Assembly (NCBI RefSeq): GCF_001267405.1 | Contig: NZ_CP012369.1 | Span: forward strand, 1,948,001-2,012,000 | DNA length: 64,000 nucleotides | Source of the DNA: Moorella thermoacetica | GTDB lineage: Bacteria > Bacillota > DSM-521 > Neomoorellales > Neomoorellaceae | Reading direction: 5' to 3' | Shown: one piece after another, positions 1-64,000 of the stretch | How the letters are laid out: each line of letters begins with the position of its first letter | Numbering within the stretch: position 1 is the first letter of the stretch | The notes under the pieces: model-generated | Databases searched by the model: none | Seen by the model: only the letters and a program-made list of their open reading frames with translations | What the model was told of the DNA's origin: nothing | Program-made: the position numbers and the translations under genes

Positions 1-206
1 GGGCCCATTTTCTTGACCTGGAGAATCTTGTGGCCCTCGGACTTTAAACTCCGGGGTACATTGGCCAGGGGTTCTCCATCCTTGAGCAAGACCTCCAGGA
101 TTTCTCCGGGCTGCATCTCTTCCAGGGCCAGTTTAGTTTTGACAAAGGTTATGGGGCAACAATCCCCGGTAATATCCAGGCGCTTCGTTGCTCTAATCTC
201 TGCCAC
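1..206 (-). CDS. TusA/SirA-family sulfur carrier protein (3' end outside window)
   Basis: A GTG start at 206 follows a good GGAGG site (8-base spacing) and opens a frame that runs off the left edge after 68 codons. The product begins with the TusA signature D-I-T-G-D-C-C-P at residues 9-16, holding the sulfur-accepting Cys just before Pro, followed by a helix and G-E-I-L-E-V, the usual beta strand of the family. TusA-like proteins relay persulfide sulfur between enzymes in the cytoplasm. The start overlaps the end of the sulfite-reductase-like gene by 14 bases, so the two are translationally coupled and probably act in one sulfur-transfer route. The family call is firm; the specific partner is inferred from context. 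Confidence 0.8.
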   Translation of the reverse strand, partial: MAEIRATKRLDITGDCCPITFVKTKLALEEMQPGEILEVLLKDGEPLANVPRSLKSEGHKILQVKKMG

Positions 207-1092
207 CTGCAGCGACCTCCTCCCTGAATTGAGGGGGAATTAACTCCCGGAATCCACCACTACCAAGGCGTTCAATTGTGTCTGCAAGGCGCTCGTTTCC
301 TTGCCGGTATTTGATAAAAACCTGTAAGATAGAGTTGATGCGAGGGATTACCTCGTCCTCCGGGATGAAATCAAACAGCCTGTCCCCCAGCCGAGGCCGG
401 CGTCCCATTTTACCTCCGGCATAAAGGACGAAGCCCCTGGCACCCGCTGTCCAGGCGCCCGTTGGGCAGGAGGCTACGCAGGCCCCATCACCACAGCATT
501 TCTGCCGATCAATGGTTACCCTGTCGGCAATAATCTTAATAGCGCCCCCGGGGCATATGGACTGGCAAAGGCCGCACAAACTGCAGCGGTCGGCCGCCAG
601 CTGGGGGTAAACGACACCCTGCAGGCCGATATCGTTTTCCCGCGGTTTGGTGCAGGCGTTATGGCAGCCGGCGATGGCAATCTTAAACTTAACCGGTACA
701 TCGCGGCCGAAAAAGGCCTGATCCACTTGCCGGGCCATCTCCCGGGTGTCTACCACACCGTTGGGACAGACTTCCTTCCCCGGGCAACCGACGATAGATC
801 GTATCCGCGGGCCGCAGGCACCCGGCAACAGTTGCAGGGTCTGGATTTCGGCGATCAACGCCTGGTAATCCGCCAGCCTGACGCCGGGAATTTCTACACC
901 CTGACGGGTGGTCAGGTGCACCTCGCCCCGGCCGTATTTCCTGGCCAGCCGGGCGATATTCTCCAGATCCCGGCTGGTCAAATGGCCGCCGATACTCCGT
1001 AGCCGCATGATAAAAAGGTCGGGACCCTGCTGTCTGATAAAGCCGCCCTTTTTTAGTTGATTAAAATCAATATCCTTATAATCGTTGGTCAT
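193..1092 (-). CDS. Small siroheme sulfite/nitrite reductase-like protein with two [4Fe-4S] ferredoxin motifs
   Basis: About 299 residues. The middle carries the siroheme/[4Fe-4S] ligand pattern C-P-G-K-E-V-C and, about 45 residues on, C-H-N-A-C. A ferredoxin domain follows with C-S-L-C-G-L-C-Q-S-I-C-P and a second set in which C-G-D-G-A-C-V-A-S-C-P is visible. The layout matches short sulfite-reductase-like proteins of anaerobes (AsrC-like), which reduce sulfite or a similar oxyanion with ferredoxin electrons. I chose ATG 1092, preceded by AGGTGA, over the ATG at 1125 because the latter would overlap the upstream gene. It lies between a ThiF-like E1 and a TusA-like carrier, which points to assimilatory sulfur transfer. 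The true substrate cannot be read from sequence. Confidence 0.8.
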   Translation of the reverse strand: MTNDYKDIDFNQLKKGGFIRQQGPDLFIMRLRSIGGHLTSRDLENIARLARKYGRGEVHLTTRQGVEIPGVRLADYQALIAEIQTLQLLPGACGPRIRSIVGCPGKEVCPNGVVDTREMARQVDQAFFGRDVPVKFKIAIAGCHNACTKPRENDIGLQGVVYPQLAADRCSLCGLCQSICPGGAIKIIADRVTIDRQKCCGDGACVASCPTGAWTAGARGFVLYAGGKMGRRPRLGDRLFDFIPEDEVIPRINSILQVFIKYRQGNERLADTIERLGSGGFRELIPPQFREEVAAGGRD

Positions 1093-1100
1093 AGCAGGCT

Positions 1101-1910
1101 TCACCTGCCGCATTGAGTTTCGCAAACAAAAGTATACTCTTCCAGTTCCCGGATGCTGGGGTTATCGCCGCAGACAGGACAGTCGGGATTGCGTTCGGCC
1201 TTGATCTCGCGGAAGCGCATCTCCAGGGCATTATAAATCAATAGCCTGCCGGTAAGGGTTTCCCCCGTTGCCAGCAATATCTTCAGGACTTCCGTGGCCT
1301 GGATACAGCCGATAACGCCTGGTACCGGGCCGACCACCCCGGCTTCCTGACAGCTCGGTACGGCTCCGGGCGGAGGCGGGTCGGGAAAGATGCAACGGTA
1401 GCAGGGTCCCTGGCCGGGCTTGATGGTCATGACCAGCCCGTCCCACTGCAGAACGCCCGCCTCGACCAGGGTTTTACCCGTCATGACACAGGCGTCATTG
1501 AGCAGATAACGGGTAGGAAAGTTATCGACGCCATCAACAATAACGTCATAATCGCGGATAATATCCAGGATATTCTCTTTACCCAGCCTCAGCGGGTAGG
1601 TGTTTATGGTCAGCGCTGGATTTAAGGCCAGGAGGGTTTCCCGGGCGGATTCCGCCTTGGGCTGCCCGAGACGACCGGTGGTGTGGAGAATCTGGCGCTG
1701 CAGGTTGGACAGGTCGACGTTATCGCTGTCGATTATCCCCAGGGTACCGACCCCGGCCGCCGCCAGGTAGTAGGCTACCGGCGAGCCAAGGCCCCCGGCG
1801 CCGACAATCAGGACTTTTCCCTGTTTGAGCCTTTCCTGACCCCGGCCGCCGATGTTCTTGAGGATAATTTGCCGGCTGTAGCGCTCTATCTCTTCATTTG
1901 ATAAGGCCAT
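1101..1910 (-). CDS. ThiF/MoeB/HesA-family E1-like adenylyltransferase for a sulfur-carrier protein
   Basis: 269 residues. The N-terminal nucleotide-binding loop G-A-G-G-L-G-S-P-V is at about residues 37-45, followed by the D-x-D-x-V-D-L-S-N-L-Q-R-Q segment that contacts ATP. A C-Y-R-C pair and a later C-P-V-C pair form the structural zinc site. E1-like enzymes of this family adenylate the C-terminal Gly-Gly of a ubiquitin-like sulfur carrier so that it can be thiocarboxylated. No ThiS/MoaD-like carrier is in the window; it may lie beyond the left edge. The gene is the first visible one of the minus-strand sulfur operon and diverges from cysK. A decayed copy of its start lies at 8768-8957. 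Confidence 0.87.
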   Translation of the reverse strand: MALSNEEIERYSRQIILKNIGGRGQERLKQGKVLIVGAGGLGSPVAYYLAAAGVGTLGIIDSDNVDLSNLQRQILHTTGRLGQPKAESARETLLALNPALTINTYPLRLGKENILDIIRDYDVIVDGVDNFPTRYLLNDACVMTGKTLVEAGVLQWDGLVMTIKPGQGPCYRCIFPDPPPPGAVPSCQEAGVVGPVPGVIGCIQATEVLKILLATGETLTGRLLIYNALEMRFREIKAERNPDCPVCGDNPSIRELEEYTFVCETQCGR

Positions 1911-2001
1911 GCCCCCGCCCCCAATCTTGAGTAAACTTATCGGGTTGCATTGATTATATCAAGATCTAACGCCAAGGTCAAGAAAATATTTTTAACAATA
2001 T

Positions 2002-2017
2002 CCTGTCAATGGACAGG
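2002..2017. promoter_or_regulatory. Perfect inverted repeat in the thiF-like/cysK intergenic region
   Basis: CCTGTC-AATG-GACAGG is a perfect 6-bp palindrome with a 4-base centre. One of its half-sites recurs as TTGACAGG at 2181-2188, between the cysK promoter and its SD site. The AT-rich 1911-2229 interval between two sulfur operons is where an operator would be expected. The palindrome and the repeated half-site are seen; a role as an operator is inference, and no regulator can be named. Confidence 0.4.
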
Positions 2018-2126
2018 GAAAATTTTATATCAAATGTTTCTCTTCATATATTAACATTTTCCCCAGTCTATTTACACTCTGACCATATGACAATCAAGCT
2101 CCGATAAAATATTTTTTAGCCAGGTA

Positions 2127-2155
2127 TTGACCAGTGTATAGTAAATCGATAGAAT
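2127..2155 (+). promoter_or_regulatory. SigA-type promoter for cysK
   Basis: A -35 box TTGACC (2127-2132) and a -10 box TAGAAT (2150-2155) are separated by exactly 17 bases. They lie about 75 bases upstream of the cysK start in AT-rich DNA. The same -10 hexamer is used in the promoter ahead of the yezD-like gene at 9847-9875. Confidence 0.65.
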
Positions 2156-2229
2156 TACTTTAAAAACAATTTCAAGTAACTTGACAGGAATATTGTACTA
2201 TTGAGTTGCTTGTAAAGGAGAGGATACTG

Positions 2230-3156
2230 GTGGGTCGTATTTACCAGAACATCACCCAGCTTATCGGTGGTACCCCGATCGTCAAGCTCCACCGTATGAA
2301 TCCAAGCGAAGCAGAAGTTCTGGTCAAGCTGGAACTTTTTAACCCCGGCGGAAGTATCAAAGATCGTATCGCCTTAGCCATGATTGAAGACGCCGAAGAG
2401 CGGGGGCTCCTGGACAAAGACACCGTTATTATTGAACCGACCAGTGGCAATACCGGCATCGGCCTGGCCATGGTGGCCGCGGCACGGGGATACAAATTGA
2501 TCCTAACCATGCCGGAAACCATGAGCCAGGAACGGCGTCAGCTTCTCAAGGGCTTCGGTGCCGAGCTGGTCCTCACGCCGGGGGCCGAGGGGATGAAGGG
2601 GGCCATCCGCCGGGCCGAAGAGCTGGCTGCCACCTATCCCCGGGCCTTCATCCCCCAGCAGTTTGAAAATCCCGCCAACCCGGCCGCCCATCGCCATACT
2701 ACCGCTGCTGAGATCTATGACGCTACCGACGGGCAGCTGGATATCCTGGTCTGTGGTGTCAGTACCGGCGGGACCATCACCGGCACCGGCGAAGTTTTAA
2801 AAGAACGGATACCCGGACTGCAGGTAGTAGCTGTCGAACCGGCTTCATCCCCTGTCCTTTCCGGCGGTATGGCCGGACCCCATAAAATCCAGGGTATAGG
2901 CGCGGGGTTTGTTCCGGAAATTCTCAATATCGACGTTATCGACGAGATTATCCAGGTTACGGACGAGGAAGCCATTGATACTGCTCGACGGCTGGCCAGG
3001 GAAGAGGGTATTATGGTCGGCATATCTTCCGGGGCCGCCTGCTGGGCAGCCCTGCGCCTGGCCGCCCGCCCGGAAAACGCCGGCAAGCGTATCCTGGCAG
3101 TGCTACCCGACACCGGTGAACGCTACCTGTCTACCTCGCTTTTCCAGGAGATTTAA
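2230..3156 (+). CDS. cysK: Cysteine synthase A (O-acetylserine sulfhydrylase)
   Basis: 308 residues from GTG 2230, which sits 8 bases after AGGAGA; the upstream in-frame codons precede the SD site. It is a PLP enzyme of the CysK fold: Lys in G-G-S-I-K-D-R near residue 44 binds PLP, T-S-G-N-T-G near 71-76 binds the substrate carboxylate, [12 protein letters not shown] binds the PLP phosphate, and S-S-G-A-A near the C-terminus completes the active site. It makes cysteine from O-acetylserine and sulfide in the cytoplasm. Its divergence from a sulfite-reductase-like/TusA/E1 operon fits assimilation of the sulfide made there. cooS follows after 50 bases. Confidence 0.93.
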
Positions 3157-3206
3157 AGGTCAACATAAAAATATTAAAAGCTATTTATGGAGGAAGCCAA
3201 TCACTG

Positions 3207-5174
3207 ATGAAATACTCCTATCCCATACTGAACGCCGAAATGCCTGGACGTGAAGATGTGCTCCGATTAACTCCCAACCCGGCCAGTAAAGACCTCCTTG
3301 AGTACCTGCATCAAGAAGGCGTTGAAACCTGGTTGGATAGGTACGAAGCCCAGCAACCCATGTGTGGTTACGGCCTGCGGGGTCTCTGCTGCCGCATGTG
3401 CCAGTGGGGTCCCTGCCGCCTGGATAATAAGCGGCAGAGGGGAATTTGCGGCCGGGATCTGAGCACCGTCATCATGGCCAACCTGGTACGCTCCCTTGTG
3501 GCCGGCCTGGCCGCCCATGGCCGCCACGCCCATGAAGTAATCCTTACGATAATGGCGGCCGCCGAAGGGAAGGCTAACTTGCCTCTGAAGGGAGAGGAAC
3601 GGGTGCTGGATGTGGCCAACCGCCTCGGGCTTACAACCGACGGGCGAACGATAAAGGAAATAGCCCGGGAAGTGGCGGAGGTACTCCTGGAGGACCTGGG
3701 CCGTCTGACCATGACCCCCATCCGCATCTTGACGGCCTACGCGCCCCGGGAAAGGATAGAAACCTGGCAAACCCTCGGGGTGCTGCCCCGCTCCGGAGCC
3801 TATGAAATTATGGAAACCTTGCATATGACAACCCTGGGCGGAACCAGTGACTGGACTTCCCTGACAGAGCAAGAGCTCCGGGCGGCCCTGGCCTATTGCT
3901 ACAGTACTCTGTTCGGTAGTTCCCTGGCTACAGAGATGCTTTTCGGCATACCCCGGCCGAAGGTAGCCACGGTAAATTACGGCATCCTCAAGGAAGATCA
4001 CGTTAACATCCTTATCCACGGTCATTCCCCGGTCATGGTGGAAAAAATCCTGGAGAAAATCCGCACCCCCGAAATCCAGGAGTTGGCCAGAAAGGCAGGG
4101 GCCAAGGGTATAGTCGTCGGTGGCATGTGCTGTACCGGTGAAGAATTACTGGCCCGTTACGGTGTTCCTACGGTGACCAACATCATGGGCCAGGAGCTAG
4201 CCCTGGGAACCGGGGCCGTTGACACTGTAGTAGTAGATATGCAGTGCGTCATTCCCGGTATGAAGATAGTTGCCGATTGCTTTGGCACCCAGGTAATCAC
4301 CACCTGCAACTCCAACCGTATCCCCGGGGCCATCCACATTCCCTTCGACCCGGAAAATCCCGAAGGGCTGGACGAAGACGCCCTCAAGGTGGCGCGCCTG
4401 GCGGTAGAAGCCTTCGCCCACCGTGACCGCAGTAAAATGCATATTCCCCGGGAAACCACAGAAGCCATGGTCGGCTGGAGTTACGAGGCGATAGTTGACA
4501 CCTTCGGGGGCCTTAAAGGCCTGCTAGAGCTTTTACGGGAAGGAAAAATTAAAGGCATCGCTACGGTGGTGGGTTGCAATACGCCGAAGGTACCGTATGA
4601 ATTCAACCATGTTACCATCGTTCGGAGGCTTATCGAAAGCGACATCCTGGTTACCACTACCGGCTGCTGCTCCCACGCCCTCCTGAACGCCGGCCTGTGC
4701 TCACCCGCAGCAGCCAGCCAGGCCGGTCCCGGCCTCCAGGAGGTTTGCCGGTCCAGGGGCATCCCGCCGGTCCTGGCGGTGGGGGGCTGTGTGGACAATA
4801 CCAGAACCCTCCGGCTTTTTATCGACCTGGCCGAGGAGGCTGGCGTAGCCATGCCAAAAATGCCCTTTGTCTTTGTCGGGCCGGAACCCGGCAATGAAAA
4901 GACGGTGGGACAAGGGGTAACCTTTCTGGCCCACGGTATATCCAATGTCATCGGTTTCCCCGGTCCCATCCCCGTTCCCCTGCCCCGGCCCGTGGCAGGG
5001 GCTGCCCCCGACGAATACGACCGGGGTAGCAACCCGGTAGCTGACTTTTTTGCCGGCGACGGCTTATATGAAAAAGTAGGAGCACGGATCTATACCGAAC
5101 CCTATCCCAAGCTGGCGGCCCAGACCATCCGCATGCTAATCAGGCGCCAGAGGCTGGCGCTGGGGTGGAAGTAG
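3207..5174 (+). CDS. cooS: Anaerobic Ni-Fe-S carbon monoxide dehydrogenase, catalytic subunit
   Basis: 655 residues, usual CooS length. The N-terminal Cys cluster (C-G-Y-G-L-R-G-L-C-C, then C-Q-W-G-P-C and G-I-C-G, about residues 53-83) supplies the D and B [4Fe-4S] clusters. All expected C-cluster ligand segments are seen: H-G-H-S-P, G-M-C-C-T-G, D-M-Q-C, G-C-N-T, T-T-G-C-C-S and G-G-C-V-D-N. The enzyme interconverts CO and CO2 with ferredoxin-type carriers. No cooF ferredoxin, cooC insertase or acetyl-CoA synthase subunit is adjacent, so this is an orphan CODH rather than the acs operon. The ATG follows GGAGG by 13 bases, a rather long spacing. An importer operon follows directly. Confidence 0.95.
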   Translation: MKYSYPILNAEMPGREDVLRLTPNPASKDLLEYLHQEGVETWLDRYEAQQPMCGYGLRGLCCRMCQWGPCRLDNKRQRGICGRDLSTVIMANLVRSLVAGLAAHGRHAHEVILTIMAAAEGKANLPLKGEERVLDVANRLGLTTDGRTIKEIAREVAEVLLEDLGRLTMTPIRILTAYAPRERIETWQTLGVLPRSGAYEIMETLHMTTLGGTSDWTSLTEQELRAALAYCYSTLFGSSLATEMLFGIPRPKVATVNYGILKEDHVNILIHGHSPVMVEKILEKIRTPEIQELARKAGAKGIVVGGMCCTGEELLARYGVPTVTNIMGQELALGTGAVDTVVVDMQCVIPGMKIVADCFGTQVITTCNSNRIPGAIHIPFDPENPEGLDEDALKVARLAVEAFAHRDRSKMHIPRETTEAMVGWSYEAIVDTFGGLKGLLELLREGKIKGIATVVGCNTPKVPYEFNHVTIVRRLIESDILVTTTGCCSHALLNAGLCSPAAASQAGPGLQEVCRSRGIPPVLAVGGCVDNTRTLRLFIDLAEEAGVAMPKMPFVFVGPEPGNEKTVGQGVTFLAHGISNVIGFPGPIPVPLPRPVAGAAPDEYDRGSNPVADFFAGDGLYEKVGARIYTEPYPKLAAQTIRMLIRRQRLALGWK

Positions 5175-5249
5175 CCGCCCCTTCTTTTAGGCCGTCGAAA
5201 GCTCTGATCGAATTGTTCTTTTACAGCATCCAAAGGAGCGGAAAAGGTT

Positions 5250-6257
5250 ATGAAGGTGATGCCAAGAACTGTTACCCTGATTTTGGTCCTAACGCTGACC
5301 GCCGGCCTTCTGGCCGGCTGCGGTTCCCAAAAAACCGCAACTTCTGGCGAAAAACCCGTAATCAAAATAGGCTACCTGCCCATTACCCATTCCCTTCCAC
5401 TGGTAGTGGCCGATGCCCGGCATAAATCCGACTTTAACAACTTCCGGCTGGAGCTGGTTAAATTCGGCTCCTGGCCGGATCTTACTGAGGCCTTAAATTC
5501 CGGCCAGATCCAGGGAGCTATCACCATGCTGGAGCTGGCTCTGGCAAGTAAGGCCAAAGGTATTCCCGTTGAAGTAGTGTTGTTAAGCCACAAAAACGGT
5601 GATGTTCTGGTGGCCGCCCCTCCGATTAAAGATGTAAAAGATTTAAAAGGAAAAAGGGTGGCCATCCCCCACCGCCTGTCCGGTCATAATATTCTTTTAT
5701 ACAAGGCCCTGCAGCAGGCGGGCCTGGCTTACAGCGACGTCCAGGAGGTAGAAATGGCCCCGCCGGAAATGGCCGCCGCCCTGGCCAGGGGCGAAGTGGC
5801 GGCCTACGTGGTAGCCGAACCCTTCGGCGCCCAGGCAGTGGTAGCTGGCACGGGACGGGTACTAAAACGGGCCCAAGATATAATCCCAGGCTGGGAGTGC
5901 TGTGGCCTGGTTATAAACCAGCAGTTGGTCAGGGAAAATCCGGCCGCCGTCCAGGAACTGGTCGGCAGCCTGGTAGACACCGGTCATTATATAATGAGCG
6001 ATCGCAGGACGGCCATCGAAATGGCCCGGCCGTATATACCAGTGGCCAGGGAAACCTTGGAGCAGTCCCTGCAGTGGATCGATTATAGCGATCTCATGCC
6101 TACAACAGAGGGACTGGCCAGGATCGAACAGTACCTCAAAGAAATACCCTGGGATGGCCAGCCGGGACGCCTGTTACCTGGTGGAGAAATTAAACTGGAA
6201 GAACTGGTCGACGACCGCTTCGCCCGGCAGGCCATATTACCTACGCCGAAAAATTGA
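5250..6257 (+). CDS. NitT/TauT-type ABC transporter substrate-binding lipoprotein
   Basis: 335 residues. A signal peptide with lipobox L-L-A-G-C (Cys near residue 23) anchors it to the outer face of the membrane. The mature part starts I-K-I-G-Y-L-P-I-T-H-S-L-P, typical of SsuA/TauA/NrtA-like binding proteins, and keeps the segment V-A-Y-V-V-A-E-P-F-G near the middle. Such proteins deliver anions such as sulfonates, nitrate or bicarbonate, or pyrimidine-type compounds, to the permease. The substrate cannot be assigned here. SD AAGGAG lies upstream; permease and ATPase follow in the same direction, and cooS precedes it by 75 bases. Confidence 0.85.
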   Translation: MKVMPRTVTLILVLTLTAGLLAGCGSQKTATSGEKPVIKIGYLPITHSLPLVVADARHKSDFNNFRLELVKFGSWPDLTEALNSGQIQGAITMLELALASKAKGIPVEVVLLSHKNGDVLVAAPPIKDVKDLKGKRVAIPHRLSGHNILLYKALQQAGLAYSDVQEVEMAPPEMAAALARGEVAAYVVAEPFGAQAVVAGTGRVLKRAQDIIPGWECCGLVINQQLVRENPAAVQELVGSLVDTGHYIMSDRRTAIEMARPYIPVARETLEQSLQWIDYSDLMPTTEGLARIEQYLKEIPWDGQPGRLLPGGEIKLEELVDDRFARQAILPTPKN

Positions 6258-6309
6258 TCCAGATCTCTGTAGCAAACGCCCCTGCCCCTGATGAAAGGAG
6301 AATCGTCCC

Positions 6310-7095
6310 TTGCAGCGCGTAGAACGCTTTTTTCTCTCCCTGGCCGGGTTGGCCGGCGCCTTAACTCTCTGGCAGGTTTTTGCTTGGACCGGCCTGTATC
6401 CCCGCTACCTATTTCCCTGGCCCGGGGATGTTCTCCAGAGCCTCAGCCAGCAGCTTCACCAGGGAGTTCTGGGAGAGCATATTGCCGTCAGCCTCTTCCG
6501 CTTCTTCAGCGGCTACCTGGTAGCTGCCGTCGTAGCCATTCCCCTGGGGCTCTTGCTGGGCTGGTCGCGGCGGCTGTGGATCGCAGTCGACCCCCTGGTG
6601 CAGGTATTGCGACCTATTTCACCCATCGCCTGGCTGCCCCTGGTCACCTTGTGGTTCGGCATCGGGGACCTGCCGGCCATAGTCATCATCTTTATGGCCT
6701 CCTTCTACCCTATCCTGCTGGGTACGATCGCGGCCGTGAAAAATGTAGACCCGGTTTATATAAAGGTGGCAAAAAATTTCGGTGCCTCGGGTAGCCACAT
6801 TCTCTGGCGGGTAATCGTCCCCGCCGCTTTTCCCTACATTACCATGGGCCTCCACTTCGCTCTTGGTACTGCCTGGATCTTCCTGGTTGCCGGCGAGATG
6901 ATGGGGGTCAGGTCGGGCCTGGGCTTTCTCATTATCGACGCCCGCAACAGCATGGATACCGGGCTGGTGATAGCTGGGATGCTGGTCATCGGGCTCCTTG
7001 GTTTGGCCATTGACCGCCTGTTCGGCTGGCTGGAACGCCTGGCCTGCCGGCGCTGGGGCATAATGGAAGAGGAGGGATCACGTTGGCCGCGATAA
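6310..7095 (+). CDS. NitT/TauT-type ABC transporter permease
   Basis: 261 residues, starting at TTG 6310 nine bases after AAGGAG. About six hydrophobic segments are visible. The binding-protein-dependent transport signature loop is present (V-A-K-N-F-G-A-S-G-S-H-I-L-W-R, EAA motif), as is the family sequence P-I-S-P-I-A-W-L-P-L-V-T-L-W-F-G. This is the SsuC/TauC family. It forms the membrane channel for the binding protein at 5250-6257, and its 3' end overlaps the ATPase gene by 13 bases, indicating coupled translation. Confidence 0.88.
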   Translation: MQRVERFFLSLAGLAGALTLWQVFAWTGLYPRYLFPWPGDVLQSLSQQLHQGVLGEHIAVSLFRFFSGYLVAAVVAIPLGLLLGWSRRLWIAVDPLVQVLRPISPIAWLPLVTLWFGIGDLPAIVIIFMASFYPILLGTIAAVKNVDPVYIKVAKNFGASGSHILWRVIVPAAFPYITMGLHFALGTAWIFLVAGEMMGVRSGLGFLIIDARNSMDTGLVIAGMLVIGLLGLAIDRLFGWLERLACRRWGIMEEEGSRWPR

Positions 7096-7874
7096 AAATA
7101 GAAGCCAGGGGAGTAACCATGGCCTACACCGATAAGGCCGGCCGCAGCCTACCGGTGCTCCGGGAAGTCACCCTGGAGGTGCAGGAAGGTGAATTTGTCT
7201 GCCTCCTCGGGCCCAGCGGTTGCGGTAAGAGTACCCTCCTGAACATCCTGGCCGGATTCGAGATGCCGGATCAGGGGCAGGTATATATTGACGGCCGCCC
7301 GGTGACAGGGCCAGACCCCCGCTACCTCACCATCTTTCAAAATTATGGCCTCTTTCCCTGGCGCACGGTCCAGGGGAACGTAGAATACGGCCTGGAGCTA
7401 AAAGGGGTGCCTATCACCCGGCGGCGCTCCCTGGCCATGGAATATATCCGCCTGGTAGGGCTGCTGCCCTTCGCCCACCATCACCCGCGCCAGCTCTCCG
7501 GCGGCATGCAACAGAGGGTAGCCCTGGCCCGGGCGCTGGCCGTCGACCCGGAGGTCATCTTTATGGATGAGCCCTTCGGCGCCCTGGATGCTATTACCAG
7601 GATTAAAATGCAGGAAGAATTGCTGCGTATCTGGCAGCAGAAAAAGAAGACCATTGTCTTTGTCACCCACGACATCGATGAGGCAGTCTACCTGGCCGAC
7701 CGGGTAGTGCTTTTTACCTCCAACCCCGGCCGCATTAAAACCGTCATTCCCATCCCCATCAGCCGGCCGCGGGACCGAAGTTCGCCGGACTTTGCCGCCC
7801 TGCGGGATCAGATCTTCACCGCCTTTCAGATGAAACAGGAAGGCAAGCCGTGTGAGCCGGAATATTATATTTAA
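7083..7874 (+). CDS. NitT/TauT-type ABC transporter ATP-binding protein
   Basis: 263 residues from TTG 7083. Walker [10 protein letters not shown] is near residue 44, the signature L-S-G-G-M-Q-Q-R near 140, Walker B V-I-F-M-D-E-P near 160, and the switch His in F-V-T-H-D near 196. The P-W-R-T-V Q-loop segment is typical of SsuB/TauB/NrtD. It energises the importer encoded just upstream. A strong terminator ends the operon 20 bases downstream. Confidence 0.9.
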
Positions 7875-7894
7875 ATTTTTAAGGTTAAAGTCGC

Positions 7895-7929
7895 CCGGGG
7901 TCTGGTTTATCCGGACCCCGGACGCTTTT
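7895..7929 (+). terminator. Rho-independent terminator after the first ABC importer operon
   Basis: CCGGGGTC (7895-7902) pairs with GACCCCGG (7914-7921) across an 11-base loop, followed by ACGC and TTTT. It lies directly after the ATPase stop codon and closes the cysK-cooS-importer transcript. Confidence 0.7.
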
Positions 7930-8069
7930 ATTAAGCTGCTGATAATTACCGCTCTTTGCTTCTCTACCAGGTCGTGTAGCTTCCAGTAAGGTAAAGGCAT
8001 AAGTAACCTTGAGCTGTGAAGATATTATGAAGAAAACATGAAGAAAGTCTGAAAGATCGCATACCCATC

Positions 8070-8099
8070 TTGACACATACCCATATAGGGTAATATGCT
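8070..8099 (+). promoter_or_regulatory. Promoter with CsoR-type copper operator ahead of the small membrane protein
   Basis: TTGACA at 8070-8075 is followed by TACCC-ATATA-GGGTA (8078-8092), a perfect inverted repeat lying between the -35 box and possible -10 boxes (TAATAT 8091-8096 with 15-bp spacing, or TATGCT 8094-8099 with 18-bp spacing). TACCC...GGGTA palindromes at promoters are the usual binding sites of the copper repressor CsoR. A closely related repeat is found at the copA promoter (23073-23087). The repeat and promoter are seen; CsoR binding is inferred, and no csoR gene is in the window. Confidence 0.6.
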
Positions 8100-8144
8100 G
8101 GGACTAGACTTATGTCTAATTCACTTCCAAGAGGAGAGATGGGG

Positions 8145-8405
8145 ATGAATCACAGAAAGCACGGCTTGCTAATGCTCCTGGGTTGTGGCCTGATGATTGT
8201 GGCTGTATTTTTCTTACTGGCCCGCGGTGCAGCTGCAAATAATAGCACTGCAGGTGGTAGTTGGACCTGGCTGTTATTCTTACTATGTCCCCTGATGCAC
8301 CTTTTCATGATGGGCGGTCACAATCATGGTGAATGTCAGCATGGGGAGCACAAGGCTACCAGCAAAAATGATCAGTCCCAATCAGGAAAAACCCAGATAG
8401 AATAA
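8145..8405 (+). CDS. Small His/Cys-rich membrane protein, DUF2933-like
   Basis: 86 residues from ATG 8145, six bases after GGAGAG; ATG 8139 is also in frame but too close to the SD. Two hydrophobic segments (about residues 7-27 and 40-60) surround a short linker. The second ends in C-P-L-M-H-L-F-M-M, a motif I associate with DUF2933 proteins found near heavy-metal resistance genes. The tail carries H-N-H-G-E-C-Q-H-G-E-H, which looks suited to bind a soft metal. Together with the CsoR-like operator this suggests a role in copper stress. Function is not established; the family call is from memory of the motif. Confidence 0.65.
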   Translation: MNHRKHGLLMLLGCGLMIVAVFFLLARGAAANNSTAGGSWTWLLFLLCPLMHLFMMGGHNHGECQHGEHKATSKNDQSQSGKTQIE

Positions 8406-8427
8406 ACTAGAATAAAATAATGGAGAA

Positions 8428-8455
8428 GAGCGGCCATGTTAAAAGCCGCTCCTGT
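8428..8455 (+). terminator. Weak hairpin after the DUF2933-like gene
   Basis: GAGCGGC (8428-8434) pairs with GCCGCTC (8445-8451). Only a poor T run follows, so it may be a transcript-end stabiliser rather than a full terminator. Confidence 0.35.
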
Positions 8456-8531
8456 CAATATTAAGAGACAATTTGGCATGGACGTGGTATTTTGCGTTAT
8501 AGTAAATTGCTTCTATTTATGTTAATATTAG

Positions 8532-8760
8532 CTATAAGTACTGTAATCCCTGGCGGTAGCGATAAGCAAGCAGCGCATATATCATCACCCCGGCAAAAAG
8601 GACCATTCGGAAGCCGGCGGTAATGGCAACCATCATGGCGATAATCGACCCGATTACAGAAGACCAACCATTTATGCCCCAGGCTAACGGACTGCATATC
8701 TTTTTTCCAGCTGCTGCCTGGTAACCTGGTTTAAGGCCCGGGTAGTGCGCGTCATGGTTA
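8532..8760 (-). pseudogene. Remnant: C-terminal end of a membrane-bound spermidine-synthase-like protein
   Basis: On the minus strand a frame ending in TAG at 8532-8534 encodes P-L-A-W-G-I-N-G-W-S-S-V-I-G-S followed by a long hydrophobic stretch and Y-R-Y-R-Q-G-L. This resembles the C-terminus of fused membrane/spermidine-synthase-like proteins (W-G-x-N-G then S-V-x-G-S). There is no start codon, and upstream stops follow within about 45 codons. I read it as the 3' tail of a deleted gene. The identification is by motif memory and is tentative. Confidence 0.45.
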
Positions 8761-8767
8761 CCTCACA

Positions 8768-8957
8768 TTAATAATACCGATGGTCAGCACGGCTGCACGG
8801 TACAATGCGGCCGGCATCCGGCCCGGGCAGCGGGAAGCATATGCCCGTTTACCTCAACTTCGGCGGTAACGGGCACCAACAATCAATACCTTACCCGCCA
8901 ACGTTGCGCAAAATATTTACCGGCTGTAACGTTCTATTTCTTCGTTTGTTAGGCCAT
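8768..8957 (-). pseudogene. Decayed second copy of the thiF-like gene start
   Basis: Read from 8957 leftward, the DNA closely parallels the first bases of the intact gene at 1910: both encode M-A then N-E-E-I-E-R-Y-S-R, but here a one-base deletion creates a stop after M-A and a second stop replaces Gln after Y-S-R. Further on G-K-V-L-I-V-G-A is still readable, then a stretch ending in I-G-I-I that matches the next strand of the E1 fold. About 25 bases are deleted between these blocks. It is an inactivated, truncated paralog, and the best evidence that 8532-9728 is a decayed sulfur-related locus. Confidence 0.75.
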
Positions 8958-9728
8958 TCTTAGCCCTCCAATTTGTATTAAATATATCGGTTTTATGCCC
9001 GCCTGCCCAATACCGGCATTCAGGAGCTTGATACCTGGTGTACCCTTAAGGGCGACGCCAAGGAGGATGACCAGGACAAAGAGGCCGGCGTAACCCAGGA
9101 CGAACTTCGGGAGCCGCAGCCAGATCTCCCCGGCGTTTACCTGCTCCCCTTCCCGCCGGTCGATCTTCCAGGACCAGATTATGGCCAGGATGAAGGCCCA
9201 GATGGCGATGAAGATGTCGATAAAGACCTTGACGGTGGTGGTAGCCATGAGCATCCAGCCTTCCTGCCACTTGACTCCGAGGGCACTCAGGGCTTTGCTG
9301 CGAATGAGGGCATCCACCATGGCCCCGCTGGCCGCCGCCGCGCCGTCGGTCTTCACGGCCAGGCCCATCCAGGCCCCGGCGACCATCGGCTCTCTGTAGA
9401 GCCAGGCCTGGGCGGCAAAGGGCAGGATGATCAGCTCCACCACGGCGAAAATGACCACCAGGGACGAGACGATGACGGGGATCATCGGACGGGCCTTGAT
9501 GGCGCCGCCGGTAGCAATGGCTGCCGACACACCGCAGATAGAGATACCCGAGGCCAGGGGAACCGCCCACTCTGGGGTAAATTTAAAGTATTTCCGGGCA
9601 ATAAAGTAAACCAGGGGCCAGTAGATTAAGTAGGCCTCGATTATGGCGAAGAGGCCCCGGAGAACCACCTGGGTAGTGAGCCCCGTTGACTGCAACGCGT
9701 TCAGGCCAATTTGCGCGCCGAGAATGAT
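8949..9728 (-). pseudogene. YeiH/UPF0324-type putative sulfate exporter, truncated at both ends
   Basis: The open frame encodes a membrane protein of the UPF0324 (YeiH) family: A-V-P-L-A-S-G-I-S-I-C-G-V-S-A-A-I-A is the family core, followed by several hydrophobic segments. The frame begins after a TAA at 9729-9731 with I-I-L-G-A-Q-I-G, an internal segment, so roughly the first 100 residues are missing. The first usable start is TTG 9695, without a convincing SD. At the other end it runs into the start of the thiF remnant and stops on that copy's frameshifted TAA, so the normal C-terminal helices are also missing. Family assignment is fairly sure; loss of function is inferred from the double truncation. 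Confidence 0.6.
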
Positions 9729-9846
9729 TTATTATCAAGGGCATCTATCGCTTGAAAGGAATATTCTTCTTGCCGCCCCAAAGCAAGTATCCCGATGCCG
9801 GCTTGTAATACGACCATAACCTATCTGGTATTTTTTTAAAAAAAGC

Positions 9847-9875
9847 TTGACAGTGAATACCAGGAAAGTTAGAAT
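9847..9875 (+). promoter_or_regulatory. SigA-type promoter ahead of the yezD-like gene
   Basis: TTGACA (9847-9852), 17 bases, TAGAAT (9870-9875). It is about 115 bases upstream of the yezD-like start. The rest of 9729-9990 holds only a 38-codon minus-strand open frame without a convincing start. Confidence 0.65.
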
Positions 9876-9990
9876 CAAAGTATACTAAAGTGATTGGAAT
9901 ACTATATAATTAAGGCTGAGGATGAACGATATCTGCTGCCGTAAATCCCTGGGTAGTCCATAAAAGTTAGAATGGGGGGATGATTGCCAG

Positions 9991-10176
9991 ATGCCGGAAA
10001 GGCCCTTGACGGATTACCGGTGCCAGGCAGAGATTTCAACCCGGGAGCAGAGAGTTCTGGAGGAGGTACTTAAGGCTTTACGCCAGGTGAGATACGGATC
10101 CATCACTATTATTATTCAGGATGGCCGTATTGTTCAGATTGATTATACGGAGAAGGTCAGGCTGGGCAAGGAATGA
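9991..10176 (+). CDS. YezD-family small protein (DUF2292)
   Basis: 61 residues from ATG 9991, preceded by GGGGGGATGA. The sequence V-L-E-E-V-L-K-A-L-R-Q-V-R-Y-G-S-I then I-I-I-Q-D-G-R-I-V-Q-I ending E-K-V-R-L is the DUF2292/YezD pattern: one helix followed by a strand pair. The family often sits beside sulfur-assimilation genes in Firmicutes; its molecular role is unknown. It has its own promoter and is followed by a 290-base leader region ahead of the second ABC importer. Confidence 0.78.
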   Translation: MPERPLTDYRCQAEISTREQRVLEEVLKALRQVRYGSITIIIQDGRIVQIDYTEKVRLGKE

Positions 10177-10255
10177 ATTGGAAAGTAAGAGGTGATATTA
10201 GAAGTCCAGGTAAATAACGGTATTTCCGGCGCCGGCGATCAAAGAGCACCTGTAA

Positions 10256-10331
10256 TTGTTGGGTAGATACCGAGGCTGACCAGACAACTGGAGGCCCGTT
10301 TTCCTTATGGAATAGCGGGTCTCCATTTTTG
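10256..10331 (+). promoter_or_regulatory. Leader with attenuator-like terminator ahead of the second importer operon
   Basis: GGAGGCCCG (10290-10298) pairs fully (one G-U) with CGGGTCTCC (10316-10324), followed by ATTTTTG: a terminator about 140 bases before the ATPase start. Just upstream TTGTTGG (about 10256-10262) can pair with CCAGACAA (10280-10287), and CCAG-ACAA-CTGG forms a local hairpin that shares bases with the terminator arm, so alternative folds are possible. I could not match the leader to SAM, TPP, THF, T-box or guanidine consensus sequences. The terminator is seen; control by switching is inferred. Confidence 0.5.
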
Positions 10332-10468
10332 TTATGACACCGGTCGTCGGACCTGTGAAAATGTACCGGGTTGAAAGCGGTGGCAGCCCTTTTATCGGGA
10401 ACATAAAAAGGATCAGGACCTGCCATCATCCAGGCATGCATCTATCAAATGGGGGGAGATACCAACAG

Positions 10469-11245
10469 ATGGAGATTTTGCTGGATAATGTTACCAAAGC
10501 CTTTGCCTTGAACAATAATAACGGGGAGAGCTTCAAAGTCCTGGACCATATTTCTTTCGTGGTCAAAGAGAATGAGTTTGTCTGCCTCCTCGGACCTTCC
10601 GGGTGCGGCAAATCGACTTTGCTCAGAATGGTGGCCGGGCTGGAAAAGGTAGATTCAGGGGTGATCAGCGTGGACGGCCAGGAGGTCCAGGGACCTCATC
10701 CGGACCGGCCCATGGTCTTTCAGGACTACGCCCTCTTCCCCTGGCTAACGGTGGAAAAGAATATCGCTTTTGGTCTGGAAACAAAAGGCATCGATCCCCA
10801 AAAACAGCGGGAAGAAGTAGAGAGATGTCTCCAACTGGTAGGGTTAAAGGGCTTTGAAAAGGCATATCCCCACGAGCTATCGGGCGGGATGAAACAGAGG
10901 GTGGGTATCGCCCGGGTACTGGCATTAAAACCCAGAATACTGCTCATGGACGAACCCTTTGCCGCCCTGGACGCCTTTACCCGGATGAAGTTGCAGGATG
11001 AACTAATAACCCTCTGGCGGCAAAACAGGTTCACTGTCATTTTTGTCACCCATGATGTAGAGGAAGCAGTATACTTAGCCGACCGGATTGTAGTGATGAG
11101 CTGCCGGCCAGGTAAAGTAAAAAGTATTGTTCCTGTTCCCCTGCAAAGACCCAGGCGACGTACGGAATTCACATTTTTACAGATCCGCAACCTTGTTTTA
11201 AAGCAATATACAACATACGACCCGCCAGTGGAGTATGCCATCTAA
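10469..11245 (+). CDS. NitT/TauT-type ABC transporter ATP-binding protein (second system)
   Basis: 258 residues from ATG 10469, about ten bases after a GGGGGGAG site; the frame is open further upstream, but that part is leader. Walker [10 protein letters not shown] is near residue 46, signature L-S-G-G-M-K-Q-R near 142, Walker B I-L-L-M-D-E-P near 162, and F-V-T-H-D near 198. It has the P-W-L-T-V Q-loop of the SsuB/TauB group. The gene order is unusual: ATPase first, then an acyl-CoA-ligase-like enzyme, then binding protein and permease, all on one strand with tiny gaps. Confidence 0.9.
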   Translation: MEILLDNVTKAFALNNNNGESFKVLDHISFVVKENEFVCLLGPSGCGKSTLLRMVAGLEKVDSGVISVDGQEVQGPHPDRPMVFQDYALFPWLTVEKNIAFGLETKGIDPQKQREEVERCLQLVGLKGFEKAYPHELSGGMKQRVGIARVLALKPRILLMDEPFAALDAFTRMKLQDELITLWRQNRFTVIFVTHDVEEAVYLADRIVVMSCRPGKVKSIVPVPLQRPRRRTEFTFLQIRNLVLKQYTTYDPPVEYAI

Positions 11246-11266
11246 AATATGCAGGGGGTGATTATT

Positions 11267-12865
11267 ATGGAGTTCGCCTCGGTAAAAGAGCTGGTAATAA
11301 CCAGGGGCACCCAGTACCGCGGGAGGATATTTCTTTCCTCACCGGAAGATGGCGTGGATTTAACTTATGACGCCTACCTGCTGGCCGTCAGGAGACTGGA
11401 AAAAGCACTGCTGGCATTAGGTATGCGCAAGGGAGAAAGGGTGGCCCTTCTCATGGCGAACGGCCTGAATTACGCCGTCACCTTTACCGGGGTGATGGCC
11501 TCCGGAGGCGTAGTCGTACCCATCAACCCGCATTTAAAACCGGCAGAGGTGACCCGGCTCCTGGGAGATGCCGGGACCAGCCTGGTTTTAACTGACGACG
11601 GATGGTACAGAGTATTTTACCCCCTCCTGAAGGGGTTACCTGTTCGCCGCTTGGACCTGGGGGTGCAGGGCGGCAGGTTGCTGGCCCTGGAGCTGGCATC
11701 CGGGAGTAAGGGGGATGACAGAGCAGTTGAGGCGTCCCCTCTTGGCAGGAACGACTTAGCCCTCCTCCTGTACACCTCCGGTACTACCGGAAAGCCTAAA
11801 GGGGTGATGCTAACCCACGGTAATTTGCTGGCCGAGGCGAGGTATATCCAGAAAGGACACCGGTTAACGCCGGAAGATACTGCCCTGTGTATCCTGCCCC
11901 TGTATCATATAAATGGGGAAGTTGTGACCCTGATCACCCCCATCTTTTCCGGCGGGCGGGTAGTGATGCCCCATAAATTCAGGGCCAGCAGGTTCTGGGA
12001 CTGGGTCCGGAACTACCGGGTTACATGGTTCAGCGCCGTTCCCACCATCCTGTCCATCCTTCTTTCCCATCCTCTGCCGGATAGATCGGCCCTCTCTTCT
12101 TTGCGTTTTGCGCGCTCCGCCTCGGCACCTTTACCGGTAGCCGTCCTGCGGGAATTTGAAGCCCGGTTCGCCGTCCCTGTTATCGAGGCTTACGGCCTGT
12201 CGGAAACCGCCAGCCAGGTAACCACCAATCCCCTGCCCCCGGCGGTGAGAAAGCCGGGTTCCGTGGGGCTGCCTGTTGGCAATCAGGTACGGGTGGTGAA
12301 CGAAAATGGAGAGACCGTACCTGCCGGTGTCACCGGCGAAGTCGTAGTTCGCGGGGAAAATGTCTGCCGGGGTTACTTTCATAATGAAGAGGCTACTGCC
12401 GCTTCTTTCAAAGGAGGCTGGTTTTATACCGGCGACCTTGGCTACCTTGATGCCGATGGGTACCTGTTCCTTACCGGACGGCGCAAAGAACTTATCAACC
12501 GGGGTGGGGAGAAGTTTTCTCCCCGGGAGATCGACGAGATCTTATACCGTTTACCCGAAGTAGAATTAGCGGCAGCAGTAGGTGTCCCCGATCCCCTCTA
12601 CGGTGAAGAGGTGGTAGCCTTCATCCAACTGCGCCCGGGAAAAAGCCTGGCGGAAGATCGGGTAATATCCTTCTTAAGAGATTACCTGGCGGATTTTAAG
12701 GTCCCCCGGGAGGTCATCTTTATCCGGGATTTTCCCCGGGGGCCGAGCGGAAAGATTCAGCGCCTGAAGCTGGTGGACCTGTATCTTAAAAAATTCCAGG
12801 GAGCCGCCCATGGGGCTGGGGCTGGCACCCGCCCCATAAATGGTGAGGAGGTTGCTAAAAGATGA
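11267..12865 (+). CDS. AMP-forming acyl-CoA synthetase, oxalate-CoA ligase-like
   Basis: 532 residues from ATG 11267 behind GGGGGTG. The ANL-superfamily motifs are complete: Y-T-S-G-T-T-G-K-P-K-G (ATP loop), Y-G-L-S-E-T-A, Y-T-G-D-L-G, the hinge G-R-R-K-E-L-I-N-R-G-G-E, and the catalytic Lys in G-P-S-G-K-I-Q-R. The stretch after the A5 motif (N-P-L-P-P-x-x-R-K-P-G-S-V-G, then R-G-E-N-V-x-x-G-Y) resembles the oxalyl-CoA synthetase (Pcs60/AAE3) subgroup more than fatty-acid ligases, which suggests a small carboxylate such as oxalate. Substrate is inference. It lies inside the importer operon and overlaps the binding-protein gene by 4 bases (ATGA). Confidence 0.85.
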   Translation: MEFASVKELVITRGTQYRGRIFLSSPEDGVDLTYDAYLLAVRRLEKALLALGMRKGERVALLMANGLNYAVTFTGVMASGGVVVPINPHLKPAEVTRLLGDAGTSLVLTDDGWYRVFYPLLKGLPVRRLDLGVQGGRLLALELASGSKGDDRAVEASPLGRNDLALLLYTSGTTGKPKGVMLTHGNLLAEARYIQKGHRLTPEDTALCILPLYHINGEVVTLITPIFSGGRVVMPHKFRASRFWDWVRNYRVTWFSAVPTILSILLSHPLPDRSALSSLRFARSASAPLPVAVLREFEARFAVPVIEAYGLSETASQVTTNPLPPAVRKPGSVGLPVGNQVRVVNENGETVPAGVTGEVVVRGENVCRGYFHNEEATAASFKGGWFYTGDLGYLDADGYLFLTGRRKELINRGGEKFSPREIDEILYRLPEVELAAAVGVPDPLYGEEVVAFIQLRPGKSLAEDRVISFLRDYLADFKVPREVIFIRDFPRGPSGKIQRLKLVDLYLKKFQGAAHGAGAGTRPINGEEVAKR

Positions 12866-13869
12866 TTAAAAAGGCCATTGGTTTAACGTTAATAGCCTTA
12901 TTGATGGTAACCAGCCTGGCCGGGTGCGGTAACGGTAAGGGGGCGACAGCCAGCAGGGACGGAGAACCTGCGGCCATTAAAGTAGGAACCAACCGCGCCC
13001 TGGGGACTGTTGTCCCTTATATCGCCAGAACCCGGGGGATAATCGCCGCAAAAGGGCTAAAGGTTGATATCGTGGACTTCCAGGACGGATCCACACTGAT
13101 GGAGGCCTTCGCTTCCGGGCAACTGGATATCGCCTTTACCGGCGTCGCTCCCGCAGCTATCTGGCAGGGTAAGGGAGTACCTTTAAAGGTAGTTGCCTCG
13201 GCCAATGGCGGCGGGCATGTCCTGCTGACCAGAGAAGATGCCGGGATTAAAGACCTCTCGGAGTTAAAGGGAAAGAAAATAGCCGAGCCCAGGACGGGGA
13301 CGGTTAGCGACACCCTCCTCCGTAGCCGCATCTTACAAGATGAGGCCAAGCTGGACCCGGAGAAGAACGTCCAGCTCTTACCCGGCATGGCGCCGGCCGA
13401 TATGCCTGCGGCCCTGACTGTGTCCAAAGAGGTGGATGCGGTCCTTACCTGGGAACCCTTCGCTTCCCGGGCCGAAAGGGAGTTTAAAGGGATCAGGGTG
13501 CTCTACGATGCCGCGGCGGAATGGAAGAAGCAAAAGTCCGGCGCGGCCTATTATCCGGTCAACGTGGTCGTCGCCCGCCAGTCTTTTATTGACCGGCATC
13601 CGGATGAATTGAAGAAATTCCTGGCCGCTTACAAGGAAACCGTTGATTTTATAAACAACCGTCCAGATGAAGCCAACGCCTTGATTGCCAGGGAATTAAA
13701 TCTTGATAAGGAGATTGTGGCCAGCGCCCGCCAGAGAATCGATTATACCTGGCAGCTTGACATCCCGGCCACCCTGGAAACCTTAAAATGGTCGCAAAAA
13801 CTGGGTTATTTGCAGGAAATCCCTTCTCCTGGCAAGCTGTTTGACAGTAGTTATTTACCCAGGGAATAA
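12862..13869 (+). CDS. NitT/TauT-type ABC transporter substrate-binding lipoprotein (second system)
   Basis: 335 residues. The signal peptide ends in lipobox S-L-A-G-C near residue 22. The mature protein starts I-K-V-G-T-N-R-A-L-G and contains L-D-I-A-F-T-G-V-A-P, D-L-S-E-L-K-G-K-K-I-A-E-P and V-L-T-W-E-P-F, the layout of TauA/SsuA-type receptors. It should capture the substrate that the neighbouring CoA ligase uses. The start codon overlaps the ligase stop, so production of receptor and ligase is coupled. Substrate unknown. Confidence 0.87.
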   Translation: MIKKAIGLTLIALLMVTSLAGCGNGKGATASRDGEPAAIKVGTNRALGTVVPYIARTRGIIAAKGLKVDIVDFQDGSTLMEAFASGQLDIAFTGVAPAAIWQGKGVPLKVVASANGGGHVLLTREDAGIKDLSELKGKKIAEPRTGTVSDTLLRSRILQDEAKLDPEKNVQLLPGMAPADMPAALTVSKEVDAVLTWEPFASRAEREFKGIRVLYDAAAEWKKQKSGAAYYPVNVVVARQSFIDRHPDELKKFLAAYKETVDFINNRPDEANALIARELNLDKEIVASARQRIDYTWQLDIPATLETLKWSQKLGYLQEIPSPGKLFDSSYLPRE

Positions 13870-13890
13870 CGGGGTGAGGAGTAGAGGCCG

Positions 13891-14691
13891 ATGAAAATGC
13901 GCAAAGACGACTGGCAGCGCCTGTGGCAGGGCGTCCTGGCCTTGAGCGTATTTATCCTGATCTGGTATACGGCGTCTATTACAGGCTTGTTCGGCCGGGT
14001 TCCCAGGGATTATTCCCTGCTTCTCCTCCCACCGCCGGGAAAGATCCTGGTAACAATCTTTGAAACCCTGGTGTCCGGTTACTTACTAAAGCATGTTCTA
14101 ATCAGCCTGGCCAGGGTAGGCCTCGGCTTTACCATTGCGGTAGCAATAGGGGTACCCCTGGGCCTGGCCATGGCCCTGGTGCCGCTGGTAAACAACCTGG
14201 TTGAACCTTTTGTGCGGATCTTCGGACCCATCTCGGGCATAGCCTGGGTCCCCCTGGCCATCCTCTGGTTCGGCCTGGGTGATAAAGCGGCGATTTTCAT
14301 CATCACCATGGGCTCCGTCTTCCCCGTCTTAATCAATACCTACCAGGGGATGAAGGATGTCGATCAGACCCTCATCGAGGCTGCCCGTACCATGGGGGCC
14401 GGTCCATGGCAACTCCTTTCCCGCGTCATACTTCCCAGCCTTATACCCTACCTGGTAACCGGTTTCCGGGTCGGCCTGGGCTTTGCCTGGCGGGTGGTGA
14501 TCGCCGCCGAAATGGTCGGGGTACCCAACGGCCTGGGCTACATGCTGGGAGTAGGCAGGGGTACCGGCCGTACGGATATCACGATTATTACCATGGTCGT
14601 CCTGGGGGCAATCATGCTGGTAGTGGAAGAATTAATCTTTGCCCCCCTGGAAAGGCGCACCCGTTTCTGGCGCCGGTCCGTCCGGATTTGA
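13891..14691 (+). CDS. NitT/TauT-type ABC transporter permease (second system)
   Basis: 266 residues with about six membrane segments. The EAA loop appears as E-A-A-R-T-M-G-A-G-P-W-Q-L near residue 163, and G-P-I-S-G-I-A-W-V-P-L-A-I-L-W-F-G-L-G near 112-130 is the SsuC/TauC hallmark. It starts 21 bases after the binding-protein gene. It completes the importer whose ATPase is at 10469-11245. Confidence 0.9.
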   Translation: MKMRKDDWQRLWQGVLALSVFILIWYTASITGLFGRVPRDYSLLLLPPPGKILVTIFETLVSGYLLKHVLISLARVGLGFTIAVAIGVPLGLAMALVPLVNNLVEPFVRIFGPISGIAWVPLAILWFGLGDKAAIFIITMGSVFPVLINTYQGMKDVDQTLIEAARTMGAGPWQLLSRVILPSLIPYLVTGFRVGLGFAWRVVIAAEMVGVPNGLGYMLGVGRGTGRTDITIITMVVLGAIMLVVEELIFAPLERRTRFWRRSVRI

Positions 14692-14733
14692 GCTTAAGGC
14701 CGGCGTATATCACAGGTAAGGGAGGGATATGGC

Positions 14734-14952
14734 ATGGTCGAAGTCGATCCGCGGGCATGCAAAGAATGTGGCTACTGTACCGTCGTCTGCTCCCGGGATG
14801 TCTTTGCCCCTGCTGCTTATTTCAACGAACGGGGGTATAAACCCATGCAGGCCGTTTATCCGGAGAGATGTACAGGTTGCAGGCAATGCTTTTATATCTG
14901 TCCTGATTTTGCCATCAGTATCGATGAGCCGGATAAGGGGTTGGGAGTATGA
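14734..14952 (+). CDS. korD: 2-oxoacid:ferredoxin oxidoreductase delta subunit (2x[4Fe-4S] ferredoxin)
   Basis: 72 residues, SD GGGAGGG eight bases upstream. Two cluster motifs are visible: C-K-E-C-G-Y-C-T-V-V-C (the usual Pro after the fourth Cys is Ser here) and C-T-G-C-R-Q-C-F-Y-I-C-P. It overlaps the alpha-subunit gene by 4 bases. In KorDABC-type enzymes this subunit carries electrons from the thiamine site to an external ferredoxin. Confidence 0.88.
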   Translation: MVEVDPRACKECGYCTVVCSRDVFAPAAYFNERGYKPMQAVYPERCTGCRQCFYICPDFAISIDEPDKGLGV

Positions 14953-16121
14953 AACGTTTGCTGGAAACCGGGAACGGGGCCATAACCGAAGGAGCCATCA
15001 TTGCCGGGTGCCGGGTCTTTGCCGGATATCCCATTACCCCGGCTACAGAGATAGCTGAAAATATGGCCCGGCGGTTACCCCGGGCAGGCGGTTTTTACCT
15101 CCAGGCCGAAGACGAACTGGCGGCGTTGTATATCTGTATCGGGGCTTCCGCCGGGGGGATGAAGGCCATGACGGCCACTTCCGGGCCGGGTTACATCCTC
15201 TATGCCGACCCTTTCGGCTGGGCTATATCCAGCGAGATTCCCCTGGTTATAGTTAATTCCCAGCGGGTGGGGCCGGTAAGCGGCATTACTGGTGCTCCCG
15301 GTCAGGGTGAATTTTATCTGAGCCGTTATCTGACCCACGGGGGCAATTTTGAAAACATCGTCCTGGCTCCGGCCGGCGTCCAGGAAGCCTTCGCCATTAC
15401 TGTCCAGGCCTTTTATCTGGCGGAAAGGTTTCGCATGCCCGTGACCATCCTGGCGGACCAGCTGGTTACCGACGGCTGGGAGACCCTGCTGATTCCCGAG
15501 ACAGGGGCGGAGCTGGAAGCCATGGGACTGAAGGTGATAGAACGCCGGGTAAACAGGGGGCCGGAGTTCTACCCGGCCACAGATGCCATTGATGTTCCCC
15601 CGGTAGTCCTGGGTCATAATACCGGCGCTGCCTGTTCCGACTGGACGCCTACCGCCGAGGGTTACGATACAGAAGAGGTGGAGTGGCAGCACAAGCATGC
15701 CTATCGCCTGATTTATAAAGTTAGAAACCATAAAGATTTGCTTACCAGGTATGAGGCGTACTTTGTCGATGACGAACCGGAGGTCATCCTGGTGGCCTAC
15801 GGCAGTCCTTCACGGGTGGTAAAAAGCGCCGTGAAAGTTGCCCGGGAGCAAGGTCTCAAAGTTGGCGGCCTTCGCCTCGTCACCCTGTGGCCTTTCCCTG
15901 AGGAGATCTTCAGCTGGCAAGCTAAATACCTGGTGGTGGAAATGAATTACGACGGGCAACTGGTGCGTGAGGTGCAGCGGGCGACACCAAAGGGGTCGGC
16001 AATTCACTTCCTGGGCAAGTGCGGTGAATTGCCGCGGGTCGCGGAACTGGTAGAACTGATCCGGGCCCTGGTCAACGACCGGCCCCTTCCCTGTAACCCC
16101 AGGGAAAGGGAGGTGTGGTAG
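14949..16121 (+). CDS. korA: 2-oxoacid:ferredoxin oxidoreductase, alpha subunit (KorA-like)
   Basis: 390 residues. G-N-G-A-I-T-E-G-A, then A-G-Y-P-I-T-P-A-T-E-I near residues 26-36, and A-M-T-A-T-S-G-P-G near 75 are the domain I motifs of KorA. The segment that normally reads G-P-S-T-G-x-P-T is changed to G-P-V-S-G-I-T-G-A-P-G-Q-G-E-F, which may mean a different acid substrate. With beta, gamma and delta it forms a CoA-dependent oxidative decarboxylase, or the reverse carboxylase. The specific substrate (2-oxoglutarate, another 2-oxoacid, or an oxalyl compound) cannot be read from sequence. Confidence 0.88.
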   Translation: MKRLLETGNGAITEGAIIAGCRVFAGYPITPATEIAENMARRLPRAGGFYLQAEDELAALYICIGASAGGMKAMTATSGPGYILYADPFGWAISSEIPLVIVNSQRVGPVSGITGAPGQGEFYLSRYLTHGGNFENIVLAPAGVQEAFAITVQAFYLAERFRMPVTILADQLVTDGWETLLIPETGAELEAMGLKVIERRVNRGPEFYPATDAIDVPPVVLGHNTGAACSDWTPTAEGYDTEEVEWQHKHAYRLIYKVRNHKDLLTRYEAYFVDDEPEVILVAYGSPSRVVKSAVKVAREQGLKVGGLRLVTLWPFPEEIFSWQAKYLVVEMNYDGQLVREVQRATPKGSAIHFLGKCGELPRVAELVELIRALVNDRPLPCNPREREVW

Positions 16122-16122
16122 G

Positions 16123-16968
16123 ATGGATTATCTGGCCAGGAAATACCTGCGCCCCAGGAAAATTCCCAGCACGGCCTGCAGCGGTTGCGGTCTGGGCCAG
16201 GTGCACAAAAAGGTGCTGCTGGCCATTGACGAGCTGGGGTTGGGGACGGGAGACATTGTCTGGGGTACTGGGATAGGCTGTGCCGGACGCCAGACCTTTA
16301 ACACCTGGAAGGGTGACAATTTTGCCGGGACCCATGGCCGGGTTTATGCCCTGGCTACCGGGTTGCGCCTCGCCCTGCCCCCGGAGAAAAAGATCATCCT
16401 CACCGTCGGCGACGGCGATGCCTTTGGCATCGGCCTGCTGCACCTTTTGAATTGTGCCCGGCGCAATGTAGGCCTGACTGTCATCGTCTGTGATAATCTG
16501 GGCTACCAGTCTACCGGCGGCCAGTACGGGTGGACCACGCCGGCTGGTTACTGTACCGATAGCAGCCCTTTAGGCATGTGGGAACCCAACTGGGTCCAGG
16601 GCGGCAGGGATATCCTGGCGGTACTAAAGGCGGCGGGGGCTACCTTTTTAGCCCGGCACACCAGCTTCGAGGGCCGGAACGCCGTCTTGAGTATCAAAAA
16701 GGCGCTTCTCAATAACGGCTTTTCCCTGGTCCATGTTTATTTCCCCTGTGTGACCAACTTTGGTGCCAGGGCCCTGGGGACGCGCCGGCCAGCAGCCATA
16801 TACCAGTGGTTTAGGGAGCGTACCGCTGCCATGGATCAGGCAGGACCGGAGGTTGACTTTCCCCTGCGGACTGGTATTTACTATGACGCCAGCAACAGCC
16901 GTCCGGAATTCTGTGAGAACTTGCGGGCATGGGTGGCTGAAGTCCAGGAGCAGGGGGGGAACCGGTGA
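16123..16968 (+). CDS. korB: 2-oxoacid:ferredoxin oxidoreductase, beta subunit (thiamine-PP binding)
   Basis: 281 residues, start one base after the korA stop. It begins with C-S-G-C-G (cluster ligands, residues 17-21), then G-T-G-I-G-C-A-G, T-H-G-R-V-Y-A-L-A-T-G-L-R and the TPP/Mg2+ motif G-D-G-D-A-F-G-I-G ending in D-N-L-G-Y-Q-S-T-G-G-Q. These are the KorB hallmarks. It forms the thiamine site together with KorA. Confidence 0.92.
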   Translation: MDYLARKYLRPRKIPSTACSGCGLGQVHKKVLLAIDELGLGTGDIVWGTGIGCAGRQTFNTWKGDNFAGTHGRVYALATGLRLALPPEKKIILTVGDGDAFGIGLLHLLNCARRNVGLTVIVCDNLGYQSTGGQYGWTTPAGYCTDSSPLGMWEPNWVQGGRDILAVLKAAGATFLARHTSFEGRNAVLSIKKALLNNGFSLVHVYFPCVTNFGARALGTRRPAAIYQWFRERTAAMDQAGPEVDFPLRTGIYYDASNSRPEFCENLRAWVAEVQEQGGNR

Positions 16969-17495
16969 TGGCCGGAAGAATAGAGGTTTTAATCAGCGGC
17001 TTCGGCGGTCAGGGAGTGGTAAGAATCGGCCAGACTTTGAGCCTGGCCGCCGTTTACCAGGGACTCCATACGACAATGCTAATCAGCCACGGGACGGAAA
17101 CCCGGGGCGGTTACGTGCGCAGCCAGGTGGTTATTGCCGGCGAGCCGGTAGACAGCCCGGTGGTAGAGCGGCCCGATTATTTCTGTGCTTTATCCAGCGC
17201 CGCTTACAACAGGTTTAAGCACCTGGTCAGGGATGGGTTAATCCTTTATGATCCCGGTTACCTGGAGCCTGACTTAAGCCTACCGGTACGGCATATCGCC
17301 CTCCCGGCCAGGGACCTGGCCGTTAAAAACCTGGGCCGGGAGATCTTCGCCAACGCCATTTTCCTGGGCGCTTTGACCAGGTTGATGGCAGGCGTACTGG
17401 AACCGGAGGTCGTCAGGAAGGCCATGCTGGAACGCATCCGGGTTTTCGGCGAAGAAAATGTTAAAGCCCTGAATCTCGGTTACAGCTTACTCTGA
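16965..17495 (+). CDS. korC: 2-oxoacid:ferredoxin oxidoreductase, gamma subunit
   Basis: 176 residues, overlapping korB by 4 bases. G-F-G-G-Q-G-V-V-R-I-G near residues 11-21 and E-T-R-G-G-Y-V-R-S near 45-53 are the domain III signatures of this subunit. It is the last gene of the importer-ligase-oxidoreductase operon. Its end overlaps, tail to tail, the stop of the truncated B3/4 gene by 9 bases, and no terminator is seen between them. Confidence 0.9.
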   Translation: MMAGRIEVLISGFGGQGVVRIGQTLSLAAVYQGLHTTMLISHGTETRGGYVRSQVVIAGEPVDSPVVERPDYFCALSSAAYNRFKHLVRDGLILYDPGYLEPDLSLPVRHIALPARDLAVKNLGREIFANAIFLGALTRLMAGVLEPEVVRKAMLERIRVFGEENVKALNLGYSLL

Positions 17496-17891
17496 GCCGG
17501 TATACTCGATGGTAGCCAGGCTAACCTGCCCCTGGCAGTAGGTGACGATAAGGCCCATCAACTCATCCGCCGCCCGGTATAAATAATCCATGGGGGTGGC
17601 GGCATTTCCCTGGATAATAAAGAAGGCGTTTGTCGTTTCCGGAGTGATTTTGGTTTTCTCGCACTGCTTGACCTCCAGCCGGCAAAGGATTTCCCTTGCG
17701 TCCATATAGGCATATTCCCCGGGCGATACGGGTACAGGTCCGGTGGCACCCAGGGGGTGAAATCTTTCCTTCCCGGTGGTAAGATTAAAAGCGATCTTAC
17801 CCTCCACCTTGTCCAGATCATGGGCCCCCAGGGCCAGGGCATACTTCAGGGAGATATAATTGTATGAATCCACCAGGCTGTTTATTTGCAT
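17487..17891 (-). pseudogene. B3/4 tRNA-binding-domain protein, 5' part deleted
   Basis: The minus-strand frame keeps the C-terminal two thirds of a stand-alone B3/4-domain protein (the domain of phenylalanyl-tRNA synthetase beta): I-N-S-L-V-D-S-Y-N-Y-I-S-L-K, G-A-H-D-L-D-K-V-E-G, P-G-E-Y-A-Y-M-D and F-F-I-I-Q-G-N-A. Upstream of M-Q-I-N-S the reading frame continues, but into antisense of the metI fragment. So roughly the first 80-100 residues have been replaced. I judge it a deletion product; a short protein from ATG 17891 is conceivable but lacks a good SD. Confidence 0.7.
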
Positions 17892-17898
17892 CAGCCTG

Positions 17899-18312
17899 GA
17901 GGTCGTTGGCACCTTTATCGGTACAACTGCATCTATCGTACCCCTGTCTGTCGGCGCTATACCATTTGTCGCCCGCCTGGTGGAAACCTCCCTGCGGGAA
18001 ATACCTTGGGGGGTCATTGAGGCGGCTCAATCTATGGGGGCTTCTCCATGGCAAATTATCGTCCGGGTGATGCTTCCGGAAGCTACCCCCTCCTTGGTAT
18101 CCGGTTTTGTTTTAACTACCATTACCTTGATTGGCTATTCCGCCATGGCCGGTGTAGTCGGCGGCGGTGGATTGGGCACCCTTGCTTATCAATACGGCTT
18201 TCAGCGCTACCAAAATGACGTTATGGTTATTACCGTCGTTTTATTAATCATTATGGTCCAGATCATTCAGGTAGTAGGTGACCGGATTGTCGCCCGTTTA
18301 AGCCGGCGTTAA
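17899..18312 (+). pseudogene. metI: Methionine ABC transporter permease MetI, 5' part deleted
   Basis: From about 17899 the plus strand encodes the last 138 residues of a MetI permease: V-G-T-F-I-G-T-T-A-S-I-V-P-L, V-A-R-L-V-E, the EAA loop V-I-E-A-A-Q-S-M-G-A-S-P-W-Q-I and G-Y-S-A-M-A-G-V-V-G-G-G-G. About 80-90 N-terminal residues are missing, and no metN or metQ is present. The upstream in-frame ATG at 17860 is antisense to the B3/4 fragment and has no SD. Only an inert remnant is likely. The gene symbol is for the transporter permease, not the B. subtilis enzyme of the same name. Confidence 0.75.
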
Positions 18313-18349
18313 CCCGGAAATCGGGAAAAGTTTCTCTAAGCTTCTCCCC

Positions 18350-18377
18350 TTGACGCTTTAGATATAGAGGATATAAT
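18350..18377 (+). promoter_or_regulatory. Promoter for the SAM-riboswitch transcript
   Basis: TTGACG (18350-18355), 16 bases, TATAAT (18372-18377). It lies about 45 bases ahead of the riboswitch, showing that the two trans-sulfuration genes keep an independent promoter despite the metI deletion upstream. Confidence 0.65.
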
Positions 18378-18422
18378 AAATATAACTAAGCTGATTAAAA
18401 AACTAAAAAATAAATACCCGGA

Positions 18423-18535
18423 AACTCTTATCGAGAGCTGGCGGAGGGACTGGCCCGATGAAGCCCGGCAACCGGCCTCTTAGAACCCAGGTACGGTGCC
18501 AATTCCTGCAGGATTTCTCCTGGCAGATGAGAGTT
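18423..18535 (+). promoter_or_regulatory. SAM-I (S-box) riboswitch aptamer
   Basis: P1 is AACTCT (18423-18428) with AGAGTT (18530-18535). The conserved core is intact: TTATCGAGAGC, GCGGAGGGACTGGCCC, GATGAAGCCCGGCAACC, and a GGTGCCAATTCC box before the terminal GATGAGAG. The aptamer binds S-adenosylmethionine and, by the adjoining terminator, shuts off transcription when SAM is plentiful. It controls the metI/metC-type genes downstream. Confidence 0.95.
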
Positions 18536-18538
18536 GAA

Positions 18539-18573
18539 AAAAGCTTTTCGTCTGCGAAGAGCTTTTATTTTGT
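18539..18573 (+). terminator. Riboswitch expression-platform terminator
   Basis: AAGCTTTTCG (18541-18550) pairs with CGAAGAGCTT (18555-18564) around TCTG, followed by TTATTTTGT. It is the OFF hairpin of the S-box riboswitch, 20 bases before the first gene. Confidence 0.85.
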
Positions 18574-18593
18574 CATAGGGGGAGTTGGATAAA

Positions 18594-19730
18594 ATGCGTC
18601 TGGCTACAGAGCTGGTCCAGCTGGGAGTAGGGTATGATAGTAAAACGGGAGCTATCAGCACGCCTATCTACCAGTCAGCTACCTTCCGTCACCCGGCCCT
18701 GGGGCAGAGTACTGGTTTTGACTACAGCCGGACAGGCAACCCTACCCGCCAGGTCCTGGAAGAAGGCCTGGCCGGGCTGGAGGGAGGCTGTCGCGCCCTG
18801 GCCTTTGCCTCCGGCATGGCCGCCATTACCGCCGTTCTCTGCCTTTTCCGGCCCGGCGACCACCTGGTGGTTTCTGAGGATTTATACGGCGGTACTTACA
18901 GGCTGCTAAACCAAGTAGCGGTTCCCTTGGGGCTGGAGTTTTCCCTTGTAGATACTACTGACCTGGCTGCCCTGGCTGCATCTATAAGGAACAATACGAA
19001 AGGCATCTTCCTGGAGACACCTACCAACCCACTAATGAAAATCACCGATATTGCCGCCGTGGTTGCCCTGGCCCGCCAGAGGGGCCTGTTGACTATTGTA
19101 GATAATACTTTTATGACCCCTTACCTGCAGCGACCCCTGGAACTGGGAGCGGACCTGGTGGTCCACAGCGCCACCAAATATTTAGGCGGTCACAATGATG
19201 TAGTTATGGGGGCAGCGATAGCCGCCCGGGAGGATCTCAGCGAAAGGCTGGCCTTTATCCAAAATACCATCGGCGCGATTCCCGGTCCCCAGGACTGCTG
19301 GCTGGTAATCCGGGGCTTGAAAACCCTGGCCGTACGCCTGGAGCGAGCCCAGGCCAACGCTTTTGAGCTGGCCCGGTGGCTGGCCGAACACCCCCTGGTG
19401 ACCAGGGTTTATTATCCGGGCCTCCCCCATCATCCCGGTCACGAAATATGTAAAAAACAGTCCAGCGGGTTCGGGGCCATGCTTTCCTTTGAAGTCAAGC
19501 ACGCCGGACTGGTGGAGCAGATTTTACAGCGCTTAAAAATTATTTCCTTTGCGGAAAGCCTGGGTGGGGTAGAAAGCTTGATCACTTTTCCGGAACGCCA
19601 GACCCATGCCGAAATCCCTGCTGAGATGCGTCTTAAACTGGGCATCAATGATCGTTTGTTACGTTTGTCAGTCGGACTGGAAGACTTGAACGATCTCAAG
19701 GCCGACCTGGACCAGGCTCTGGCCTGTTAA
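18594..19730 (+). CDS. Trans-sulfuration PLP enzyme, cystathionine gamma-synthase / O-acetylhomoserine thiolyase type
   Basis: 378 residues from ATG 18594 behind AGGGGGAG; an in-frame TTG at 18585 abuts the SD and is less likely. Motifs of the Cys/Met-metabolism PLP family: D-Y-S-R-T-G-N-P-T-R, A-F-A-S-G-M-A-A-I, E-T-P-T-N-P, D-N-T-F-M-T-P and the PLP Lys in S-A-T-K-Y-L-G-G-H. Being first in a SAM-riboswitch operon of two paralogs mirrors the metI-metC pair of Bacillus, where the first enzyme condenses acylhomoserine with cysteine. The exact reaction is inferred. Confidence 0.88.
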   Translation: MRLATELVQLGVGYDSKTGAISTPIYQSATFRHPALGQSTGFDYSRTGNPTRQVLEEGLAGLEGGCRALAFASGMAAITAVLCLFRPGDHLVVSEDLYGGTYRLLNQVAVPLGLEFSLVDTTDLAALAASIRNNTKGIFLETPTNPLMKITDIAAVVALARQRGLLTIVDNTFMTPYLQRPLELGADLVVHSATKYLGGHNDVVMGAAIAAREDLSERLAFIQNTIGAIPGPQDCWLVIRGLKTLAVRLERAQANAFELARWLAEHPLVTRVYYPGLPHHPGHEICKKQSSGFGAMLSFEVKHAGLVEQILQRLKIISFAESLGGVESLITFPERQTHAEIPAEMRLKLGINDRLLRLSVGLEDLNDLKADLDQALAC

Positions 19731-19807
19731 ACCCTTTTTACCCTGGGCGGCGGCTTAAAATTAACGCAAGGTAAACAGGGACTTTAAAGAAGAGGGGTAA
19801 ACAGAGT

Positions 19808-20959
19808 ATGCAGAGAGGAACGCGACTGATCCATCACCGCTTATCTATGGATTCTGCTACCGGAGGGGTGAGTATCCCCATCCACCAGAGCGTGGTATTT
19901 GCCCAGGAAAGCCTGGATCAGCCGGGCGAATACGAATACACCCGTTCCGGCAATCCTACCCGGCGGGCCCTGGAAGAGGCCATCGCCGAGCTGGAAGGAG
20001 GTAATTACGGTTTTGCTTTTGCTTCCGGAATGGCAGCTATCACCGCCGCTTTAAGCCTTTTTTCGTCCGGCGACCACCTGCTGGTATCCAGGGATATCTA
20101 TGGCGGCACCTACCGGGCCCTGGCCGAGGTTTTCCCGCGTTTCGGCCTGGAAGTAACCTTCGTGGATACCACCAACCTGGAGACAGTGGCGGCCCAGATC
20201 CGGCCTTCTACCAAAGGGCTTTACCTCGAAACCCCTTCCAACCCGCTGATGAAAATCACCGACCTGGCCAGGGCCGCCGCCCTGGCCAGGGAACACGGCT
20301 TGATAACCATAGCAGACAATACCTTCATGACTCCCTACCTGCAGCGGCCCCTGGAACTGGGAATTGACATCGTCGTCCACAGCGCCACCAAATACCTGGG
20401 CGGCCACAGCGACTGCCTGGCAGGCCTGGCTGTCACCAGGGACGCCGGCCTGGCCAGGGAACTGACCCTGCTGCAAAACACCCTGGGGACCGTCCTGGCC
20501 CCCCATGAGTGCTGGCTGATTTTACGGGGCATCAAGACTCTGAAGGTGCGCCTGCTCCAACAACAACGGACGGCGACTGTACTGGCGGAATGGTTACGCA
20601 AACACCCGCAAGTGAAGGCCGTCTACTACCCGGGCCTGGAGGGGCACCCGGGCCGGGAAACGCACTTTCGCCAGGCCGACGGTGGCGGGGGCGTACTCTC
20701 CTTCCGCCTGGCTACGCCGGAACTGGCCCGCCAGGTCATTAACAACGTCAGACTGCCGGTCATTGGTTCCAGCCTGGGGGCTGTGGAGAGCATCATCTCC
20801 CTACCGGCCACCATGTCCCACGGCAGCCTGCCGGGAGAGCTAAAGCGCGAACTCGGGATCACCCCCGACCTGGTACGGCTGTCGGTGGGTCTGGAGGAGG
20901 CGGAAGACCTGCAGGCCGACCTGGAGCAGGCACTGGATTCTCCCCGGGGGCACAGGTAA
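19808..20959 (+). CDS. metC: Trans-sulfuration PLP enzyme, cystathionine beta-lyase type
   Basis: 383 residues, SD AGAAGAGGGG upstream. It is a close paralog of the preceding gene with the same motif order (E-Y-T-R-S-G-N-P-T-R, A-F-A-S-G-M-A-A-I, S-A-T-K-Y-L-G-G-H). As second gene behind the SAM riboswitch it most likely cleaves cystathionine to homocysteine, but beta-lyase, gamma-synthase and gamma-lyase are hard to separate by eye. A weak AGGGG/CCCT hairpin with five T lies at about 20976-20994. Confidence 0.82.
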   Translation: MQRGTRLIHHRLSMDSATGGVSIPIHQSVVFAQESLDQPGEYEYTRSGNPTRRALEEAIAELEGGNYGFAFASGMAAITAALSLFSSGDHLLVSRDIYGGTYRALAEVFPRFGLEVTFVDTTNLETVAAQIRPSTKGLYLETPSNPLMKITDLARAAALAREHGLITIADNTFMTPYLQRPLELGIDIVVHSATKYLGGHSDCLAGLAVTRDAGLARELTLLQNTLGTVLAPHECWLILRGIKTLKVRLLQQQRTATVLAEWLRKHPQVKAVYYPGLEGHPGRETHFRQADGGGGVLSFRLATPELARQVINNVRLPVIGSSLGAVESIISLPATMSHGSLPGELKRELGITPDLVRLSVGLEEAEDLQADLEQALDSPRGHR

Positions 20960-21000
20960 AACAAATTACTGTTGAAGGGGTATGCCCTGTTTTTAAACCC

Positions 21001-21034
21001 AAAAAAGCAGGCGCATTCAAATATGACGCCTGCT
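21001..21034 (-). terminator. Terminator for the minus-strand lipoprotein gene
   Basis: On the minus strand GCAGGCG and CGCCTGC (21027-21033 and 21007-21013) form a 7-bp stem, followed by TTTTTT. It is 13 bases past the stop codon. Confidence 0.75.
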
Positions 21035-21045
21035 GCTCCAGCAAG

Positions 21046-21597
21046 TTACAATTGCCACTTAAACTCCCGTACCGGTACTCCGCGGAGGTTATTAATGCTT
21101 AAGGTTAACTCCCTGAGGGGTTCATTTCCAGGGGCCTTAAAACGTATCATGCCTTCCGGGTGGTGGCCGTCCTGGCTGACAAACTCCCAGGTGCCACGTC
21201 CGGCATCGCGGCCGTTGACCTTAAGGCGTATAGCCCCGGCAAAATCAAAATCCCGCAAATCACCGGAATGGGTGGTCAAAGCTATGTTAAATATCAGGTT
21301 GGTAGATAGATCCTTCTCCTGCTCCGGGATCATTTTCAGACTGCGGGCCTGCAGGTATTCCGGGGTCAGCCAGGTAACTTCAACAGTGACCCCGCCCTGG
21401 CTATCCCGGCGTTCATAAAAAGAAGCTTCAACCGGCCGGCCGGTTCCTGCCTGCCCGGCCGGGGGCTTTTGTGCCTGTCCCAGGGTTAAAGGGGCATTTT
21501 GGGTTTCCGTTTTCCCTTGGCCACACCCGGCCATGACCAGGGCAACCAATACCAGCAGGCTAAAAAAGAGTAAAAAGCGATGCTTTTGTTTGGCCAT
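21046..21597 (-). CDS. Putative secreted lipoprotein, function unknown
   Basis: 183 residues, ATG start. A basic N-terminus, a hydrophobic core and lipobox V-M-A-G-C near residue 25 mark a lipoprotein. A Gln/Ala/Pro-rich linker follows, then a domain of alternating beta strands (V-T-V-E-V-T-W-L-T-P-E-Y, F-N-I-A-L-T-T-H-S-G-D-L, G-T-W-E-F-V-S-Q-D-G-H-H-P-E-G). I do not recognise the family. It stands alone with its own terminator; a small membrane-protein gene lies upstream on the same strand. Confidence 0.75.
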   Translation of the reverse strand: MAKQKHRFLLFFSLLVLVALVMAGCGQGKTETQNAPLTLGQAQKPPAGQAGTGRPVEASFYERRDSQGGVTVEVTWLTPEYLQARSLKMIPEQEKDLSTNLIFNIALTTHSGDLRDFDFAGAIRLKVNGRDAGRGTWEFVSQDGHHPEGMIRFKAPGNEPLRELTLSINNLRGVPVREFKWQL

Positions 21598-21646
21598 AGT
21601 AACCTTCCCTTCTATGCGTTTGTTTTCCTTTAGAAAACGGGATACT

Positions 21647-22036
21647 TTATTTTATAATGGCGATCCTGAAAGGCCAGAGGTTATGCCTGGCCATAAGCCG
21701 CAGCAGCAGGTATATACCCAGTAAATTGATGGCAATACCCAGCCACATGACCGGGTAACGGTATTGTTCTAAAAAAATGGCGGCCCCGGAAGCTCCTATA
21801 ACGGGTAACAGCTCGCCGATATGGTGCAGGCAGCAGGCTACCATGGAAACCGTGGAAGCTCCGGTTCCAGTGGCGGCCACGGCACCGGCACCGCCAGCGT
21901 GGAGAATTTTTTGCCGGCTCCGGATATAATTATAAAGGCCTGTCTGGATCCCAAAACCAATGGCGATGGCCGCGACATAAAAACGATCCTGGCTTAACAG
22001 TTCGAGGCTGTGCTGCCATGAACGGGAGCTCTTCAC
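21647..22036 (-). CDS. Small membrane protein with Cys-Cys / His-His motif, function unknown
   Basis: 129 residues from GTG 22036, five bases after GGAG; the longer upstream frame is not preceded by an SD. About three to four hydrophobic segments are visible. The loop A-T-G-T-G-A-S-T-V-S-M-V-A-C-C-L-H-H-I-G-E carries vicinal Cys and His residues that could bind metal. Its start codon lies inside TTTTGTGAA, a sequence repeated at the nearby promoter-like element (22082-22102) and at the copA promoter. A link to copper or redox handling is therefore plausible but unproven. Confidence 0.65.
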   Translation of the reverse strand: MKSSRSWQHSLELLSQDRFYVAAIAIGFGIQTGLYNYIRSRQKILHAGGAGAVAATGTGASTVSMVACCLHHIGELLPVIGASGAAIFLEQYRYPVMWLGIAINLLGIYLLLRLMARHNLWPFRIAIIK

Positions 22037-22081
22037 AAAATCTCCACAAATGTGATAGCCGCAGCGCCCGGATTTATGTAG

Positions 22082-22102
22082 TTTTTGTGAAGTTCCTTGA
22101 CT
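22082..22102 (+). promoter_or_regulatory. Promoter-like element duplicated from the copA promoter
   Basis: TTTTTGTGAA (22082-22091), five bases, then TTGACT (22097-22102). The copA promoter has the identical decamer, also five bases before TTGACA (23018-23038). No -10 box fits downstream, where the truncated lgt frame begins, so this looks like the left half of a promoter whose right half was deleted. Confidence 0.45.
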
Positions 22103-22120
22103 CCCCCGGGTAGGAAAAAT

Positions 22121-22747
22121 CTTCAAGACGGCGGTCTATCCATTCATGGCGCTCTTATCGGGGGCCTGCTAGCGGGGGTGATCTTCAGCCGCCTTTACCG
22201 GCTGCCCTTCTGGCGCCTGGCAGATGTGGTGGCGCCAGGCCTGGCCCTGGGGATAGCCATCGGCCGGGTAGGGTGCGACGTCTTTGGTCGCCCCATGGCC
22301 ACCCCCTGGCCCTGGGGAGTCATGGTTAACGGGCAACTCCTCCACCCGGCCCAGGTTTATGAGTTTCTCCTCGACTACCTTCTTTTCTTCTACCTCTGGC
22401 GGCGGAAAAATGTCGCCTACGACGGCCAGCTCTTTATCCGCTTCGCCATACTTTATGCCACCATCCGGGGAGTAGTGGAGCTGATCCGTTACAACCCACT
22501 GATTTGGGGTCCCTTCTCAGTGGCTCATGCGGCCAGCCTGACCTTTATCTTTGCCGCCGTCCTGGCCAGTATAATCCTGAAAAAACGCCCGGGTCAGCAA
22601 GCAAATTCCGGCGCCCCTGTGGCGGCTACCGCACCCCGGCCCGGGGACATGCTAGCAGCTATAGAAGACAGACTTGCGTGGCAGCTTTTAATCCTGGCTG
22701 TACTGGTCAGCCTGTCCCTAGTAACATTCTATAGCCTGGGGCCATAA
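22121..22747 (+). pseudogene. lgt: Prolipoprotein diacylglyceryl transferase, N-terminus missing
   Basis: From about 22121 the frame encodes D-G-G-L-S-I-H-G-A-L-I-G-G, the motif with the catalytic His of Lgt, then L-A-D-V-V-A-P-G-L-A-L-G-I-A-I-G-R-V-G-C, P-W-G-V and the later membrane segments with H-P-A-Q-V-Y-E. The first ~75 residues (two membrane segments) are absent. The only upstream start in frame is TTG 22097, which coincides with a -35-like box and has no SD. The body shows no internal stops, so the loss may be recent. A functional copy is expected elsewhere, because lipoprotein genes are present. Confidence 0.7.
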
Positions 22748-22800
22748 TAGCGTCCCCACCGCCAGGCTATAGACAGGGTAGGGAGGTTTTTGGTAAAATT

Positions 22801-22806
22801 TATAAT
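22801..22806 (+). promoter_or_regulatory. Possible -10 box for the tiny ORF unit
   Basis: A consensus TATAAT 27 bases before the 18-codon ORF. No good -35 box is seen at 17 bases, but GGTAGGGAGG lies there, so an activator-dependent promoter is possible. Confidence 0.3.
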
Positions 22807-22832
22807 GCCTTAAAGTAAAAGGAGGGAGCGAA

Positions 22833-22889
22833 TTGACCAGGAAGCGCTGGCTGCTGAGGGCAGTCGCCCACTGCAAGGAAGGCTGCTGA
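22833..22889 (+). CDS. 18-residue ORF with strong SD, ending His-Cys-Lys-Glu-Gly-Cys
   Basis: TTG 22833 is seven bases after a perfect AGGAGG and opens 18 codons, rich in Arg/Trp/Leu at the start and ending H-C-K-E-G-C before TGA. A terminator (22940-22970) follows 50 bases later, and the copA promoter lies beyond it, so this would be an independent short transcript. It could be a leader peptide sensing Cys-tRNA, a metal-binding micropeptide, or chance. Only the SD and its context support it. Confidence 0.35.
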   Translation: MTRKRWLLRAVAHCKEGC

Positions 22890-22939
22890 ATTAAGTCCCG
22901 GGCATGACGTTAAACTGCCCGCTGTGTTCACTTTACGTG

Positions 22940-22974
22940 GGCCTTCCCTTCCTCCCAGGAAGGGAAGGCCTTTA
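22940..22974 (+). terminator. Strong terminator between the lgt remnant and copA
   Basis: GGCCTTCCCTTCC (22940-22952) and GGAAGGGAAGGCC (22958-22970) form a perfect 13-bp stem with a 5-base loop, then TTTATAATT. It insulates copA from upstream transcription. Confidence 0.75.
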
Positions 22975-23017
22975 TAATTATGAGTGAAACTGGAAAGCCC
23001 CACCAAAAAATGTGTAC

Positions 23018-23087
23018 TTTTTGTGAAACTCATTGACATCTACAAGATGGCGAAATATAATCAGGTTGTAAATACCCCCAAGGGGTA
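23018..23087 (+). promoter_or_regulatory. copA promoter with CsoR-type operator
   Basis: A consensus promoter, TTGACA (23033-23038), 17 bases, TATAAT (23056-23061), is preceded by TTTTTGTGAA (23018-23027). Twelve bases past the -10 box lies TACCCC-CAA-GGGGTA (23073-23087), a perfect 6-bp inverted repeat of the CsoR operator type. Repression from this position, released by Cu(I), is the likely mode. The mRNA leader before copA is about 170 bases; no further element was recognised in it. Confidence 0.75.
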
Positions 23088-23261
23088 GTTTCGGGAAAAA
23101 TTTCCTGGTTTGTAACGGCCTTAACCGCGAGGTAATTTTACTACGGTAATAATACTAAAAGGAAAGGGGTAAGGTAGCATGTAGTAACTAACATTGATCA
23201 GGTCGCTCAGGTCTACATGATATAAAAGGATTTTTAACGTATTTTACCGGAGGTGAACCCA

Positions 23262-25835
23262 GTGACTGTTAATGTAACAAGCAATCTGGCCCAGGTAAAC
23301 TTACCTGTTCAGGGTATGAGCTGCGCCGCCTGTGTGGCCAAAGTGGAAAAGGCCTTGAAGAATATGCCGGGTGTTGAAGAGGCCCGGGTAAACCTCCTCA
23401 CCGGCAGGGCCGCGGTAAAATATCACCCCGACCGCGTAAGCATCCCCCAGATAGCCAGGACCATCCAGGAGATAGGCTACGAGGTGCCGGAGGAGGAGAT
23501 GCTCTTAACGGTACGGGGCATGAGCTGCGCCGCCTGCGTGGCCAAAGTAGAAAAGGTGGTCAAAGGTATACCCGGAGTAACCTCGGTGGCGGTCAGCCTC
23601 CCGGCCGAATCAGCCCGCATCCGTTATTACCAAGGTACAGTGGACCGGGCGCGCATCAAAAAGGAAATCAACGCCCTGGGTTATGAAGCTACGGAGAAGA
23701 TCTCCGGACAGGCTGCCCTGGACCGGGAGAAAGAGGCCCGGGAACGGGAGATCAGGTACCAGCGCCGCAATATGTGGATCGCCTGGCCCCTGGCGACCTT
23801 GGTGATGATCGGCATGTTCCGTGATATGTGGATTTTCCCCTACTTCGTACCCAAATGGCTGGGGAATGTTTATGTCCTCTGGGCTTTGACTACGCCGGTA
23901 GCCTTTATTCCCGGCTGGCAGTTCTTCGTCCACAGCTGGAACGGCCTCAAGCGCGGGGCTACCGATATGAACCTCCTCTACGCCACCGGTATTGGCGCCG
24001 CCTACATCATCGCCACTATCAACACCCTGTGGCCGGAGGCCGGTTTCGGCGGGCGCGGGGCCACCTTCTTCGAGTCCGCCGCCCTCTTAACCGCCTTCAT
24101 TGTCCTGGGTCGTTACCTGGAGGCTATCACCCGCGGCCGTACTTCCGAGGCCATCCGCAAGCTCATGAGCCTGCAGGCCAAAACAGCCCGGGTCATCCGG
24201 GACGGCCAGGAGATGGAGATTGCTGCCGATGAGGTCGAGGTTGGGGATATCGTCGTCGTCCGACCGGGCGAGAGCATCCCGGTAGACGGGGAAGTCGTGG
24301 AAGGATATTCGGCAGTCGATGAATCCATGATCACCGGCGAGAGCATCCCGGTGGAAAAACGCCCCGGTGCCCAGGTAGTGGGGGCAACCATCAATAAAAC
24401 CGGGTCCTTCAAGTTCCGGGCCACCCGAGTGGGGAGCGAGACGGCCCTGGCTCAGATAATCAAGATGGTAGAAGAGGCCCAGGCTTCCAAGGCTCCTATC
24501 CAGAGGCTGGCCGACTTTGTAGCCGGCCACTTCATCGCTGGCGTCCACGTCCTGGCCCTCATCGTCTTCTTTTTCTGGTTCTTTATTGGCTACGACGCCT
24601 TCTTCCGGCCTGACAGCCACTTTATCCTGTCGCCCTACAGCCTGGCCCAGGTGGGTGTCTTCGGCTTCGCCCTGTTACTCTCGGTAACCACCCTGGTCAT
24701 TTCCTGCCCCTGTGCCTTAGGGCTCGCCACCCCCAGCGCCGTCATGGCCGGTACAGGTAAGGGTGCTGAGAATGGCATCCTTTTCAAGGGTGCCGATGCG
24801 GTAGAGGCGAGCAGCAAGCTCAATGCCATTGTCTTTGACAAAACAGGGACCTTGACCAGAGGCGAGCCCTCGGTCACCGATGTGATTGTCGCTCCAGGTT
24901 TTGAGCAAAAAGAAATCCTGCGGCTGGCCGCTATGGCAGAAAAAACCTCCGAACATCCCCTGGGCGAGGCCATTGTCCGCAACGCCGTGGAAAAAGGCTT
25001 AGAATTAGAGGAAGTAGAAGACTTTGAGGCCATCCCGGGCCATGGTGTCCGGGCCATCTACCAGGGGCGAGAAATCCTGCTGGGCAATCGCCGGCTGATG
25101 CAGCAGCGTAACATCGCCATCAGCGACCTGGCCGGGCACATGGAGAAACTCGAAGAAGAAGGCAAAACCGCCATGTTAATGGCAGTAGACGGCAGGGCCG
25201 CCGGGATCATCGCTGTGGCCGACACTTTAAAAGAGCACGTAAAGGTTGCCATTGAACGCCTGCACAAGATGGGTATCCAGGTGGCCATGATCACCGGTGA
25301 TAACCGGCGGACGGCTGCGGCCATCGCCCGCCAGGTAGGTATAGAGACCGTCCTGGCCGAGGTGCTGCCTCAGGACAAAGCCGAAGAAGTGAAGAAGCTC
25401 CAGGAAAAGGGCCTTAAAGTGGCCATGGTGGGGGATGGCATCAACGACGCCCCGGCCCTGGCTCAGGCTGACGTGGGCATCGCCATCGGCTCAGGTACCG
25501 ATGTGGCCAAGGAGACGGGGGATATTATCCTCATCAAGGACGACATCCGTGACGTGGTGGGAGCCATAGAGATCGGGCGGGCCACTATGCGCAAGATCAA
25601 GGAGAACCTTATCTGGGCCTTCCTCTATAATTCCCTGGGTATTCCCATCGCCGCTGGCATCCTCTACCCCATCACAGGGTTAATCGTCAGCCCCGAGCTG
25701 GCTTCATTCTTCATGGCCATGAGTTCAATCTCCGTGACCCTGAATACCTTGACCCTGAAGCGCTTCCGGCCTTCCCTCCGCGCGGAGCGGGAGGAAGCTG
25801 TACCCCGGCACCGGCCGGCACCCCAGGCAGGCTAA
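23262..25835 (+). CDS. copA: Cu(I)-exporting P1B-type ATPase
   Basis: 857 residues from GTG 23262, eight bases after GGAGG; GTG 23253 lies within the SD. Two N-terminal heavy-metal-associated domains each carry G-M-S-C-A-A-C-V. The membrane metal site S-C-P-C-A-L-G is present, along with T-G-E-S (actuator), D-K-T-G-T-L-T (phosphorylated Asp), S-E-H-P-L-G-E-A (nucleotide-binding His) and G-D-G-I-N-D-A-P-A. The C-P-C motif marks Cu(I) specificity. It pumps copper out of the cytoplasm. A two-helix protein gene follows after 15 bases. Confidence 0.95.
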
Positions 25836-25850
25836 AGGAGGTGACCCGAC

Positions 25851-26069
25851 GTGACCGATCTTGAAAATAAAGCCGCCCGGCAAGCTGCGGTAATCTACAC
25901 CGGCATCTCCCTGGGAGCAGTCCTCCTCTTCTTGGCCCTCACCTTCCTGACCGGGAAAACCTACACCGTTGTAGCCAGGGTGGGAGGAGCGGTATGGGTG
26001 TTCATCTTGACTTTGGTTGTGACCATGCCTATTGTAATCCCCAAAGTTAAAAATAAATTGATGGCTTAA
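25851..26069 (+). CDS. Two-helix membrane protein co-transcribed with copA
   Basis: 72 residues from GTG 25851 after a perfect AAAGGAGGTGA site. Two hydrophobic segments (about residues 13-34 and 42-64) are joined by a short loop, and the tail I-P-K-V-K-N-K is basic. There are no Cys or His residues, so direct metal binding is unlikely. I do not recognise the family. Position in the copA operon suggests an accessory role, by context only. Confidence 0.75.
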   Translation: MTDLENKAARQAAVIYTGISLGAVLLFLALTFLTGKTYTVVARVGGAVWVFILTLVVTMPIVIPKVKNKLMA

Positions 26070-26079
26070 ATGCTGCCAG

Positions 26080-26108
26080 AATGGCCAGGGCTACCTGGCC
26101 ATTTTTTT
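26080..26108 (+). terminator. Terminator of the copA operon
   Basis: AATGGCCAGG (26080-26089) pairs with CCTGGCCATT (26094-26103), followed by a run of T. It is a near-perfect intrinsic terminator 11 bases after the stop codon. Confidence 0.85.
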
Positions 26109-26190
26109 GTTCAACTGGTATTGTTATCCCCAAGACAAATAGGATAAAATAGGTAGAGATAAGCAGCAAGACTGGAGGTCAACTTTCCGA

Positions 26191-27096
26191 ATGAGCTTGC
26201 TCGAATCCTCCGGACGGGCCGGGACTGTAACGTCCCGTTTTTTCTGGCGATACCTCTTCTTGAGCCTCAGACCGAAGCAGTGGACCAAAAATGCTTTTGT
26301 CTTTGCCGCCATTCTTTTTTCCCGCCACTTGCTGGAACTCCACCCGCTGGTGCGAACCATCCAGGTGTTCATCATCTTCTGCCTCCTTTCCGGGAGTACC
26401 TATCTGGTAAACGACCTGGTGGATCGGGAGAGGGATCGCCTCCATCCCCGAAAGAAATACCGGCCCATAGCCGCCGGCCTGCTGCCCCCCCTGCCGGCCG
26501 CCGTGGCTGCCGGTATCACCCTGGCCGGGAGCCTTTTCTGGGCCTTCGCCCTGAGCTGGCAGGTGGGCCTGGTCAGCCTGGCCTACGCCCTTCAGACCGT
26601 GGCTTACTCTTTTTATTTAAAGGACATGGTTATCATTGACGTTTTTGTGGTGGCCCTTGGCTTCGTCCTGCGGGTGGTAGCTGGAGCGGCGGCCATTATG
26701 GTGCCGGTTTCCGCCTGGCTGCTCATCGCCGTTATCCTCCTGGCCCTCTTCCTGGCCCTGTGCAAGCGTCGCCATGAACTCGTTTCCCTGGACAATGCCA
26801 CCGCCCACCGCGGCATCCTGTCCGAGTACTCCGTTAACCTCCTGGACCAGATGATCGCCACCGTAACCTCGGCCACCGTCGTTGTCTATGCTATCTACAC
26901 CTTCATTGGTGCACCGCGTCCTTATCTGATGTACACCGTTCCCCTGGTCCTCTTTGGGATCTGTCGCTATCTCTACCTGACTTATCGCTGCCAGGGGGGC
27001 GGGGAGCCGGAAAGCCTGGTTCTGAAGGACAAACCCCTGGCGGCCACCATCCTCCTCTGGGCGGCCAGCTGTTTTGTTATCCTGTACTGGCTCTAA
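26191..27096 (+). CDS. UbiA-family prenyltransferase (decaprenyl-phosphate phosphoribosyltransferase type)
   Basis: 301 residues, seven to nine membrane segments. R-P-K-Q-W-T-K-N near residue 27 and the first Asp-rich motif N-D-L-V-D-R-E-R-D-R-L-H-P near 75, followed by K-Y-R-P-I-A-A-G, are the hallmark of UbiA enzymes that transfer phosphoribosyl from PRPP to polyprenyl phosphate. The second motif, D-V-F-V-V-A-L-G-F-V-L-R-V, follows near residue 150. No partner epimerase gene is adjacent, so the end product is uncertain. The gene stands alone between copA and a minus-strand cluster. Confidence 0.82.
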   Translation: MSLLESSGRAGTVTSRFFWRYLFLSLRPKQWTKNAFVFAAILFSRHLLELHPLVRTIQVFIIFCLLSGSTYLVNDLVDRERDRLHPRKKYRPIAAGLLPPLPAAVAAGITLAGSLFWAFALSWQVGLVSLAYALQTVAYSFYLKDMVIIDVFVVALGFVLRVVAGAAAIMVPVSAWLLIAVILLALFLALCKRRHELVSLDNATAHRGILSEYSVNLLDQMIATVTSATVVVYAIYTFIGAPRPYLMYTVPLVLFGICRYLYLTYRCQGGGEPESLVLKDKPLAATILLWAASCFVILYWL

Positions 27097-27209
27097 AAAT
27101 TATTACGGCGCTGTTCGCTCTTGGCAGGTTAACCCCGCAACCTTTCTTTACCTGCGGCGATGATAGCTTCTATAAACTGGAAATCCCCGCTGACAACGCC
27201 GGAATGCTT

Positions 27210-27251
27210 AAAATAAAAAGCCGCCACTCCTTTAGTTAAAGGGGTGACGGC
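27210..27251 (-). terminator. Terminator for the carbamoyltransferase gene
   Basis: On the minus strand GCCGTCACCCC-TTTA pairs with TAAA-GGAGTGGCGGC (one mismatch), followed by TTTTTATTTT. It ends transcription about 60 bases after the stop. Confidence 0.75.
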
Positions 27252-27314
27252 ATCGTCGCCTGGTAAATATCGTTGTTTACTGCAATAAAGATGGTTCTTA
27301 CGTTAAGGATAGGC

Positions 27315-28295
27315 CTACTTCAGGGTAGCCGCCAGGATGGCCTTGATGGTGTGCAGCCGGTTCTCGGCTTCGTCATAGATGACTGACTGCGGCCCGTCCA
27401 TGACTTCCTCCGTCACTTCAATGCCCCGGTCAGCTGGCATGCAGTGCATGTAAATGGCTTCCTTGTGACCCAAAGCCATCCGCCGGCTGTCCATGACCCA
27501 GTTGGGGTACTTGTCGATAAGCTCGGCACCTTCGGTGTCGCTACCGGTATAAGCGATTGGGCCCCAGCTCTTGGCGTAAATAATGTCCGCGTCCTTGCAG
27601 GCTTCGTCCATATCATTGACAATATTAAACTTGACGCCGTTTTCAGCTGCGTTTTTCTTGGCCTGTTCTATGAATTCCGGCAACAAATGGAACTCCGGCG
27701 GATGGGCCAGGGTTACGTTCATGCCAAAGCGGCTCATTAGGAGGATGAGGGACTGGGGCATGGAGAGGGGCCGTATATATTTGGGTGCATAGGTCCAGGA
27801 AATGGTGAAGTTTAACCCCCGGGTATTCTTACCGAACTTCTCCTGGATGGTCATGATGTCAGCCAGGGCCTGGGTGGGGTGATAGAGGTCGCACTGCATG
27901 TTGATTACAGGGATCTTGGAGTACTTGGCCAGTTCCCGCATGTAGGCATTGCCCACTTTGTAGGTGCAATTGCGGACCCCGATGCCGTTGCCGAAACGGC
28001 CCAGGACCTCTACCGTATCCTTGGGGGTTTCGCCATGGCCGATCTGGGTGGTTTTAGGGGTCAAGTAAATGGCGTGCCCGCCCAGCTGAGTCATACCGGT
28101 CTCGAAGGCATTACGGGTGCGGGTGGAATTGTCGAAGAAAAGCATATAAAAGGTCTTATCCTCAAGGAGGTGGTGTTTTTCGCCCAGGGCCTTCCGTCTT
28201 TTGAGGTCAAAGGCGATGTCGAGGAGCGTATCGATTTCTTCCCTGGTCCACTCCTGCAAGGTGATCAAGTGTTTCCCGCGTAGATCCGTCTGCAT
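27315..28295 (-). CDS. YgeW-like (knotted-type) carbamoyltransferase
   Basis: 326 residues. F-F-D-N-S-T-R-T-R-N-A-F-E (carbamoyl-phosphate site) near residues 54-66, H-P-T-Q-A-L-A-D near 142, and the C-terminal H-C-M-P-A-D-R place it in the aspartate/ornithine carbamoyltransferase fold. S-W-T-Y-A-P-K-Y then R-F-G-M-N-V-T-L-A resembles YgeW rather than ornithine transcarbamylase. YgeW proteins occur with hydantoinase and xanthine-dehydrogenase genes, as here, in presumed purine breakdown; the substrate is unknown. SD is GGAGGG. An AATAAT/ATTATT inverted repeat at 28312-28328 just upstream may be an operator. Confidence 0.82.
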   Translation of the reverse strand: MQTDLRGKHLITLQEWTREEIDTLLDIAFDLKRRKALGEKHHLLEDKTFYMLFFDNSTRTRNAFETGMTQLGGHAIYLTPKTTQIGHGETPKDTVEVLGRFGNGIGVRNCTYKVGNAYMRELAKYSKIPVINMQCDLYHPTQALADIMTIQEKFGKNTRGLNFTISWTYAPKYIRPLSMPQSLILLMSRFGMNVTLAHPPEFHLLPEFIEQAKKNAAENGVKFNIVNDMDEACKDADIIYAKSWGPIAYTGSDTEGAELIDKYPNWVMDSRRMALGHKEAIYMHCMPADRGIEVTEEVMDGPQSVIYDEAENRLHTIKAILAATLK

Positions 28296-28468
28296 TCTTG
28301 TCCCTCCATTTAATAATGAATGATTATTTATCTACCAGCAAGTACCCCTACGGGCTCTGCCGGTTACCAAAGTAGAAGGGTGAGGTGTAAAGTTGGAAGT
28401 GGGAGGCAGGTAAAAACCGGCTTGCCAGGCACCAATCTTGATTTCGTCGTGTTCTTCCCGGCTATAGT

Positions 28469-28599
28469 TTAGTCCTCCCAGGGCCCGAGGTCAATGATCG
28501 GGCTGACGTCGGCCAGGCGGCTTTCCTGCCTGGAGGTTATCAGCAACCCCCGCGGGATAGTGACCGGCTCTGGTGCCGGAATCTTGAAGCCACCCCAAA
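28469..28599 (-). pseudogene. Orphan C-terminal coding fragment, family not recognised
   Basis: Within the 500-base gap 28296-28797 a 43-codon minus-strand frame ends at TAA 28469-28471 and encodes P-E-P-V-T-I-P-R-G-L-L-I-T-S-R, then L-A-D-V-S-P-I-I-D-L-G-P-W. It begins right after an in-frame TAA and has no start codon, so it looks like the tail of a lost gene. Codon choice resembles the neighbours. The rest of the gap holds nothing I can name. Confidence 0.35.
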
Positions 28600-28797
28600 A
28601 TTAAGTCACGTTTAATCTTATTCAACTTTTTTTAGTAAATTCCTGCTTGCAGGGTGCTCTGGAAATAAAAATATTGCATGGCATCGATACAGGTCTGGGC
28701 CTGCTCTGCGGCCGAATATGGGAGGATGGAGACATGGACGTGGCCCGGGCCACCGGAATGGAGAAGGCCGAGATTGGGCGGGGCCCGGCCGGAATAA

Positions 28798-30162
28798 TTA
28801 CAGGACGGTAATTTTTCCAGGGATAAACTCTCCCTGACCGGCCCGGCCCAGGAAACGGCCCAGGTCATAAATAAGCCGACCCCGTAGATAGGTTGCTTCC
28901 ACGTACCCCTGGAGAGCAAAGCCCTCAAAGATGGTATAAGCTGCGGCAGAATGCAGGTCAGAAGCCTTGAGTATAACCTCCTGGCTGGGGTCGAAGACCA
29001 CCAGGTCGGCATCGCTGCCCGGCGCCAGGCAACCTTTACGCGGGTAAAGACCGAAAAGGCGGGCCGGGTTGGTGGCCAGCACCCGGACCATTTGCGGCAG
29101 GGTCAGCCGCCCCTGGCGTACACCATAAGAATAAAGTAGGGGTAAAAGGGTCTCCGTCCCCGGTACGCCCGAGGGGGTGTTATAAAAAGCCGTTCCGGCA
29201 GCCTTCTGTTCCGGGCTGTAGCTGCAATGGTCAGTCGCTACCACCTGGAGATCACCACTGGCCAGGTGCTGCCAGAGAATCCGGTTATCTTTTACCGTCC
29301 TCAGGGGTGGGCACATCAGGAAGAGGCGGCTGTCCGGACCGGCATACCTCTCCTCTGTTAGTAAGAGGTAGTGGGGGCAGGTTTCACCAAAGACCTGCTG
29401 TCCTCGGGCCCGGGCGGTGGCAATTAATTCCGCCCCCCCGCCGGTGGAGACATGGACGATATAAACTGGCGCCCCGGCCGCGGCTGCCTGGCGGATAACC
29501 TTTTCTATGGCCTTTACTTCGGCCGCTGCGGGCCGGCTGTTGGCGTGGTAGGCCGGGTCTGTCTGGCCGGTAGCCTCCAGTTCCCTCCGCCTGGCCGTTA
29601 CCAGATCATGATCCTCACAGTGAACCGTCACCAGGGCTCCCAACCGCCGGGCCTGCTTAAGCAGGCGGCCGATGGCCGCGTAACCCAGGCACTGCTTGTA
29701 GGTGGTAAAGACTTTAAAGCTGGTGACTCCCTGCTCTATTACCTTTGCCAGCTCACCGGTGTCTTCTTCCTGGCCGGGCAGCACCACCTGGTGCAGACCA
29801 TAGTCAACGCACGCCTGCTCCCGGGCTTCCTCCAGGCGTTTGGCCAGGGCTTCCGTCAAGGGTTCGGCCGGGCCGGCGGGCTCGGCATAATCAATGACGG
29901 TGGTAACCCCGCCGCAGGCTGCCAGTCTGGTACCGGTGAACCAGTCGTCGGCGGTCAGGAGCTCGCCGATGGGCATCTGGTAGTGGACGTGGGCGTCGAT
30001 GGCGCCGGGCAGGATGTATTTCCCGGTGACATCCCTGACGGCAGCCGCCCGGGCCTCCAGGTCCGGGCCTATGGCGGCAATTTTCTCCCCTTCGACGGCT
30101 ATATCGGCCTGCTCCACCCGCTCCTGGGTAACAACCCAGCCGCCCTTCAGCAAGAGATCCAT
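28798..30162 (-). CDS. Dihydropyrimidinase / D-hydantoinase-like amidohydrolase
   Basis: 454 residues. Metal ligands of the cyclic amidohydrolase fold are visible: D-A-H-V-H-Y (HxH) near residue 57, the carbamylated Lys in S-F-K-V-F near 149, V-H-C-E-D, I-V-H-V-S-T and A-T-D-H-C. These enzymes open cyclic diamides such as hydantoins, dihydropyrimidines or allantoin in the cytoplasm. The neighbouring YgeW-like and xanthine-dehydrogenase-like genes suggest a purine or hydantoin breakdown role, like E. coli HyuA. SD GGAGGCGCCGG precedes the ATG. Confidence 0.88.
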   Translation of the reverse strand: MDLLLKGGWVVTQERVEQADIAVEGEKIAAIGPDLEARAAAVRDVTGKYILPGAIDAHVHYQMPIGELLTADDWFTGTRLAACGGVTTVIDYAEPAGPAEPLTEALAKRLEEAREQACVDYGLHQVVLPGQEEDTGELAKVIEQGVTSFKVFTTYKQCLGYAAIGRLLKQARRLGALVTVHCEDHDLVTARRRELEATGQTDPAYHANSRPAAAEVKAIEKVIRQAAAAGAPVYIVHVSTGGGAELIATARARGQQVFGETCPHYLLLTEERYAGPDSRLFLMCPPLRTVKDNRILWQHLASGDLQVVATDHCSYSPEQKAAGTAFYNTPSGVPGTETLLPLLYSYGVRQGRLTLPQMVRVLATNPARLFGLYPRKGCLAPGSDADLVVFDPSQEVILKASDLHSAAAYTIFEGFALQGYVEATYLRGRLIYDLGRFLGRAGQGEFIPGKITVL

Positions 30163-30229
30163 TTTCTCCGGCGCCTCCTTTGTAATCTACATTATATATC
30201 CGCCCTACCTGTCTCTTCCCGGCCGCGGT

Positions 30230-31474
30230 TCATTTCCCGTACCGAGCCAGGGCTTCCTTTAAGGCCTCCAGGGAGGGCTCCACCCGGATAGGCTCTCCGG
30301 CCGCTTTGATGGCATTGGCCACATCCTTGAGGCCGTTGCCTGTTACCAGGACGACCACCTTATCTCCGGATTTAATTATTCCTTCCTGGACGGCTTTGAT
30401 AAGGCCGGCGGTCCCGGCTGCACCGGCAGGTTCGCCGAAGATGCCGCTGGTCCGCCCCAGGGTGCGCATGGCTGCAAGGATTTCTTCATCGCTGACGTTG
30501 ATCATCGTACCCCCGGAATCCCTTACGGCCCGCAGAGCCTTTTCTGGATTGCGGGGCACGCCGACGGCGATGCTGTCCGCCAGGGTATTTTCGGGCATGG
30601 GTTTTACCCTGGTTCCCTCCCGGAAGGCCCTGGTAATGGGGCAGCAACCCTCGGCCTGGACCCCCAGCATCCGCGGCAGTTTGTCAATCCAACCGGCCTT
30701 TTTCAGGTCCACCCAGGCCTTCCAGGCACCGGCCATGGTACAACCGTCGCCCACGGAAAGGACCACCCAGTCGGGTACCTCCCAGTTTAGCTGTTCCGCC
30801 ACTTCCAGGCAAACTGTCTTTTTGCCTTCTACCAGATAAGGGTTAATGGCGGCATTGCGGTTGTACCAGCCGTGCTCGGCTATGGCCGCCGCCGAAAGCT
30901 TGAAGGCATCCTCATAGGATCCCTGAACACTGATAACGGTGGCCCCGAAAATCAAGAGTTGGGCTACCTTCCCTTGCGGTGCCCGTCCCGGTACAAAGAT
31001 TACCGCCTTCAGGCCCACGGAAGCTGCTGCCCCCGCCAGGGAGGAAGCAGCGTTGCCGGTTGAAGAGCAGGCGACCACCTTAGCTCCTTCGGCCAGGGCT
31101 CGGGCCACCGCCACGGCCGAAGGCCTGTCTTTTAAAGACCCCGTGGGATTAATCCCATCGTCCTTGATATATAGCTCTTTCAACCCCAGTTCGTCCCCCA
31201 GGCGCCGGGCCCGGTACAGGGGGCTCCAACCCACCCGCAGAGGGGGCAGCGGTCCCTCCTGGGCCACCGGCAAGAAGGGACGGTAACGCCAGAGGGAATG
31301 TTCCCGGTTGCTGGCCAGGCTCTGCCTGGAGATGGATTTGTTTATATAATCGTAATCGTATTCGACATCCAGGATGCCGTCCGTCGACCCGCAGATGGGG
31401 CAGGTATAAAAGCCGGGCCGGGGTTGATAGGTACGGCTGCAGTTTATACAGCGTAGTTGGGTTATATTGCTCAT
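30230..31474 (-). CDS. Threonine synthase-like PLP enzyme with N-terminal zinc ribbon
   Basis: 414 residues. An N-terminal C-I-N-C / C-P-I-C zinc ribbon (residues 9-28) precedes a fold-type II PLP domain with Lys in T-G-S-L-K-D-R-P-S near residue 115, S-S-T-G-N-A-A-S-S, and G-D-G-C-T-M-A-G as the phosphate loop. This matches ThrC of the ribbon-containing class, which makes threonine from phosphohomoserine. Its place inside a purine-catabolism-like cluster also leaves room for a diaminopropionate or other amino-acid lyase role. No homoserine kinase or dehydrogenase gene is nearby. Confidence 0.78.
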   Translation of the reverse strand: MSNITQLRCINCSRTYQPRPGFYTCPICGSTDGILDVEYDYDYINKSISRQSLASNREHSLWRYRPFLPVAQEGPLPPLRVGWSPLYRARRLGDELGLKELYIKDDGINPTGSLKDRPSAVAVARALAEGAKVVACSSTGNAASSLAGAAASVGLKAVIFVPGRAPQGKVAQLLIFGATVISVQGSYEDAFKLSAAAIAEHGWYNRNAAINPYLVEGKKTVCLEVAEQLNWEVPDWVVLSVGDGCTMAGAWKAWVDLKKAGWIDKLPRMLGVQAEGCCPITRAFREGTRVKPMPENTLADSIAVGVPRNPEKALRAVRDSGGTMINVSDEEILAAMRTLGRTSGIFGEPAGAAGTAGLIKAVQEGIIKSGDKVVVLVTGNGLKDVANAIKAAGEPIRVEPSLEALKEALARYGK

Positions 31475-31577
31475 CTTGAGTCATCTCTCCCGTAAAAACT
31501 CTCTCTTCCCACAAGGTATCTCTACTGTCCGCGGAGGGTTCTATCCCACGCTGCCACGTAACAACGTTATCTTCAAC

Positions 31578-34139
31578 CTAACCCCGGGTGTACGGCGTTC
31601 CTTCCAGGGGAAGGCTCAAGCGCACCTTGCCGTCGAAGCGGTAATAGGCGCCGGCCACCGCTGCTGCCGTGGGAATGGTGGCCAGTTCGCCGACACCCTT
31701 GGCCCCGTAAGCATAAGGGGTACCGCCCTTCTCTATGAGGTGGACCTCCATGGCCGGCACCTGGTGGGACCGCAGGAGGCCCAGGCGGCCCAGAGTCTGA
31801 CGCTCGGGAATGCCCTCCCGCAGGGGAAAATCTTCCGTCAGGGCGTAGCCCAGGCCCATCACGATACCTCCCTCAATCTGGCCCTCCAGGTTCAAGGGGT
31901 TGATGGCCCGTCCTATATCGTAAGCAGCCACCACTTTGCTTACCTTACCGGCGTCGTCCAGGAGTACCACCTGGGTGGCATAGCTGTAGCCCACATGGGT
32001 CAGGGGGTGTTCCCGGGTAGAATTAAGGGGATCGGTAACCCCGTGGAACTCGCCCCGGAAGACCCGGCCCTCCAGTTCAGCCAGGGTACGGCCCCGTAGG
32101 GCTTCCGCCAGGGCCGCCGCCGCCCGGCGCGTGGCCTCGCCGGTAAAGAGGCTCTGGCGGGAGGCGGTGGTACAGCCGGCGTCCGGAGTAAGGGCCGTGT
32201 CGGAGAGGACGCAGTCAATAACCTCCGCCGGCAAACCGGTGGTTTCAGCAACTATCTGAATAAGAACGGATTCCAGGCCCTGGCCCATACAGGCCGCACT
32301 GGAATAGATCCTCACCCTCCCCCCTTCGACAGCCAGGTTGGCCCGGCCTGTATCCGGGGTGCCCACCCCCAGACCGACATTCTTAAAGGCACAGGCAATA
32401 CCAGCGCAGGGACTGGATTCGTAAGCCTCTTTGACCGCCAGCAGGGTCTCTTTAATGCCGATATCCTCACTGACCACTTGGCCGGTGGCCAGGGTGTCCC
32501 CCGGCTCCAGGGCGTTCTGCCAGCGAATCTGCCAGGGAGACAGGCCGGTCGCTGCTGCCAGGAGGTTCATCTGGGTCTCCATGGCGAAGTTGGACTGGGG
32601 CACGCCAAAGCCCCGGAAGGCACCGGCCGGCGGGTTATTGGTGTAGACGGCCCGGCCGCGAATGGTAACGTTGGGGATGCGGTAAGGACCGGTGGCGTGG
32701 GTACAGGCCCGTTCCAGCACCTGGGCTCCCAGGGAAGCATAGGCGCCGGTATCGGCCACCAGGTCGGCCACCAGGGCTACCAGGTTCCCAGCGGCATCGC
32801 AGCCGGTTGTCATGGTGATGGTCATGGCATGGCGTTTGGGGTGGCAGAGGATACTCTCCCGTCTGGTCCAGGTGAGCTTAACCGGCCTCTGTGTCGCCCA
32901 GGCCAGGAGGGTGGCGTGATGCTGGACGCTCAGATCCTCTTTGCCGCCAAAACCGCCGCCAACGAACCTGTTTATTACCCGTATCTTATCCGGCGGCAGG
33001 TTCAGGAGGGAAACCAGCTGGGCATGGATCTCGTAGACCCCCTGGGTGCTGGTGTAAACTGTCAGGCCGCCGTTTTCCGGAACGGCCAGGGCGCTCTCCG
33101 GTTCCAGGAAAGCGTGTTCTGTAAAGGGCGTTTGGTAGGTGTTGGTGACTACATGGGCACAGGACCGCAGGGCGGCCTCGGCGTCGCCCTTTTTCACCTG
33201 GGTCTCGCTCAGGAGATTGCCACGGGGATGCAGGGCCGGCGCTCCCGGCGCCAGGGCCTCTTCCGGCGAGGTCAGGGGCGGTAGTTCTTCATAATCTACT
33301 TTAATAAAATCAAGGGCCGCTCGCGCTTCCCGGGTTGATTTAGCTGCCACCAGGGCCAGGGCGTCCCCGGCGTACCTGGTTTCTTCGCCCACAGCCACCA
33401 GGGCCGGCCAATCTTTAAAAATATGCCCCTGGTAACGCTTGCCGGGAATATCATCCGCCGTGAGGACGGCCACTACCCCGGGCTGTTTCCTGGCGACCGT
33501 GGTGTCTATGCCTTTAATCCTCGCTCTGGCTACAGGCAGGCGGAAAACAGCGCCGTAGAGCATACCGGGCACCTGCATATCGTCGACAAAGACGGCTTCC
33601 CCCAGGACCTTGGGTGGGGCATCGGGACGGAAGAAGGCCTTGCCCAGGCCCGCCGGCTCGCCCCGGTAGGGCTCGATTTCACCCCGCAAGGCCTGTCCTG
33701 CCAGGCGTACGGCGGTAATGATTTTCTGGTAGCCGGTACAACGGCAGAGATGGGCCTTCAGGGCCTGGCGGATTTCCGCCTCGCCAGGATCCGGCTGCCG
33801 GTCCAGGAGGGCTTTGGCCTCCATAACCATCCCCGGGGTGCAAAAGCCGCACTGGACGGCCCCGGCCGCCGTAAAGGCCCAGGCGTAAATCTCCTTCTCC
33901 CGTGGCGTCAGGCCTTCAACGGTTATAATCTCCTGGCCGGCGGCCCTGGCCACCGGGGTCCGGCAGGCCCGTACCGCCTTGCCTCCCATGATTACCGTGC
34001 AGGCGCCGCAAGTACCCTCACCGCAGCCGTTTTTGGCTCCCGTCAGGCGCAGATGCTCCCGCAATACCTCCAGCAAGGTGGCTTCCTCATTGACATCCAC
34101 TTCCCGCTGCTGTCCATTTACTAGCAATTGCAGGTGCAT
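31578..34139 (-). CDS. Xanthine dehydrogenase-like molybdenum hydroxylase (2Fe-2S domain fused to Mo subunit)
   Basis: 853 residues from ATG 34139, right after AAGGAT; the frame is open for 31 more codons without an SD. Residues 1-160 form a 2x[2Fe-2S] domain with C-G-E-G-T-C-G-A-C and, further on, C-G-F-C and C-R-C. The rest is the Mo-binding subunit, with the G-G-G-F-G-G-K-E segment, A-F-R-G-F-G and a C-terminal G-V-G-E that holds the catalytic Glu. No FAD subunit is adjacent. It resembles E. coli XdhD in fusion layout. The nearby YqeB/YqeC genes suggest a labile selenium ligand. Confidence 0.88.
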   Translation of the reverse strand: MHLQLLVNGQQREVDVNEEATLLEVLREHLRLTGAKNGCGEGTCGACTVIMGGKAVRACRTPVARAAGQEIITVEGLTPREKEIYAWAFTAAGAVQCGFCTPGMVMEAKALLDRQPDPGEAEIRQALKAHLCRCTGYQKIITAVRLAGQALRGEIEPYRGEPAGLGKAFFRPDAPPKVLGEAVFVDDMQVPGMLYGAVFRLPVARARIKGIDTTVARKQPGVVAVLTADDIPGKRYQGHIFKDWPALVAVGEETRYAGDALALVAAKSTREARAALDFIKVDYEELPPLTSPEEALAPGAPALHPRGNLLSETQVKKGDAEAALRSCAHVVTNTYQTPFTEHAFLEPESALAVPENGGLTVYTSTQGVYEIHAQLVSLLNLPPDKIRVINRFVGGGFGGKEDLSVQHHATLLAWATQRPVKLTWTRRESILCHPKRHAMTITMTTGCDAAGNLVALVADLVADTGAYASLGAQVLERACTHATGPYRIPNVTIRGRAVYTNNPPAGAFRGFGVPQSNFAMETQMNLLAAATGLSPWQIRWQNALEPGDTLATGQVVSEDIGIKETLLAVKEAYESSPCAGIACAFKNVGLGVGTPDTGRANLAVEGGRVRIYSSAACMGQGLESVLIQIVAETTGLPAEVIDCVLSDTALTPDAGCTTASRQSLFTGEATRRAAAALAEALRGRTLAELEGRVFRGEFHGVTDPLNSTREHPLTHVGYSYATQVVLLDDAGKVSKVVAAYDIGRAINPLNLEGQIEGGIVMGLGYALTEDFPLREGIPERQTLGRLGLLRSHQVPAMEVHLIEKGGTPYAYGAKGVGELATIPTAAAVAGAYYRFDGKVRLSLPLEGTPYTRG

Positions 34140-34290
34140 ATCCTTCCCCCCCATCTGGTATACTGGCAGCCTGCCAGTCTGCCAGGCACGATTCCCCCTG
34201 AAAATACACGGATGGGATATGCCCCTGGTCACTATGACCTGGCTCGCACCGGGACATATCCCCCGTTAAATTGTATCTCTCAAAGCTTCC

Positions 34291-35649
34291 CTAGCGCATC
34301 TCTTTAATCTTGGCGTCGTAGTATTCAATCTTGGCGTACTCGTCGTCCCAGAAGGACTGGCTCTTCATGGAGTCAAGGTATTCCCTGGTATACCCGAAGG
34401 GCAACCAGTCTTTTTCCTTCTGCTGGAAGAGGCGTTCCTTGACTTCCGGCTTGCGGGTATCAACAATATAATGGGTGCTGGCCTTGAGGAAAATGTCATT
34501 AAACCAGCGCTCCAGGACAAAGTCCTCAATCTCCAGGGTACGTTCGGCCAGGTTTTCCAGTACCGAAGGATAACGATCAAAGCCGTCAGTAGCTACGGTA
34601 ACTACATTGTCACCGGGACCAAGGCGCAGGTACTTGGCTATTTTAATAGCCCCCAGGATGTTGCAGATACCGGAGGGACCGAAGTTATCCCGCAGGGCCA
34701 GGGCGTCGGCCTCTTTGACCCCCATCTTGATCAAGGTCTCCGTCCCATCCTGGAAGACCTTCAAGCCGCGGACGGTATCCTCGTCATGGATCAGGACGAT
34801 AAAGTCGGTATTCAAGACATTGTGGATGAGGGTGCACATCTTATCGCCGATACCCTCGATGCGGTGCTGGCCGCGACCGCCATTATAGAGGGTGGAGCAC
34901 TCATAGGGCTCCAGGGCTGCGACTTTACACTCGGGGAAAACCTTCTTAATCTGGTCGCCGGCACCCAGGGTCCCTGCTGAACCGGGCGCCGAGGTAAAGG
35001 CGGCAATACGGCCGTTACCGATGCCCTGCACGGCTTCGATGGCGGCATTACCGGTCACATGCCGGTGGAAGCGGTAATTGGGCAGGAGTTCAAACTGGGC
35101 CAGGGCAAAGTTCTTGGGATCTTTCTTTAATTCATAGGTCCGCTGCAGGGTCAGGATGACGTCGGACTCGGTACCTGGGGTCAGGTCCAGTTCGCCGCCG
35201 TATTTACGAATGCGCTCGTAGCGTTCCTTGCTCATGTTGTCGGGCATAATAACTATCGCCCGGAAACCGAGGAGCCTGCTGATATAGGCGACACCGATGC
35301 CGAAATTGCCCGTGGAAGGTCCCAGGATGGTATGCTCGCCGGGCTTGATGACGCCGTCAACACAGCCTTCAATCAAAGTAGCGTAGGCCGGGCCAACCTT
35401 ATGGGAACCGGATGGGAAGCCTCGCCCCAGGAGAACGACGATATTGGCATCAACCCCGGTCACCTCGGGAGGCAGGACCATCTTTCTTACCTGGTTGTTG
35501 GCGTCCTTCCAGGTAATGTTGAAGAGGTTAACAGGATCCAGTTCATCCTCCTTGAGAGCCTTCAGGGCCCTTTGCCGCAGGGCCGGATCGATCAGCGACG
35601 GATCAGCCATTTCGGCAAAGGTGGGGCCAAAGGGAATCTTGCCCGCCAT
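34291..35649 (-). CDS. PLP-dependent lyase of the cysteine synthase/threonine deaminase superfamily
   Basis: 452 residues from ATG 35649, seven bases after GGAGG. S-H-K-V-G-P-A-Y near residue 85 carries the likely PLP Lys, P-S-T-G-N-F-G near 115 is the substrate loop, and S-A-P-G-S-A-G-T-L-G-A-G is the phosphate loop. It is longer than CysK, with a C-terminal extension rich in Lys/Glu/Tyr. Members of this subgroup sit beside xanthine dehydrogenase/YqeB genes; the reaction is not known to me. It likely acts on an amino acid or ureido intermediate. Confidence 0.78.
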   Translation of the reverse strand: MAGKIPFGPTFAEMADPSLIDPALRQRALKALKEDELDPVNLFNITWKDANNQVRKMVLPPEVTGVDANIVVLLGRGFPSGSHKVGPAYATLIEGCVDGVIKPGEHTILGPSTGNFGIGVAYISRLLGFRAIVIMPDNMSKERYERIRKYGGELDLTPGTESDVILTLQRTYELKKDPKNFALAQFELLPNYRFHRHVTGNAAIEAVQGIGNGRIAAFTSAPGSAGTLGAGDQIKKVFPECKVAALEPYECSTLYNGGRGQHRIEGIGDKMCTLIHNVLNTDFIVLIHDEDTVRGLKVFQDGTETLIKMGVKEADALALRDNFGPSGICNILGAIKIAKYLRLGPGDNVVTVATDGFDRYPSVLENLAERTLEIEDFVLERWFNDIFLKASTHYIVDTRKPEVKERLFQQKEKDWLPFGYTREYLDSMKSQSFWDDEYAKIEYYDAKIKEMR

Positions 35650-35727
35650 ATAAATCCCTCCAGTTAAATGTAATGTTACTGAATGCAAAAAACTTCATCC
35701 ACACTTATTGTATAGTTCGACATGTAT

Positions 35728-35774
35728 AAAATAAACCCTCCTTCTGGGACTAAAATTTAGGAGGGTTTATTTTA
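35728..35774. terminator. Bidirectional hairpin between the PLP lyase and the PgpA-like gene
   Basis: AAATAAACCCTCC pairs with GGAGGGTTTATTT across an 18-base loop, with T/A-rich flanks on both sides. For the minus strand it ends the PgpA-like transcript 20 bases past its stop. Confidence 0.7.
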
Positions 35775-35793
35775 ATTTTATAGATCTTAGTCT

Positions 35794-36327
35794 TTATCTA
35801 TTCAAGCGCCCGTCCCGGTCGCGATGGGCCAGGCGGGAGGAGGCAGCGGCAGCAATAGCGGCTACCAGGTCGTCGAGAAAGGTGTTGACCTTCTCATTTT
35901 TCTTATCGTTTACAACGCCAATGATGCCGGGTTTGACTTTATCGAGGTAGCCGAAGTTGGTGAAACCGATGGAGCCGTAAATATTGACGATACTCAAGGC
36001 CATGACCTCATCAATACCGTAGAGGCCATCGTCACTCTTCAGCATGGAAGCCAGGGGCTCGGCCAGTTGCCCTTGCTCCGCCATTTCGTCGAGGGCTATC
36101 CCGGTAAAAACGGCGTTCTGGACCTCCCGCTTTTCCAGCACGCGTTCTACGCTTTCACGGCAGGCCGCGAGGGTCAATTCGCGGATATATTTCTTCTGGA
36201 CATCATATACCAGGCGGGCGATATCCTCCAGGGTCACCCCTCGCCGCTCCAGCCAGGCTACGGCTGTTTCTTTGAGGAGCTGACTGCTGGAATATTGGGG
36301 TTTCTCCTTTAATTGGGCCACACTCAC
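35794..36327 (-). CDS. YutG/PgpA-family phosphatidylglycerophosphatase-like protein
   Basis: 177 residues. The Firmicute YutG pattern is visible: G-V-T-L-E-D-I-A-R-L-V-Y near 30, L-T-L-A-A-C-R-E-S-V, K-R-E-V-Q-N-A, L-Y-G-I-D-E-V, G-F-T-N-F-G-Y-L-D-K and N-T-F-L-D-D-L-V-A-A-I-A-A-A. Family members dephosphorylate phosphatidylglycerophosphate or a related lipid phosphate. There are few hydrophobic segments, unlike E. coli PgpA. It has its own terminator and no functional tie to the neighbouring molybdenum genes. Confidence 0.8.
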   Translation of the reverse strand: MSVAQLKEKPQYSSSQLLKETAVAWLERRGVTLEDIARLVYDVQKKYIRELTLAACRESVERVLEKREVQNAVFTGIALDEMAEQGQLAEPLASMLKSDDGLYGIDEVMALSIVNIYGSIGFTNFGYLDKVKPGIIGVVNDKKNEKVNTFLDDLVAAIAAAASSRLAHRDRDGRLNR

Positions 36328-36457
36328 CTCTACTACCCCCTCTCAGAGATAAAACAAGTAAACCTATTCTAACACAGTTTTGTTTCTGGCGAAAGAGAGG
36401 GGCTGGCGAATGGCGTTTCACCCGTCTCACCATTTATCTACTACCTGGACAAAAAAA

Positions 36458-37258
36458 TCAGGATATATAGCCTTTAAGGTGCAGGATAGCCTCCAGGACG
36501 CCGCCGCCAATGGCCCGGGCTTTATCAGAAATGGTGAAGCAGTAGTCCCGCTCACCCCTGGGGTCGACATCGCCGGCTTTCTGGCCTGCAGTCACCTCGA
36601 GACCATCGTGGAGAACACCCCGCAACACGCCGCCGATCTGCGCCCGCAGTGGAACATCGTTAACTGTAGCCACCGTTTCCCCGGCCTTTACCGAGTCGCC
36701 GATTGCCTTGCAGCTCTTGAAGATACCTGCTACCGGTGCTCGCAAGACCCTTTCTTCCCTGTAGCCCATGACCTCACCGGGGATGCCGGTATTGGCCGCC
36801 GCCGCCCCCTGCCAGATTACCCGGCCCAGGTAGTGGCCGCGTTGGGTTTCAATGACCGCATGGGCGTCCGTGCCGGCGGTAAAGCCGGGACCGAGGGCAA
36901 TGACAATGGGAGCCTGGTCGATGCGCGTCCCAAGGTTGGTCTTGGCCAGGATGGCGTCGACAACTACCCGGGGCTTCAGGGCGGCAATAACCTCCGCCCG
37001 GGGGTCCACCAGGACGGCAACCTCCCCCTGCCAGGTTACCCTCAGGGCACCTTCCGGATCGGAAACCAGGCGGGCGGTGACCCCTTCGACCGTTATTTCC
37101 CCGCTATATACAGCTTCCGCGAATGCCACTGCCCGGCGAATTACCGTCGGCCTGGGGATCTCTGTCATGATCACCTGAAAGCCGGACTGGTGCAGGCGGT
37201 GGGCCACCCCGCTGGCCAGGTCGCCGGCCCCTTTAATAACTACTAGTTCCCGGGCCAC
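36458..37258 (-). CDS. yqeB: Selenium-dependent molybdenum hydroxylase system protein YqeB (EF2563 family)
   Basis: 266 residues. The N-terminal Rossmann-like loop V-I-K-G-A-G-D-L-A-S-G-V-A-H-R-L is the family signature. V-V-D-A-I-L-A-K near 97 and a C-terminal biotinyl-like beta fold with R-A-P-V-A-G-I-F-K follow. YqeB is a marker gene of organisms that place a labile selenium on molybdenum hydroxylases. It therefore links this region to the xanthine-dehydrogenase-like enzyme. The precise activity is not settled. Confidence 0.87.
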   Translation of the reverse strand: MARELVVIKGAGDLASGVAHRLHQSGFQVIMTEIPRPTVIRRAVAFAEAVYSGEITVEGVTARLVSDPEGALRVTWQGEVAVLVDPRAEVIAALKPRVVVDAILAKTNLGTRIDQAPIVIALGPGFTAGTDAHAVIETQRGHYLGRVIWQGAAAANTGIPGEVMGYREERVLRAPVAGIFKSCKAIGDSVKAGETVATVNDVPLRAQIGGVLRGVLHDGLEVTAGQKAGDVDPRGERDYCFTISDKARAIGGGVLEAILHLKGYIS

Positions 37259-37366
37259 TGCTCTCCTCGCTCCTCCTAAAAAATAGCTCTTATCGCACCC
37301 GCTTTGCCTTTGCGTACCGGTCAGAGTTAAATATCATTTAACTATATTGTACATCTGTCCGCTATT

Positions 37367-38734
37367 TTAGCAAGGACTATTTTCCTGCAACCAGGCCCGG
37401 TAATCAGCCGGGGTATCGATATCCTGAAAAATCCCCGGGCAGGAGACTTCCACCGGCAAGACCTCTTCTGGATATTCCCGGATAATTTCCCGGGCGCCGA
37501 TGTCTCCCTTAAGGTTCAGGATTTGCGGCCAGAGGCCGCGATCGATAAGGACAGGATTCCCCCGCCGGCCGCGGTAAACCGGGACAATTATCCTCCTGCC
37601 CCCCGGCCGGTAGGCTTCTAAAAGCTGCCTGAGGACAGACGGCGTAACTCCCGGCTGATCGGCCAGGACAAAGAGGGCCGCCGGGGTCCGGGGCGGCAGG
37701 GCCGCCAGGCCGGCTTGCAGGGAGGTGCTGAGGCCCAGGCGATAGGCTGGGTTAATGGCCAAATCTACCTTTAAACCTGCCAGGGCGGCAGCCGTTTTAT
37801 CGCTTTCATGGCCCAGGACGACAACGACTTTGTCCCCGGCGGCTTCCAGGGCGGTAAGCACCACCCGGCGTACCAGGGGCTGGCCCTTGAGGGGCAATAA
37901 AAGCTTACCACCACCCATCCGCTCCCCGGCGCCGGCGGCCAGGACGATAACCCCCACCTTGCCGGCCGGAGGGTCCGGGCCCCCAAGGACCTGGCGTACC
38001 GGGTTTGCAGTAGCCACCGCACCCAGGATCACCTTTTCCCCGCCGGCGTTAAAGATGGCGGCGGCTACCTCTCGTCCCCGACGTAAAAGGTCGTAACCCT
38101 CGGCCTGATTGAGGAGGGCCAGCCAGCGGGCCCCCGGCGGTACTCCTTTGCGGCCCCCATCCGGGTAGGCCAGAACCCTGGCTACATCGGCTGTCGCCAG
38201 GGGACAGTCCTCTCCCCGTCCCAGGAGTCCGGCCACTAGTCGGGGCCGGTGGACAAAGGGCGGGGCCAGGGGCTGGCCCAGGACCGGCAGGCCGGCTACC
38301 GCGATCACCATGGTCGTGACCGGCGGGATGACCGGCTCATGGGCCGCCGGGGCTTTGAGGAGGGCGCCCGCCGCCCCATCACCTTCCAGGAGCAGGTAAT
38401 CGACGTCCAGATCGCCCAGGGCCGCTACCGTGGCCGCGTCAAGACCTATTACCTTGCCCCGGTCATCGATACCGGAACCGCAGGTAATCAGATTTTCTCT
38501 CTGCAAGCGGTACTTGACAGTTTTCGTTAAACAGTTACCGTCACTGTTGAGAATAGGTTCGGCCAGGCGGGAAAGCTGGCCGGGGAGCATCCTGGTGGTA
38601 GGGGCTACAATTACCCGTTTCCCGGCGGCCGCCAGCTCCCGGGCCAAACAAATAAGGGCCGAAGTCTTACCCCCGGCCCCCACCATGGTAATAATCTCCT
38701 TGGCTTGTAAATCTAAAGCCTGGCGCAGTTGCAT
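37367..38734 (-). CDS. YqeC-MocA fusion: selenium cofactor protein with molybdopterin cytidylyltransferase domain
   Basis: 455 residues from ATG 38734; SD AAGGA is 11 bases upstream. Residues 1-230 are YqeC-like: P-loop-type M-V-G-A-G-G-K-T-S-A-L, then V-A-P-T-T-R-M near 45 and L-L-E-G-D-G-A-A. Residues 250-450 are a MocA-type nucleotidyltransferase: V-L-A-A-G-A-G-E-R-M-G-G-G-K, L-A-D-Q-P-G-V and D-I-D-T-P-A-D-Y. MocA attaches CMP to molybdopterin for hydroxylases of the xanthine dehydrogenase family. The fusion couples cytidylylation to the selenium step. It lies directly downstream of the regulator gene. Confidence 0.86.
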   Translation of the reverse strand: MQLRQALDLQAKEIITMVGAGGKTSALICLARELAAAGKRVIVAPTTRMLPGQLSRLAEPILNSDGNCLTKTVKYRLQRENLITCGSGIDDRGKVIGLDAATVAALGDLDVDYLLLEGDGAAGALLKAPAAHEPVIPPVTTMVIAVAGLPVLGQPLAPPFVHRPRLVAGLLGRGEDCPLATADVARVLAYPDGGRKGVPPGARWLALLNQAEGYDLLRRGREVAAAIFNAGGEKVILGAVATANPVRQVLGGPDPPAGKVGVIVLAAGAGERMGGGKLLLPLKGQPLVRRVVLTALEAAGDKVVVVLGHESDKTAAALAGLKVDLAINPAYRLGLSTSLQAGLAALPPRTPAALFVLADQPGVTPSVLRQLLEAYRPGGRRIIVPVYRGRRGNPVLIDRGLWPQILNLKGDIGAREIIREYPEEVLPVEVSCPGIFQDIDTPADYRAWLQENSPC

Positions 38735-38753
38735 TGAGATACAAGTCCTTCCC

Positions 38754-39290
38754 CTAGAATTGCGGCGGGGTAATAGCGGAAATAAAGACCAGTTCTTCCT
38801 CGCCAACGCTCCAGAGTTTATGGGGGATTGAGGCGTAATAGTAGATACTATCCCCCGTTTCTACCCGGAAAACCTCGCCACCGATATCTATTTCCATAAC
38901 CCCCTGGAGCACGACGATGCACTCCTCCCCCGGATGGGCCAGGGGCTCGTCACAGCTGGCCGCCCCCGGTTCCAGGCGGGCCATCATAACCTCCATATTG
39001 CGGTTCAGATCCGGAGACAGCAGTTCATAGGTCAGGTGGGACTGGGGAAAGCGCAGGACCTTGCGCTGGTCTTTCCTGACCACCGGGCTATGATCCTCAG
39101 GGTTTAAGAGAAAATAAAAGATCGGAATATCCAGGGCCTCGGCAATCTTACGCAGGGATGTGATTGACGGGTCTGCAAGGTCCCGTTCAACCTGGCTCAG
39201 GAAGCTAGAAGTCAGGCCCGTTTTTTCGGCCACATCCTTAAGGCTCATCCCCCGCTCCCGGCGCAATTGGCGTATCTTTTTCCCTAGCAC
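38754..39290 (-). CDS. XRE-family regulator with C-terminal cupin domain
   Basis: 178 residues. A helix-turn-helix occupies residues 5-60 (I-R-Q-L-R-R-E-R-G-M-S-L-K-D-V-A then S-S-F-L-S-Q-V-E-R). A cupin follows with H-P-G-E-E-C-I-V-V-L-Q-G near 117 and the second cupin motif around G-D-S-I-Y-Y-Y-A-S-I-P-H. Such PuuR/SutR-like proteins sense small amines, amino acids or sulfur compounds. It overlaps the small XdhC-like gene by 7 bases, so it probably regulates the molybdenum-hydroxylase genes. Confidence 0.87.
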   Translation of the reverse strand: MLGKKIRQLRRERGMSLKDVAEKTGLTSSFLSQVERDLADPSITSLRKIAEALDIPIFYFLLNPEDHSPVVRKDQRKVLRFPQSHLTYELLSPDLNRNMEVMMARLEPGAASCDEPLAHPGEECIVVLQGVMEIDIGGEVFRVETGDSIYYYASIPHKLWSVGEEELVFISAITPPQF

Positions 39291-39613
39291 TCCCCTATTA
39301 CCTCCAATGGTTCAATAAATACGTCCATGACGCCGCCACAGACCATGCCTTCGTCTTCGGCCGTGTCGGCCGTCAGGTCCAGGTGATAAATCTCCGGGCG
39401 CCCCCTGTCCAGGACCATTAGAGCCCGCTGGCGAATGGCCGCTTCGGCGCAACCACCGCCCACTGTACCCTGGATATGGCCATCGGCGCTGATAAGCATC
39501 CTGGTACCAGCTTCCCTGGGGGCCGAACCCTTAACCTGGATAATGGTCGCCAGGGCGCAGCGCTTACCCTGTTGCAATGACTTAATGACTTCACCGATAA
39601 GCTCCCGGTCCAT
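39284..39613 (-). CDS. XdhC/CoxI-family N-terminal domain protein
   Basis: 109 residues. It consists of just the XdhC-CoxI N-terminal domain: A-T-I-I-Q-V-K-G-S-A-P-R-E-A-G-T-R-M near 22-39, G-G-G-C-A-E near 52 and a final D-V-F-I-E-P. Proteins of this family assist insertion or sulfuration of the molybdenum cofactor. The Rossmann half is in a separate protein at 39815-40564, with a terminator between the two genes. Confidence 0.82.
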   Translation of the reverse strand: MDRELIGEVIKSLQQGKRCALATIIQVKGSAPREAGTRMLISADGHIQGTVGGGCAEAAIRQRALMVLDRGRPEIYHLDLTADTAEDEGMVCGGVMDVFIEPLEVIGEC

Positions 39614-39776
39614 ATCCTTCGCCCCCCTGCTTTAGGCTGCTGCAAGTCATTAAAGATAATTACAACGCAGCTAACACTTTTTCCTCCTTTTTCAGGAGAT
39701 TTTAATCCATTTTTTCTTGCTTGGGCGGTCATAAACATGAGCAAGTAAGCAAAGGCTAGCAGAAGTAACCCGATGG

Positions 39777-39808
39777 TTAAAAAATTACCGCCAGCTCATG
39801 ACTGGCGG
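39777..39808 (-). terminator. Terminator after the XdhC gene
   Basis: On the minus strand CCGCCAG and CTGGCGG form a 7-bp stem with a 7-base loop, followed by TAATTTTTT. It begins seven bases past the stop and separates this gene from the cofactor genes downstream. Confidence 0.75.
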
Positions 39809-39814
39809 CAATAT

Positions 39815-40564
39815 CTAAACTCCCCGGCGGTACACCCGGATAATCTCCGCCAGGATACTGATAGCGATCTCGGCAGGGGTCTCGGCGCCGATATCCAGGC
39901 CTATGGGAGCATGGACCCTCGCCAGTGCCTGCGGATCGACCCCCTCCTCCAGCAGGCGTTCCCTTACCCCCTGGACCCGGCGCCGGCTGCCAATCATGCC
40001 GATATAAGCCGCCGGGGCCTGGATGACCGCCCGCAGGCACTCATAGTCATAGCGGTGGCCCCGGGTGACAATGACGATAAATGTAGATGGATTGATCTCG
40101 ATCTCCTGGAGAGCGGTGGTAAAGGGAGCGCAGATGATCCGATCAGCAGCCGGAAATAAAGCCTTGTTGGCAAAATCGGGCCGGTCGTCCACCACCGTTA
40201 CCCGGTAACCTACCAGTTTGGCCGCTGCCGCCACCTGCTGGCCTACATGGCCGCCGCCAAGGATTAAAATCCGGGGTTCAGGAAGCACCGGCTCCAGGAA
40301 AAGGGTGATGTTACCACCTTTAACCTTCACGGTTTCCAGCCGGGGCTGGTGCCCGGCCAGGACCTCTGGCGCCACCTCGCCCAGGGTCTCCTCCAGGACG
40401 GCTGCTCCCGGCCCTTCGTAGCGGCCGTCAGGCATCCAGAGGAAGTGAGAACCGACCGCCATACCAGGGACCTCTCCTTCTACCTTGACCACTGTAGCCG
40501 CTACCGCTGGTCGCTGTTCTTCCAGGGCCGCAAGCAGCTCCTGGAAAAAAGCCAGTTTACCCAT
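39815..40564 (-). CDS. XdhC-family molybdenum hydroxylase maturation protein
   Basis: 249 residues from ATG 40564, ten bases after GGGAGG. The N-terminal domain is a diverged XdhC domain, with E-V-P-G-M-A-V-G in place of G-S-x-P-x-x-x-G. The C-terminal half is a Rossmann fold with L-G-G-G-H-V-G-Q near 120, V-V-D-D-R-P-D-F near 142 and a final P-I-G-L-D-I-G-A-E-T-P-A-E-I-A. XdhC binds the cofactor and hands it to the hydroxylase. Its start overlaps the HAD gene by 8 bases. Confidence 0.87.
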   Translation of the reverse strand: MGKLAFFQELLAALEEQRPAVAATVVKVEGEVPGMAVGSHFLWMPDGRYEGPGAAVLEETLGEVAPEVLAGHQPRLETVKVKGGNITLFLEPVLPEPRILILGGGHVGQQVAAAAKLVGYRVTVVDDRPDFANKALFPAADRIICAPFTTALQEIEINPSTFIVIVTRGHRYDYECLRAVIQAPAAYIGMIGSRRRVQGVRERLLEEGVDPQALARVHAPIGLDIGAETPAEIAISILAEIIRVYRRGV

Positions 40565-41225
40565 TCTGAGCCAGCCTCCCCCCCTTAGGACCGTCCAGGC
40601 AGAAATCGACAAACTCAGTCATGCTGGCCACCAGTACCTCCGGGCCGGCGGCCAGGATCTGGTCCCGGGGCACCCTGCTCCAGCCGGCGGCCACGCTGGT
40701 GACGCCCGCTGCCCGGGCCGCCTGGATATCGTGAGGACTGTCGCCGATCATGGCTGCCGCCCCCGCCTCCACTCCCAGGAGTTCCAGGCCGTAACGGACA
40801 GGCTCCGGGCCCGGCTTGTGGCTGGTTACGTCCTCGGCGGCAACGATCACCGGGAAAAAAGAAGTCAAGCCACAGAGTTCCAGACCGTAGAGGGTAGTAT
40901 CACGTAATCGAGAAGTGACTACTCCAAGTTTAATACCGGCCTGCTGCAATCGTTGCAAACCCTCACGGACCCCAGGACAGGGCCGGACCAGGTCATCAAA
41001 GTGCGCGGCACTATAACGACGATACTCATGGAGCATCTCGTCCAGGTGGTCGGGCATGAAAGCGGCCAGGCCCTCCTTCAAGGTAACACCAAAGTAAGGG
41101 TAAACCTCCTTCGGGGCCACCACCCGGCCCAGGTAGGGCGCCAGGGTATGCTGGAAGGACTTGATAACCAGCTCGGAAGTATCCACCAGGGTGCCGTCAA
41201 AATCAAAAAGTACGCCGGCAAACAA
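40557..41225 (-). CDS. HAD-superfamily phosphatase (PpaX / phosphoglycolate phosphatase-like)
   Basis: 222 residues. Motif I D-F-D-G-T-L-V-D-T is at residues 8-16, motif II V-V-T-S-R near 107, motif III K-P-G-P-E-P near 133 and motif IV I-G-D-S-P-H-D near 158. The cap domain is the helical type. S-F-Q-H-T-L just after motif I is typical of PpaX pyrophosphatases; phosphoglycolate phosphatase is the alternative. It starts 12 bases after gatB. Confidence 0.85.
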   Translation of the reverse strand: MFAGVLFDFDGTLVDTSELVIKSFQHTLAPYLGRVVAPKEVYPYFGVTLKEGLAAFMPDHLDEMLHEYRRYSAAHFDDLVRPCPGVREGLQRLQQAGIKLGVVTSRLRDTTLYGLELCGLTSFFPVIVAAEDVTSHKPGPEPVRYGLELLGVEAGAAAMIGDSPHDIQAARAAGVTSVAAGWSRVPRDQILAAGPEVLVASMTEFVDFCLDGPKGGRLAQNG

Positions 41226-41237
41226 GGGCAGGCCTCC

Positions 41238-42668
41238 CTATAACCTTTCCTTAAGGAGCTTGTTCACCAGGCCGGGGTTGGCTTTCCCCCCTGTCGCCTT
41301 CATTACCTGGCCCACCAGAAAGCCCAGAGCCTTTTCCTTGCCGTTGCGGTAGTCCTCCACCACGTTGGGATTGGCTGCCAGCACCTCGTCGACAATCTTC
41401 CCCAGGGCGGCGGTGTCGCTGATCTGGACCAGGCCCCTTTCCTGGACAATCTGGCGGGCGCCTTTGCCGCTGGCAAACATCTCCTCCAGGACCTGCTTGG
41501 CGATCTTACCGCTGATGGTGCCTTCCTTCTGCAACTCAAGGAGGTCTGCCAGTTCCTCGGGTGGTACCGGCGCCTGGCCGGGCTCAAGGTTCCGGGCGTT
41601 TAACAGCCGTAAGAAGTCGCCCATGATCCAGTTGCTGACAACCTTGGCATCGGGATACCGGGCCACTACCCGGTCGAAGTAGTCGGCCAGGTCCCGGGAG
41701 CTGGTTATCACCCCGGCATCGTAGGCCGGCAGGCCGAAGGTATCCATTAAACGCCGGCAACGGGCATCGGGCAGCTCCGGAAGCTCCCGGCGTACCCGTT
41801 CGATCCAGGCGGCGTCGATTTCCAGGGGTACCAGGTCCGGTTCCGGGAAGTAGCGGTAGTCGTGGGCCTGCTCCTTGGTCCGCATAACGGTTGTTACCCC
41901 GCGGCTTTCATCCCACGCCATGGTCGCCTGCTCGACCCGGCCGCCGCCCTCCAGAATGGCAATCTGGCGCTCAATCTCGTACTCCAGGGCCCGCTGCAGG
42001 GCGCGGAAGGAGTTCATATTCTTTACTTCCGTCTTGGTGCCGAAGGTTTGAGAACCCCGGGGCCGCACCGAGACATTGGCGTCGCAGCGCAAGGATCCCT
42101 CTTCCATCTTGCAGTCGGAAACGTCCAGGTACTGGAGGATGGCCCTGAGCTTTTCCATATAAGCCCGGGCCTCCGCCGGAGAGCGCAGGTCCGGCTCGGA
42201 GACGATTTCCAGCAGGGGTACGCCGGTGCGGTTGTAGTCCACCAGGGAGTAACCCCCGCCGGGTCCGTCCACGTGGACGAGTTTGCCGGCGTCTTCTTCC
42301 ATATGCACCCGGGTGATACCGATTACCCGCTCCTGGCCGTCGACGTTGATCTTCAGGTAGCCGCCGGTAGCCAGGGGCAGGTCGTACTGGGAAATCTGGT
42401 AGTTCTTGGGGAGATCGGGGTAGTAGTAGTTCTTGCGGTCGAATTTACAGAAGGGCGCCACCCGGCAGTTGAGGGCCAGGGCCGTTTTCAGACCGAACTC
42501 AACCACCTGGCGGTTAATAACCGGCAATACCCCGGGCAGCCCCAGGCAAACAGGGCAGACGTGGGTATTGGGCTCGCCGCCAAAGGCCGTACTACAGCTA
42601 CAGAAAGCCTTGGAAGCCGTCTTCAGTTCCGCATGGACTTCCAGGCCGATTACAGCTTCGTATTCCAT
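41238..42668 (-). CDS. gatB: Asp-tRNA(Asn)/Glu-tRNA(Gln) amidotransferase subunit B
   Basis: 476 residues, standard length. [12 protein letters not shown] at the start, F-C-S-C-S and [11 protein letters not shown] (zinc site), and [16 protein letters not shown] are the GatB hallmarks. The YqeY-like tail ends G-G-K-A-N-P-G. It activates the misacylated tRNA for amidation. The start overlaps the gatA stop by one base (TAATG). Confidence 0.96.
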
Positions 42669-44131
42669 TACGCCACCCCCAGTTCCGGCCGCCGCCGGTG
42701 GTATTCCGTACTCTGTTCAAAGGCATAAGCTGCCTGCAACAGGGTGGCCTCGGCAAAGGGCCGACCAATCAGCTGCAGGCCGACGGGTAGTCCCTGGCTG
42801 AAACCGCAGGGCAAAGACAGGGCCGGTAGCCCGGCCATGTTAATAGGGATGGTACACAGGTCGGACAGGTACATGGCCAGGGGGTCTCCCGCCTTTTCAC
42901 CCAGGCGGAAGGCCACCGTCGGGGAGGTAGGCGTGGCCAGGAGATCGTATTTCTCGAAGGCCGTTTCAAAGTCCCGGCGGATAAGGGTTCGTACCTTAAG
43001 GGCCTTCAGGTAATAGGCATCATAGTAGCCCGAGCTCAAGGCATAGGTGCCGAGCATAATCCGCCGTTTGACCTCGGGGCCGAAACCCTGGCTGCGGGTA
43101 TTCATGTACATCTCGATAATATCCTTGCCCGGCACCCGCAGGCCGTAACTGACGCCGTCATAACGGGCCAGGTTGGACGAGGCCTCGGCCGGGGCCACCA
43201 GGTAATAGGCCGGCAGGGCGTACTCGGTATGGGGCAGGGAGGTTTCCTCACAAACGGCTCCCAGTTCCTCCAGTTTGGCAATAGCCCGCCGGACAATGGC
43301 CGCCACCTCCGGTTCCATGCCAGCGCCGAAATACTCCCGCGGAACGCCTATCTTCAGGCCTTTCACTTCCGGCTTCAGGGCCGACCGGTAATCGGGCACC
43401 GGCAGATCGGCGGACGTAGAATCCAGGGGGTCATGCCCGGCAATGGCCTCCAGGACCAGGGCGCAATCGGTGACGTCGCGGGTAATGGGGCCGATCTGGT
43501 CCAGGGAGGAGGCGAAGGCCACCAGGCCGTAACGGGATACCCGGCCGTAGGTGGGCTTCATCCCCACGACGCCACAGAAGGAAGCCGGCTGGCGGATGGA
43601 ACCGCCCGTATCCGACCCTAAGGCGAAATAGGCTTCGCCGGCAGCCACCGCCGCCACGGCGCCGCCGCTGGAACCTCCCGGCACCCGCTCCAGGTCCCAG
43701 GGATTCCGGGTGGGGAAGAAACTGGAATTCTCCGTGGAAGAACCCATGGCGAACTCGTCCATATTGAGCTTGCCCAGCATCACCGCCCCGGCCTCTTTAA
43801 GACGCCGGACCACGGTGGCGTCATAGGGAGGCACCCAGTCTGCCAGCATCCGGGACGAACAGGTGGTCCGCACCCCCTCCGTACAGAGATTGTCCTTCAG
43901 GGCCATGGGCACCCCGGCCAGGGGTCCCAGGGTTTCACCCCGGGCCCGGGCGGCATCCACAGCCCGGGCCTCTTCCAGGGCCTGTTCCGCCGTCCGGGTT
44001 AGATAAGCCTGGACCCGGCCGTCGACGGCTTCAATCCGGTCAATGATGGCCGCCGTGGCTTCTTCGGAGCTGATTTCCTTACGGTTCAACAGGTCGCTCA
44101 ATTCATGGGCTGTTAAGTAATATAATTCCAT
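42668..44131 (-). CDS. gatA: Asp-tRNA(Asn)/Glu-tRNA(Gln) amidotransferase subunit A
   Basis: 487 residues. The amidase signature has the Lys in V-P-M-A-L-K-D-N near residue 79 and the Ser pair in [14 protein letters not shown] near 175, giving the Lys-cisSer-Ser triad. P-G-G-S-S-G-G-A and Y-G-R-V-S-R-Y-G are also present. It releases ammonia from glutamine for transamidation. It lies 17 bases after gatC. Confidence 0.96.
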
Positions 44132-44148
44132 CTTTTCTACCTCCCGGC

Positions 44149-44433
44149 CTATACTACCCGCGGTACTTTAAACTGGCCTTCGCTAACTTCGGGAGCCCCC
44201 TGCAGGGCTTTCTCCCGGGGCAGTCCGGGCCGGGCACAATCGTCGCGAAAGACGTTGCGCAGGGGCAGGACGTGGGCGGTGGGTTCCACGTCCCTGGTAT
44301 CCAGGGCGTTTAATTTATCCATATACTCCAGGATGGCATTGAGCTGCTCGGTATAGGCCGTCTTTTCCTCCGGAGAGAGCTTCAGACGGGCCAGCAGGGC
44401 CACATGCTCGACTTCTGCAGTGCTAATGGGCAT
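44149..44433 (-). CDS. gatC: Asp-tRNA(Asn)/Glu-tRNA(Gln) amidotransferase subunit C
   Basis: 94 residues. [16 protein letters not shown], then [11 protein letters not shown] and [16 protein letters not shown] is the classic GatC pattern. It wraps around GatA and stabilises the complex. Gene order C-A-B is standard. Confidence 0.94.
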
Positions 44434-44510
44434 ACTTTAACCACCTTTTCCAGCGTACTTTCTGCCTAATTATAGCAAAGAGGCTGGCTGACGGCAATGT
44501 TGAGCCGTCG

Positions 44511-44600
44511 TCATGCACCGCCGAAAAGAATACCGAGAATAAGCAACAACCACAGGGCCTGCCAGAAAGTGACCTTTTTTAAATTAAACACCTCCGGCAT
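44511..44600 (-). CDS. 29-residue single-helix membrane ORF
   Basis: The frame begins M-P-E-V-F-N-L-K-K and continues V-T-F-W-Q-A-L-W-L-L-L-I-L-G-I-L-F-G-G-A. It is one hydrophobic helix with a T-F-W-Q-A start and L-F-G-G end, a pattern I have seen in short conserved hypothetical membrane proteins. It overlaps the preceding tiny ORF by 17 bases. A diverged copy without a start codon lies beside ligA (45609-45683), which supports real coding history. Confidence 0.45.
   Translation of the reverse strand: MPEVFNLKKVTFWQALWLLLILGILFGGA
44518..44574 (-). repeat. Left copy of a diverged ~57-bp direct repeat flanking the toxin-antitoxin pair
   Basis: Aligns without gaps to 45631-45685 (offset 1113), for instance sharing CCGCCGAA at the start, AAGCAACAA in the middle and GGGCCT afterwards. 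It is the coding region of the L-F-G-G helix ORF. The copies flank the VapBC-like genes. Confidence 0.55.
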
Positions 44601-44688
44601 AGTGATAGAGCCACTGGAACAAACCGGTTACGGCGAAAAACAGGGCCACCAGGAAGGGTAAAACGGCGAAAATCCTTATGGGTATCAT
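44584..44688 (-). CDS. 34-residue single-helix membrane ORF
   Basis: ATG 44688 follows a G-rich stretch (GGGGGTTAGAGA). The product starts M-I-P-I-R-I-F-A-V-L-P-F-L-V-A-L-F-F and ends F-Q-W-L-Y-H-Y-A-G-G-V: one hydrophobic helix plus an aromatic tail. It overlaps the 29-residue ORF, suggesting coupled translation of two tiny membrane peptides. No family recognised. The rest of the gatC-toxin gap shows nothing. Confidence 0.4.
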   Translation of the reverse strand: MIPIRIFAVLPFLVALFFAVTGLFQWLYHYAGGV

Positions 44689-44770
44689 TCTCTAACCCCC
44701 CCCCATCTTTAGCGGCCAATCGTTAGCGGCGCAATAGCTGCTTTAACCCGTCTACCAAGAAGATGGAGAT

Positions 44771-45220
44771 TTAGATCACGGATTCCAGGCTAAAATCCCC
44801 GTCAAACGGGTTAACAAAAGAAACGCCCTCCAAAGTAGAACCCGGATTAAAGTCTTCACTCAAAACAATATTAATTTGGTTTAAGCGGGCCGTTGCCCAA
44901 ATTTGGGCATCCCAATAAGATAGCTGATATTCGCGAACACCCCGGGACGCTTCAATAATAATTAAGCCTGTCAAATCAAGAACCGTCCAGGAAGCAAGGT
45001 AGTTTTGGACCCGCTGATAAGCCAGTTCTGCTGTTAGGGGTTGCTGTATTTTACGGGTGACGGTCACAAAAAATTCAGCTAGCACCTGGGCACTAATGGC
45101 GCCAATTCTTCTCTTTGCTAAAAACTCAAGTACCTGTAAGGCTTTTTCTTGTTTTTCTGGTTCGGAACGATCATAGGCATAGACCATTACATTGGTATCA
45201 ACAAATATTTTAGCGCTCAT
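44771..45220 (-). CDS. PIN-domain ribonuclease toxin (VapC-like)
   Basis: 149 residues from ATG 45220, which overlaps the antitoxin stop by 11 bases. The first PIN Asp is in F-V-D-T-N-V-M-V-Y-A-Y-D near residue 7, a conserved Glu in V-L-A-E-F-F near 55, and the later acidic residues in Y-W-D-A-Q-I-W-A-T-A and L-S-E-D-F near 102-122. VapC-type toxins cleave RNA until neutralised by the partner. The frame is open further upstream but that part overlaps the antitoxin. Confidence 0.87.
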   Translation of the reverse strand: MSAKIFVDTNVMVYAYDRSEPEKQEKALQVLEFLAKRRIGAISAQVLAEFFVTVTRKIQQPLTAELAYQRVQNYLASWTVLDLTGLIIIEASRGVREYQLSYWDAQIWATARLNQINIVLSEDFNPGSTLEGVSFVNPFDGDFSLESVI

Positions 45221-45467
45221 ACAGGTCTTCACGCTTCCATGTGCGCTTGCCATTAACCGGCCCTTGTTTAATCCATTGTTGGATAAACTCTCTTTCCTTA
45301 TCCCAAGCTTTACTGTCTTTCTTTTGCCACTTAAAAGTATCAATATGCCTATCAATAGCCCGGCGGACTAATTCCGCTTCCGTTATCCCCATTTCCCTGG
45401 CGGTCTCTTTGAGAATAAAGTTTTGATCAGGACTTAGATATAGTTGTTTACGGATCATCCTTTCCAT
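45210..45467 (-). CDS. Ribbon-helix-helix antitoxin (VapB-like)
   Basis: 85 residues, SD GGGGG eight bases before the ATG. I-R-K-Q-L-Y-L-S-P-D-Q-N then E-M-G-I-T-E-A-E-L-V-R-R-A-I-D is an RHH/CopG-like DNA-binding fold. The charged, Trp-containing tail would bind the toxin. The AT-rich region before it contains GTATA-N10-TATAC (45483-45502), a likely autoregulatory operator. Confidence 0.82.
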   Translation of the reverse strand: MERMIRKQLYLSPDQNFILKETAREMGITEAELVRRAIDRHIDTFKWQKKDSKAWDKEREFIQQWIKQGPVNGKRTWKREDLYER

Positions 45468-45608
45468 GCCTATCGCCCCCTTCGTATATACATTATATTA
45501 TACATTGTCAGGTGGCATCAACCAGGCTTGTTTCCAACGTGGTTCCTCGTTAAGGGTATTACCCGATCTTTTAGATACCATTTTTGCTGCATCTCCCCGC
45601 CCCTTTAC

Positions 45609-45683
45609 CTAACGCTCGGTGAAATGGACGCCGCCGAAGAGTATGCCGGCATAAAGCAACAAACGCGGGGCCTCCCAAAAGGA
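45609..45683 (-). pseudogene. Start-less copy of the L-F-G-G membrane ORF
   Basis: Immediately after the ligA stop the frame reads S-F-W-E-A-P-R-L-L-L-Y-A-G-I-L-F-G-G-V-H-F-T-E-R then TAG. It parallels the intact 29-residue ORF at 44511-44600 but has no start codon. It is the right member (45631-45685) of the direct repeat. Confidence 0.5.
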
Positions 45684-47840
<2,157 letters not shown>

Positions 47841-50021
47841 TTAAGCCTTCCTAATCGGGGCGTAGCGGAGGGCCAGTTGCTTGATGCCCCGCCCGGGAAA
47901 GGCGACGCTGATGATGGCATCATCGCCTTCGCCGCTGATCTTTACTATGACGCCCAGGCCCCAGGCGTCATGCTGGACCTTGTCCCCCACCTGCCAGGAG
48001 GCCCGGGTGCTCCTTGCCGGTGCCGGCTGGCGCCGGGTTGATCGGCCCCGGTCATCCCGTTCCTCACTGGTCCGGCTAAGGACCCCGGACCGCAGGCCGG
48101 TTCCTTCGCCCTGGATCAAGTCGGCCGGTATCTCATCCAGAAACCGGGAGGGAGGATTGCTCATGGTGCTACCGTAAAGGTTACGCGTCCAGGCATGGGT
48201 GAGATACAGGACCTCCCTGGCCCTGGTCATGCCCACATAGCAGAGTCGCCGTTCTTCTTCCATCTCCGCCGGGTCGTCCAGGGAGCGAAAATGGGGGAAA
48301 ACCCCCTCTTCTAGGCCGGCCAGGAAGACCACCGGGAATTCCAGTCCCTTGGCCGTATGCATGGTCATTAAGGCCACCGCGGCATTGCCGCTATAGGTGT
48401 CACTCTCCGCCACCAGGGCTACCTGGGTCAGGAAATCTCCCAGGGATGATTCCGGAGCCCCCTGGTCGTAGCTCCGGGTCACCGTCTGGAATTCCTTCAA
48501 GTTCTCCAGCCGGGCCTGGGCCTCAGGAGTCCGCTCCGCCTCCAGTTCTGCTTGATAACCCGTCTCTTGCAAGATGGTAGCCACCAGGTCCGTCACCGTT
48601 ATTTTTTCCTGCTGCTGGCGAAGGTTATCCAGCATTTCCACCAGTTCCCGCAGTGCCTGCCGGCCCCGGGCCGGGATGCCGGGGATGGTGTCCACCCGCT
48701 CCAGGACCCGGTAAAGGCTCTCCCCCTCACTGGTAGCGGCGGCTTCCAGCCTGGCCAGGGTGGCCTCGCCGATACCCCGCCGGGGGACGTTGATAATCCG
48801 CAACAGGCTGAGGCTATCGTCCGGGTTGGCAATTACCCGCAGATAGGCCAGGATATCCTTAATCTCCTTGCGCTGGTAGAACTTCAGGCCGCCGACAATC
48901 TCGTAGGGGACACCGGCCTGGATAAAGGCCTCTTCCAGGGCCCGCGACTGGGCATGGGTGCGGTAGAGGACGGCAAAGTCGCTGAAGGGCCGCCCCTCCT
49001 GCTGGTGCCGGCGGTAAACCTCGCCGGCGATAAACCGCCCCTCATCCCGCTCGTCAGTCGCCCGGTACAGGTGCAACAGCTCTCCTTCCCGCCGCCGTGT
49101 CCAGAGGCGTTTCTCCCGGCGCCCCTCATTATGCTGGATAACGGCATTGGCGGCCTGGAGGATGGGCCGGGTGGACCGGTAGTTTTCTTCCAGGAGAATC
49201 ACCCGGGCCCGGGGGAAGTCCTCCTCAAAGGCCAGTATGTTACCGATATCAGCTCCCCGCCAGCCGTAGATACCCTGATCCGGGTCGCCGACGACACAGA
49301 GGTTGTCCCCTTTACCGGCAAGGAGACGCACCAGGATGTACTGGGCGTGGTTGGTATCCTGGTATTCGTCCACCAGGATATGCTGCCAGCGCTGCTGGTA
49401 GTAACGTAATACCAGGGGATTCTGCTGCCAGAGAAAGACCGTTTGCATGATAAGATCGTCAAAGTCCATGGCGTTTAATTCCCGCAGCTTCTCCTGATAA
49501 CGGCGGTAAATCTGCCCCTGCTGTTGCTCCCGGAAGGTGGCCGCGCCGTCCAGGAAACGCTCCGGTGTCTTAAGGTCGTTCTTGGCCATGCTAATGACCT
49601 GAGCCAGGGAACGAGGCGGATATTTTTTATCATCCAGGTCTAACTCTTTTAAGACCTCTTTAAGGGCCGCCTGCTGATCGTCGGTATCGTAGATGACAAA
49701 ATTCGGCCGATAACCAAGGAGGTGGGCCTCCCGCCGCAGAATGCGGACACAGGCTGAATGGAAGGTGCTGACCCAGAGGCCCCGGGCCGCCTCCCCTACC
49801 AGGCCCTCCAGGCGTTCTTTCATTTCCTGGGCCGCTTTATTGGTAAAGGTAACCGCGAGGATGTTTTCCGGGCGAACACCTTCCTGAATCAGGGCGGCCA
49901 CCCGGTAAGTAAGGACCCGGGTCTTGCCGCTGCCGGCTCCGGCCAGGACCAGGAGGGGTGTGCCCCGGTGCTTGACGGCCTCCTGCTGGGGACCATTGAG
50001 TAAAGCCATAAAATCTGCCAA
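47841..50021 (-). CDS. pcrA: ATP-dependent DNA helicase PcrA (UvrD family)
   Basis: About 726 residues. Walker A G-A-G-S-G-K-T is near residue 30, with L-V-D-E-Y-Q-D-T-N, G-D-P-D-Q-G-I-Y-G-W-R-G-A, V-A-L-M-T-M-H-T-A-K-G-L-E-F-P and the C-terminal Tudor-like W-x-V-G-D-K-V-Q-H domain. Start choices are GTG 50030 (abuts the SD), TTG 50021 (ten bases after GGAG, chosen) and ATG 50009. It unwinds DNA in repair and in rolling-circle replication. It is the first gene of the minus-strand pcrA-ligA block. Confidence 0.95.
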   Translation of the reverse strand: MADFMALLNGPQQEAVKHRGTPLLVLAGAGSGKTRVLTYRVAALIQEGVRPENILAVTFTNKAAQEMKERLEGLVGEAARGLWVSTFHSACVRILRREAHLLGYRPNFVIYDTDDQQAALKEVLKELDLDDKKYPPRSLAQVISMAKNDLKTPERFLDGAATFREQQQGQIYRRYQEKLRELNAMDFDDLIMQTVFLWQQNPLVLRYYQQRWQHILVDEYQDTNHAQYILVRLLAGKGDNLCVVGDPDQGIYGWRGADIGNILAFEEDFPRARVILLEENYRSTRPILQAANAVIQHNEGRREKRLWTRRREGELLHLYRATDERDEGRFIAGEVYRRHQQEGRPFSDFAVLYRTHAQSRALEEAFIQAGVPYEIVGGLKFYQRKEIKDILAYLRVIANPDDSLSLLRIINVPRRGIGEATLARLEAAATSEGESLYRVLERVDTIPGIPARGRQALRELVEMLDNLRQQQEKITVTDLVATILQETGYQAELEAERTPEAQARLENLKEFQTVTRSYDQGAPESSLGDFLTQVALVAESDTYSGNAAVALMTMHTAKGLEFPVVFLAGLEEGVFPHFRSLDDPAEMEEERRLCYVGMTRAREVLYLTHAWTRNLYGSTMSNPPSRFLDEIPADLIQGEGTGLRSGVLSRTSEERDDRGRSTRRQPAPARSTRASWQVGDKVQHDAWGLGVIVKISGEGDDAIISVAFPGRGIKQLALRYAPIRKA

Positions 50022-50155
50022 TACCTTCACACTCCTAAGCCCTGGTTATATTCGCCCCGGCAGCCAAAAAACCTGCAAGGAAACGGCCTTCTTTTTCCCC
50101 TTCCAGGAAGGTAATGCATATAATGCAGCAGGTTGAAAAATGAGGGGTGAAACTG

Positions 50156-50725
50156 ATGGAAACCCGGCTTAAAAAGATGGAAGCCCGGTTAAGCAACGAC
50201 CCGCCAGGTCAAGAAAAACCGGAAGTAGACTCCTGCCTCCTTGAAGTCAGCAGTAGCCAGCAGGAGACGGAAGGCACCTTCGGCTTCTTTAAGGACAGCA
50301 GTGATGAACCTGGACAGGAAGGAGCCGCAGGCGATCCCCGGCCCCGGGGAGAGCCCCTGACCCTGGCTGCCCGCAGCCAGGCCCTGTTCCAGGAAGCCCT
50401 CCTGAATGGTAGTATTGACCAGTTCCTGGCCCAGCTCCAGGGCTGGATCGAGAGGATTCGCACCTTCCTCAGCTATGCTGATATGGGCATCACCACAGCC
50501 GACAACATCCTCAATGTAACGAAAAGCACCCTGGAAGCGGAGATGGGGATTAAAACGGCCGGCGATACCGGTGCCCCTGCCGGTATGCCCCTGCCTGCTT
50601 CCTCCCTTCAGCTAATGTGGAACCTCATCCAGACCCCGGAATTTCAAACCTTTACCGGACGCATGCTGGCTCAACTTTTAAAAATGAACCTCAACCCGCC
50701 CATCAGCAAAGGAAGCCCCGGCTAA
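50156..50725 (+). CDS. Protein of unknown function
   Basis: 189 residues from ATG 50156, eight bases after GAGGGG. Residues 1-75 are polar, rich in Glu/Ser/Gly/Pro and probably disordered. From A-A-R-S-Q-A-L-F-Q-E-A-L onward it is helical, with A-Q-L-Q-G-W-I-E-R-I-R-T-F-L and N-I-L-N-V-T-K-S-T-L-E. There is no signal peptide or membrane segment. I do not recognise it. It stands alone, divergent from pcrA, and its stop codon lies within the loop of its terminator. Confidence 0.7.
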   Translation: METRLKKMEARLSNDPPGQEKPEVDSCLLEVSSSQQETEGTFGFFKDSSDEPGQEGAAGDPRPRGEPLTLAARSQALFQEALLNGSIDQFLAQLQGWIERIRTFLSYADMGITTADNILNVTKSTLEAEMGIKTAGDTGAPAGMPLPASSLQLMWNLIQTPEFQTFTGRMLAQLLKMNLNPPISKGSPG

Positions 50726-50744
50726 GCCAGGGCTTCCTTCTTTA
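50711..50744 (+). terminator. Terminator overlapping the stop of the unknown-function gene
   Basis: GGAAGCCC (50711-50718) pairs with GGGCTTCC (50730-50737), followed by TTCTTTAT. The TAA stop is in the loop. Confidence 0.75.
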
Positions 50745-50862
50745 TGTGGTATTCTCCTCTCCAGGCGCAGAAAGCACCAGCCAGGGCAGTACAGCTACTG
50801 CTCGCCAGTCGGGGCTGCTAGCCTATCTGGCTGTTCCGGACTTCCTGCACCAGGCCGGATAT

Positions 50863-50893
50863 AAAAAGACCTGGAGTATTAAATATCTCCAGG
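50863..50893 (-). terminator. Terminator for the coat protein gene
   Basis: On the minus strand CCTGGAG-ATATTTAATA-CTCCAGG is a 7-bp hairpin followed by TCTTTTT, about 40 bases past the stop. Confidence 0.65.
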
Positions 50894-50934
50894 GGTATAT
50901 CATTTATCAATCTACCCGTAAACAGGCATTTTAG

Positions 50935-51507
50935 TTATTGGAATTGGTGGGGCCTTACTTCCCCCATAGTTGCCGGGGAATAAGTATTCATCATGGTGCT
51001 GGTGGTCATTTCTTGCATCGTCGGCACCTGGTAATACCCCTTCTGGTTCATATACTGCCACACCTCGTAGGCCTGTTCGGCACAATTGATAGCCCCCTGC
51101 TGGATTATACGCCGCAGTTCGGGGTCAGCGCACTCCAGGGCGGCTATCATTCGCATGGTGGCCGAAGACTTGTGGCACCCCAGCATGCCGCTGGCCACAT
51201 CCCGGTCGTCCATCTCGTTTAAGGAGGAATTTGGCGTCAGGGTACCCGGATTGTCCAGACCGTACACCGGGCTGGCGGTCCTTACGGGACGGTAGGGCAC
51301 CGCCTGGCCCATACCCCGCTGGTTGATAGTCTGAACCATATTGTTGTATTCCTGGGTCATGAATTGAATCTGCTTATCCAGGATACCCCGGAGCTGCTGG
51401 TCCCTGGTGTGGGGGCGGTAGAGTTGGAATTGATTGATACCGTCGATGGTATCGCTTAAAACCTCGTGAACCTCCATTACCTCGTGGGCTCCGTACTGAG
51501 CGGCCAT
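50935..51507 (-). CDS. CotF-like spore coat protein
   Basis: 190 residues, SD GGAGGAGA. The N-terminal part (H-E-V-M-E-V-H-E-V-L-S-D-T-I-D-G-I-N-Q-F) and the helix D-K-Q-I-Q-F-M-T-Q-E-Y-N-N-M match the coat F domain, and D-V-A-S-G-M-L-G-C-H-K-S-S-A near 105 and N-C-A-E-Q-A-Y-E-V-W-Q-Y-M also fit. The tail is rich in Met, Thr and Gln. The protein would be part of the spore coat, which supports a spore-forming host. It is monocistronic. Confidence 0.8.
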   Translation of the reverse strand: MAAQYGAHEVMEVHEVLSDTIDGINQFQLYRPHTRDQQLRGILDKQIQFMTQEYNNMVQTINQRGMGQAVPYRPVRTASPVYGLDNPGTLTPNSSLNEMDDRDVASGMLGCHKSSATMRMIAALECADPELRRIIQQGAINCAEQAYEVWQYMNQKGYYQVPTMQEMTTSTMMNTYSPATMGEVRPHQFQ

Positions 51508-51678
51508 GTGTAAATCTCCTCCTGAAAATAATTTTTGGCGAAGAGGTTACCTGACAATGATTATCTCCGTTTTGGGAGGAAATTATGTGGCCCGGTTTTA
51601 GACGAGCTGTGAACAACGCCCACATTATGGTATACTAAAGTGCAACAAGTTAAAAAGTTCGTTGAAAGGAAGGAAATT

Positions 51679-52482
51679 ATGAACTGGGGAGAACAGGTGG
51701 CTTCGAGACGACAAAGGGTACATGAACAACGGCCGCTAGTACATCATATTACTAATTTAGTTGTAACTAATCTTACGGCCAATGTTACACTGGCGATTGG
51801 CGCCTCGCCAGTCATGGCCTATGCCAGGGAAGAAGTAGCCGATATGGCCCGCCTGGCCCAGGCGGTCGTATTGAATATGGGAACCTTGACGGGAGATGTA
51901 GTAGAAGCGATGCTCCTGGCAGGTAAAGCAGCCAATAATGCCGGCATCCCTGTAGTTTTCGATCCTGTAGGAGCCGGGGCTACGCCCTTCCGCACCCGGA
52001 CGGCGCAAAAAATTATCAAGGAATTGCATATCGACATCTTGCGCGGCAATGCGTCGGAAATAGCCAGCATAGGCGGTTTTGGCGGGCATACCAAAGGAGT
52101 AGATGCCGCAGGGGCTCCTGCCCGGGTGGCAGAAATGGTCAAGCAAGTAGCCAGGGATTTAAATACTGTGGTAGCGGTTACGGGAGCTACCGATTACATT
52201 AGTGACGGAGAACGCTTGATTGCCGTGGACAACGGGCACCCGCTGCTGACTTTTGTTACCGGTACCGGCTGTTCTGCCACCTCGATAATTGCCGCTTTCC
52301 GGGCCGTGGAGGAAGATGGCGTAACGGCCAGTACCGCTGCCCTCGCCTATTATGGGCTGGCGGCAGAAAGGGCGGCTGCAGTTAGCCAGGGTCCGGCCAG
52401 CTTCCAGGTAGCCCTCCTGGATACACTTTATAATTTAGCCGGCGAAGAACTCGCCCGGGGAGTAAAAATACGCCTTTTGTAA
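51679..52482 (+). CDS. thiM: Hydroxyethylthiazole kinase
   Basis: 267 residues from ATG 51679 behind GAAAGGAAGG. P-L-V-H-H-I-T-N near residues 19-26, N-M-G-T-L near 73, V-F-D-P-V-G-A-G-A near 98 and the anion hole G-T-G-C-S-A-T near 200 are the ThiM/ribokinase-fold motifs. It phosphorylates the thiazole alcohol in thiamine salvage. No TPP riboswitch is seen upstream; a TATACT box at about 51632 is a possible -10. Confidence 0.93.
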   Translation: MNWGEQVASRRQRVHEQRPLVHHITNLVVTNLTANVTLAIGASPVMAYAREEVADMARLAQAVVLNMGTLTGDVVEAMLLAGKAANNAGIPVVFDPVGAGATPFRTRTAQKIIKELHIDILRGNASEIASIGGFGGHTKGVDAAGAPARVAEMVKQVARDLNTVVAVTGATDYISDGERLIAVDNGHPLLTFVTGTGCSATSIIAAFRAVEEDGVTASTAALAYYGLAAERAAAVSQGPASFQVALLDTLYNLAGEELARGVKIRLL

Positions 52483-52648
52483 AAGGCTCCGGAACAGGTG
52501 CTATTACCTGGACCAGTTAAAAACCCGGCTGGTCAAAGGAAAACAGGGAAGTAGCGGTAAACCGCGGACAACTCCTGGCGGCACCTATAATTTTCGCCTT
52601 GAGGGAGATACTGATAATACATTCATCCATCAAGGAACGGAGCGCTTA

Positions 52649-54067
52649 ATGGGAAATCGAAAAACCGGGAATACCAACCTCTGGAAAGTAGCGCTGGGTT
52701 CGGCCGGCCTGACCTGTTTGGGGCTATGGCTTTTCAGCCGCCCCCTGCTGAACCGCATTCACGATTCTTTCCTTAAAACCGTGATGACCGATCCTTATGA
52801 AGAGAATTTCTGGGAATTTGTCTCGGCCGCAAACCGTACCGGTCTCCAGAAAATTGTCGAGACCAATTTACGGGCTCAGCAGGGGAAACTCATCCAGAGG
52901 CCCTTTGGCAGCCCCCGGCGTTTCCCCGGTACGGACGGCCTTGTTTTTAACCTGGCGCAGCTGGCCAGGCTTCCTGTTGAAGAGGGTGTTCCCGTTGATA
53001 CAAAGGTAACCTTGGGGCCCCGGGCGGCCAAGCCCCTTAATATTAGCATGCCGATCATCATCTCCGGCATGGCCTACGGGCTGGCCTTAAGCGAAAAGAC
53101 CAAGATAGCCCTGGCGAGAGGAGCCAGCCTGGCCGGTACCGCCACTAATACCGGTGAAGGGCCTTTCTTGCCTTCCGAGAGGCAGGCTGCCAGGCACCTT
53201 ATCGTCCAGTACAACCGCGGAGGCTGGAACCACAACCCCCGTATACTCAAACAGGCCGACATGGTAGAAATCCAGTTCGGCCAGGCAGCCATAGGTGGCC
53301 TGGGCCACAGCACCAATTACGGCGAGATACCTACCAAAGGTCGTCGCCTCCTGGGGATCAAGCCCGGCCAGGCGGCTGTCACCCATGCCCGTATGCCCGG
53401 TATAAAAGACCCTAAAAAAGACCTGCCCCCCCTCGTCACCAGGTTACGCCACCTGACCGGGGGCGTTCCCATTGGCGCTAAAATCGGCGCCGGCAATGAC
53501 CTGGAGAAGGACCTGGCCATCCTCCTGGAAGCAGGCGTCGACTTTATTGCCATCGATGGAGCCGGGGCGGCATCCAAGGGCTCACCGCCCATCGTCCAGG
53601 ATGACTTTGGCGTGCCCACGGTCTATGCCGTCAACCGTGCGGCTACTTTTCTAAAAAAACAGGGGGTAAAGGACAGAGTGAGCCTGATAGCCGGCGGCGG
53701 GCTGGTTACCCCGGGCGACTTTTTAAAAATCCTGGCCTTGGGTGCCGACGCCGTTTACATCGGTACCATAGCCCTCTTCGCCCTCACCCACACCCAGGTC
53801 TTAAAGGCCATGCCCTGGGAACCCCCGGTCCAGGTTGTCTTTGCCCAGGGCCGCTACCAGGATCAGCTGGATGAAGACAGGGCGGCCCACAATCTCGCCA
53901 ATTTCTTATGGTCCTGCAACGCCGAAATCATGGAAGGCGTACGCGCCCTGGGCAAGAAATCCGTCAAACAGGTCGACAAGTCCGACCTGGCCGCCCTGGA
54001 CCCCGTTACCGCCAGGGCTTTAGGCATCCCCCTGGCGGCCCGGGCCAGGAGTTGCTTTCCCTCCTGA
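52649..54067 (+). CDS. Glutamate synthase-domain FMN protein with N-terminal membrane anchor
   Basis: 472 residues. A hydrophobic segment (about residues 13-30) precedes a GltB2-like barrel: I-S-G-M-A-Y-G-L-A-L, G-T-A-T-N-T-G-E-G near 165, V-E-I-Q-F-G-Q-A-A-I-G-G, I-G-A-K-I-G-A-G-N-D near 275, and D-F-I-A-I-D-G-A-G-A-A-S-K-G-S-P-P. These are FMN-binding and active-site loops of the glutamate synthase family. The 3Fe-4S Cys cluster of full GltB is not evident, and no glutaminase domain is present. The reaction is unknown; a membrane-tied oxidoreductase is inferred. Confidence 0.78.
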   Translation: MGNRKTGNTNLWKVALGSAGLTCLGLWLFSRPLLNRIHDSFLKTVMTDPYEENFWEFVSAANRTGLQKIVETNLRAQQGKLIQRPFGSPRRFPGTDGLVFNLAQLARLPVEEGVPVDTKVTLGPRAAKPLNISMPIIISGMAYGLALSEKTKIALARGASLAGTATNTGEGPFLPSERQAARHLIVQYNRGGWNHNPRILKQADMVEIQFGQAAIGGLGHSTNYGEIPTKGRRLLGIKPGQAAVTHARMPGIKDPKKDLPPLVTRLRHLTGGVPIGAKIGAGNDLEKDLAILLEAGVDFIAIDGAGAASKGSPPIVQDDFGVPTVYAVNRAATFLKKQGVKDRVSLIAGGGLVTPGDFLKILALGADAVYIGTIALFALTHTQVLKAMPWEPPVQVVFAQGRYQDQLDEDRAAHNLANFLWSCNAEIMEGVRALGKKSVKQVDKSDLAALDPVTARALGIPLAARARSCFPS

Positions 54068-54212
54068 TATAGATGGTATATTTTGCCAAACAGATTATGG
54101 GCCTGGCTATTACCGTCACCAGCCAGGTTCAAATCCTCCGTATTTTTTTCGCCCCTTCCCGGTGGTATAATAACCAGTAAAATATAACAACAACCTGGAG
54201 GTGCATGAAATA

Positions 54213-54557
54213 ATGCAAGACAAAGAGCAAGCTGGGAGCAGGCCCCTTGACGCCCGGGCAGCCATTTTAAGCGAGCTGGTCGATTATCAGGAGGGCTCTA
54301 TCGTCAGCCGGACGATTATTGATAAAAAGGCCGGGACGGTAACCCTTTTTGCCTTCGCCGCCGGCCAGGGCCTGAGCGAACATACGGCACCCTACGACGC
54401 CCTGGTCCACGTACTCGACGGGGAAGTGGAGATTACCATCGCCGGTAAACCTCTCCATGTAAAGACGGGAGAAGCCGTAATCATGCCCGCCAACCAGCCC
54501 CATGCCCTGCGGGCGCTAACAAATTTTAAAATGATCCTGACCATGATCCGGTCTTGA
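54213..54557 (+). CDS. Small cupin-domain protein
   Basis: 114 residues from ATG 54213, 11 bases after GGAGG. The cupin-1 motif appears around S-E-H-T-A-P-Y-D-A-L-V-H-V-L-D-G and cupin-2 as M-P-A-N-Q-P-H-A-L. It is a single beta-barrel that could bind a metal or small ligand. Function unknown; it follows the glutamate-synthase-like gene after 145 bases and ends in a hairpin. Confidence 0.8.
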   Translation: MQDKEQAGSRPLDARAAILSELVDYQEGSIVSRTIIDKKAGTVTLFAFAAGQGLSEHTAPYDALVHVLDGEVEITIAGKPLHVKTGEAVIMPANQPHALRALTNFKMILTMIRS

Positions 54558-54568
54558 GAGAGCCAGGC

Positions 54569-54620
54569 AAAAAAATCCCGCCATAATACCCTCCAGTCAT
54601 TATGGCGGCTCTCTCTTTTT
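54569..54620. terminator. Bidirectional terminator between the cupin and xylH
   Basis: CCGCCATAAT (54578-54587) pairs with ATTATGGCGG (54599-54608). CTCTCTCTTTTT follows on the plus side and AAAAAAA lies on the minus side, so it can end both the cupin and the xylose transcripts. Confidence 0.7.
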
Positions 54621-54792
54621 ACCTCGTTAAGCTCCCATTGTCCTGATTGCCTCTCCCTACCAGCCTGCACAACACCAGCGACCTGCCCCGGCCAAATCCT
54701 AATTTCTACGCCTTCTGTTCCCCGTATTTGCCTGCAACGCGGGCGGCAACCCAGGCAACTATGGAAAAGACTTCCGGCTTCCTTCCAAGTTA

Positions 54793-54819
54793 GGATATAA
54801 GCACATATAATTTATATCC
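54793..54819. repeat. AT-rich inverted repeat downstream of xylH
   Basis: GGATATAA-N11-TTATATCC, an 8-bp perfect stem in the gap 54621-54876. There is no T run, so it may protect the 3' end of the xylose mRNA. Nothing else is recognised in the gap. Confidence 0.35.
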
Positions 54820-54876
54820 AAGCTTATTACATATGCGGGGCATCGCAACTAATTGGGCACTTAAAGTCTGTTTCGA

Positions 54877-56091
54877 TCAATTTTGAGCCCTTGTTTTAGT
54901 TGCGATATCGATCCATACCGCCAGCACAAGAATCAAACCTTTAACTATAAACTGCCAGAAGGTCGGGGTATTCATCATGCTCAGGCCATTATCTAAACTG
55001 GCCATAACAAGTGCTCCTATCATCGCCCCACCAATACTACCTGTACCACCCATAAGACTTGTACCACCTATAACGCACGCTGCAATGGCATCAAGCTCAG
55101 CATTTTGCCCTGCAGCTACTGAAGCACCGTTTAATCTTGCAGTTAACAGGATACCGCTTAAGGCAGCCATTAACCCACTGATAACAAAAACGGCCAGGAT
55201 GTTATATCGAATATTAATACCGGATAAACGTGCTGCTTCACTGTTACCACCAATTGCGTAGACATAACGCCCGAAGCGAGTTTTCGTTGCTAAACCCGTA
55301 AAAATAAATGCCATCGCCACTACGATTAGGACAGGTACAGGTATACCCTGGTAATCATTCATTAGATAGACAAAAAGGCCAATGAGAAAGGCGTAAAAAA
55401 TGGTACGCATTATTTCCAGAGCTAAAGAAGGCACAGTAAAACCATACTTAATTCTAGTATACCGTTGCTTTACAGTAACATAGATCACATAAATAATACC
55501 CAGGAATGCTAATAAGAAGCCTGTACTTTCAGGTACATAGGATTGGCCTATTTGTTTAAAACTATCCATGAGAGGCGAAACTGTTTCGCCATGACTAATT
55601 CCTATTAGAATTCCCCGAAATACCATCATACCGCCCAGGGTGACAATGAAAGCAGGCACCTTTTTATAGGCAACCCACCAGCCCTGCCATAAGCCGGCCA
55701 GCAGACCAATTAAAAAGCTTATAAAAATAGCAGGAATGGTCTGCCAACCATACCAGACCTGTAAAATTGCCGCTACCCCTCCAGTAAGTCCCATGAGAGA
55801 ACCTACGGAAAGGTCAATATGACCGGCTACTATTACAAAGACCATACCTATCGCTAAAATAGAGGTAATTGACATCTGCCTGAAGAGGTTTGATAGATTA
55901 CGGGAAGTCAAAAAAGCACCCTGGGTAGTATAAGTGAAAATAGCCCATATACCCAATAAGGCTAATATCATTGTATAAGCGCGTATATCTATTCTACTTA
56001 AATACCCATTCGCTTTAGGTTTAGATTGTACCGTTTCTGCAGGGGAAATAGTTTTAATAAGATTAAACACTTTACTTACCTCCAGTTGCAC
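54877..56091 (-). CDS. xylH: Xylose-type ABC transporter permease
   Basis: 404 residues, about ten hydrophobic segments. The sugar-permease signature V-I-V-A-G-H-I-D-L-S-V-G-S-L-M-G-L is near residue 90, A-R-L-S-G-I-N near 285, and N-G-A-S-V-A-A-G-Q-N-A-E-L-D-A-I-A-A near 320. It forms the channel with XylG and XylF. Its start overlaps the xylG end by 20 bases. The codon use is noticeably more AT-rich than in the left part of the window. Confidence 0.88.
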   Translation of the reverse strand: MQLEVSKVFNLIKTISPAETVQSKPKANGYLSRIDIRAYTMILALLGIWAIFTYTTQGAFLTSRNLSNLFRQMSITSILAIGMVFVIVAGHIDLSVGSLMGLTGGVAAILQVWYGWQTIPAIFISFLIGLLAGLWQGWWVAYKKVPAFIVTLGGMMVFRGILIGISHGETVSPLMDSFKQIGQSYVPESTGFLLAFLGIIYVIYVTVKQRYTRIKYGFTVPSLALEIMRTIFYAFLIGLFVYLMNDYQGIPVPVLIVVAMAFIFTGLATKTRFGRYVYAIGGNSEAARLSGINIRYNILAVFVISGLMAALSGILLTARLNGASVAAGQNAELDAIAACVIGGTSLMGGTGSIGGAMIGALVMASLDNGLSMMNTPTFWQFIVKGLILVLAVWIDIATKTRAQN

Positions 56092-57586
56092 AGGCCATTA
56101 TTTTTTCTTCTGTAGCTTCTTCACGGGAAAACTCGCCAGTTATTCTACCTTCACATAACACCAAAATACGATCGCTCATACCCAATATCTCAGGTAACTC
56201 GGATGACACCATAACTATGGCTACACCCTGACTAACTAAACTATTAATTAGATTATATATTTCATATTTAGCCCCCACATCAATACCCCGCGTTGGTTCA
56301 TCAAGAATTAGAACCCTGGGGTTAGTCATCAGGGCTTTACCCAGGACTACCTTTTGTTGATTCCCACCACTCAAGTTTCCCACACGAGCTTCTACAGAGG
56401 GGCTCTTTATTTTCAATTTATCAACAAAGAATTCCGCATCTCTAATTTCCGCGCTTTCGTTAAGCATAATATTATATGATCTTTTTAAGCTGGCAAGGGT
56501 TATATTTTTGCAGATATCCATATCCAGTACCAGCCCTTGACGCCGGCGATCTTCCGGCACGAGAGCAATCCCATTCGAAAGGGCATCTTCAGAATTCTTT
56601 ATTTTTATCTTTCTCCCATCCAGCCATATTTCTCCTTCATTTTTTCCTGGATAACCACCATAAATGCTAGTAACTAGTTCCGTACGACCCGATCCTATAA
56701 GTCCGGCAATACCCAGGACTTCCCCTTTGCGGACATAAAAGTTAACATCTTTTACTATTTTTTTGCGGGGGTTATCTGGGTTGTAGACGCTAAAGTTACG
56801 AACCTCCAAAGTAATTGCTCCGGGACTATGGTTAATATAGGGAAAAAGCCTGTTCAGTTCCCGGCCAACCATCATTGTTATGATCTTATCTTGACTCGTT
56901 TCGTCTTTTTTCACCGTACCAATGGTTCTACCATCACGAAGGACAGTAATATTATCGGCAATTGCAAAGACTTCATTTAACTTATGGGATATATAAATAC
57001 ATGTTACTCCCTTACTTTTTAGCTGGTGTAAAATATGCATCAGAATTTCTACTTCAGCTTCTGTCAAAGCGGCAGTAGGTTCATCTAGAACAAGAATGCT
57101 GGCGTTCTTCGCTAAAGCTTTGGCTATCTCAACTAGTTGCTGTTGCCCTACACCCAGGTTTTTAATTTTAGTTCCCGGGCTGACATCCAGGCCAACCTCT
57201 TTGAGCCATTTCGTTGCCTCTATATACATTTTATCCCAATCAATTAAGTGGTGATGCAGAGGCTCATTGCCCAGAAAAATGTTTTCCGCAACAGATAATT
57301 CGCTAACTAAAGCCAGCTCCTGGTAAATAATGGCTATCCCGGCTCTTTCTGAATCCTTAATGGTGTAGAACTTTTGGGGTTGACCGTTAATCAAAATTTC
57401 TCCCTGGTAGGTGCCATAAGGATATACACCGCTAAGGACTTTCATTAAAATAGATTTACCAGCCCCATTTTCGCCACATAAAGCATGTATTTCACCTTTC
57501 CTGGCCTTAAAATCAACTTTGTCTAGAGCCTTGACGCCGGGAAATTGCTTTGTAATTTCCTGCATTTCTAGAATATAGTGGTCCAT
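56072..57586 (-). CDS. xylG: Xylose-type ABC transporter ATPase, two nucleotide-binding domains
   Basis: 504 residues from ATG 57586 behind AAGGGG. Domain 1 has G-E-N-G-A-G-K-S near residue 38 and L-G-V-G-Q-Q-Q-L-V-E-I-A-K-A-L; domain 2 has L-I-G-S-G-R-T-E near 297 and L-S-G-G-N-Q-Q-K-V-V-L-G-K near 400, with I-L-D-E-P-T-R-G-I-D-V-G. This duplicated layout is typical of sugar ATPases of the XylG/RbsA/MglA type. Confidence 0.92.
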   Translation of the reverse strand: MDHYILEMQEITKQFPGVKALDKVDFKARKGEIHALCGENGAGKSILMKVLSGVYPYGTYQGEILINGQPQKFYTIKDSERAGIAIIYQELALVSELSVAENIFLGNEPLHHHLIDWDKMYIEATKWLKEVGLDVSPGTKIKNLGVGQQQLVEIAKALAKNASILVLDEPTAALTEAEVEILMHILHQLKSKGVTCIYISHKLNEVFAIADNITVLRDGRTIGTVKKDETSQDKIITMMVGRELNRLFPYINHSPGAITLEVRNFSVYNPDNPRKKIVKDVNFYVRKGEVLGIAGLIGSGRTELVTSIYGGYPGKNEGEIWLDGRKIKIKNSEDALSNGIALVPEDRRRQGLVLDMDICKNITLASLKRSYNIMLNESAEIRDAEFFVDKLKIKSPSVEARVGNLSGGNQQKVVLGKALMTNPRVLILDEPTRGIDVGAKYEIYNLINSLVSQGVAIVMVSSELPEILGMSDRILVLCEGRITGEFSREEATEEKIMACATGGK

Positions 57587-57634
57587 AATAGACCCCTTCT
57601 TTCCCAATAGACTCGGCGTTTGTTTAAATTTAAC

Positions 57635-57665
57635 AGGCAAGAGGCCATACGGTGGCCTCTTGCCT
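57635..57665 (-). promoter_or_regulatory. Strong hairpin between xylF and xylG
   Basis: AGGCAAGAGGCCA (57635-57647) pairs with TGGCCTCTTGCCT (57653-57665): 13 bp with a 5-base loop and no proper T run. Such hairpins after the binding-protein gene raise its mRNA level relative to the membrane components. Confidence 0.6.
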
Positions 57666-57684
57666 AATTGAATTAATTGATTGC

Positions 57685-58782
57685 CTATTGCTTAGGCCAC
57701 TTTTCTTTGGGGACGTTTTTATAAACATCTTCAAGTTTATGGAAACCATCTTTAATTACCGTCTGGACCATATTATCTTTATCCACCATAATGGGTGTCA
57801 GTAACACTGAGGGTACATCTATTTTCCCGTTATTTACTTTATTATTAGCCCCAATATTTTCACCCTTGGCCAGCGCCACCGCAACCTCCGCCGCCCGGGT
57901 AGCCAGAGTCGTAATAGGTTTATAAACAGTCATAGATTGAGTTCCTTCAACAATACACTGGCAGGCAGCAAGATCTGCGTCCTGGCCAGAAATAGCCACT
58001 TTACCAGCTAGATTCTGGGCAGCTAAAGCTTGAATAGCTCCCCCATCAGTACTGTCATTAGATGCGACTACAGCATCAATCTGGTTATTATTGCTAGTCA
58101 GGGCATTTTCCATAATCTTCATGGCCTCTTCCGGCAGCCAATCTTTAACCCACTGATCGCCAACAACCTTAATGTCTCCCTTATCAATAAGTGGTTTAAG
58201 AACATTCATCTGTCCCTGTCTAAATAATTTTGCATTGTTGTCTGTAGGCGATCCACCCATAAGGAAATATTTACCTTTAGGAACCTTTTTGGTCAGGTAC
58301 TCTGCCTGCAATTCACCAACGCGGACATTATCAAAGGAAATATAGAGATCTACATCTGCATTTCTTATTAAACGATCATATGCCAGCACTTTTACCCCGG
58401 CTTTATGCGCTGCTTCGACAATAGGGGCCATGGCGTCTCCATTATGGGGTATTACAACCAAGACATTAATACCCTGGGAAATGAGGTTCTCAGCCTGGGA
58501 AAGCTGGGTAGCATCATCACCGTTTGCTGATTGTACCAGTACTTCAGCTCCGAGTTCTTTGGCCTTAGCAACAAACAAGTCTCTATCATGCTGCCAGCGT
58601 TCCTGGCGTAAATCATCCATTGAGAGACCTATCTTTATCTTATCGCCATTTTTAGCCGAAGCGCCCTGATTACCTCCATTTTTGCTCGAATTTCCGCCTT
58701 GACCGCAACCTATAAGGGTCATAGCCAGCAGGATTAAAACTGCAGCCAAGGCAATTATCCTGGTAGCCTTCTTTTTTAGCAC
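57685..58782 (-). CDS. xylF: Xylose-binding lipoprotein of ABC transporter
   Basis: 365 residues. The signal peptide ends in lipobox T-L-I-G-C near residue 26, followed by a Gly/Ser/Asn linker. The mature part K-I-G-L-S-M-D-D-L-R-Q-E-R-W, Q-S-A-N-G-D-D near 90, A-Y-D-R-L-I-R-N-A-D-V near 138 and A-I-S-G-Q-D-A-D-L are XylF hallmarks. It captures xylose outside the cell for XylGH. Confidence 0.92.
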   Translation of the reverse strand: MLKKKATRIIALAAVLILLAMTLIGCGQGGNSSKNGGNQGASAKNGDKIKIGLSMDDLRQERWQHDRDLFVAKAKELGAEVLVQSANGDDATQLSQAENLISQGINVLVVIPHNGDAMAPIVEAAHKAGVKVLAYDRLIRNADVDLYISFDNVRVGELQAEYLTKKVPKGKYFLMGGSPTDNNAKLFRQGQMNVLKPLIDKGDIKVVGDQWVKDWLPEEAMKIMENALTSNNNQIDAVVASNDSTDGGAIQALAAQNLAGKVAISGQDADLAACQCIVEGTQSMTVYKPITTLATRAAEVAVALAKGENIGANNKVNNGKIDVPSVLLTPIMVDKDNMVQTVIKDGFHKLEDVYKNVPKEKWPKQ

Positions 58783-58841
58783 TCTTAAAGCTCCCCCTTT
58801 TCACATTTAGAATTAAAGACAGATTTATCTTTTTCTTAGAA

Positions 58842-60134
58842 TTAGAGGTACGCTAGGTAGTATTCATCCATACCCCCCGGATGGTCAATGATTAAATGAG
58901 CTTGCAGGGATGGAAAAACTACCCTGGAAAATGGAAGATCTATTTTTTGGTTAACTTTTACCTCTTCGTGGGGAGATACTTCTCCTAAATCTTGTTGCAA
59001 AATAACGTTATGCCTGGCATCAGTTACAACTACCTGCAACCTTCCTTTATAAAAAACACCGCCAGAAAGATTTATTATTAATTTCCCTTTTTCTAACCTG
59101 GCACCACCTCCCATGATAATATAACCCCCTGCTGTGACTTTTTTAAATCTACCGCCCCCTTTCGCTACCCCCATTTCCAGTTCTAAAAACTGCTCTTCAC
59201 CTGGTTTAAGCTTTCTTACTGGCCCCAGTACTTCTGCCTCTATATGATAACCGGTCTCCTGGGAATAATCCTTACCGGTCACTACACCGCGACCCACCGT
59301 CCAGCATTCTACCGAGCAACCCCCGTCGGGATATGCATCTTTCTCTTCCGGATAGTAGGGGTAGCGCAGGCACCAGGTATAGCCTTCAGTATCATTGACA
59401 AAAGCCATCCAACCCACCGGTGAATCGACGCCAATTTTACCGACGTAAAATAGGTAAGGTATTACTAAGAGGTCATTGCCTTCCCGTTGGCCCCATTGCG
59501 GGTTATCTTCTTCGCCGAAGATTACCCGGTATCCTTTTGCAAACCTGCTCACAGGGTTCAATGGTATATAAAGGCGACAATTAGGATCATACCCTTTGCC
59601 ATTCCTCAACCGCGTATCCAGTTGGGTTACATTCCAGATGCTCCACGCCACTGGCCGGGAGCTGATATTCTTCATCCTCAGCTCCAGCCACAGCTTGCTG
59701 CTGTCCTGCCGGATAGTAACCTTACGAAAGAGCTTAATTCCCGTGCGGGGATCCGGCGGGCTCTCCACTTCATAGCTTACTTTTTCCGGGCTGCATTCCA
59801 GCCATCGCCCAGTATATACCCCGCTGTCAAGTACCGGGTCCGGCGGCCCGTGCCATTCTTCCTCGGTATCCCACCCCTGGGGTGCTGGCCAGGTTTTATC
59901 GCCACCGTAATTCTTCCAGGCGGCAATGGAACCATCACCGTAATTTTCTTCGGGCGTGAAAAGTTTACCCTCTAACTCTTTATTAACGTAAAGAAAGGAA
60001 TAATCACCAAGATCGTAGGCCATAATTCTTCCACCCAGGTTCGGGACCATAACCACCCGGATCAGGTCATTTCCGAACTCGACAGCCCCATTCCAGCCAC
60101 GGAAATCTATTTCCCGCCACCAGCAAGGATTCAT
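58842..60134 (-). CDS. DUF4380-like protein in the xylose operon
   Basis: 430 residues, no signal peptide. The N-terminal D-L-I-R-V-V-M-V-P-N-L-G-G-R-I-M-A-Y resembles the galactose-mutarotase-like fold, as does the K-T-W-P-A-P-Q segment; this layout matches DUF4380 as I recall it. Beta-rich throughout, with a C-terminal Ig-like part. Its start overlaps the repressor stop by 4 bases. A role as a sugar mutarotase or cytoplasmic glycan-binding protein is possible, by context. Confidence 0.72.
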   Translation of the reverse strand: MNPCWWREIDFRGWNGAVEFGNDLIRVVMVPNLGGRIMAYDLGDYSFLYVNKELEGKLFTPEENYGDGSIAAWKNYGGDKTWPAPQGWDTEEEWHGPPDPVLDSGVYTGRWLECSPEKVSYEVESPPDPRTGIKLFRKVTIRQDSSKLWLELRMKNISSRPVAWSIWNVTQLDTRLRNGKGYDPNCRLYIPLNPVSRFAKGYRVIFGEEDNPQWGQREGNDLLVIPYLFYVGKIGVDSPVGWMAFVNDTEGYTWCLRYPYYPEEKDAYPDGGCSVECWTVGRGVVTGKDYSQETGYHIEAEVLGPVRKLKPGEEQFLELEMGVAKGGGRFKKVTAGGYIIMGGGARLEKGKLIINLSGGVFYKGRLQVVVTDARHNVILQQDLGEVSPHEEVKVNQKIDLPFSRVVFPSLQAHLIIDHPGGMDEYYLAYL

Positions 60135-61176
60135 GCCGGCTTGCCTCCTTCTACATACCCCTGGTCGCCGCGCCGGAAAACAGCGCCGCAGGATTCCCGA
60201 ATTACCAGGCTCGTCTTAAACTCTGTTACCGTCGGCTGCATTTCTTTATTCTCGATCTGCTGGATCAGGGACCAGGCGGCCATGGAGCCGATTTCATAGC
60301 GGGGCTGATGGATGGTTGTTAAGGGTGGTGTTACTAGGGAAGCCAGCTCGATGTCGTCGTAGCCGACCACCGCCAGATCCTTTGGAACCCTTAATCCCAG
60401 TTCGCGGGCCGCATGGATGACGCCGTAGGCCATCAGGTCGTTGGCCGCAAAGATGGCTGTCGGCCGCTCAGGCAGGGATAATAGTTTTTTCGCAACCGGT
60501 ATGGCTCCTTCGGTGGTAAAATCGCTGTAAACTACCAGGCTTTCGTCGTAGGGCCTGCCGGCTTCCTCCAGGGCCTGGCGGTAACCGGCCAGGCGTTCTT
60601 GCGATACCCGGGCGTTTTTATGCCCTGCTACATGGGCAATGCGGCGGTGCCCAAGTCCCAGCAGGTGCCTGGTGGCCAGGTAACCCCCCCTTTGTTATCA
60701 ATGGATATAAAGTTGGCCTTGAGATTCTCAATCCAATATTCAACCAGGACCAGGGGAAACTTATCCTCTACCATCTCCCGTACATAGTCTTCATTGCCCA
60801 CTGTATGGCCCATCATAAGGAGACCGTCCACCCGCCCGTTGCGCAAGAAACTTACATAGTTATGCTTGATTTGCGGGTCCCAGCGCATACTGGCGTAAAC
60901 TATGCCGTAACCGAATTTATGAGCTACATCTTCCACCCCCTGGATAATAAGGGAAAAGAAGGGATCGGTGATATCCGACAGGATAACGCCAATGGTATCG
61001 GTCTTTTGTTTCACCAGGCTGCGGGCCAGGGCACTGGGGCGGTAGTTTAGCTCCTTAATGGCCTCCAGTACCCGGCGCCGGGTTTCTTCGTTGACGTCGT
61101 CTTTCCCGTTGAGGACCCTGGATACCATAGTTCGTGATACTCCGGCTCTTCTGGCAACATCAGAGATATTTGGCAA
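60131..61176 (-). pseudogene. LacI-family sugar repressor with a one-base frameshift
   Basis: The first 170 codons from TTG 61176 encode a normal LacI start (I-S-D-V-A-R-R-A-G-V-S-R-T-M-V-S-R-V-L-N) and ligand domain to I-S-I-D-N-K-G-G. At a run of seven G (60684-60690, C on the plus strand) one base is missing. Adding a G restores G-Y-L-A-T-R-H-L-L-G-L-G-H-R-R-I-A-H, the standard continuation, through M-A-Y-G-V-I-H-A-A-R-E-L to the end. Full length would be about 348 residues. It sits within the xylose operon and is its likely regulator. The frameshift may be real, slippage-prone, or a sequencing error. Confidence 0.85.
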
Positions 61177-61183
61177 ATCGTTT

Positions 61184-62713
61184 TCACTCCGTAAATTTTG
61201 TCAGATCGTGCATCGTGTCGCGCAGGAGAGGATAAAGGGATTTATATATTTCATACAGCCTATCGTAGGCATCTGTTTCGGGTGCTATCGGTTCCACCCG
61301 GCTGGTCACTTTAATGGTCAACCTGCAGGCTTCCTCGACGGAAGGATAAATGCCCGCCCCCACGCCAGCCAGCAGGGCGGCGCCGAAGGCCGGACCGTCG
61401 GTGCTGTTCACCGTGGTTATTGGATACTTAAAGGTACTGGCCAGGATATGGCGCCACAGGGGGCTTCTGGCGCCGCCGCCTGAAACCCGGATTTCCTCTA
61501 CTTTCACCCCGGCCTGCCGGAGCAGCTCCAAGGAGTCCCTCAGGCCGAAAGCAACCCCCTCCATGACGGCCCGTACCAGATGGCCTTTCCGGTGACGCAT
61601 GGTCAGGCCGATAAAAGCGCCCCTAGCCGCCGGATCAGGGTAGGGCGTCCTTTCTCCCAGAAGGTAAGGGAGGAACAGCAATCCTCCTGCGCCGGTGCCG
61701 ACCTCAGCCGCCTGTTCTGTCAACATTTCGTAGGGATCGATATTCTTTACGGCGGCTTCCCGCACCTCCTCGCTACCGAGTTGATTACGGAACCACTGCA
61801 AGGATCCCCCGGCGGCCAGCATCACACCCATCAGGTGCCACTTGCCCGGCACGGCATGGCAGAAGGAATGCAGGGCGCTCCCCGGCTGGGTGTGGGGCCG
61901 ATCGGTCATGACGAAAACTACACCCGACGTACCCAGGGCAGTGGAAATAATTCCTTCTACTACGACTCCTGTACCTATGGCCCCGGCGGCCTGGTCGCCG
62001 CCTCCGCCTACCACCGGCGTTCCCGCCATTAGACCGGTGAGGGCAGCGGCCTCAGGGGTTATGCGTCCGGTTACTTCCGGCGATTCATATACCCGGGGCA
62101 GCCATTCCTCCGGGAGGCCCATGGCGGCCAGTATCTCACCGGACCAGCACCGGTGGGTCATATCCAGGAGCAGGGTTCCGGAAGCGTCAGATACCTCGGT
62201 AGCCAGTTCCCCTGTCAGGCGGAAGCGAATATAATCCTTGGGCAACAGGACATGGCGTATCCTGCTATAGGTTTCCGGTTCATGGCGCTTAAGCCAGACC
62301 AGCTTGGGCGCCGTAAAGCCTGGCAGGACCGGGTTTCCCGTCCACCGGTAGAGTTTTTCTTGCCCTATTTCTTCGTACATCCAGGCGCACTCTGCTCCCG
62401 TTCGCTGGTCGCACCAGAGGATAGCCGGCCGTAAAACCCTGTAATTAGCGTCAAGAACTACCGCCCCATGCATCTGGCCGGAAAGACCCACGCCGGCAAC
62501 ATCGCCGCCTGCCAGACCGCTCCGGGCGAGGACTTCCCGGGCCGCCTCCACCACGGCCCGCCACCACTCCTCCGGATCCTGCTCGGCCCACCCCGGCCGG
62601 GGCTGGCTCAAAGGATACTCTTTATAGGCAGAAGCTACAACCCTGCCGGTTTCCTCCACCAGGAGGGCTTTGGTGCCCGAAGTACCGATATCAATCCCGA
62701 GAAGATACGGCAT
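61184..62713 (-). CDS. xylB: Xylulokinase
   Basis: 509 residues. The FGGY-kinase N-terminus L-L-G-I-D-I-G-T-S-G-T-K-A is followed by G-L-S-G-Q-M-H-G near residue 77, W-C-D-Q-R-T near 98, and G-G-G-D-Q-A-A-G-A-I-G near 236. The C-terminal FGGY signature appears as E-I-R-V-S-G-G-G-A-R-S-P-L-W. It phosphorylates xylulose. The repressor gene starts 8 bases downstream and the isomerase gene is upstream. Confidence 0.93.
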   Translation of the reverse strand: MPYLLGIDIGTSGTKALLVEETGRVVASAYKEYPLSQPRPGWAEQDPEEWWRAVVEAAREVLARSGLAGGDVAGVGLSGQMHGAVVLDANYRVLRPAILWCDQRTGAECAWMYEEIGQEKLYRWTGNPVLPGFTAPKLVWLKRHEPETYSRIRHVLLPKDYIRFRLTGELATEVSDASGTLLLDMTHRCWSGEILAAMGLPEEWLPRVYESPEVTGRITPEAAALTGLMAGTPVVGGGGDQAAGAIGTGVVVEGIISTALGTSGVVFVMTDRPHTQPGSALHSFCHAVPGKWHLMGVMLAAGGSLQWFRNQLGSEEVREAAVKNIDPYEMLTEQAAEVGTGAGGLLFLPYLLGERTPYPDPAARGAFIGLTMRHRKGHLVRAVMEGVAFGLRDSLELLRQAGVKVEEIRVSGGGARSPLWRHILASTFKYPITTVNSTDGPAFGAALLAGVGAGIYPSVEEACRLTIKVTSRVEPIAPETDAYDRLYEIYKSLYPLLRDTMHDLTKFTE

Positions 62714-62791
62714 AATTCCTTTTCCCTTCTGAAAACGTCTATGCTGAAATGGAAGTCGTCGTCCGGTAACTGTTTTAAAATTACTGGCGGA

Positions 62792-63933
62792 TTATACTCC
62801 TTGGAGGCTTAAGGGGCTGAGGATCTCAGGGTTTCTAGCCCGGGCCCGGATAAGGAGAGCTTCTAAGTAACCGGTATAACGTTCCGGGTCCTGGACGCAG
62901 GCAACTACCAGCTCGTGATCGAGATTGTTGATGCGGTCGTTCATGGCCCGGATGGCATCCATGCTATTAATAACCGCCCTTTCCACCGGCATCCGCTCCG
63001 GATTGATATCCAGACCGAACCACCCCTGATAACCGTGCATCTTCAAGACGTAAAGGGCGGCCTCGGCCTGTTCGGGCGCGATTACACCGACGTTTAGGTC
63101 CTGATCGTAATTACCCAGGGGCTGGCTGTTCCAATGGGTATGCACCAGGCGACCGTATTCCAGGGGCAGGCTCAAGGCATAGGGCAGGTCTTCATAACCC
63201 ATGATGACGTGGCCGATTTCCGGGTTGAGTCCCAGCAGGGTATAACCCTGCTGCAGCAGTTCTTTGTTAACAGGATTTTGTAACAATCCTTCTACTTTTT
63301 CCGCCAAGAGAATTCCTTCCGGTGTGGTGCCATAGATTATTCTGCCCCGGGGTTCGTAGGGCTTGGGCTCCATCGCCACCCTAATTCCCGGTACGGCGTC
63401 CATAGCTTCTGCCAGGCCGGCGGCGAACCGACGGCGCATCTCGCTGAAATCGATACCGAAAGGATTTTCGTAACCGTCGATACCCGGCCAGACAACATGG
63501 ACTCTGTCCCCAGTTCCTTATTTATTTCTAGCGTTTCTTTAACGCGCTGGATGGCGGACTGCCTGGCAGCCGGAAGGGGCGACGATAAAGAACCGTAGCA
63601 GTACTGTTCTTCATAGAAAAGGTTGGGTACAACGGTGACCACCTTCATGCCGGTGTCCCGGCAAAAATCCTTATAAAGCGGCAGGTTATGTTCGTTAATC
63701 TCATTGGGGTAATGGGCCTCGATACCCTCCAGCCCGTACTCCTTCAGGCTGGCGAATTTCTCCAAGCGTTCCTCAATGCTCATTTCTTGGCCGTAGCGGA
63801 TATGGAAGCGGCTGTTGCTGCCGGAAAAAAACCAAATTCCGGCTGAGAAGCGGAGGTTGAGCTCAAAGTTCTGCAAGTGCCTGATCAACTCTTCCGGCGA
63901 GCGGCGGGTGGCCTGGTAGCTTAAATCTTGCAT
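62792..63933 (-). pseudogene. TIM-barrel sugar isomerase (xylose/rhamnose isomerase-like) with a one-base frameshift
   Basis: ATG 63933 follows AGAGGAGGAACC. Codons 1-140 encode F-S-A-G-I-W-F-F-S-G, L-E-G-I-E-A-H-Y-P-N and V-V-T-V-V-P-N-L-F-Y, ending K-E-L-G. At a G run (63508-63511 as C on the plus strand) one base is missing; with it the frame continues D-R-V-H-V-V-W-P-G-I-D-G-Y-E-N-P-F-G-I-D to V-A-M-E-P-K-P, G-L-N-P-E-I-G-H, H-T-H-W-N-S-Q and G-L-D-I-N. These are metal-binding strands of xylose-isomerase-like barrels. It is not the classical 440-residue XylA. Context makes it the probable sugar isomerase of the pathway, about 380 residues if repaired. Confidence 0.82.
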
Positions 63934-63948
63934 GGTTCCTCCTCTTTT

Positions 63949-64000
63949 CTAGCTTAAAAGAATGTCTTCTACCGAAATCGGTTCTGGACAGATTTTGCAG
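63949..64000 (-). CDS. 3' end of an upstream gene in the xylose operon (partial)
   Basis: The last 16 codons before TAG 63949-63951 read C-K-I-C-P-E-P-I-S-V-E-D-I-L-L-S in frame from the right edge. The stop lies 15 bases before the isomerase ATG, typical operon spacing. Too short to identify. Confidence 0.4.
   Translation of the reverse strand, partial: CKICPEPISVEDILLS

Follow-up and report, generated by a model that had tools for sequence, protein, structure and literature searches.

Remnants of a second ThiF/ThiS/sulfite-reductase gene cluster, probably imported, in Moorella thermoacetica

Introduction

A short stretch of the chromosome of Moorella thermoacetica, a thermophilic acetogen, consists of broken sulfur-related genes lying end to end, which raises the question of where these genes came from and why they decayed. 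The stretch lies within a window of 64,000 nucleotides (the whole DNA analysed, to which unlabelled coordinates refer). The first-pass annotation of this DNA described a graveyard of three remnants, one of them a decayed thiF that was taken for a duplicate of the intact thiF gene at 1910. A genome study of M. thermoacetica DSM 521T counted 10 genomic islands, and its main text, as far as available, never uses the word "pseudogene" (PMC6978639). Literature on Moorella pseudogenes, on deletion bias and microhomology, and on ThiS/ThiF/TusA/sulfite reductase yielded, at the level of titles, none on this locus. The comparison set comprised one genome per species, designated by G numbers (G000 being the genome under study), with individual loci designated by L numbers.

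Layout of the remnant block

A BLAST search with window 7800-10500 as the query and 11 fetched neighbourhoods as targets resolved 7941-9725 into nine collinear fragments from six genes, plus one intact gene encoding a DUF2933 protein. The fragments were traced to an HgdB-like gene, a SpeE-like gene, an M20 amidohydrolase gene (three pieces), thiS, thiF (two pieces), and yeiH; the pieces and their order were read directly from the alignments. A DNA search of 11 genomes of the genus, including the one under study, gave matches in 10 and none in G007, which is 58% complete. The existence of a graveyard drawn largely from a sulfur-assimilation cluster was thus borne out, and the genes found in the sister genomes were intact and related, not unrelated. 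The SpeE-like, thiF, and YeiH pieces that had been reported are real, but a count of three was too low, the left limit lies near 7941, and the M20, ThiS, and HgdB-like pieces had been overlooked together with the intact DUF2933 gene. No remnant of the MscS, tusA, or sulfite reductase genes of the relatives' cluster was found in the graveyard.

The leftmost fragment (7941-8004, minus strand, 64 bases) is 87.5% identical to L043 4244-4307, within a 431-aa gene of the double-cubane reductase family. A 31-base, 90% match to this piece also occurs elsewhere in the own genome (C1:1357020-1357050), and its origin from an HgdB-like gene is tentative, the least secure of the fragment assignments. At 8543-8690, on the minus strand, lies the 3′ end of a gene for a SpeE-like membrane protein (approximately residues 688-742 of 745), which is 96.6% identical to L043 7118-7265 in G006, confirming the spermidine-synthase-like tail that had been noticed earlier. 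Among 14 genomes searched, the intact SpeE-like gene was present in G006 and G009 only. The three M20 pieces follow on the same strand: 8694-8766 is 95.9% identical to both G006 and G009, 8766-8815 is 83.6% identical to G009 and 80.0% to G006 with two gaps, and 8814-8845 matches both at 31/32 bases. A 31-base ThiS fragment (8843-8873, minus strand) matches G016 at 29 positions, G006 at 26, G009 at 25, and the native ThiS gene at 21. The two thiF pieces (8872-8896 and 8895-8994) and the yeiH piece (8996-9725) complete the series; M20, thiS, the SpeE-like gene, and yeiH are all truncated, and the thiF frame is broken by frameshifts and a TAA. The stretch 9726-9819, which separates the yeiH break from the point (9820) where G010 becomes collinear again, is unassigned; in the fetched loci its only matches were to the own genome and to a 16-mer attributable to chance.

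The GC content is 44-48% across 8001-9000, compared with 54-62% across 6001-8000. A search of 7000-19000 against Rfam at gathering thresholds returned a SAM riboswitch at 18425-18533 alone, so the graveyard is not explained by a known RNA element. A promoter scan of 7800-10000 gave 5 sites with 2.9 expected (sd 1.9), which by itself proves nothing. An element of about 40 bases with repeated ATGAAGAAA was observed at window 8014-8053, L043:9511-9550, L042:6687-6726, and L048:3652-3692. In several Moorella genomes it precedes genes or lies in the gaps separating them, and it is perhaps a regulator site.

The single intact unit of the block (8013-8450, plus strand, 92.3% identical to G006) consists of a promoter-like site, the DUF2933 gene, and a downstream hairpin. 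The open reading frame (8112-8405) scores 42.4 bits against PF11666 (cut-off 21). Translation probably begins at the ATG at 8145, since in G008 the two candidate ATGs are separated by a TAA. The promoter region is conserved in 5 aligned sequences, and contains ATACCCATATAGGGTAAT, an imperfect inverted repeat. The dN/dS was 0.26 to G006 and 0.42 to G009, with 0.24 between G006 and G009; judged from these sequence comparisons, the separately promoted DUF2933 gene looks to be under constraint, as the sole intact gene of the block. It is absent from G010 and G005. The C-terminal stretch of the protein (window 8145-8405) is rich in His, Cys, and Met; from this motif we presume, as a guess, that the protein is perhaps metal-related.

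The intact clusters and the native gene set

The intact cluster of G006 (L043) comprises, in order, HgdB-like, MscS, DUF2933 (on the opposite strand), SpeE-like, M20, thiS, tusA, sulfite reductase, and thiF. In G016 (L051) yeiH adjoins thiF as it does in the window, and the pair leads into sulfite reductase, tusA, thiS, and M20; the thiF copy beside yeiH in that genome itself carries a 1-nt deletion. The run of thiF, sulfite reductase, tusA, and thiS, followed directly by M20, was found at L043:9666-13038, L051:6715-10158, and L042:6818-10246 (the last in G009). In two further loci the sulfite reductase beside thiF looks truncated, with matches to residues 18-70 (L044, G002) and 3-152 (L047, G003) of 310. 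At L042:13148-14839 in G009, cysK and a CO-dehydrogenase-like gene appear joined in one 563-aa frame, with the frame of a truncated ABC ATPase after it; this marks a further deletion nearby.

The genome under study also holds intact native copies of thiF, sulfite reductase, tusA, thiS, and M20. Native thiF lies at 1101-1910 (minus strand, PF00899) and groups with G010 and G005; the small sulfite reductase gene lies at 193-1125 (minus strand, PF01077 and PF03460), tusA was read after it in translation at window 1-245, and thiS follows tusA at L052 17762-17962 (PF02597). The native M20 gene lies outside the window, about 10 kb to its left, and clusters with G010. For the SpeE-like gene, yeiH, and metQ, searches of this genome yielded no substitute of the same kind.

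The arrangement resembles the class 4e operons of Iyer et al. (2006), in which ThiS, E1, SirA (TusA), and sulfite reductase are linked to the assimilation of sulfur from sulfate or sulfite (PMC1779556). As far as that source was available, its class 4e list includes a JAB peptidase and does not include Moorella (PMC1779556). Both the relatives' clusters and the native set share with this class the combination of ThiS, a ThiF/E1 protein without a rhodanese match, TusA, and sulfite reductase; they differ in that no JAB peptidase scored above the cut-off, and in that M20 directly follows thiS in G006, G009, and G016. For the JAB peptidase family PF14464, 0/10 genomes gave a match above the cut-off and 2 weak matches were seen, while 7/14 controls scored above it. 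The absent JAB peptidase is a testable lead, and it is a guess that M20 stands in for the JAB peptidase of similar operons.

Pathways that use a carrier-bound thiocarboxylate, such as the HcyS pathway of Wolinella, offer an analogy for the function of the cluster. By this analogy, sulfide formed by the sulfite reductase of the intact cluster would be loaded onto ThiS and used to make cysteine or homocysteine. In the strain studied here, that role can presumably be filled by the native thiF, sulfite reductase, tusA, and thiS, and would be beyond the fossil copy.

The thiF and yeiH remnants

The larger thiF fragment (8895-8994, minus strand) contains the leader, the start codon at 8957, and the first codons, and is 89.2% identical to G009 and G016 and 85.3% to G006. 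The smaller, internal fragment (8872-8896, minus strand) matches L042 10112-10136 of G009 at 25/25 bases. The frameshift and in-frame stop that had been described are present: the remnant carries a 1-nt deletion right after the start codon, a second 1-nt deletion, a 26-nt deletion, and an in-frame TAA at a site that is CAG or CAA in relatives. Aligned to the window's intact thiF, the remnant gave 44 columns with 37 identities (84%), 6 mismatches, and 1 gap, and a local score of 51, compared with a mean of 18.9 and a maximum of 28 in 500 dinucleotide shuffles. The resemblance claimed between the two thiF sequences is therefore far beyond chance, although the wording "almost base for base" was too strong for 37/44. 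The interval 8768-8957, proposed as alignable to thiF, contains, apart from the start of the gene, mostly other sequence (thiS at 8843-8873 and M20 at 8694-8845) along with the second thiF piece.

The yeiH remnant (8996-9725, minus strand, PF03601) corresponds to the middle of the gene, residues 181-424 of 488, and is 96.4% identical over 730 bases to G016, the next relative being G005 at 85%. The own genome has only a 38% paralogue. The open reading frame (8949-9695, 248 aa) continues into the thiF leader and ends on a TAA created by the 1-nt deletion after the thiF start codon, in agreement with the earlier description of a YeiH frame cut at both ends that stops on the TAA of the thiF copy. 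It scores 64 bits against PF03601 (cut-off 24.5), and it falls short of full length: against the 488-aa relative, 180 N-terminal and 64 C-terminal residues are missing. Both the remnant and the intact G016 relative lie above the Pfam cut-off of the YeiH putative exporter family (PF03601, TIGR00698), whereas the G016 protein reaches only 30.6 of the 232.6 bits required by TIGR00698; on these profile scores, it is a distant subfamily of the putative exporters.

The possibility that this 248-aa frame or the region as a whole is functional, for example as a shortened exporter, was considered and is very improbable. The frame is open, and the differences from G016 fall at codon positions one to three in the numbers 5, 2, and 19 (19 synonymous, 7 nonsynonymous, dN/dS approximately 0.12). 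This pattern indicates that most of the divergence accumulated under constraint before truncation, so that the constraint can be older than the loss of the two ends. In addition, the promoter scan gave no promoter-like site on the same strand across 9725-10000. For the SpeE-like tail, comparison with G006 gave 5 nonsynonymous and 0 synonymous differences, which fits an absence of constraint over few sites.

Affinities of the remnants

In the rpoB tree (12/14 genomes, with the partial matches of G004 and G007 left out), G000 groups with G010 and then G005, apart from G002, G006, G009, G008, G003, and G001, and G016 falls outside the genus. Native thiF follows this grouping. The thiF remnant, by contrast with its native counterpart, groups with G009, G006, G002, and the second copy of G016 (support 99/100), and the M20 remnant groups with G009, G006, G002, and G016 (support 100/100). 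Of the 15 genomes considered for the thiF tree, G004 (partial), G018, and G007 (which lacked a match) were omitted, as was a second copy in G014, at 59%; the M20 tree holds nine copies, and G004, G005, G007, G014, and G017 are outside its coverage. Approximately unbiased (AU) tests rejected a grouping of the thiF remnant with native G000, G010, and G005 (p = 3.05e-5) and of the M20 remnant with native G000 and G010 (p = 0.00584); the tested groups were fixed after the trees had been seen, though they equal the hypothesis of the first-pass annotation.

Over the 123 sites compared, a short alignment, the thiF remnant matches G009 at 114, the second copy of G016 at 112, G006 at 106, and G008, G001, and G003 at 102, while G002 and G010 match at 90 and the native gene at 88. 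The low value for G002 is at odds with its place in the tree, and may reflect recombination at the 5′ end of its gene. Over 151 sites, likewise short, the M20 remnant matches G009 at 140, G006 and G002 at 136, G016 at 130, and the native copy and G010 at 106. In rpoB, G000 shares 79.3% identity with G009 and 80.5% with G006, so the remnants resemble these two genomes more than vertical inheritance would permit. The pieces do not all point to one donor: yeiH is closest to G016, and the SpeE-like and DUF2933 genes are closest to G006 and G009. Among the intact copies, M20 is 98.6% identical between G006 and G002 (rpoB 81.5%) and 93.2% between G006 and G016 (rpoB 77.3%). Identities so far above those of rpoB suggest, at the level of sequence, that the ThiF/ThiS/sulfite-reductase/TusA/M20 cluster moves between Moorella species and the neighbouring genus.

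Deletion junctions and a second scar

The seven inter-block junctions share 1, 2, 2, 2, 2, 0, and 0 bases, and the last two carry 3 and 1 extra bases. The 9 shared bases in total give P = 0.075 under a uniform-base null, a score that leaves out the outer block edges and the 17900/17901 junction described below. Microhomology was rejected as a proven mechanism, since this value is not clearly above chance and is at most suggestive.

G010 is collinear with the window across 16-7939 (90.8 and 93.5%), stops at 7939, and is collinear again at 9820 (76.5%) and at 16521 (91.5%). In the first gap G010 has 27 kb, including an ATP-sulfurylase gene near the gap edge. The stretch C3:13635-40556 (L048, L165, L049) of G010, the closest species, carries ATP-sulfurylase and further cysK-like stretches, so that different sulfur sets occupy one site.

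A second scar lies at 17487-18312, where a truncated B3/4-domain gene (minus strand) is joined at 17900/17901 to a start-less metI (plus strand), as identified by B3/4 and BPD_transp_1 matches. Here 2.9 kb kept in G010 is missing (metQ, metN, the metI start, and part of the B3/4 gene); G010 has metI, metN, and metQ intact at this site. The own genome gave no match to metQ, which among 11 genomes was found in G010, G006, and G016 and, as a weak match, in G003. Beyond the second scar come the SAM riboswitch (18425-18533) and the intact genes metB and metC. The metB/metC part (approximately 18286-20931) is 87.7% identical to G009, 88.6% to G006, 90.0% to G008, and 91.9% to G010, whereas other compared stretches are 75-80% identical to G006 and G009 and 79-86% to G008. 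The value for G010 indicates that the metB/metC part is older than the divergence of the two species, and because G010 shares this foreign-looking part, some of the arrival may predate the species itself.

Origin and decay of the block

The reading that the graveyard is a horizontally acquired second ThiF/ThiS/sulfite-reductase cluster, redundant with the native genes and eroded by several deletions, is considered very probable. The incoming cluster would have comprised thiF, sulfite reductase, tusA, thiS, M20, SpeE-like, DUF2933, MscS, and HgdB-like genes, with yeiH beside thiF as in G016. The donor may have been related to the G006/G009 branch of Moorella, or both may have drawn on a shared source, the direction and route of transfer being inferred. 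Selection on the imported copy was presumably weak, because thiF, sulfite reductase, tusA, thiS, and M20 were already present. Approximately 88% of the stretch from the HgdB-like gene to thiF, which spans 8.8 kb in G006 and 1.05 kb here, has been lost by deletion; yeiH has been cut at both ends, and small indels and substitutions have broken the remainder, in events whose number and order are reconstructed. Redundancy as the cause of decay is likewise our inference, and it does not explain the loss of the SpeE-like gene, yeiH, and metQ, for which no such replacement was found.

That the thiF remnant arose by duplication of the window's own thiF, as originally proposed, is highly unlikely. The homology between the two is clear, with 37/44 identical columns and a score that no shuffle approached, but the remnant matches its native counterpart at far fewer sites than it matches G009, the AU tests reject the native grouping, and the adjoining fragments come from a different, collinear cluster. 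An older paralogy, in which both copies were present in the Moorella ancestor and were lost differentially by lineage, is also unlikely, if less so. Nearly all genomes carry a single thiF copy, transfer can be mimicked by differential loss, and the absence of one donor for all pieces would fit such a history; against it, the path from the remnant to G009 in the thiF tree is 0.054, while the rpoB genes of these two genomes differ at 20.7% of sites, and old paralogues would be expected to be at least as far apart. Misassembly could in principle produce short blocks set end to end, and yet an assembly or sequencing artefact is extremely improbable: no evidence for one was found, the genome is finished, with 382-fold Illumina coverage and Sanger gap closure (PMC4599090), and substitutions separate the remnants from the sequences of the other genomes searched. 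A combined reading is also very unlikely, namely that the Moorella family has a roaming sulfur cassette whose ThiS-dependent sulfite route employs M20 instead of the JAB peptidase, and that the copy imported here was shredded in one multi-jump event sparing only DUF2933.

Implications

Import followed by decay, instead of self-duplication, is the corrected reading of this locus. The block resembles the decay of other redundant, horizontally acquired bacterial genes in its foreign affinity, broken frames, many deletions, and native redundancy; it differs in its unusual legibility, with many edges placed to within a few bases, and in the one gene that is intact. The deletion edges can be read so closely because relatives retain the cluster. 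The graveyard is real and legible, and in kind it is ordinary gene decay, a small, clean case of the erasing of redundant imports in a thermophile.
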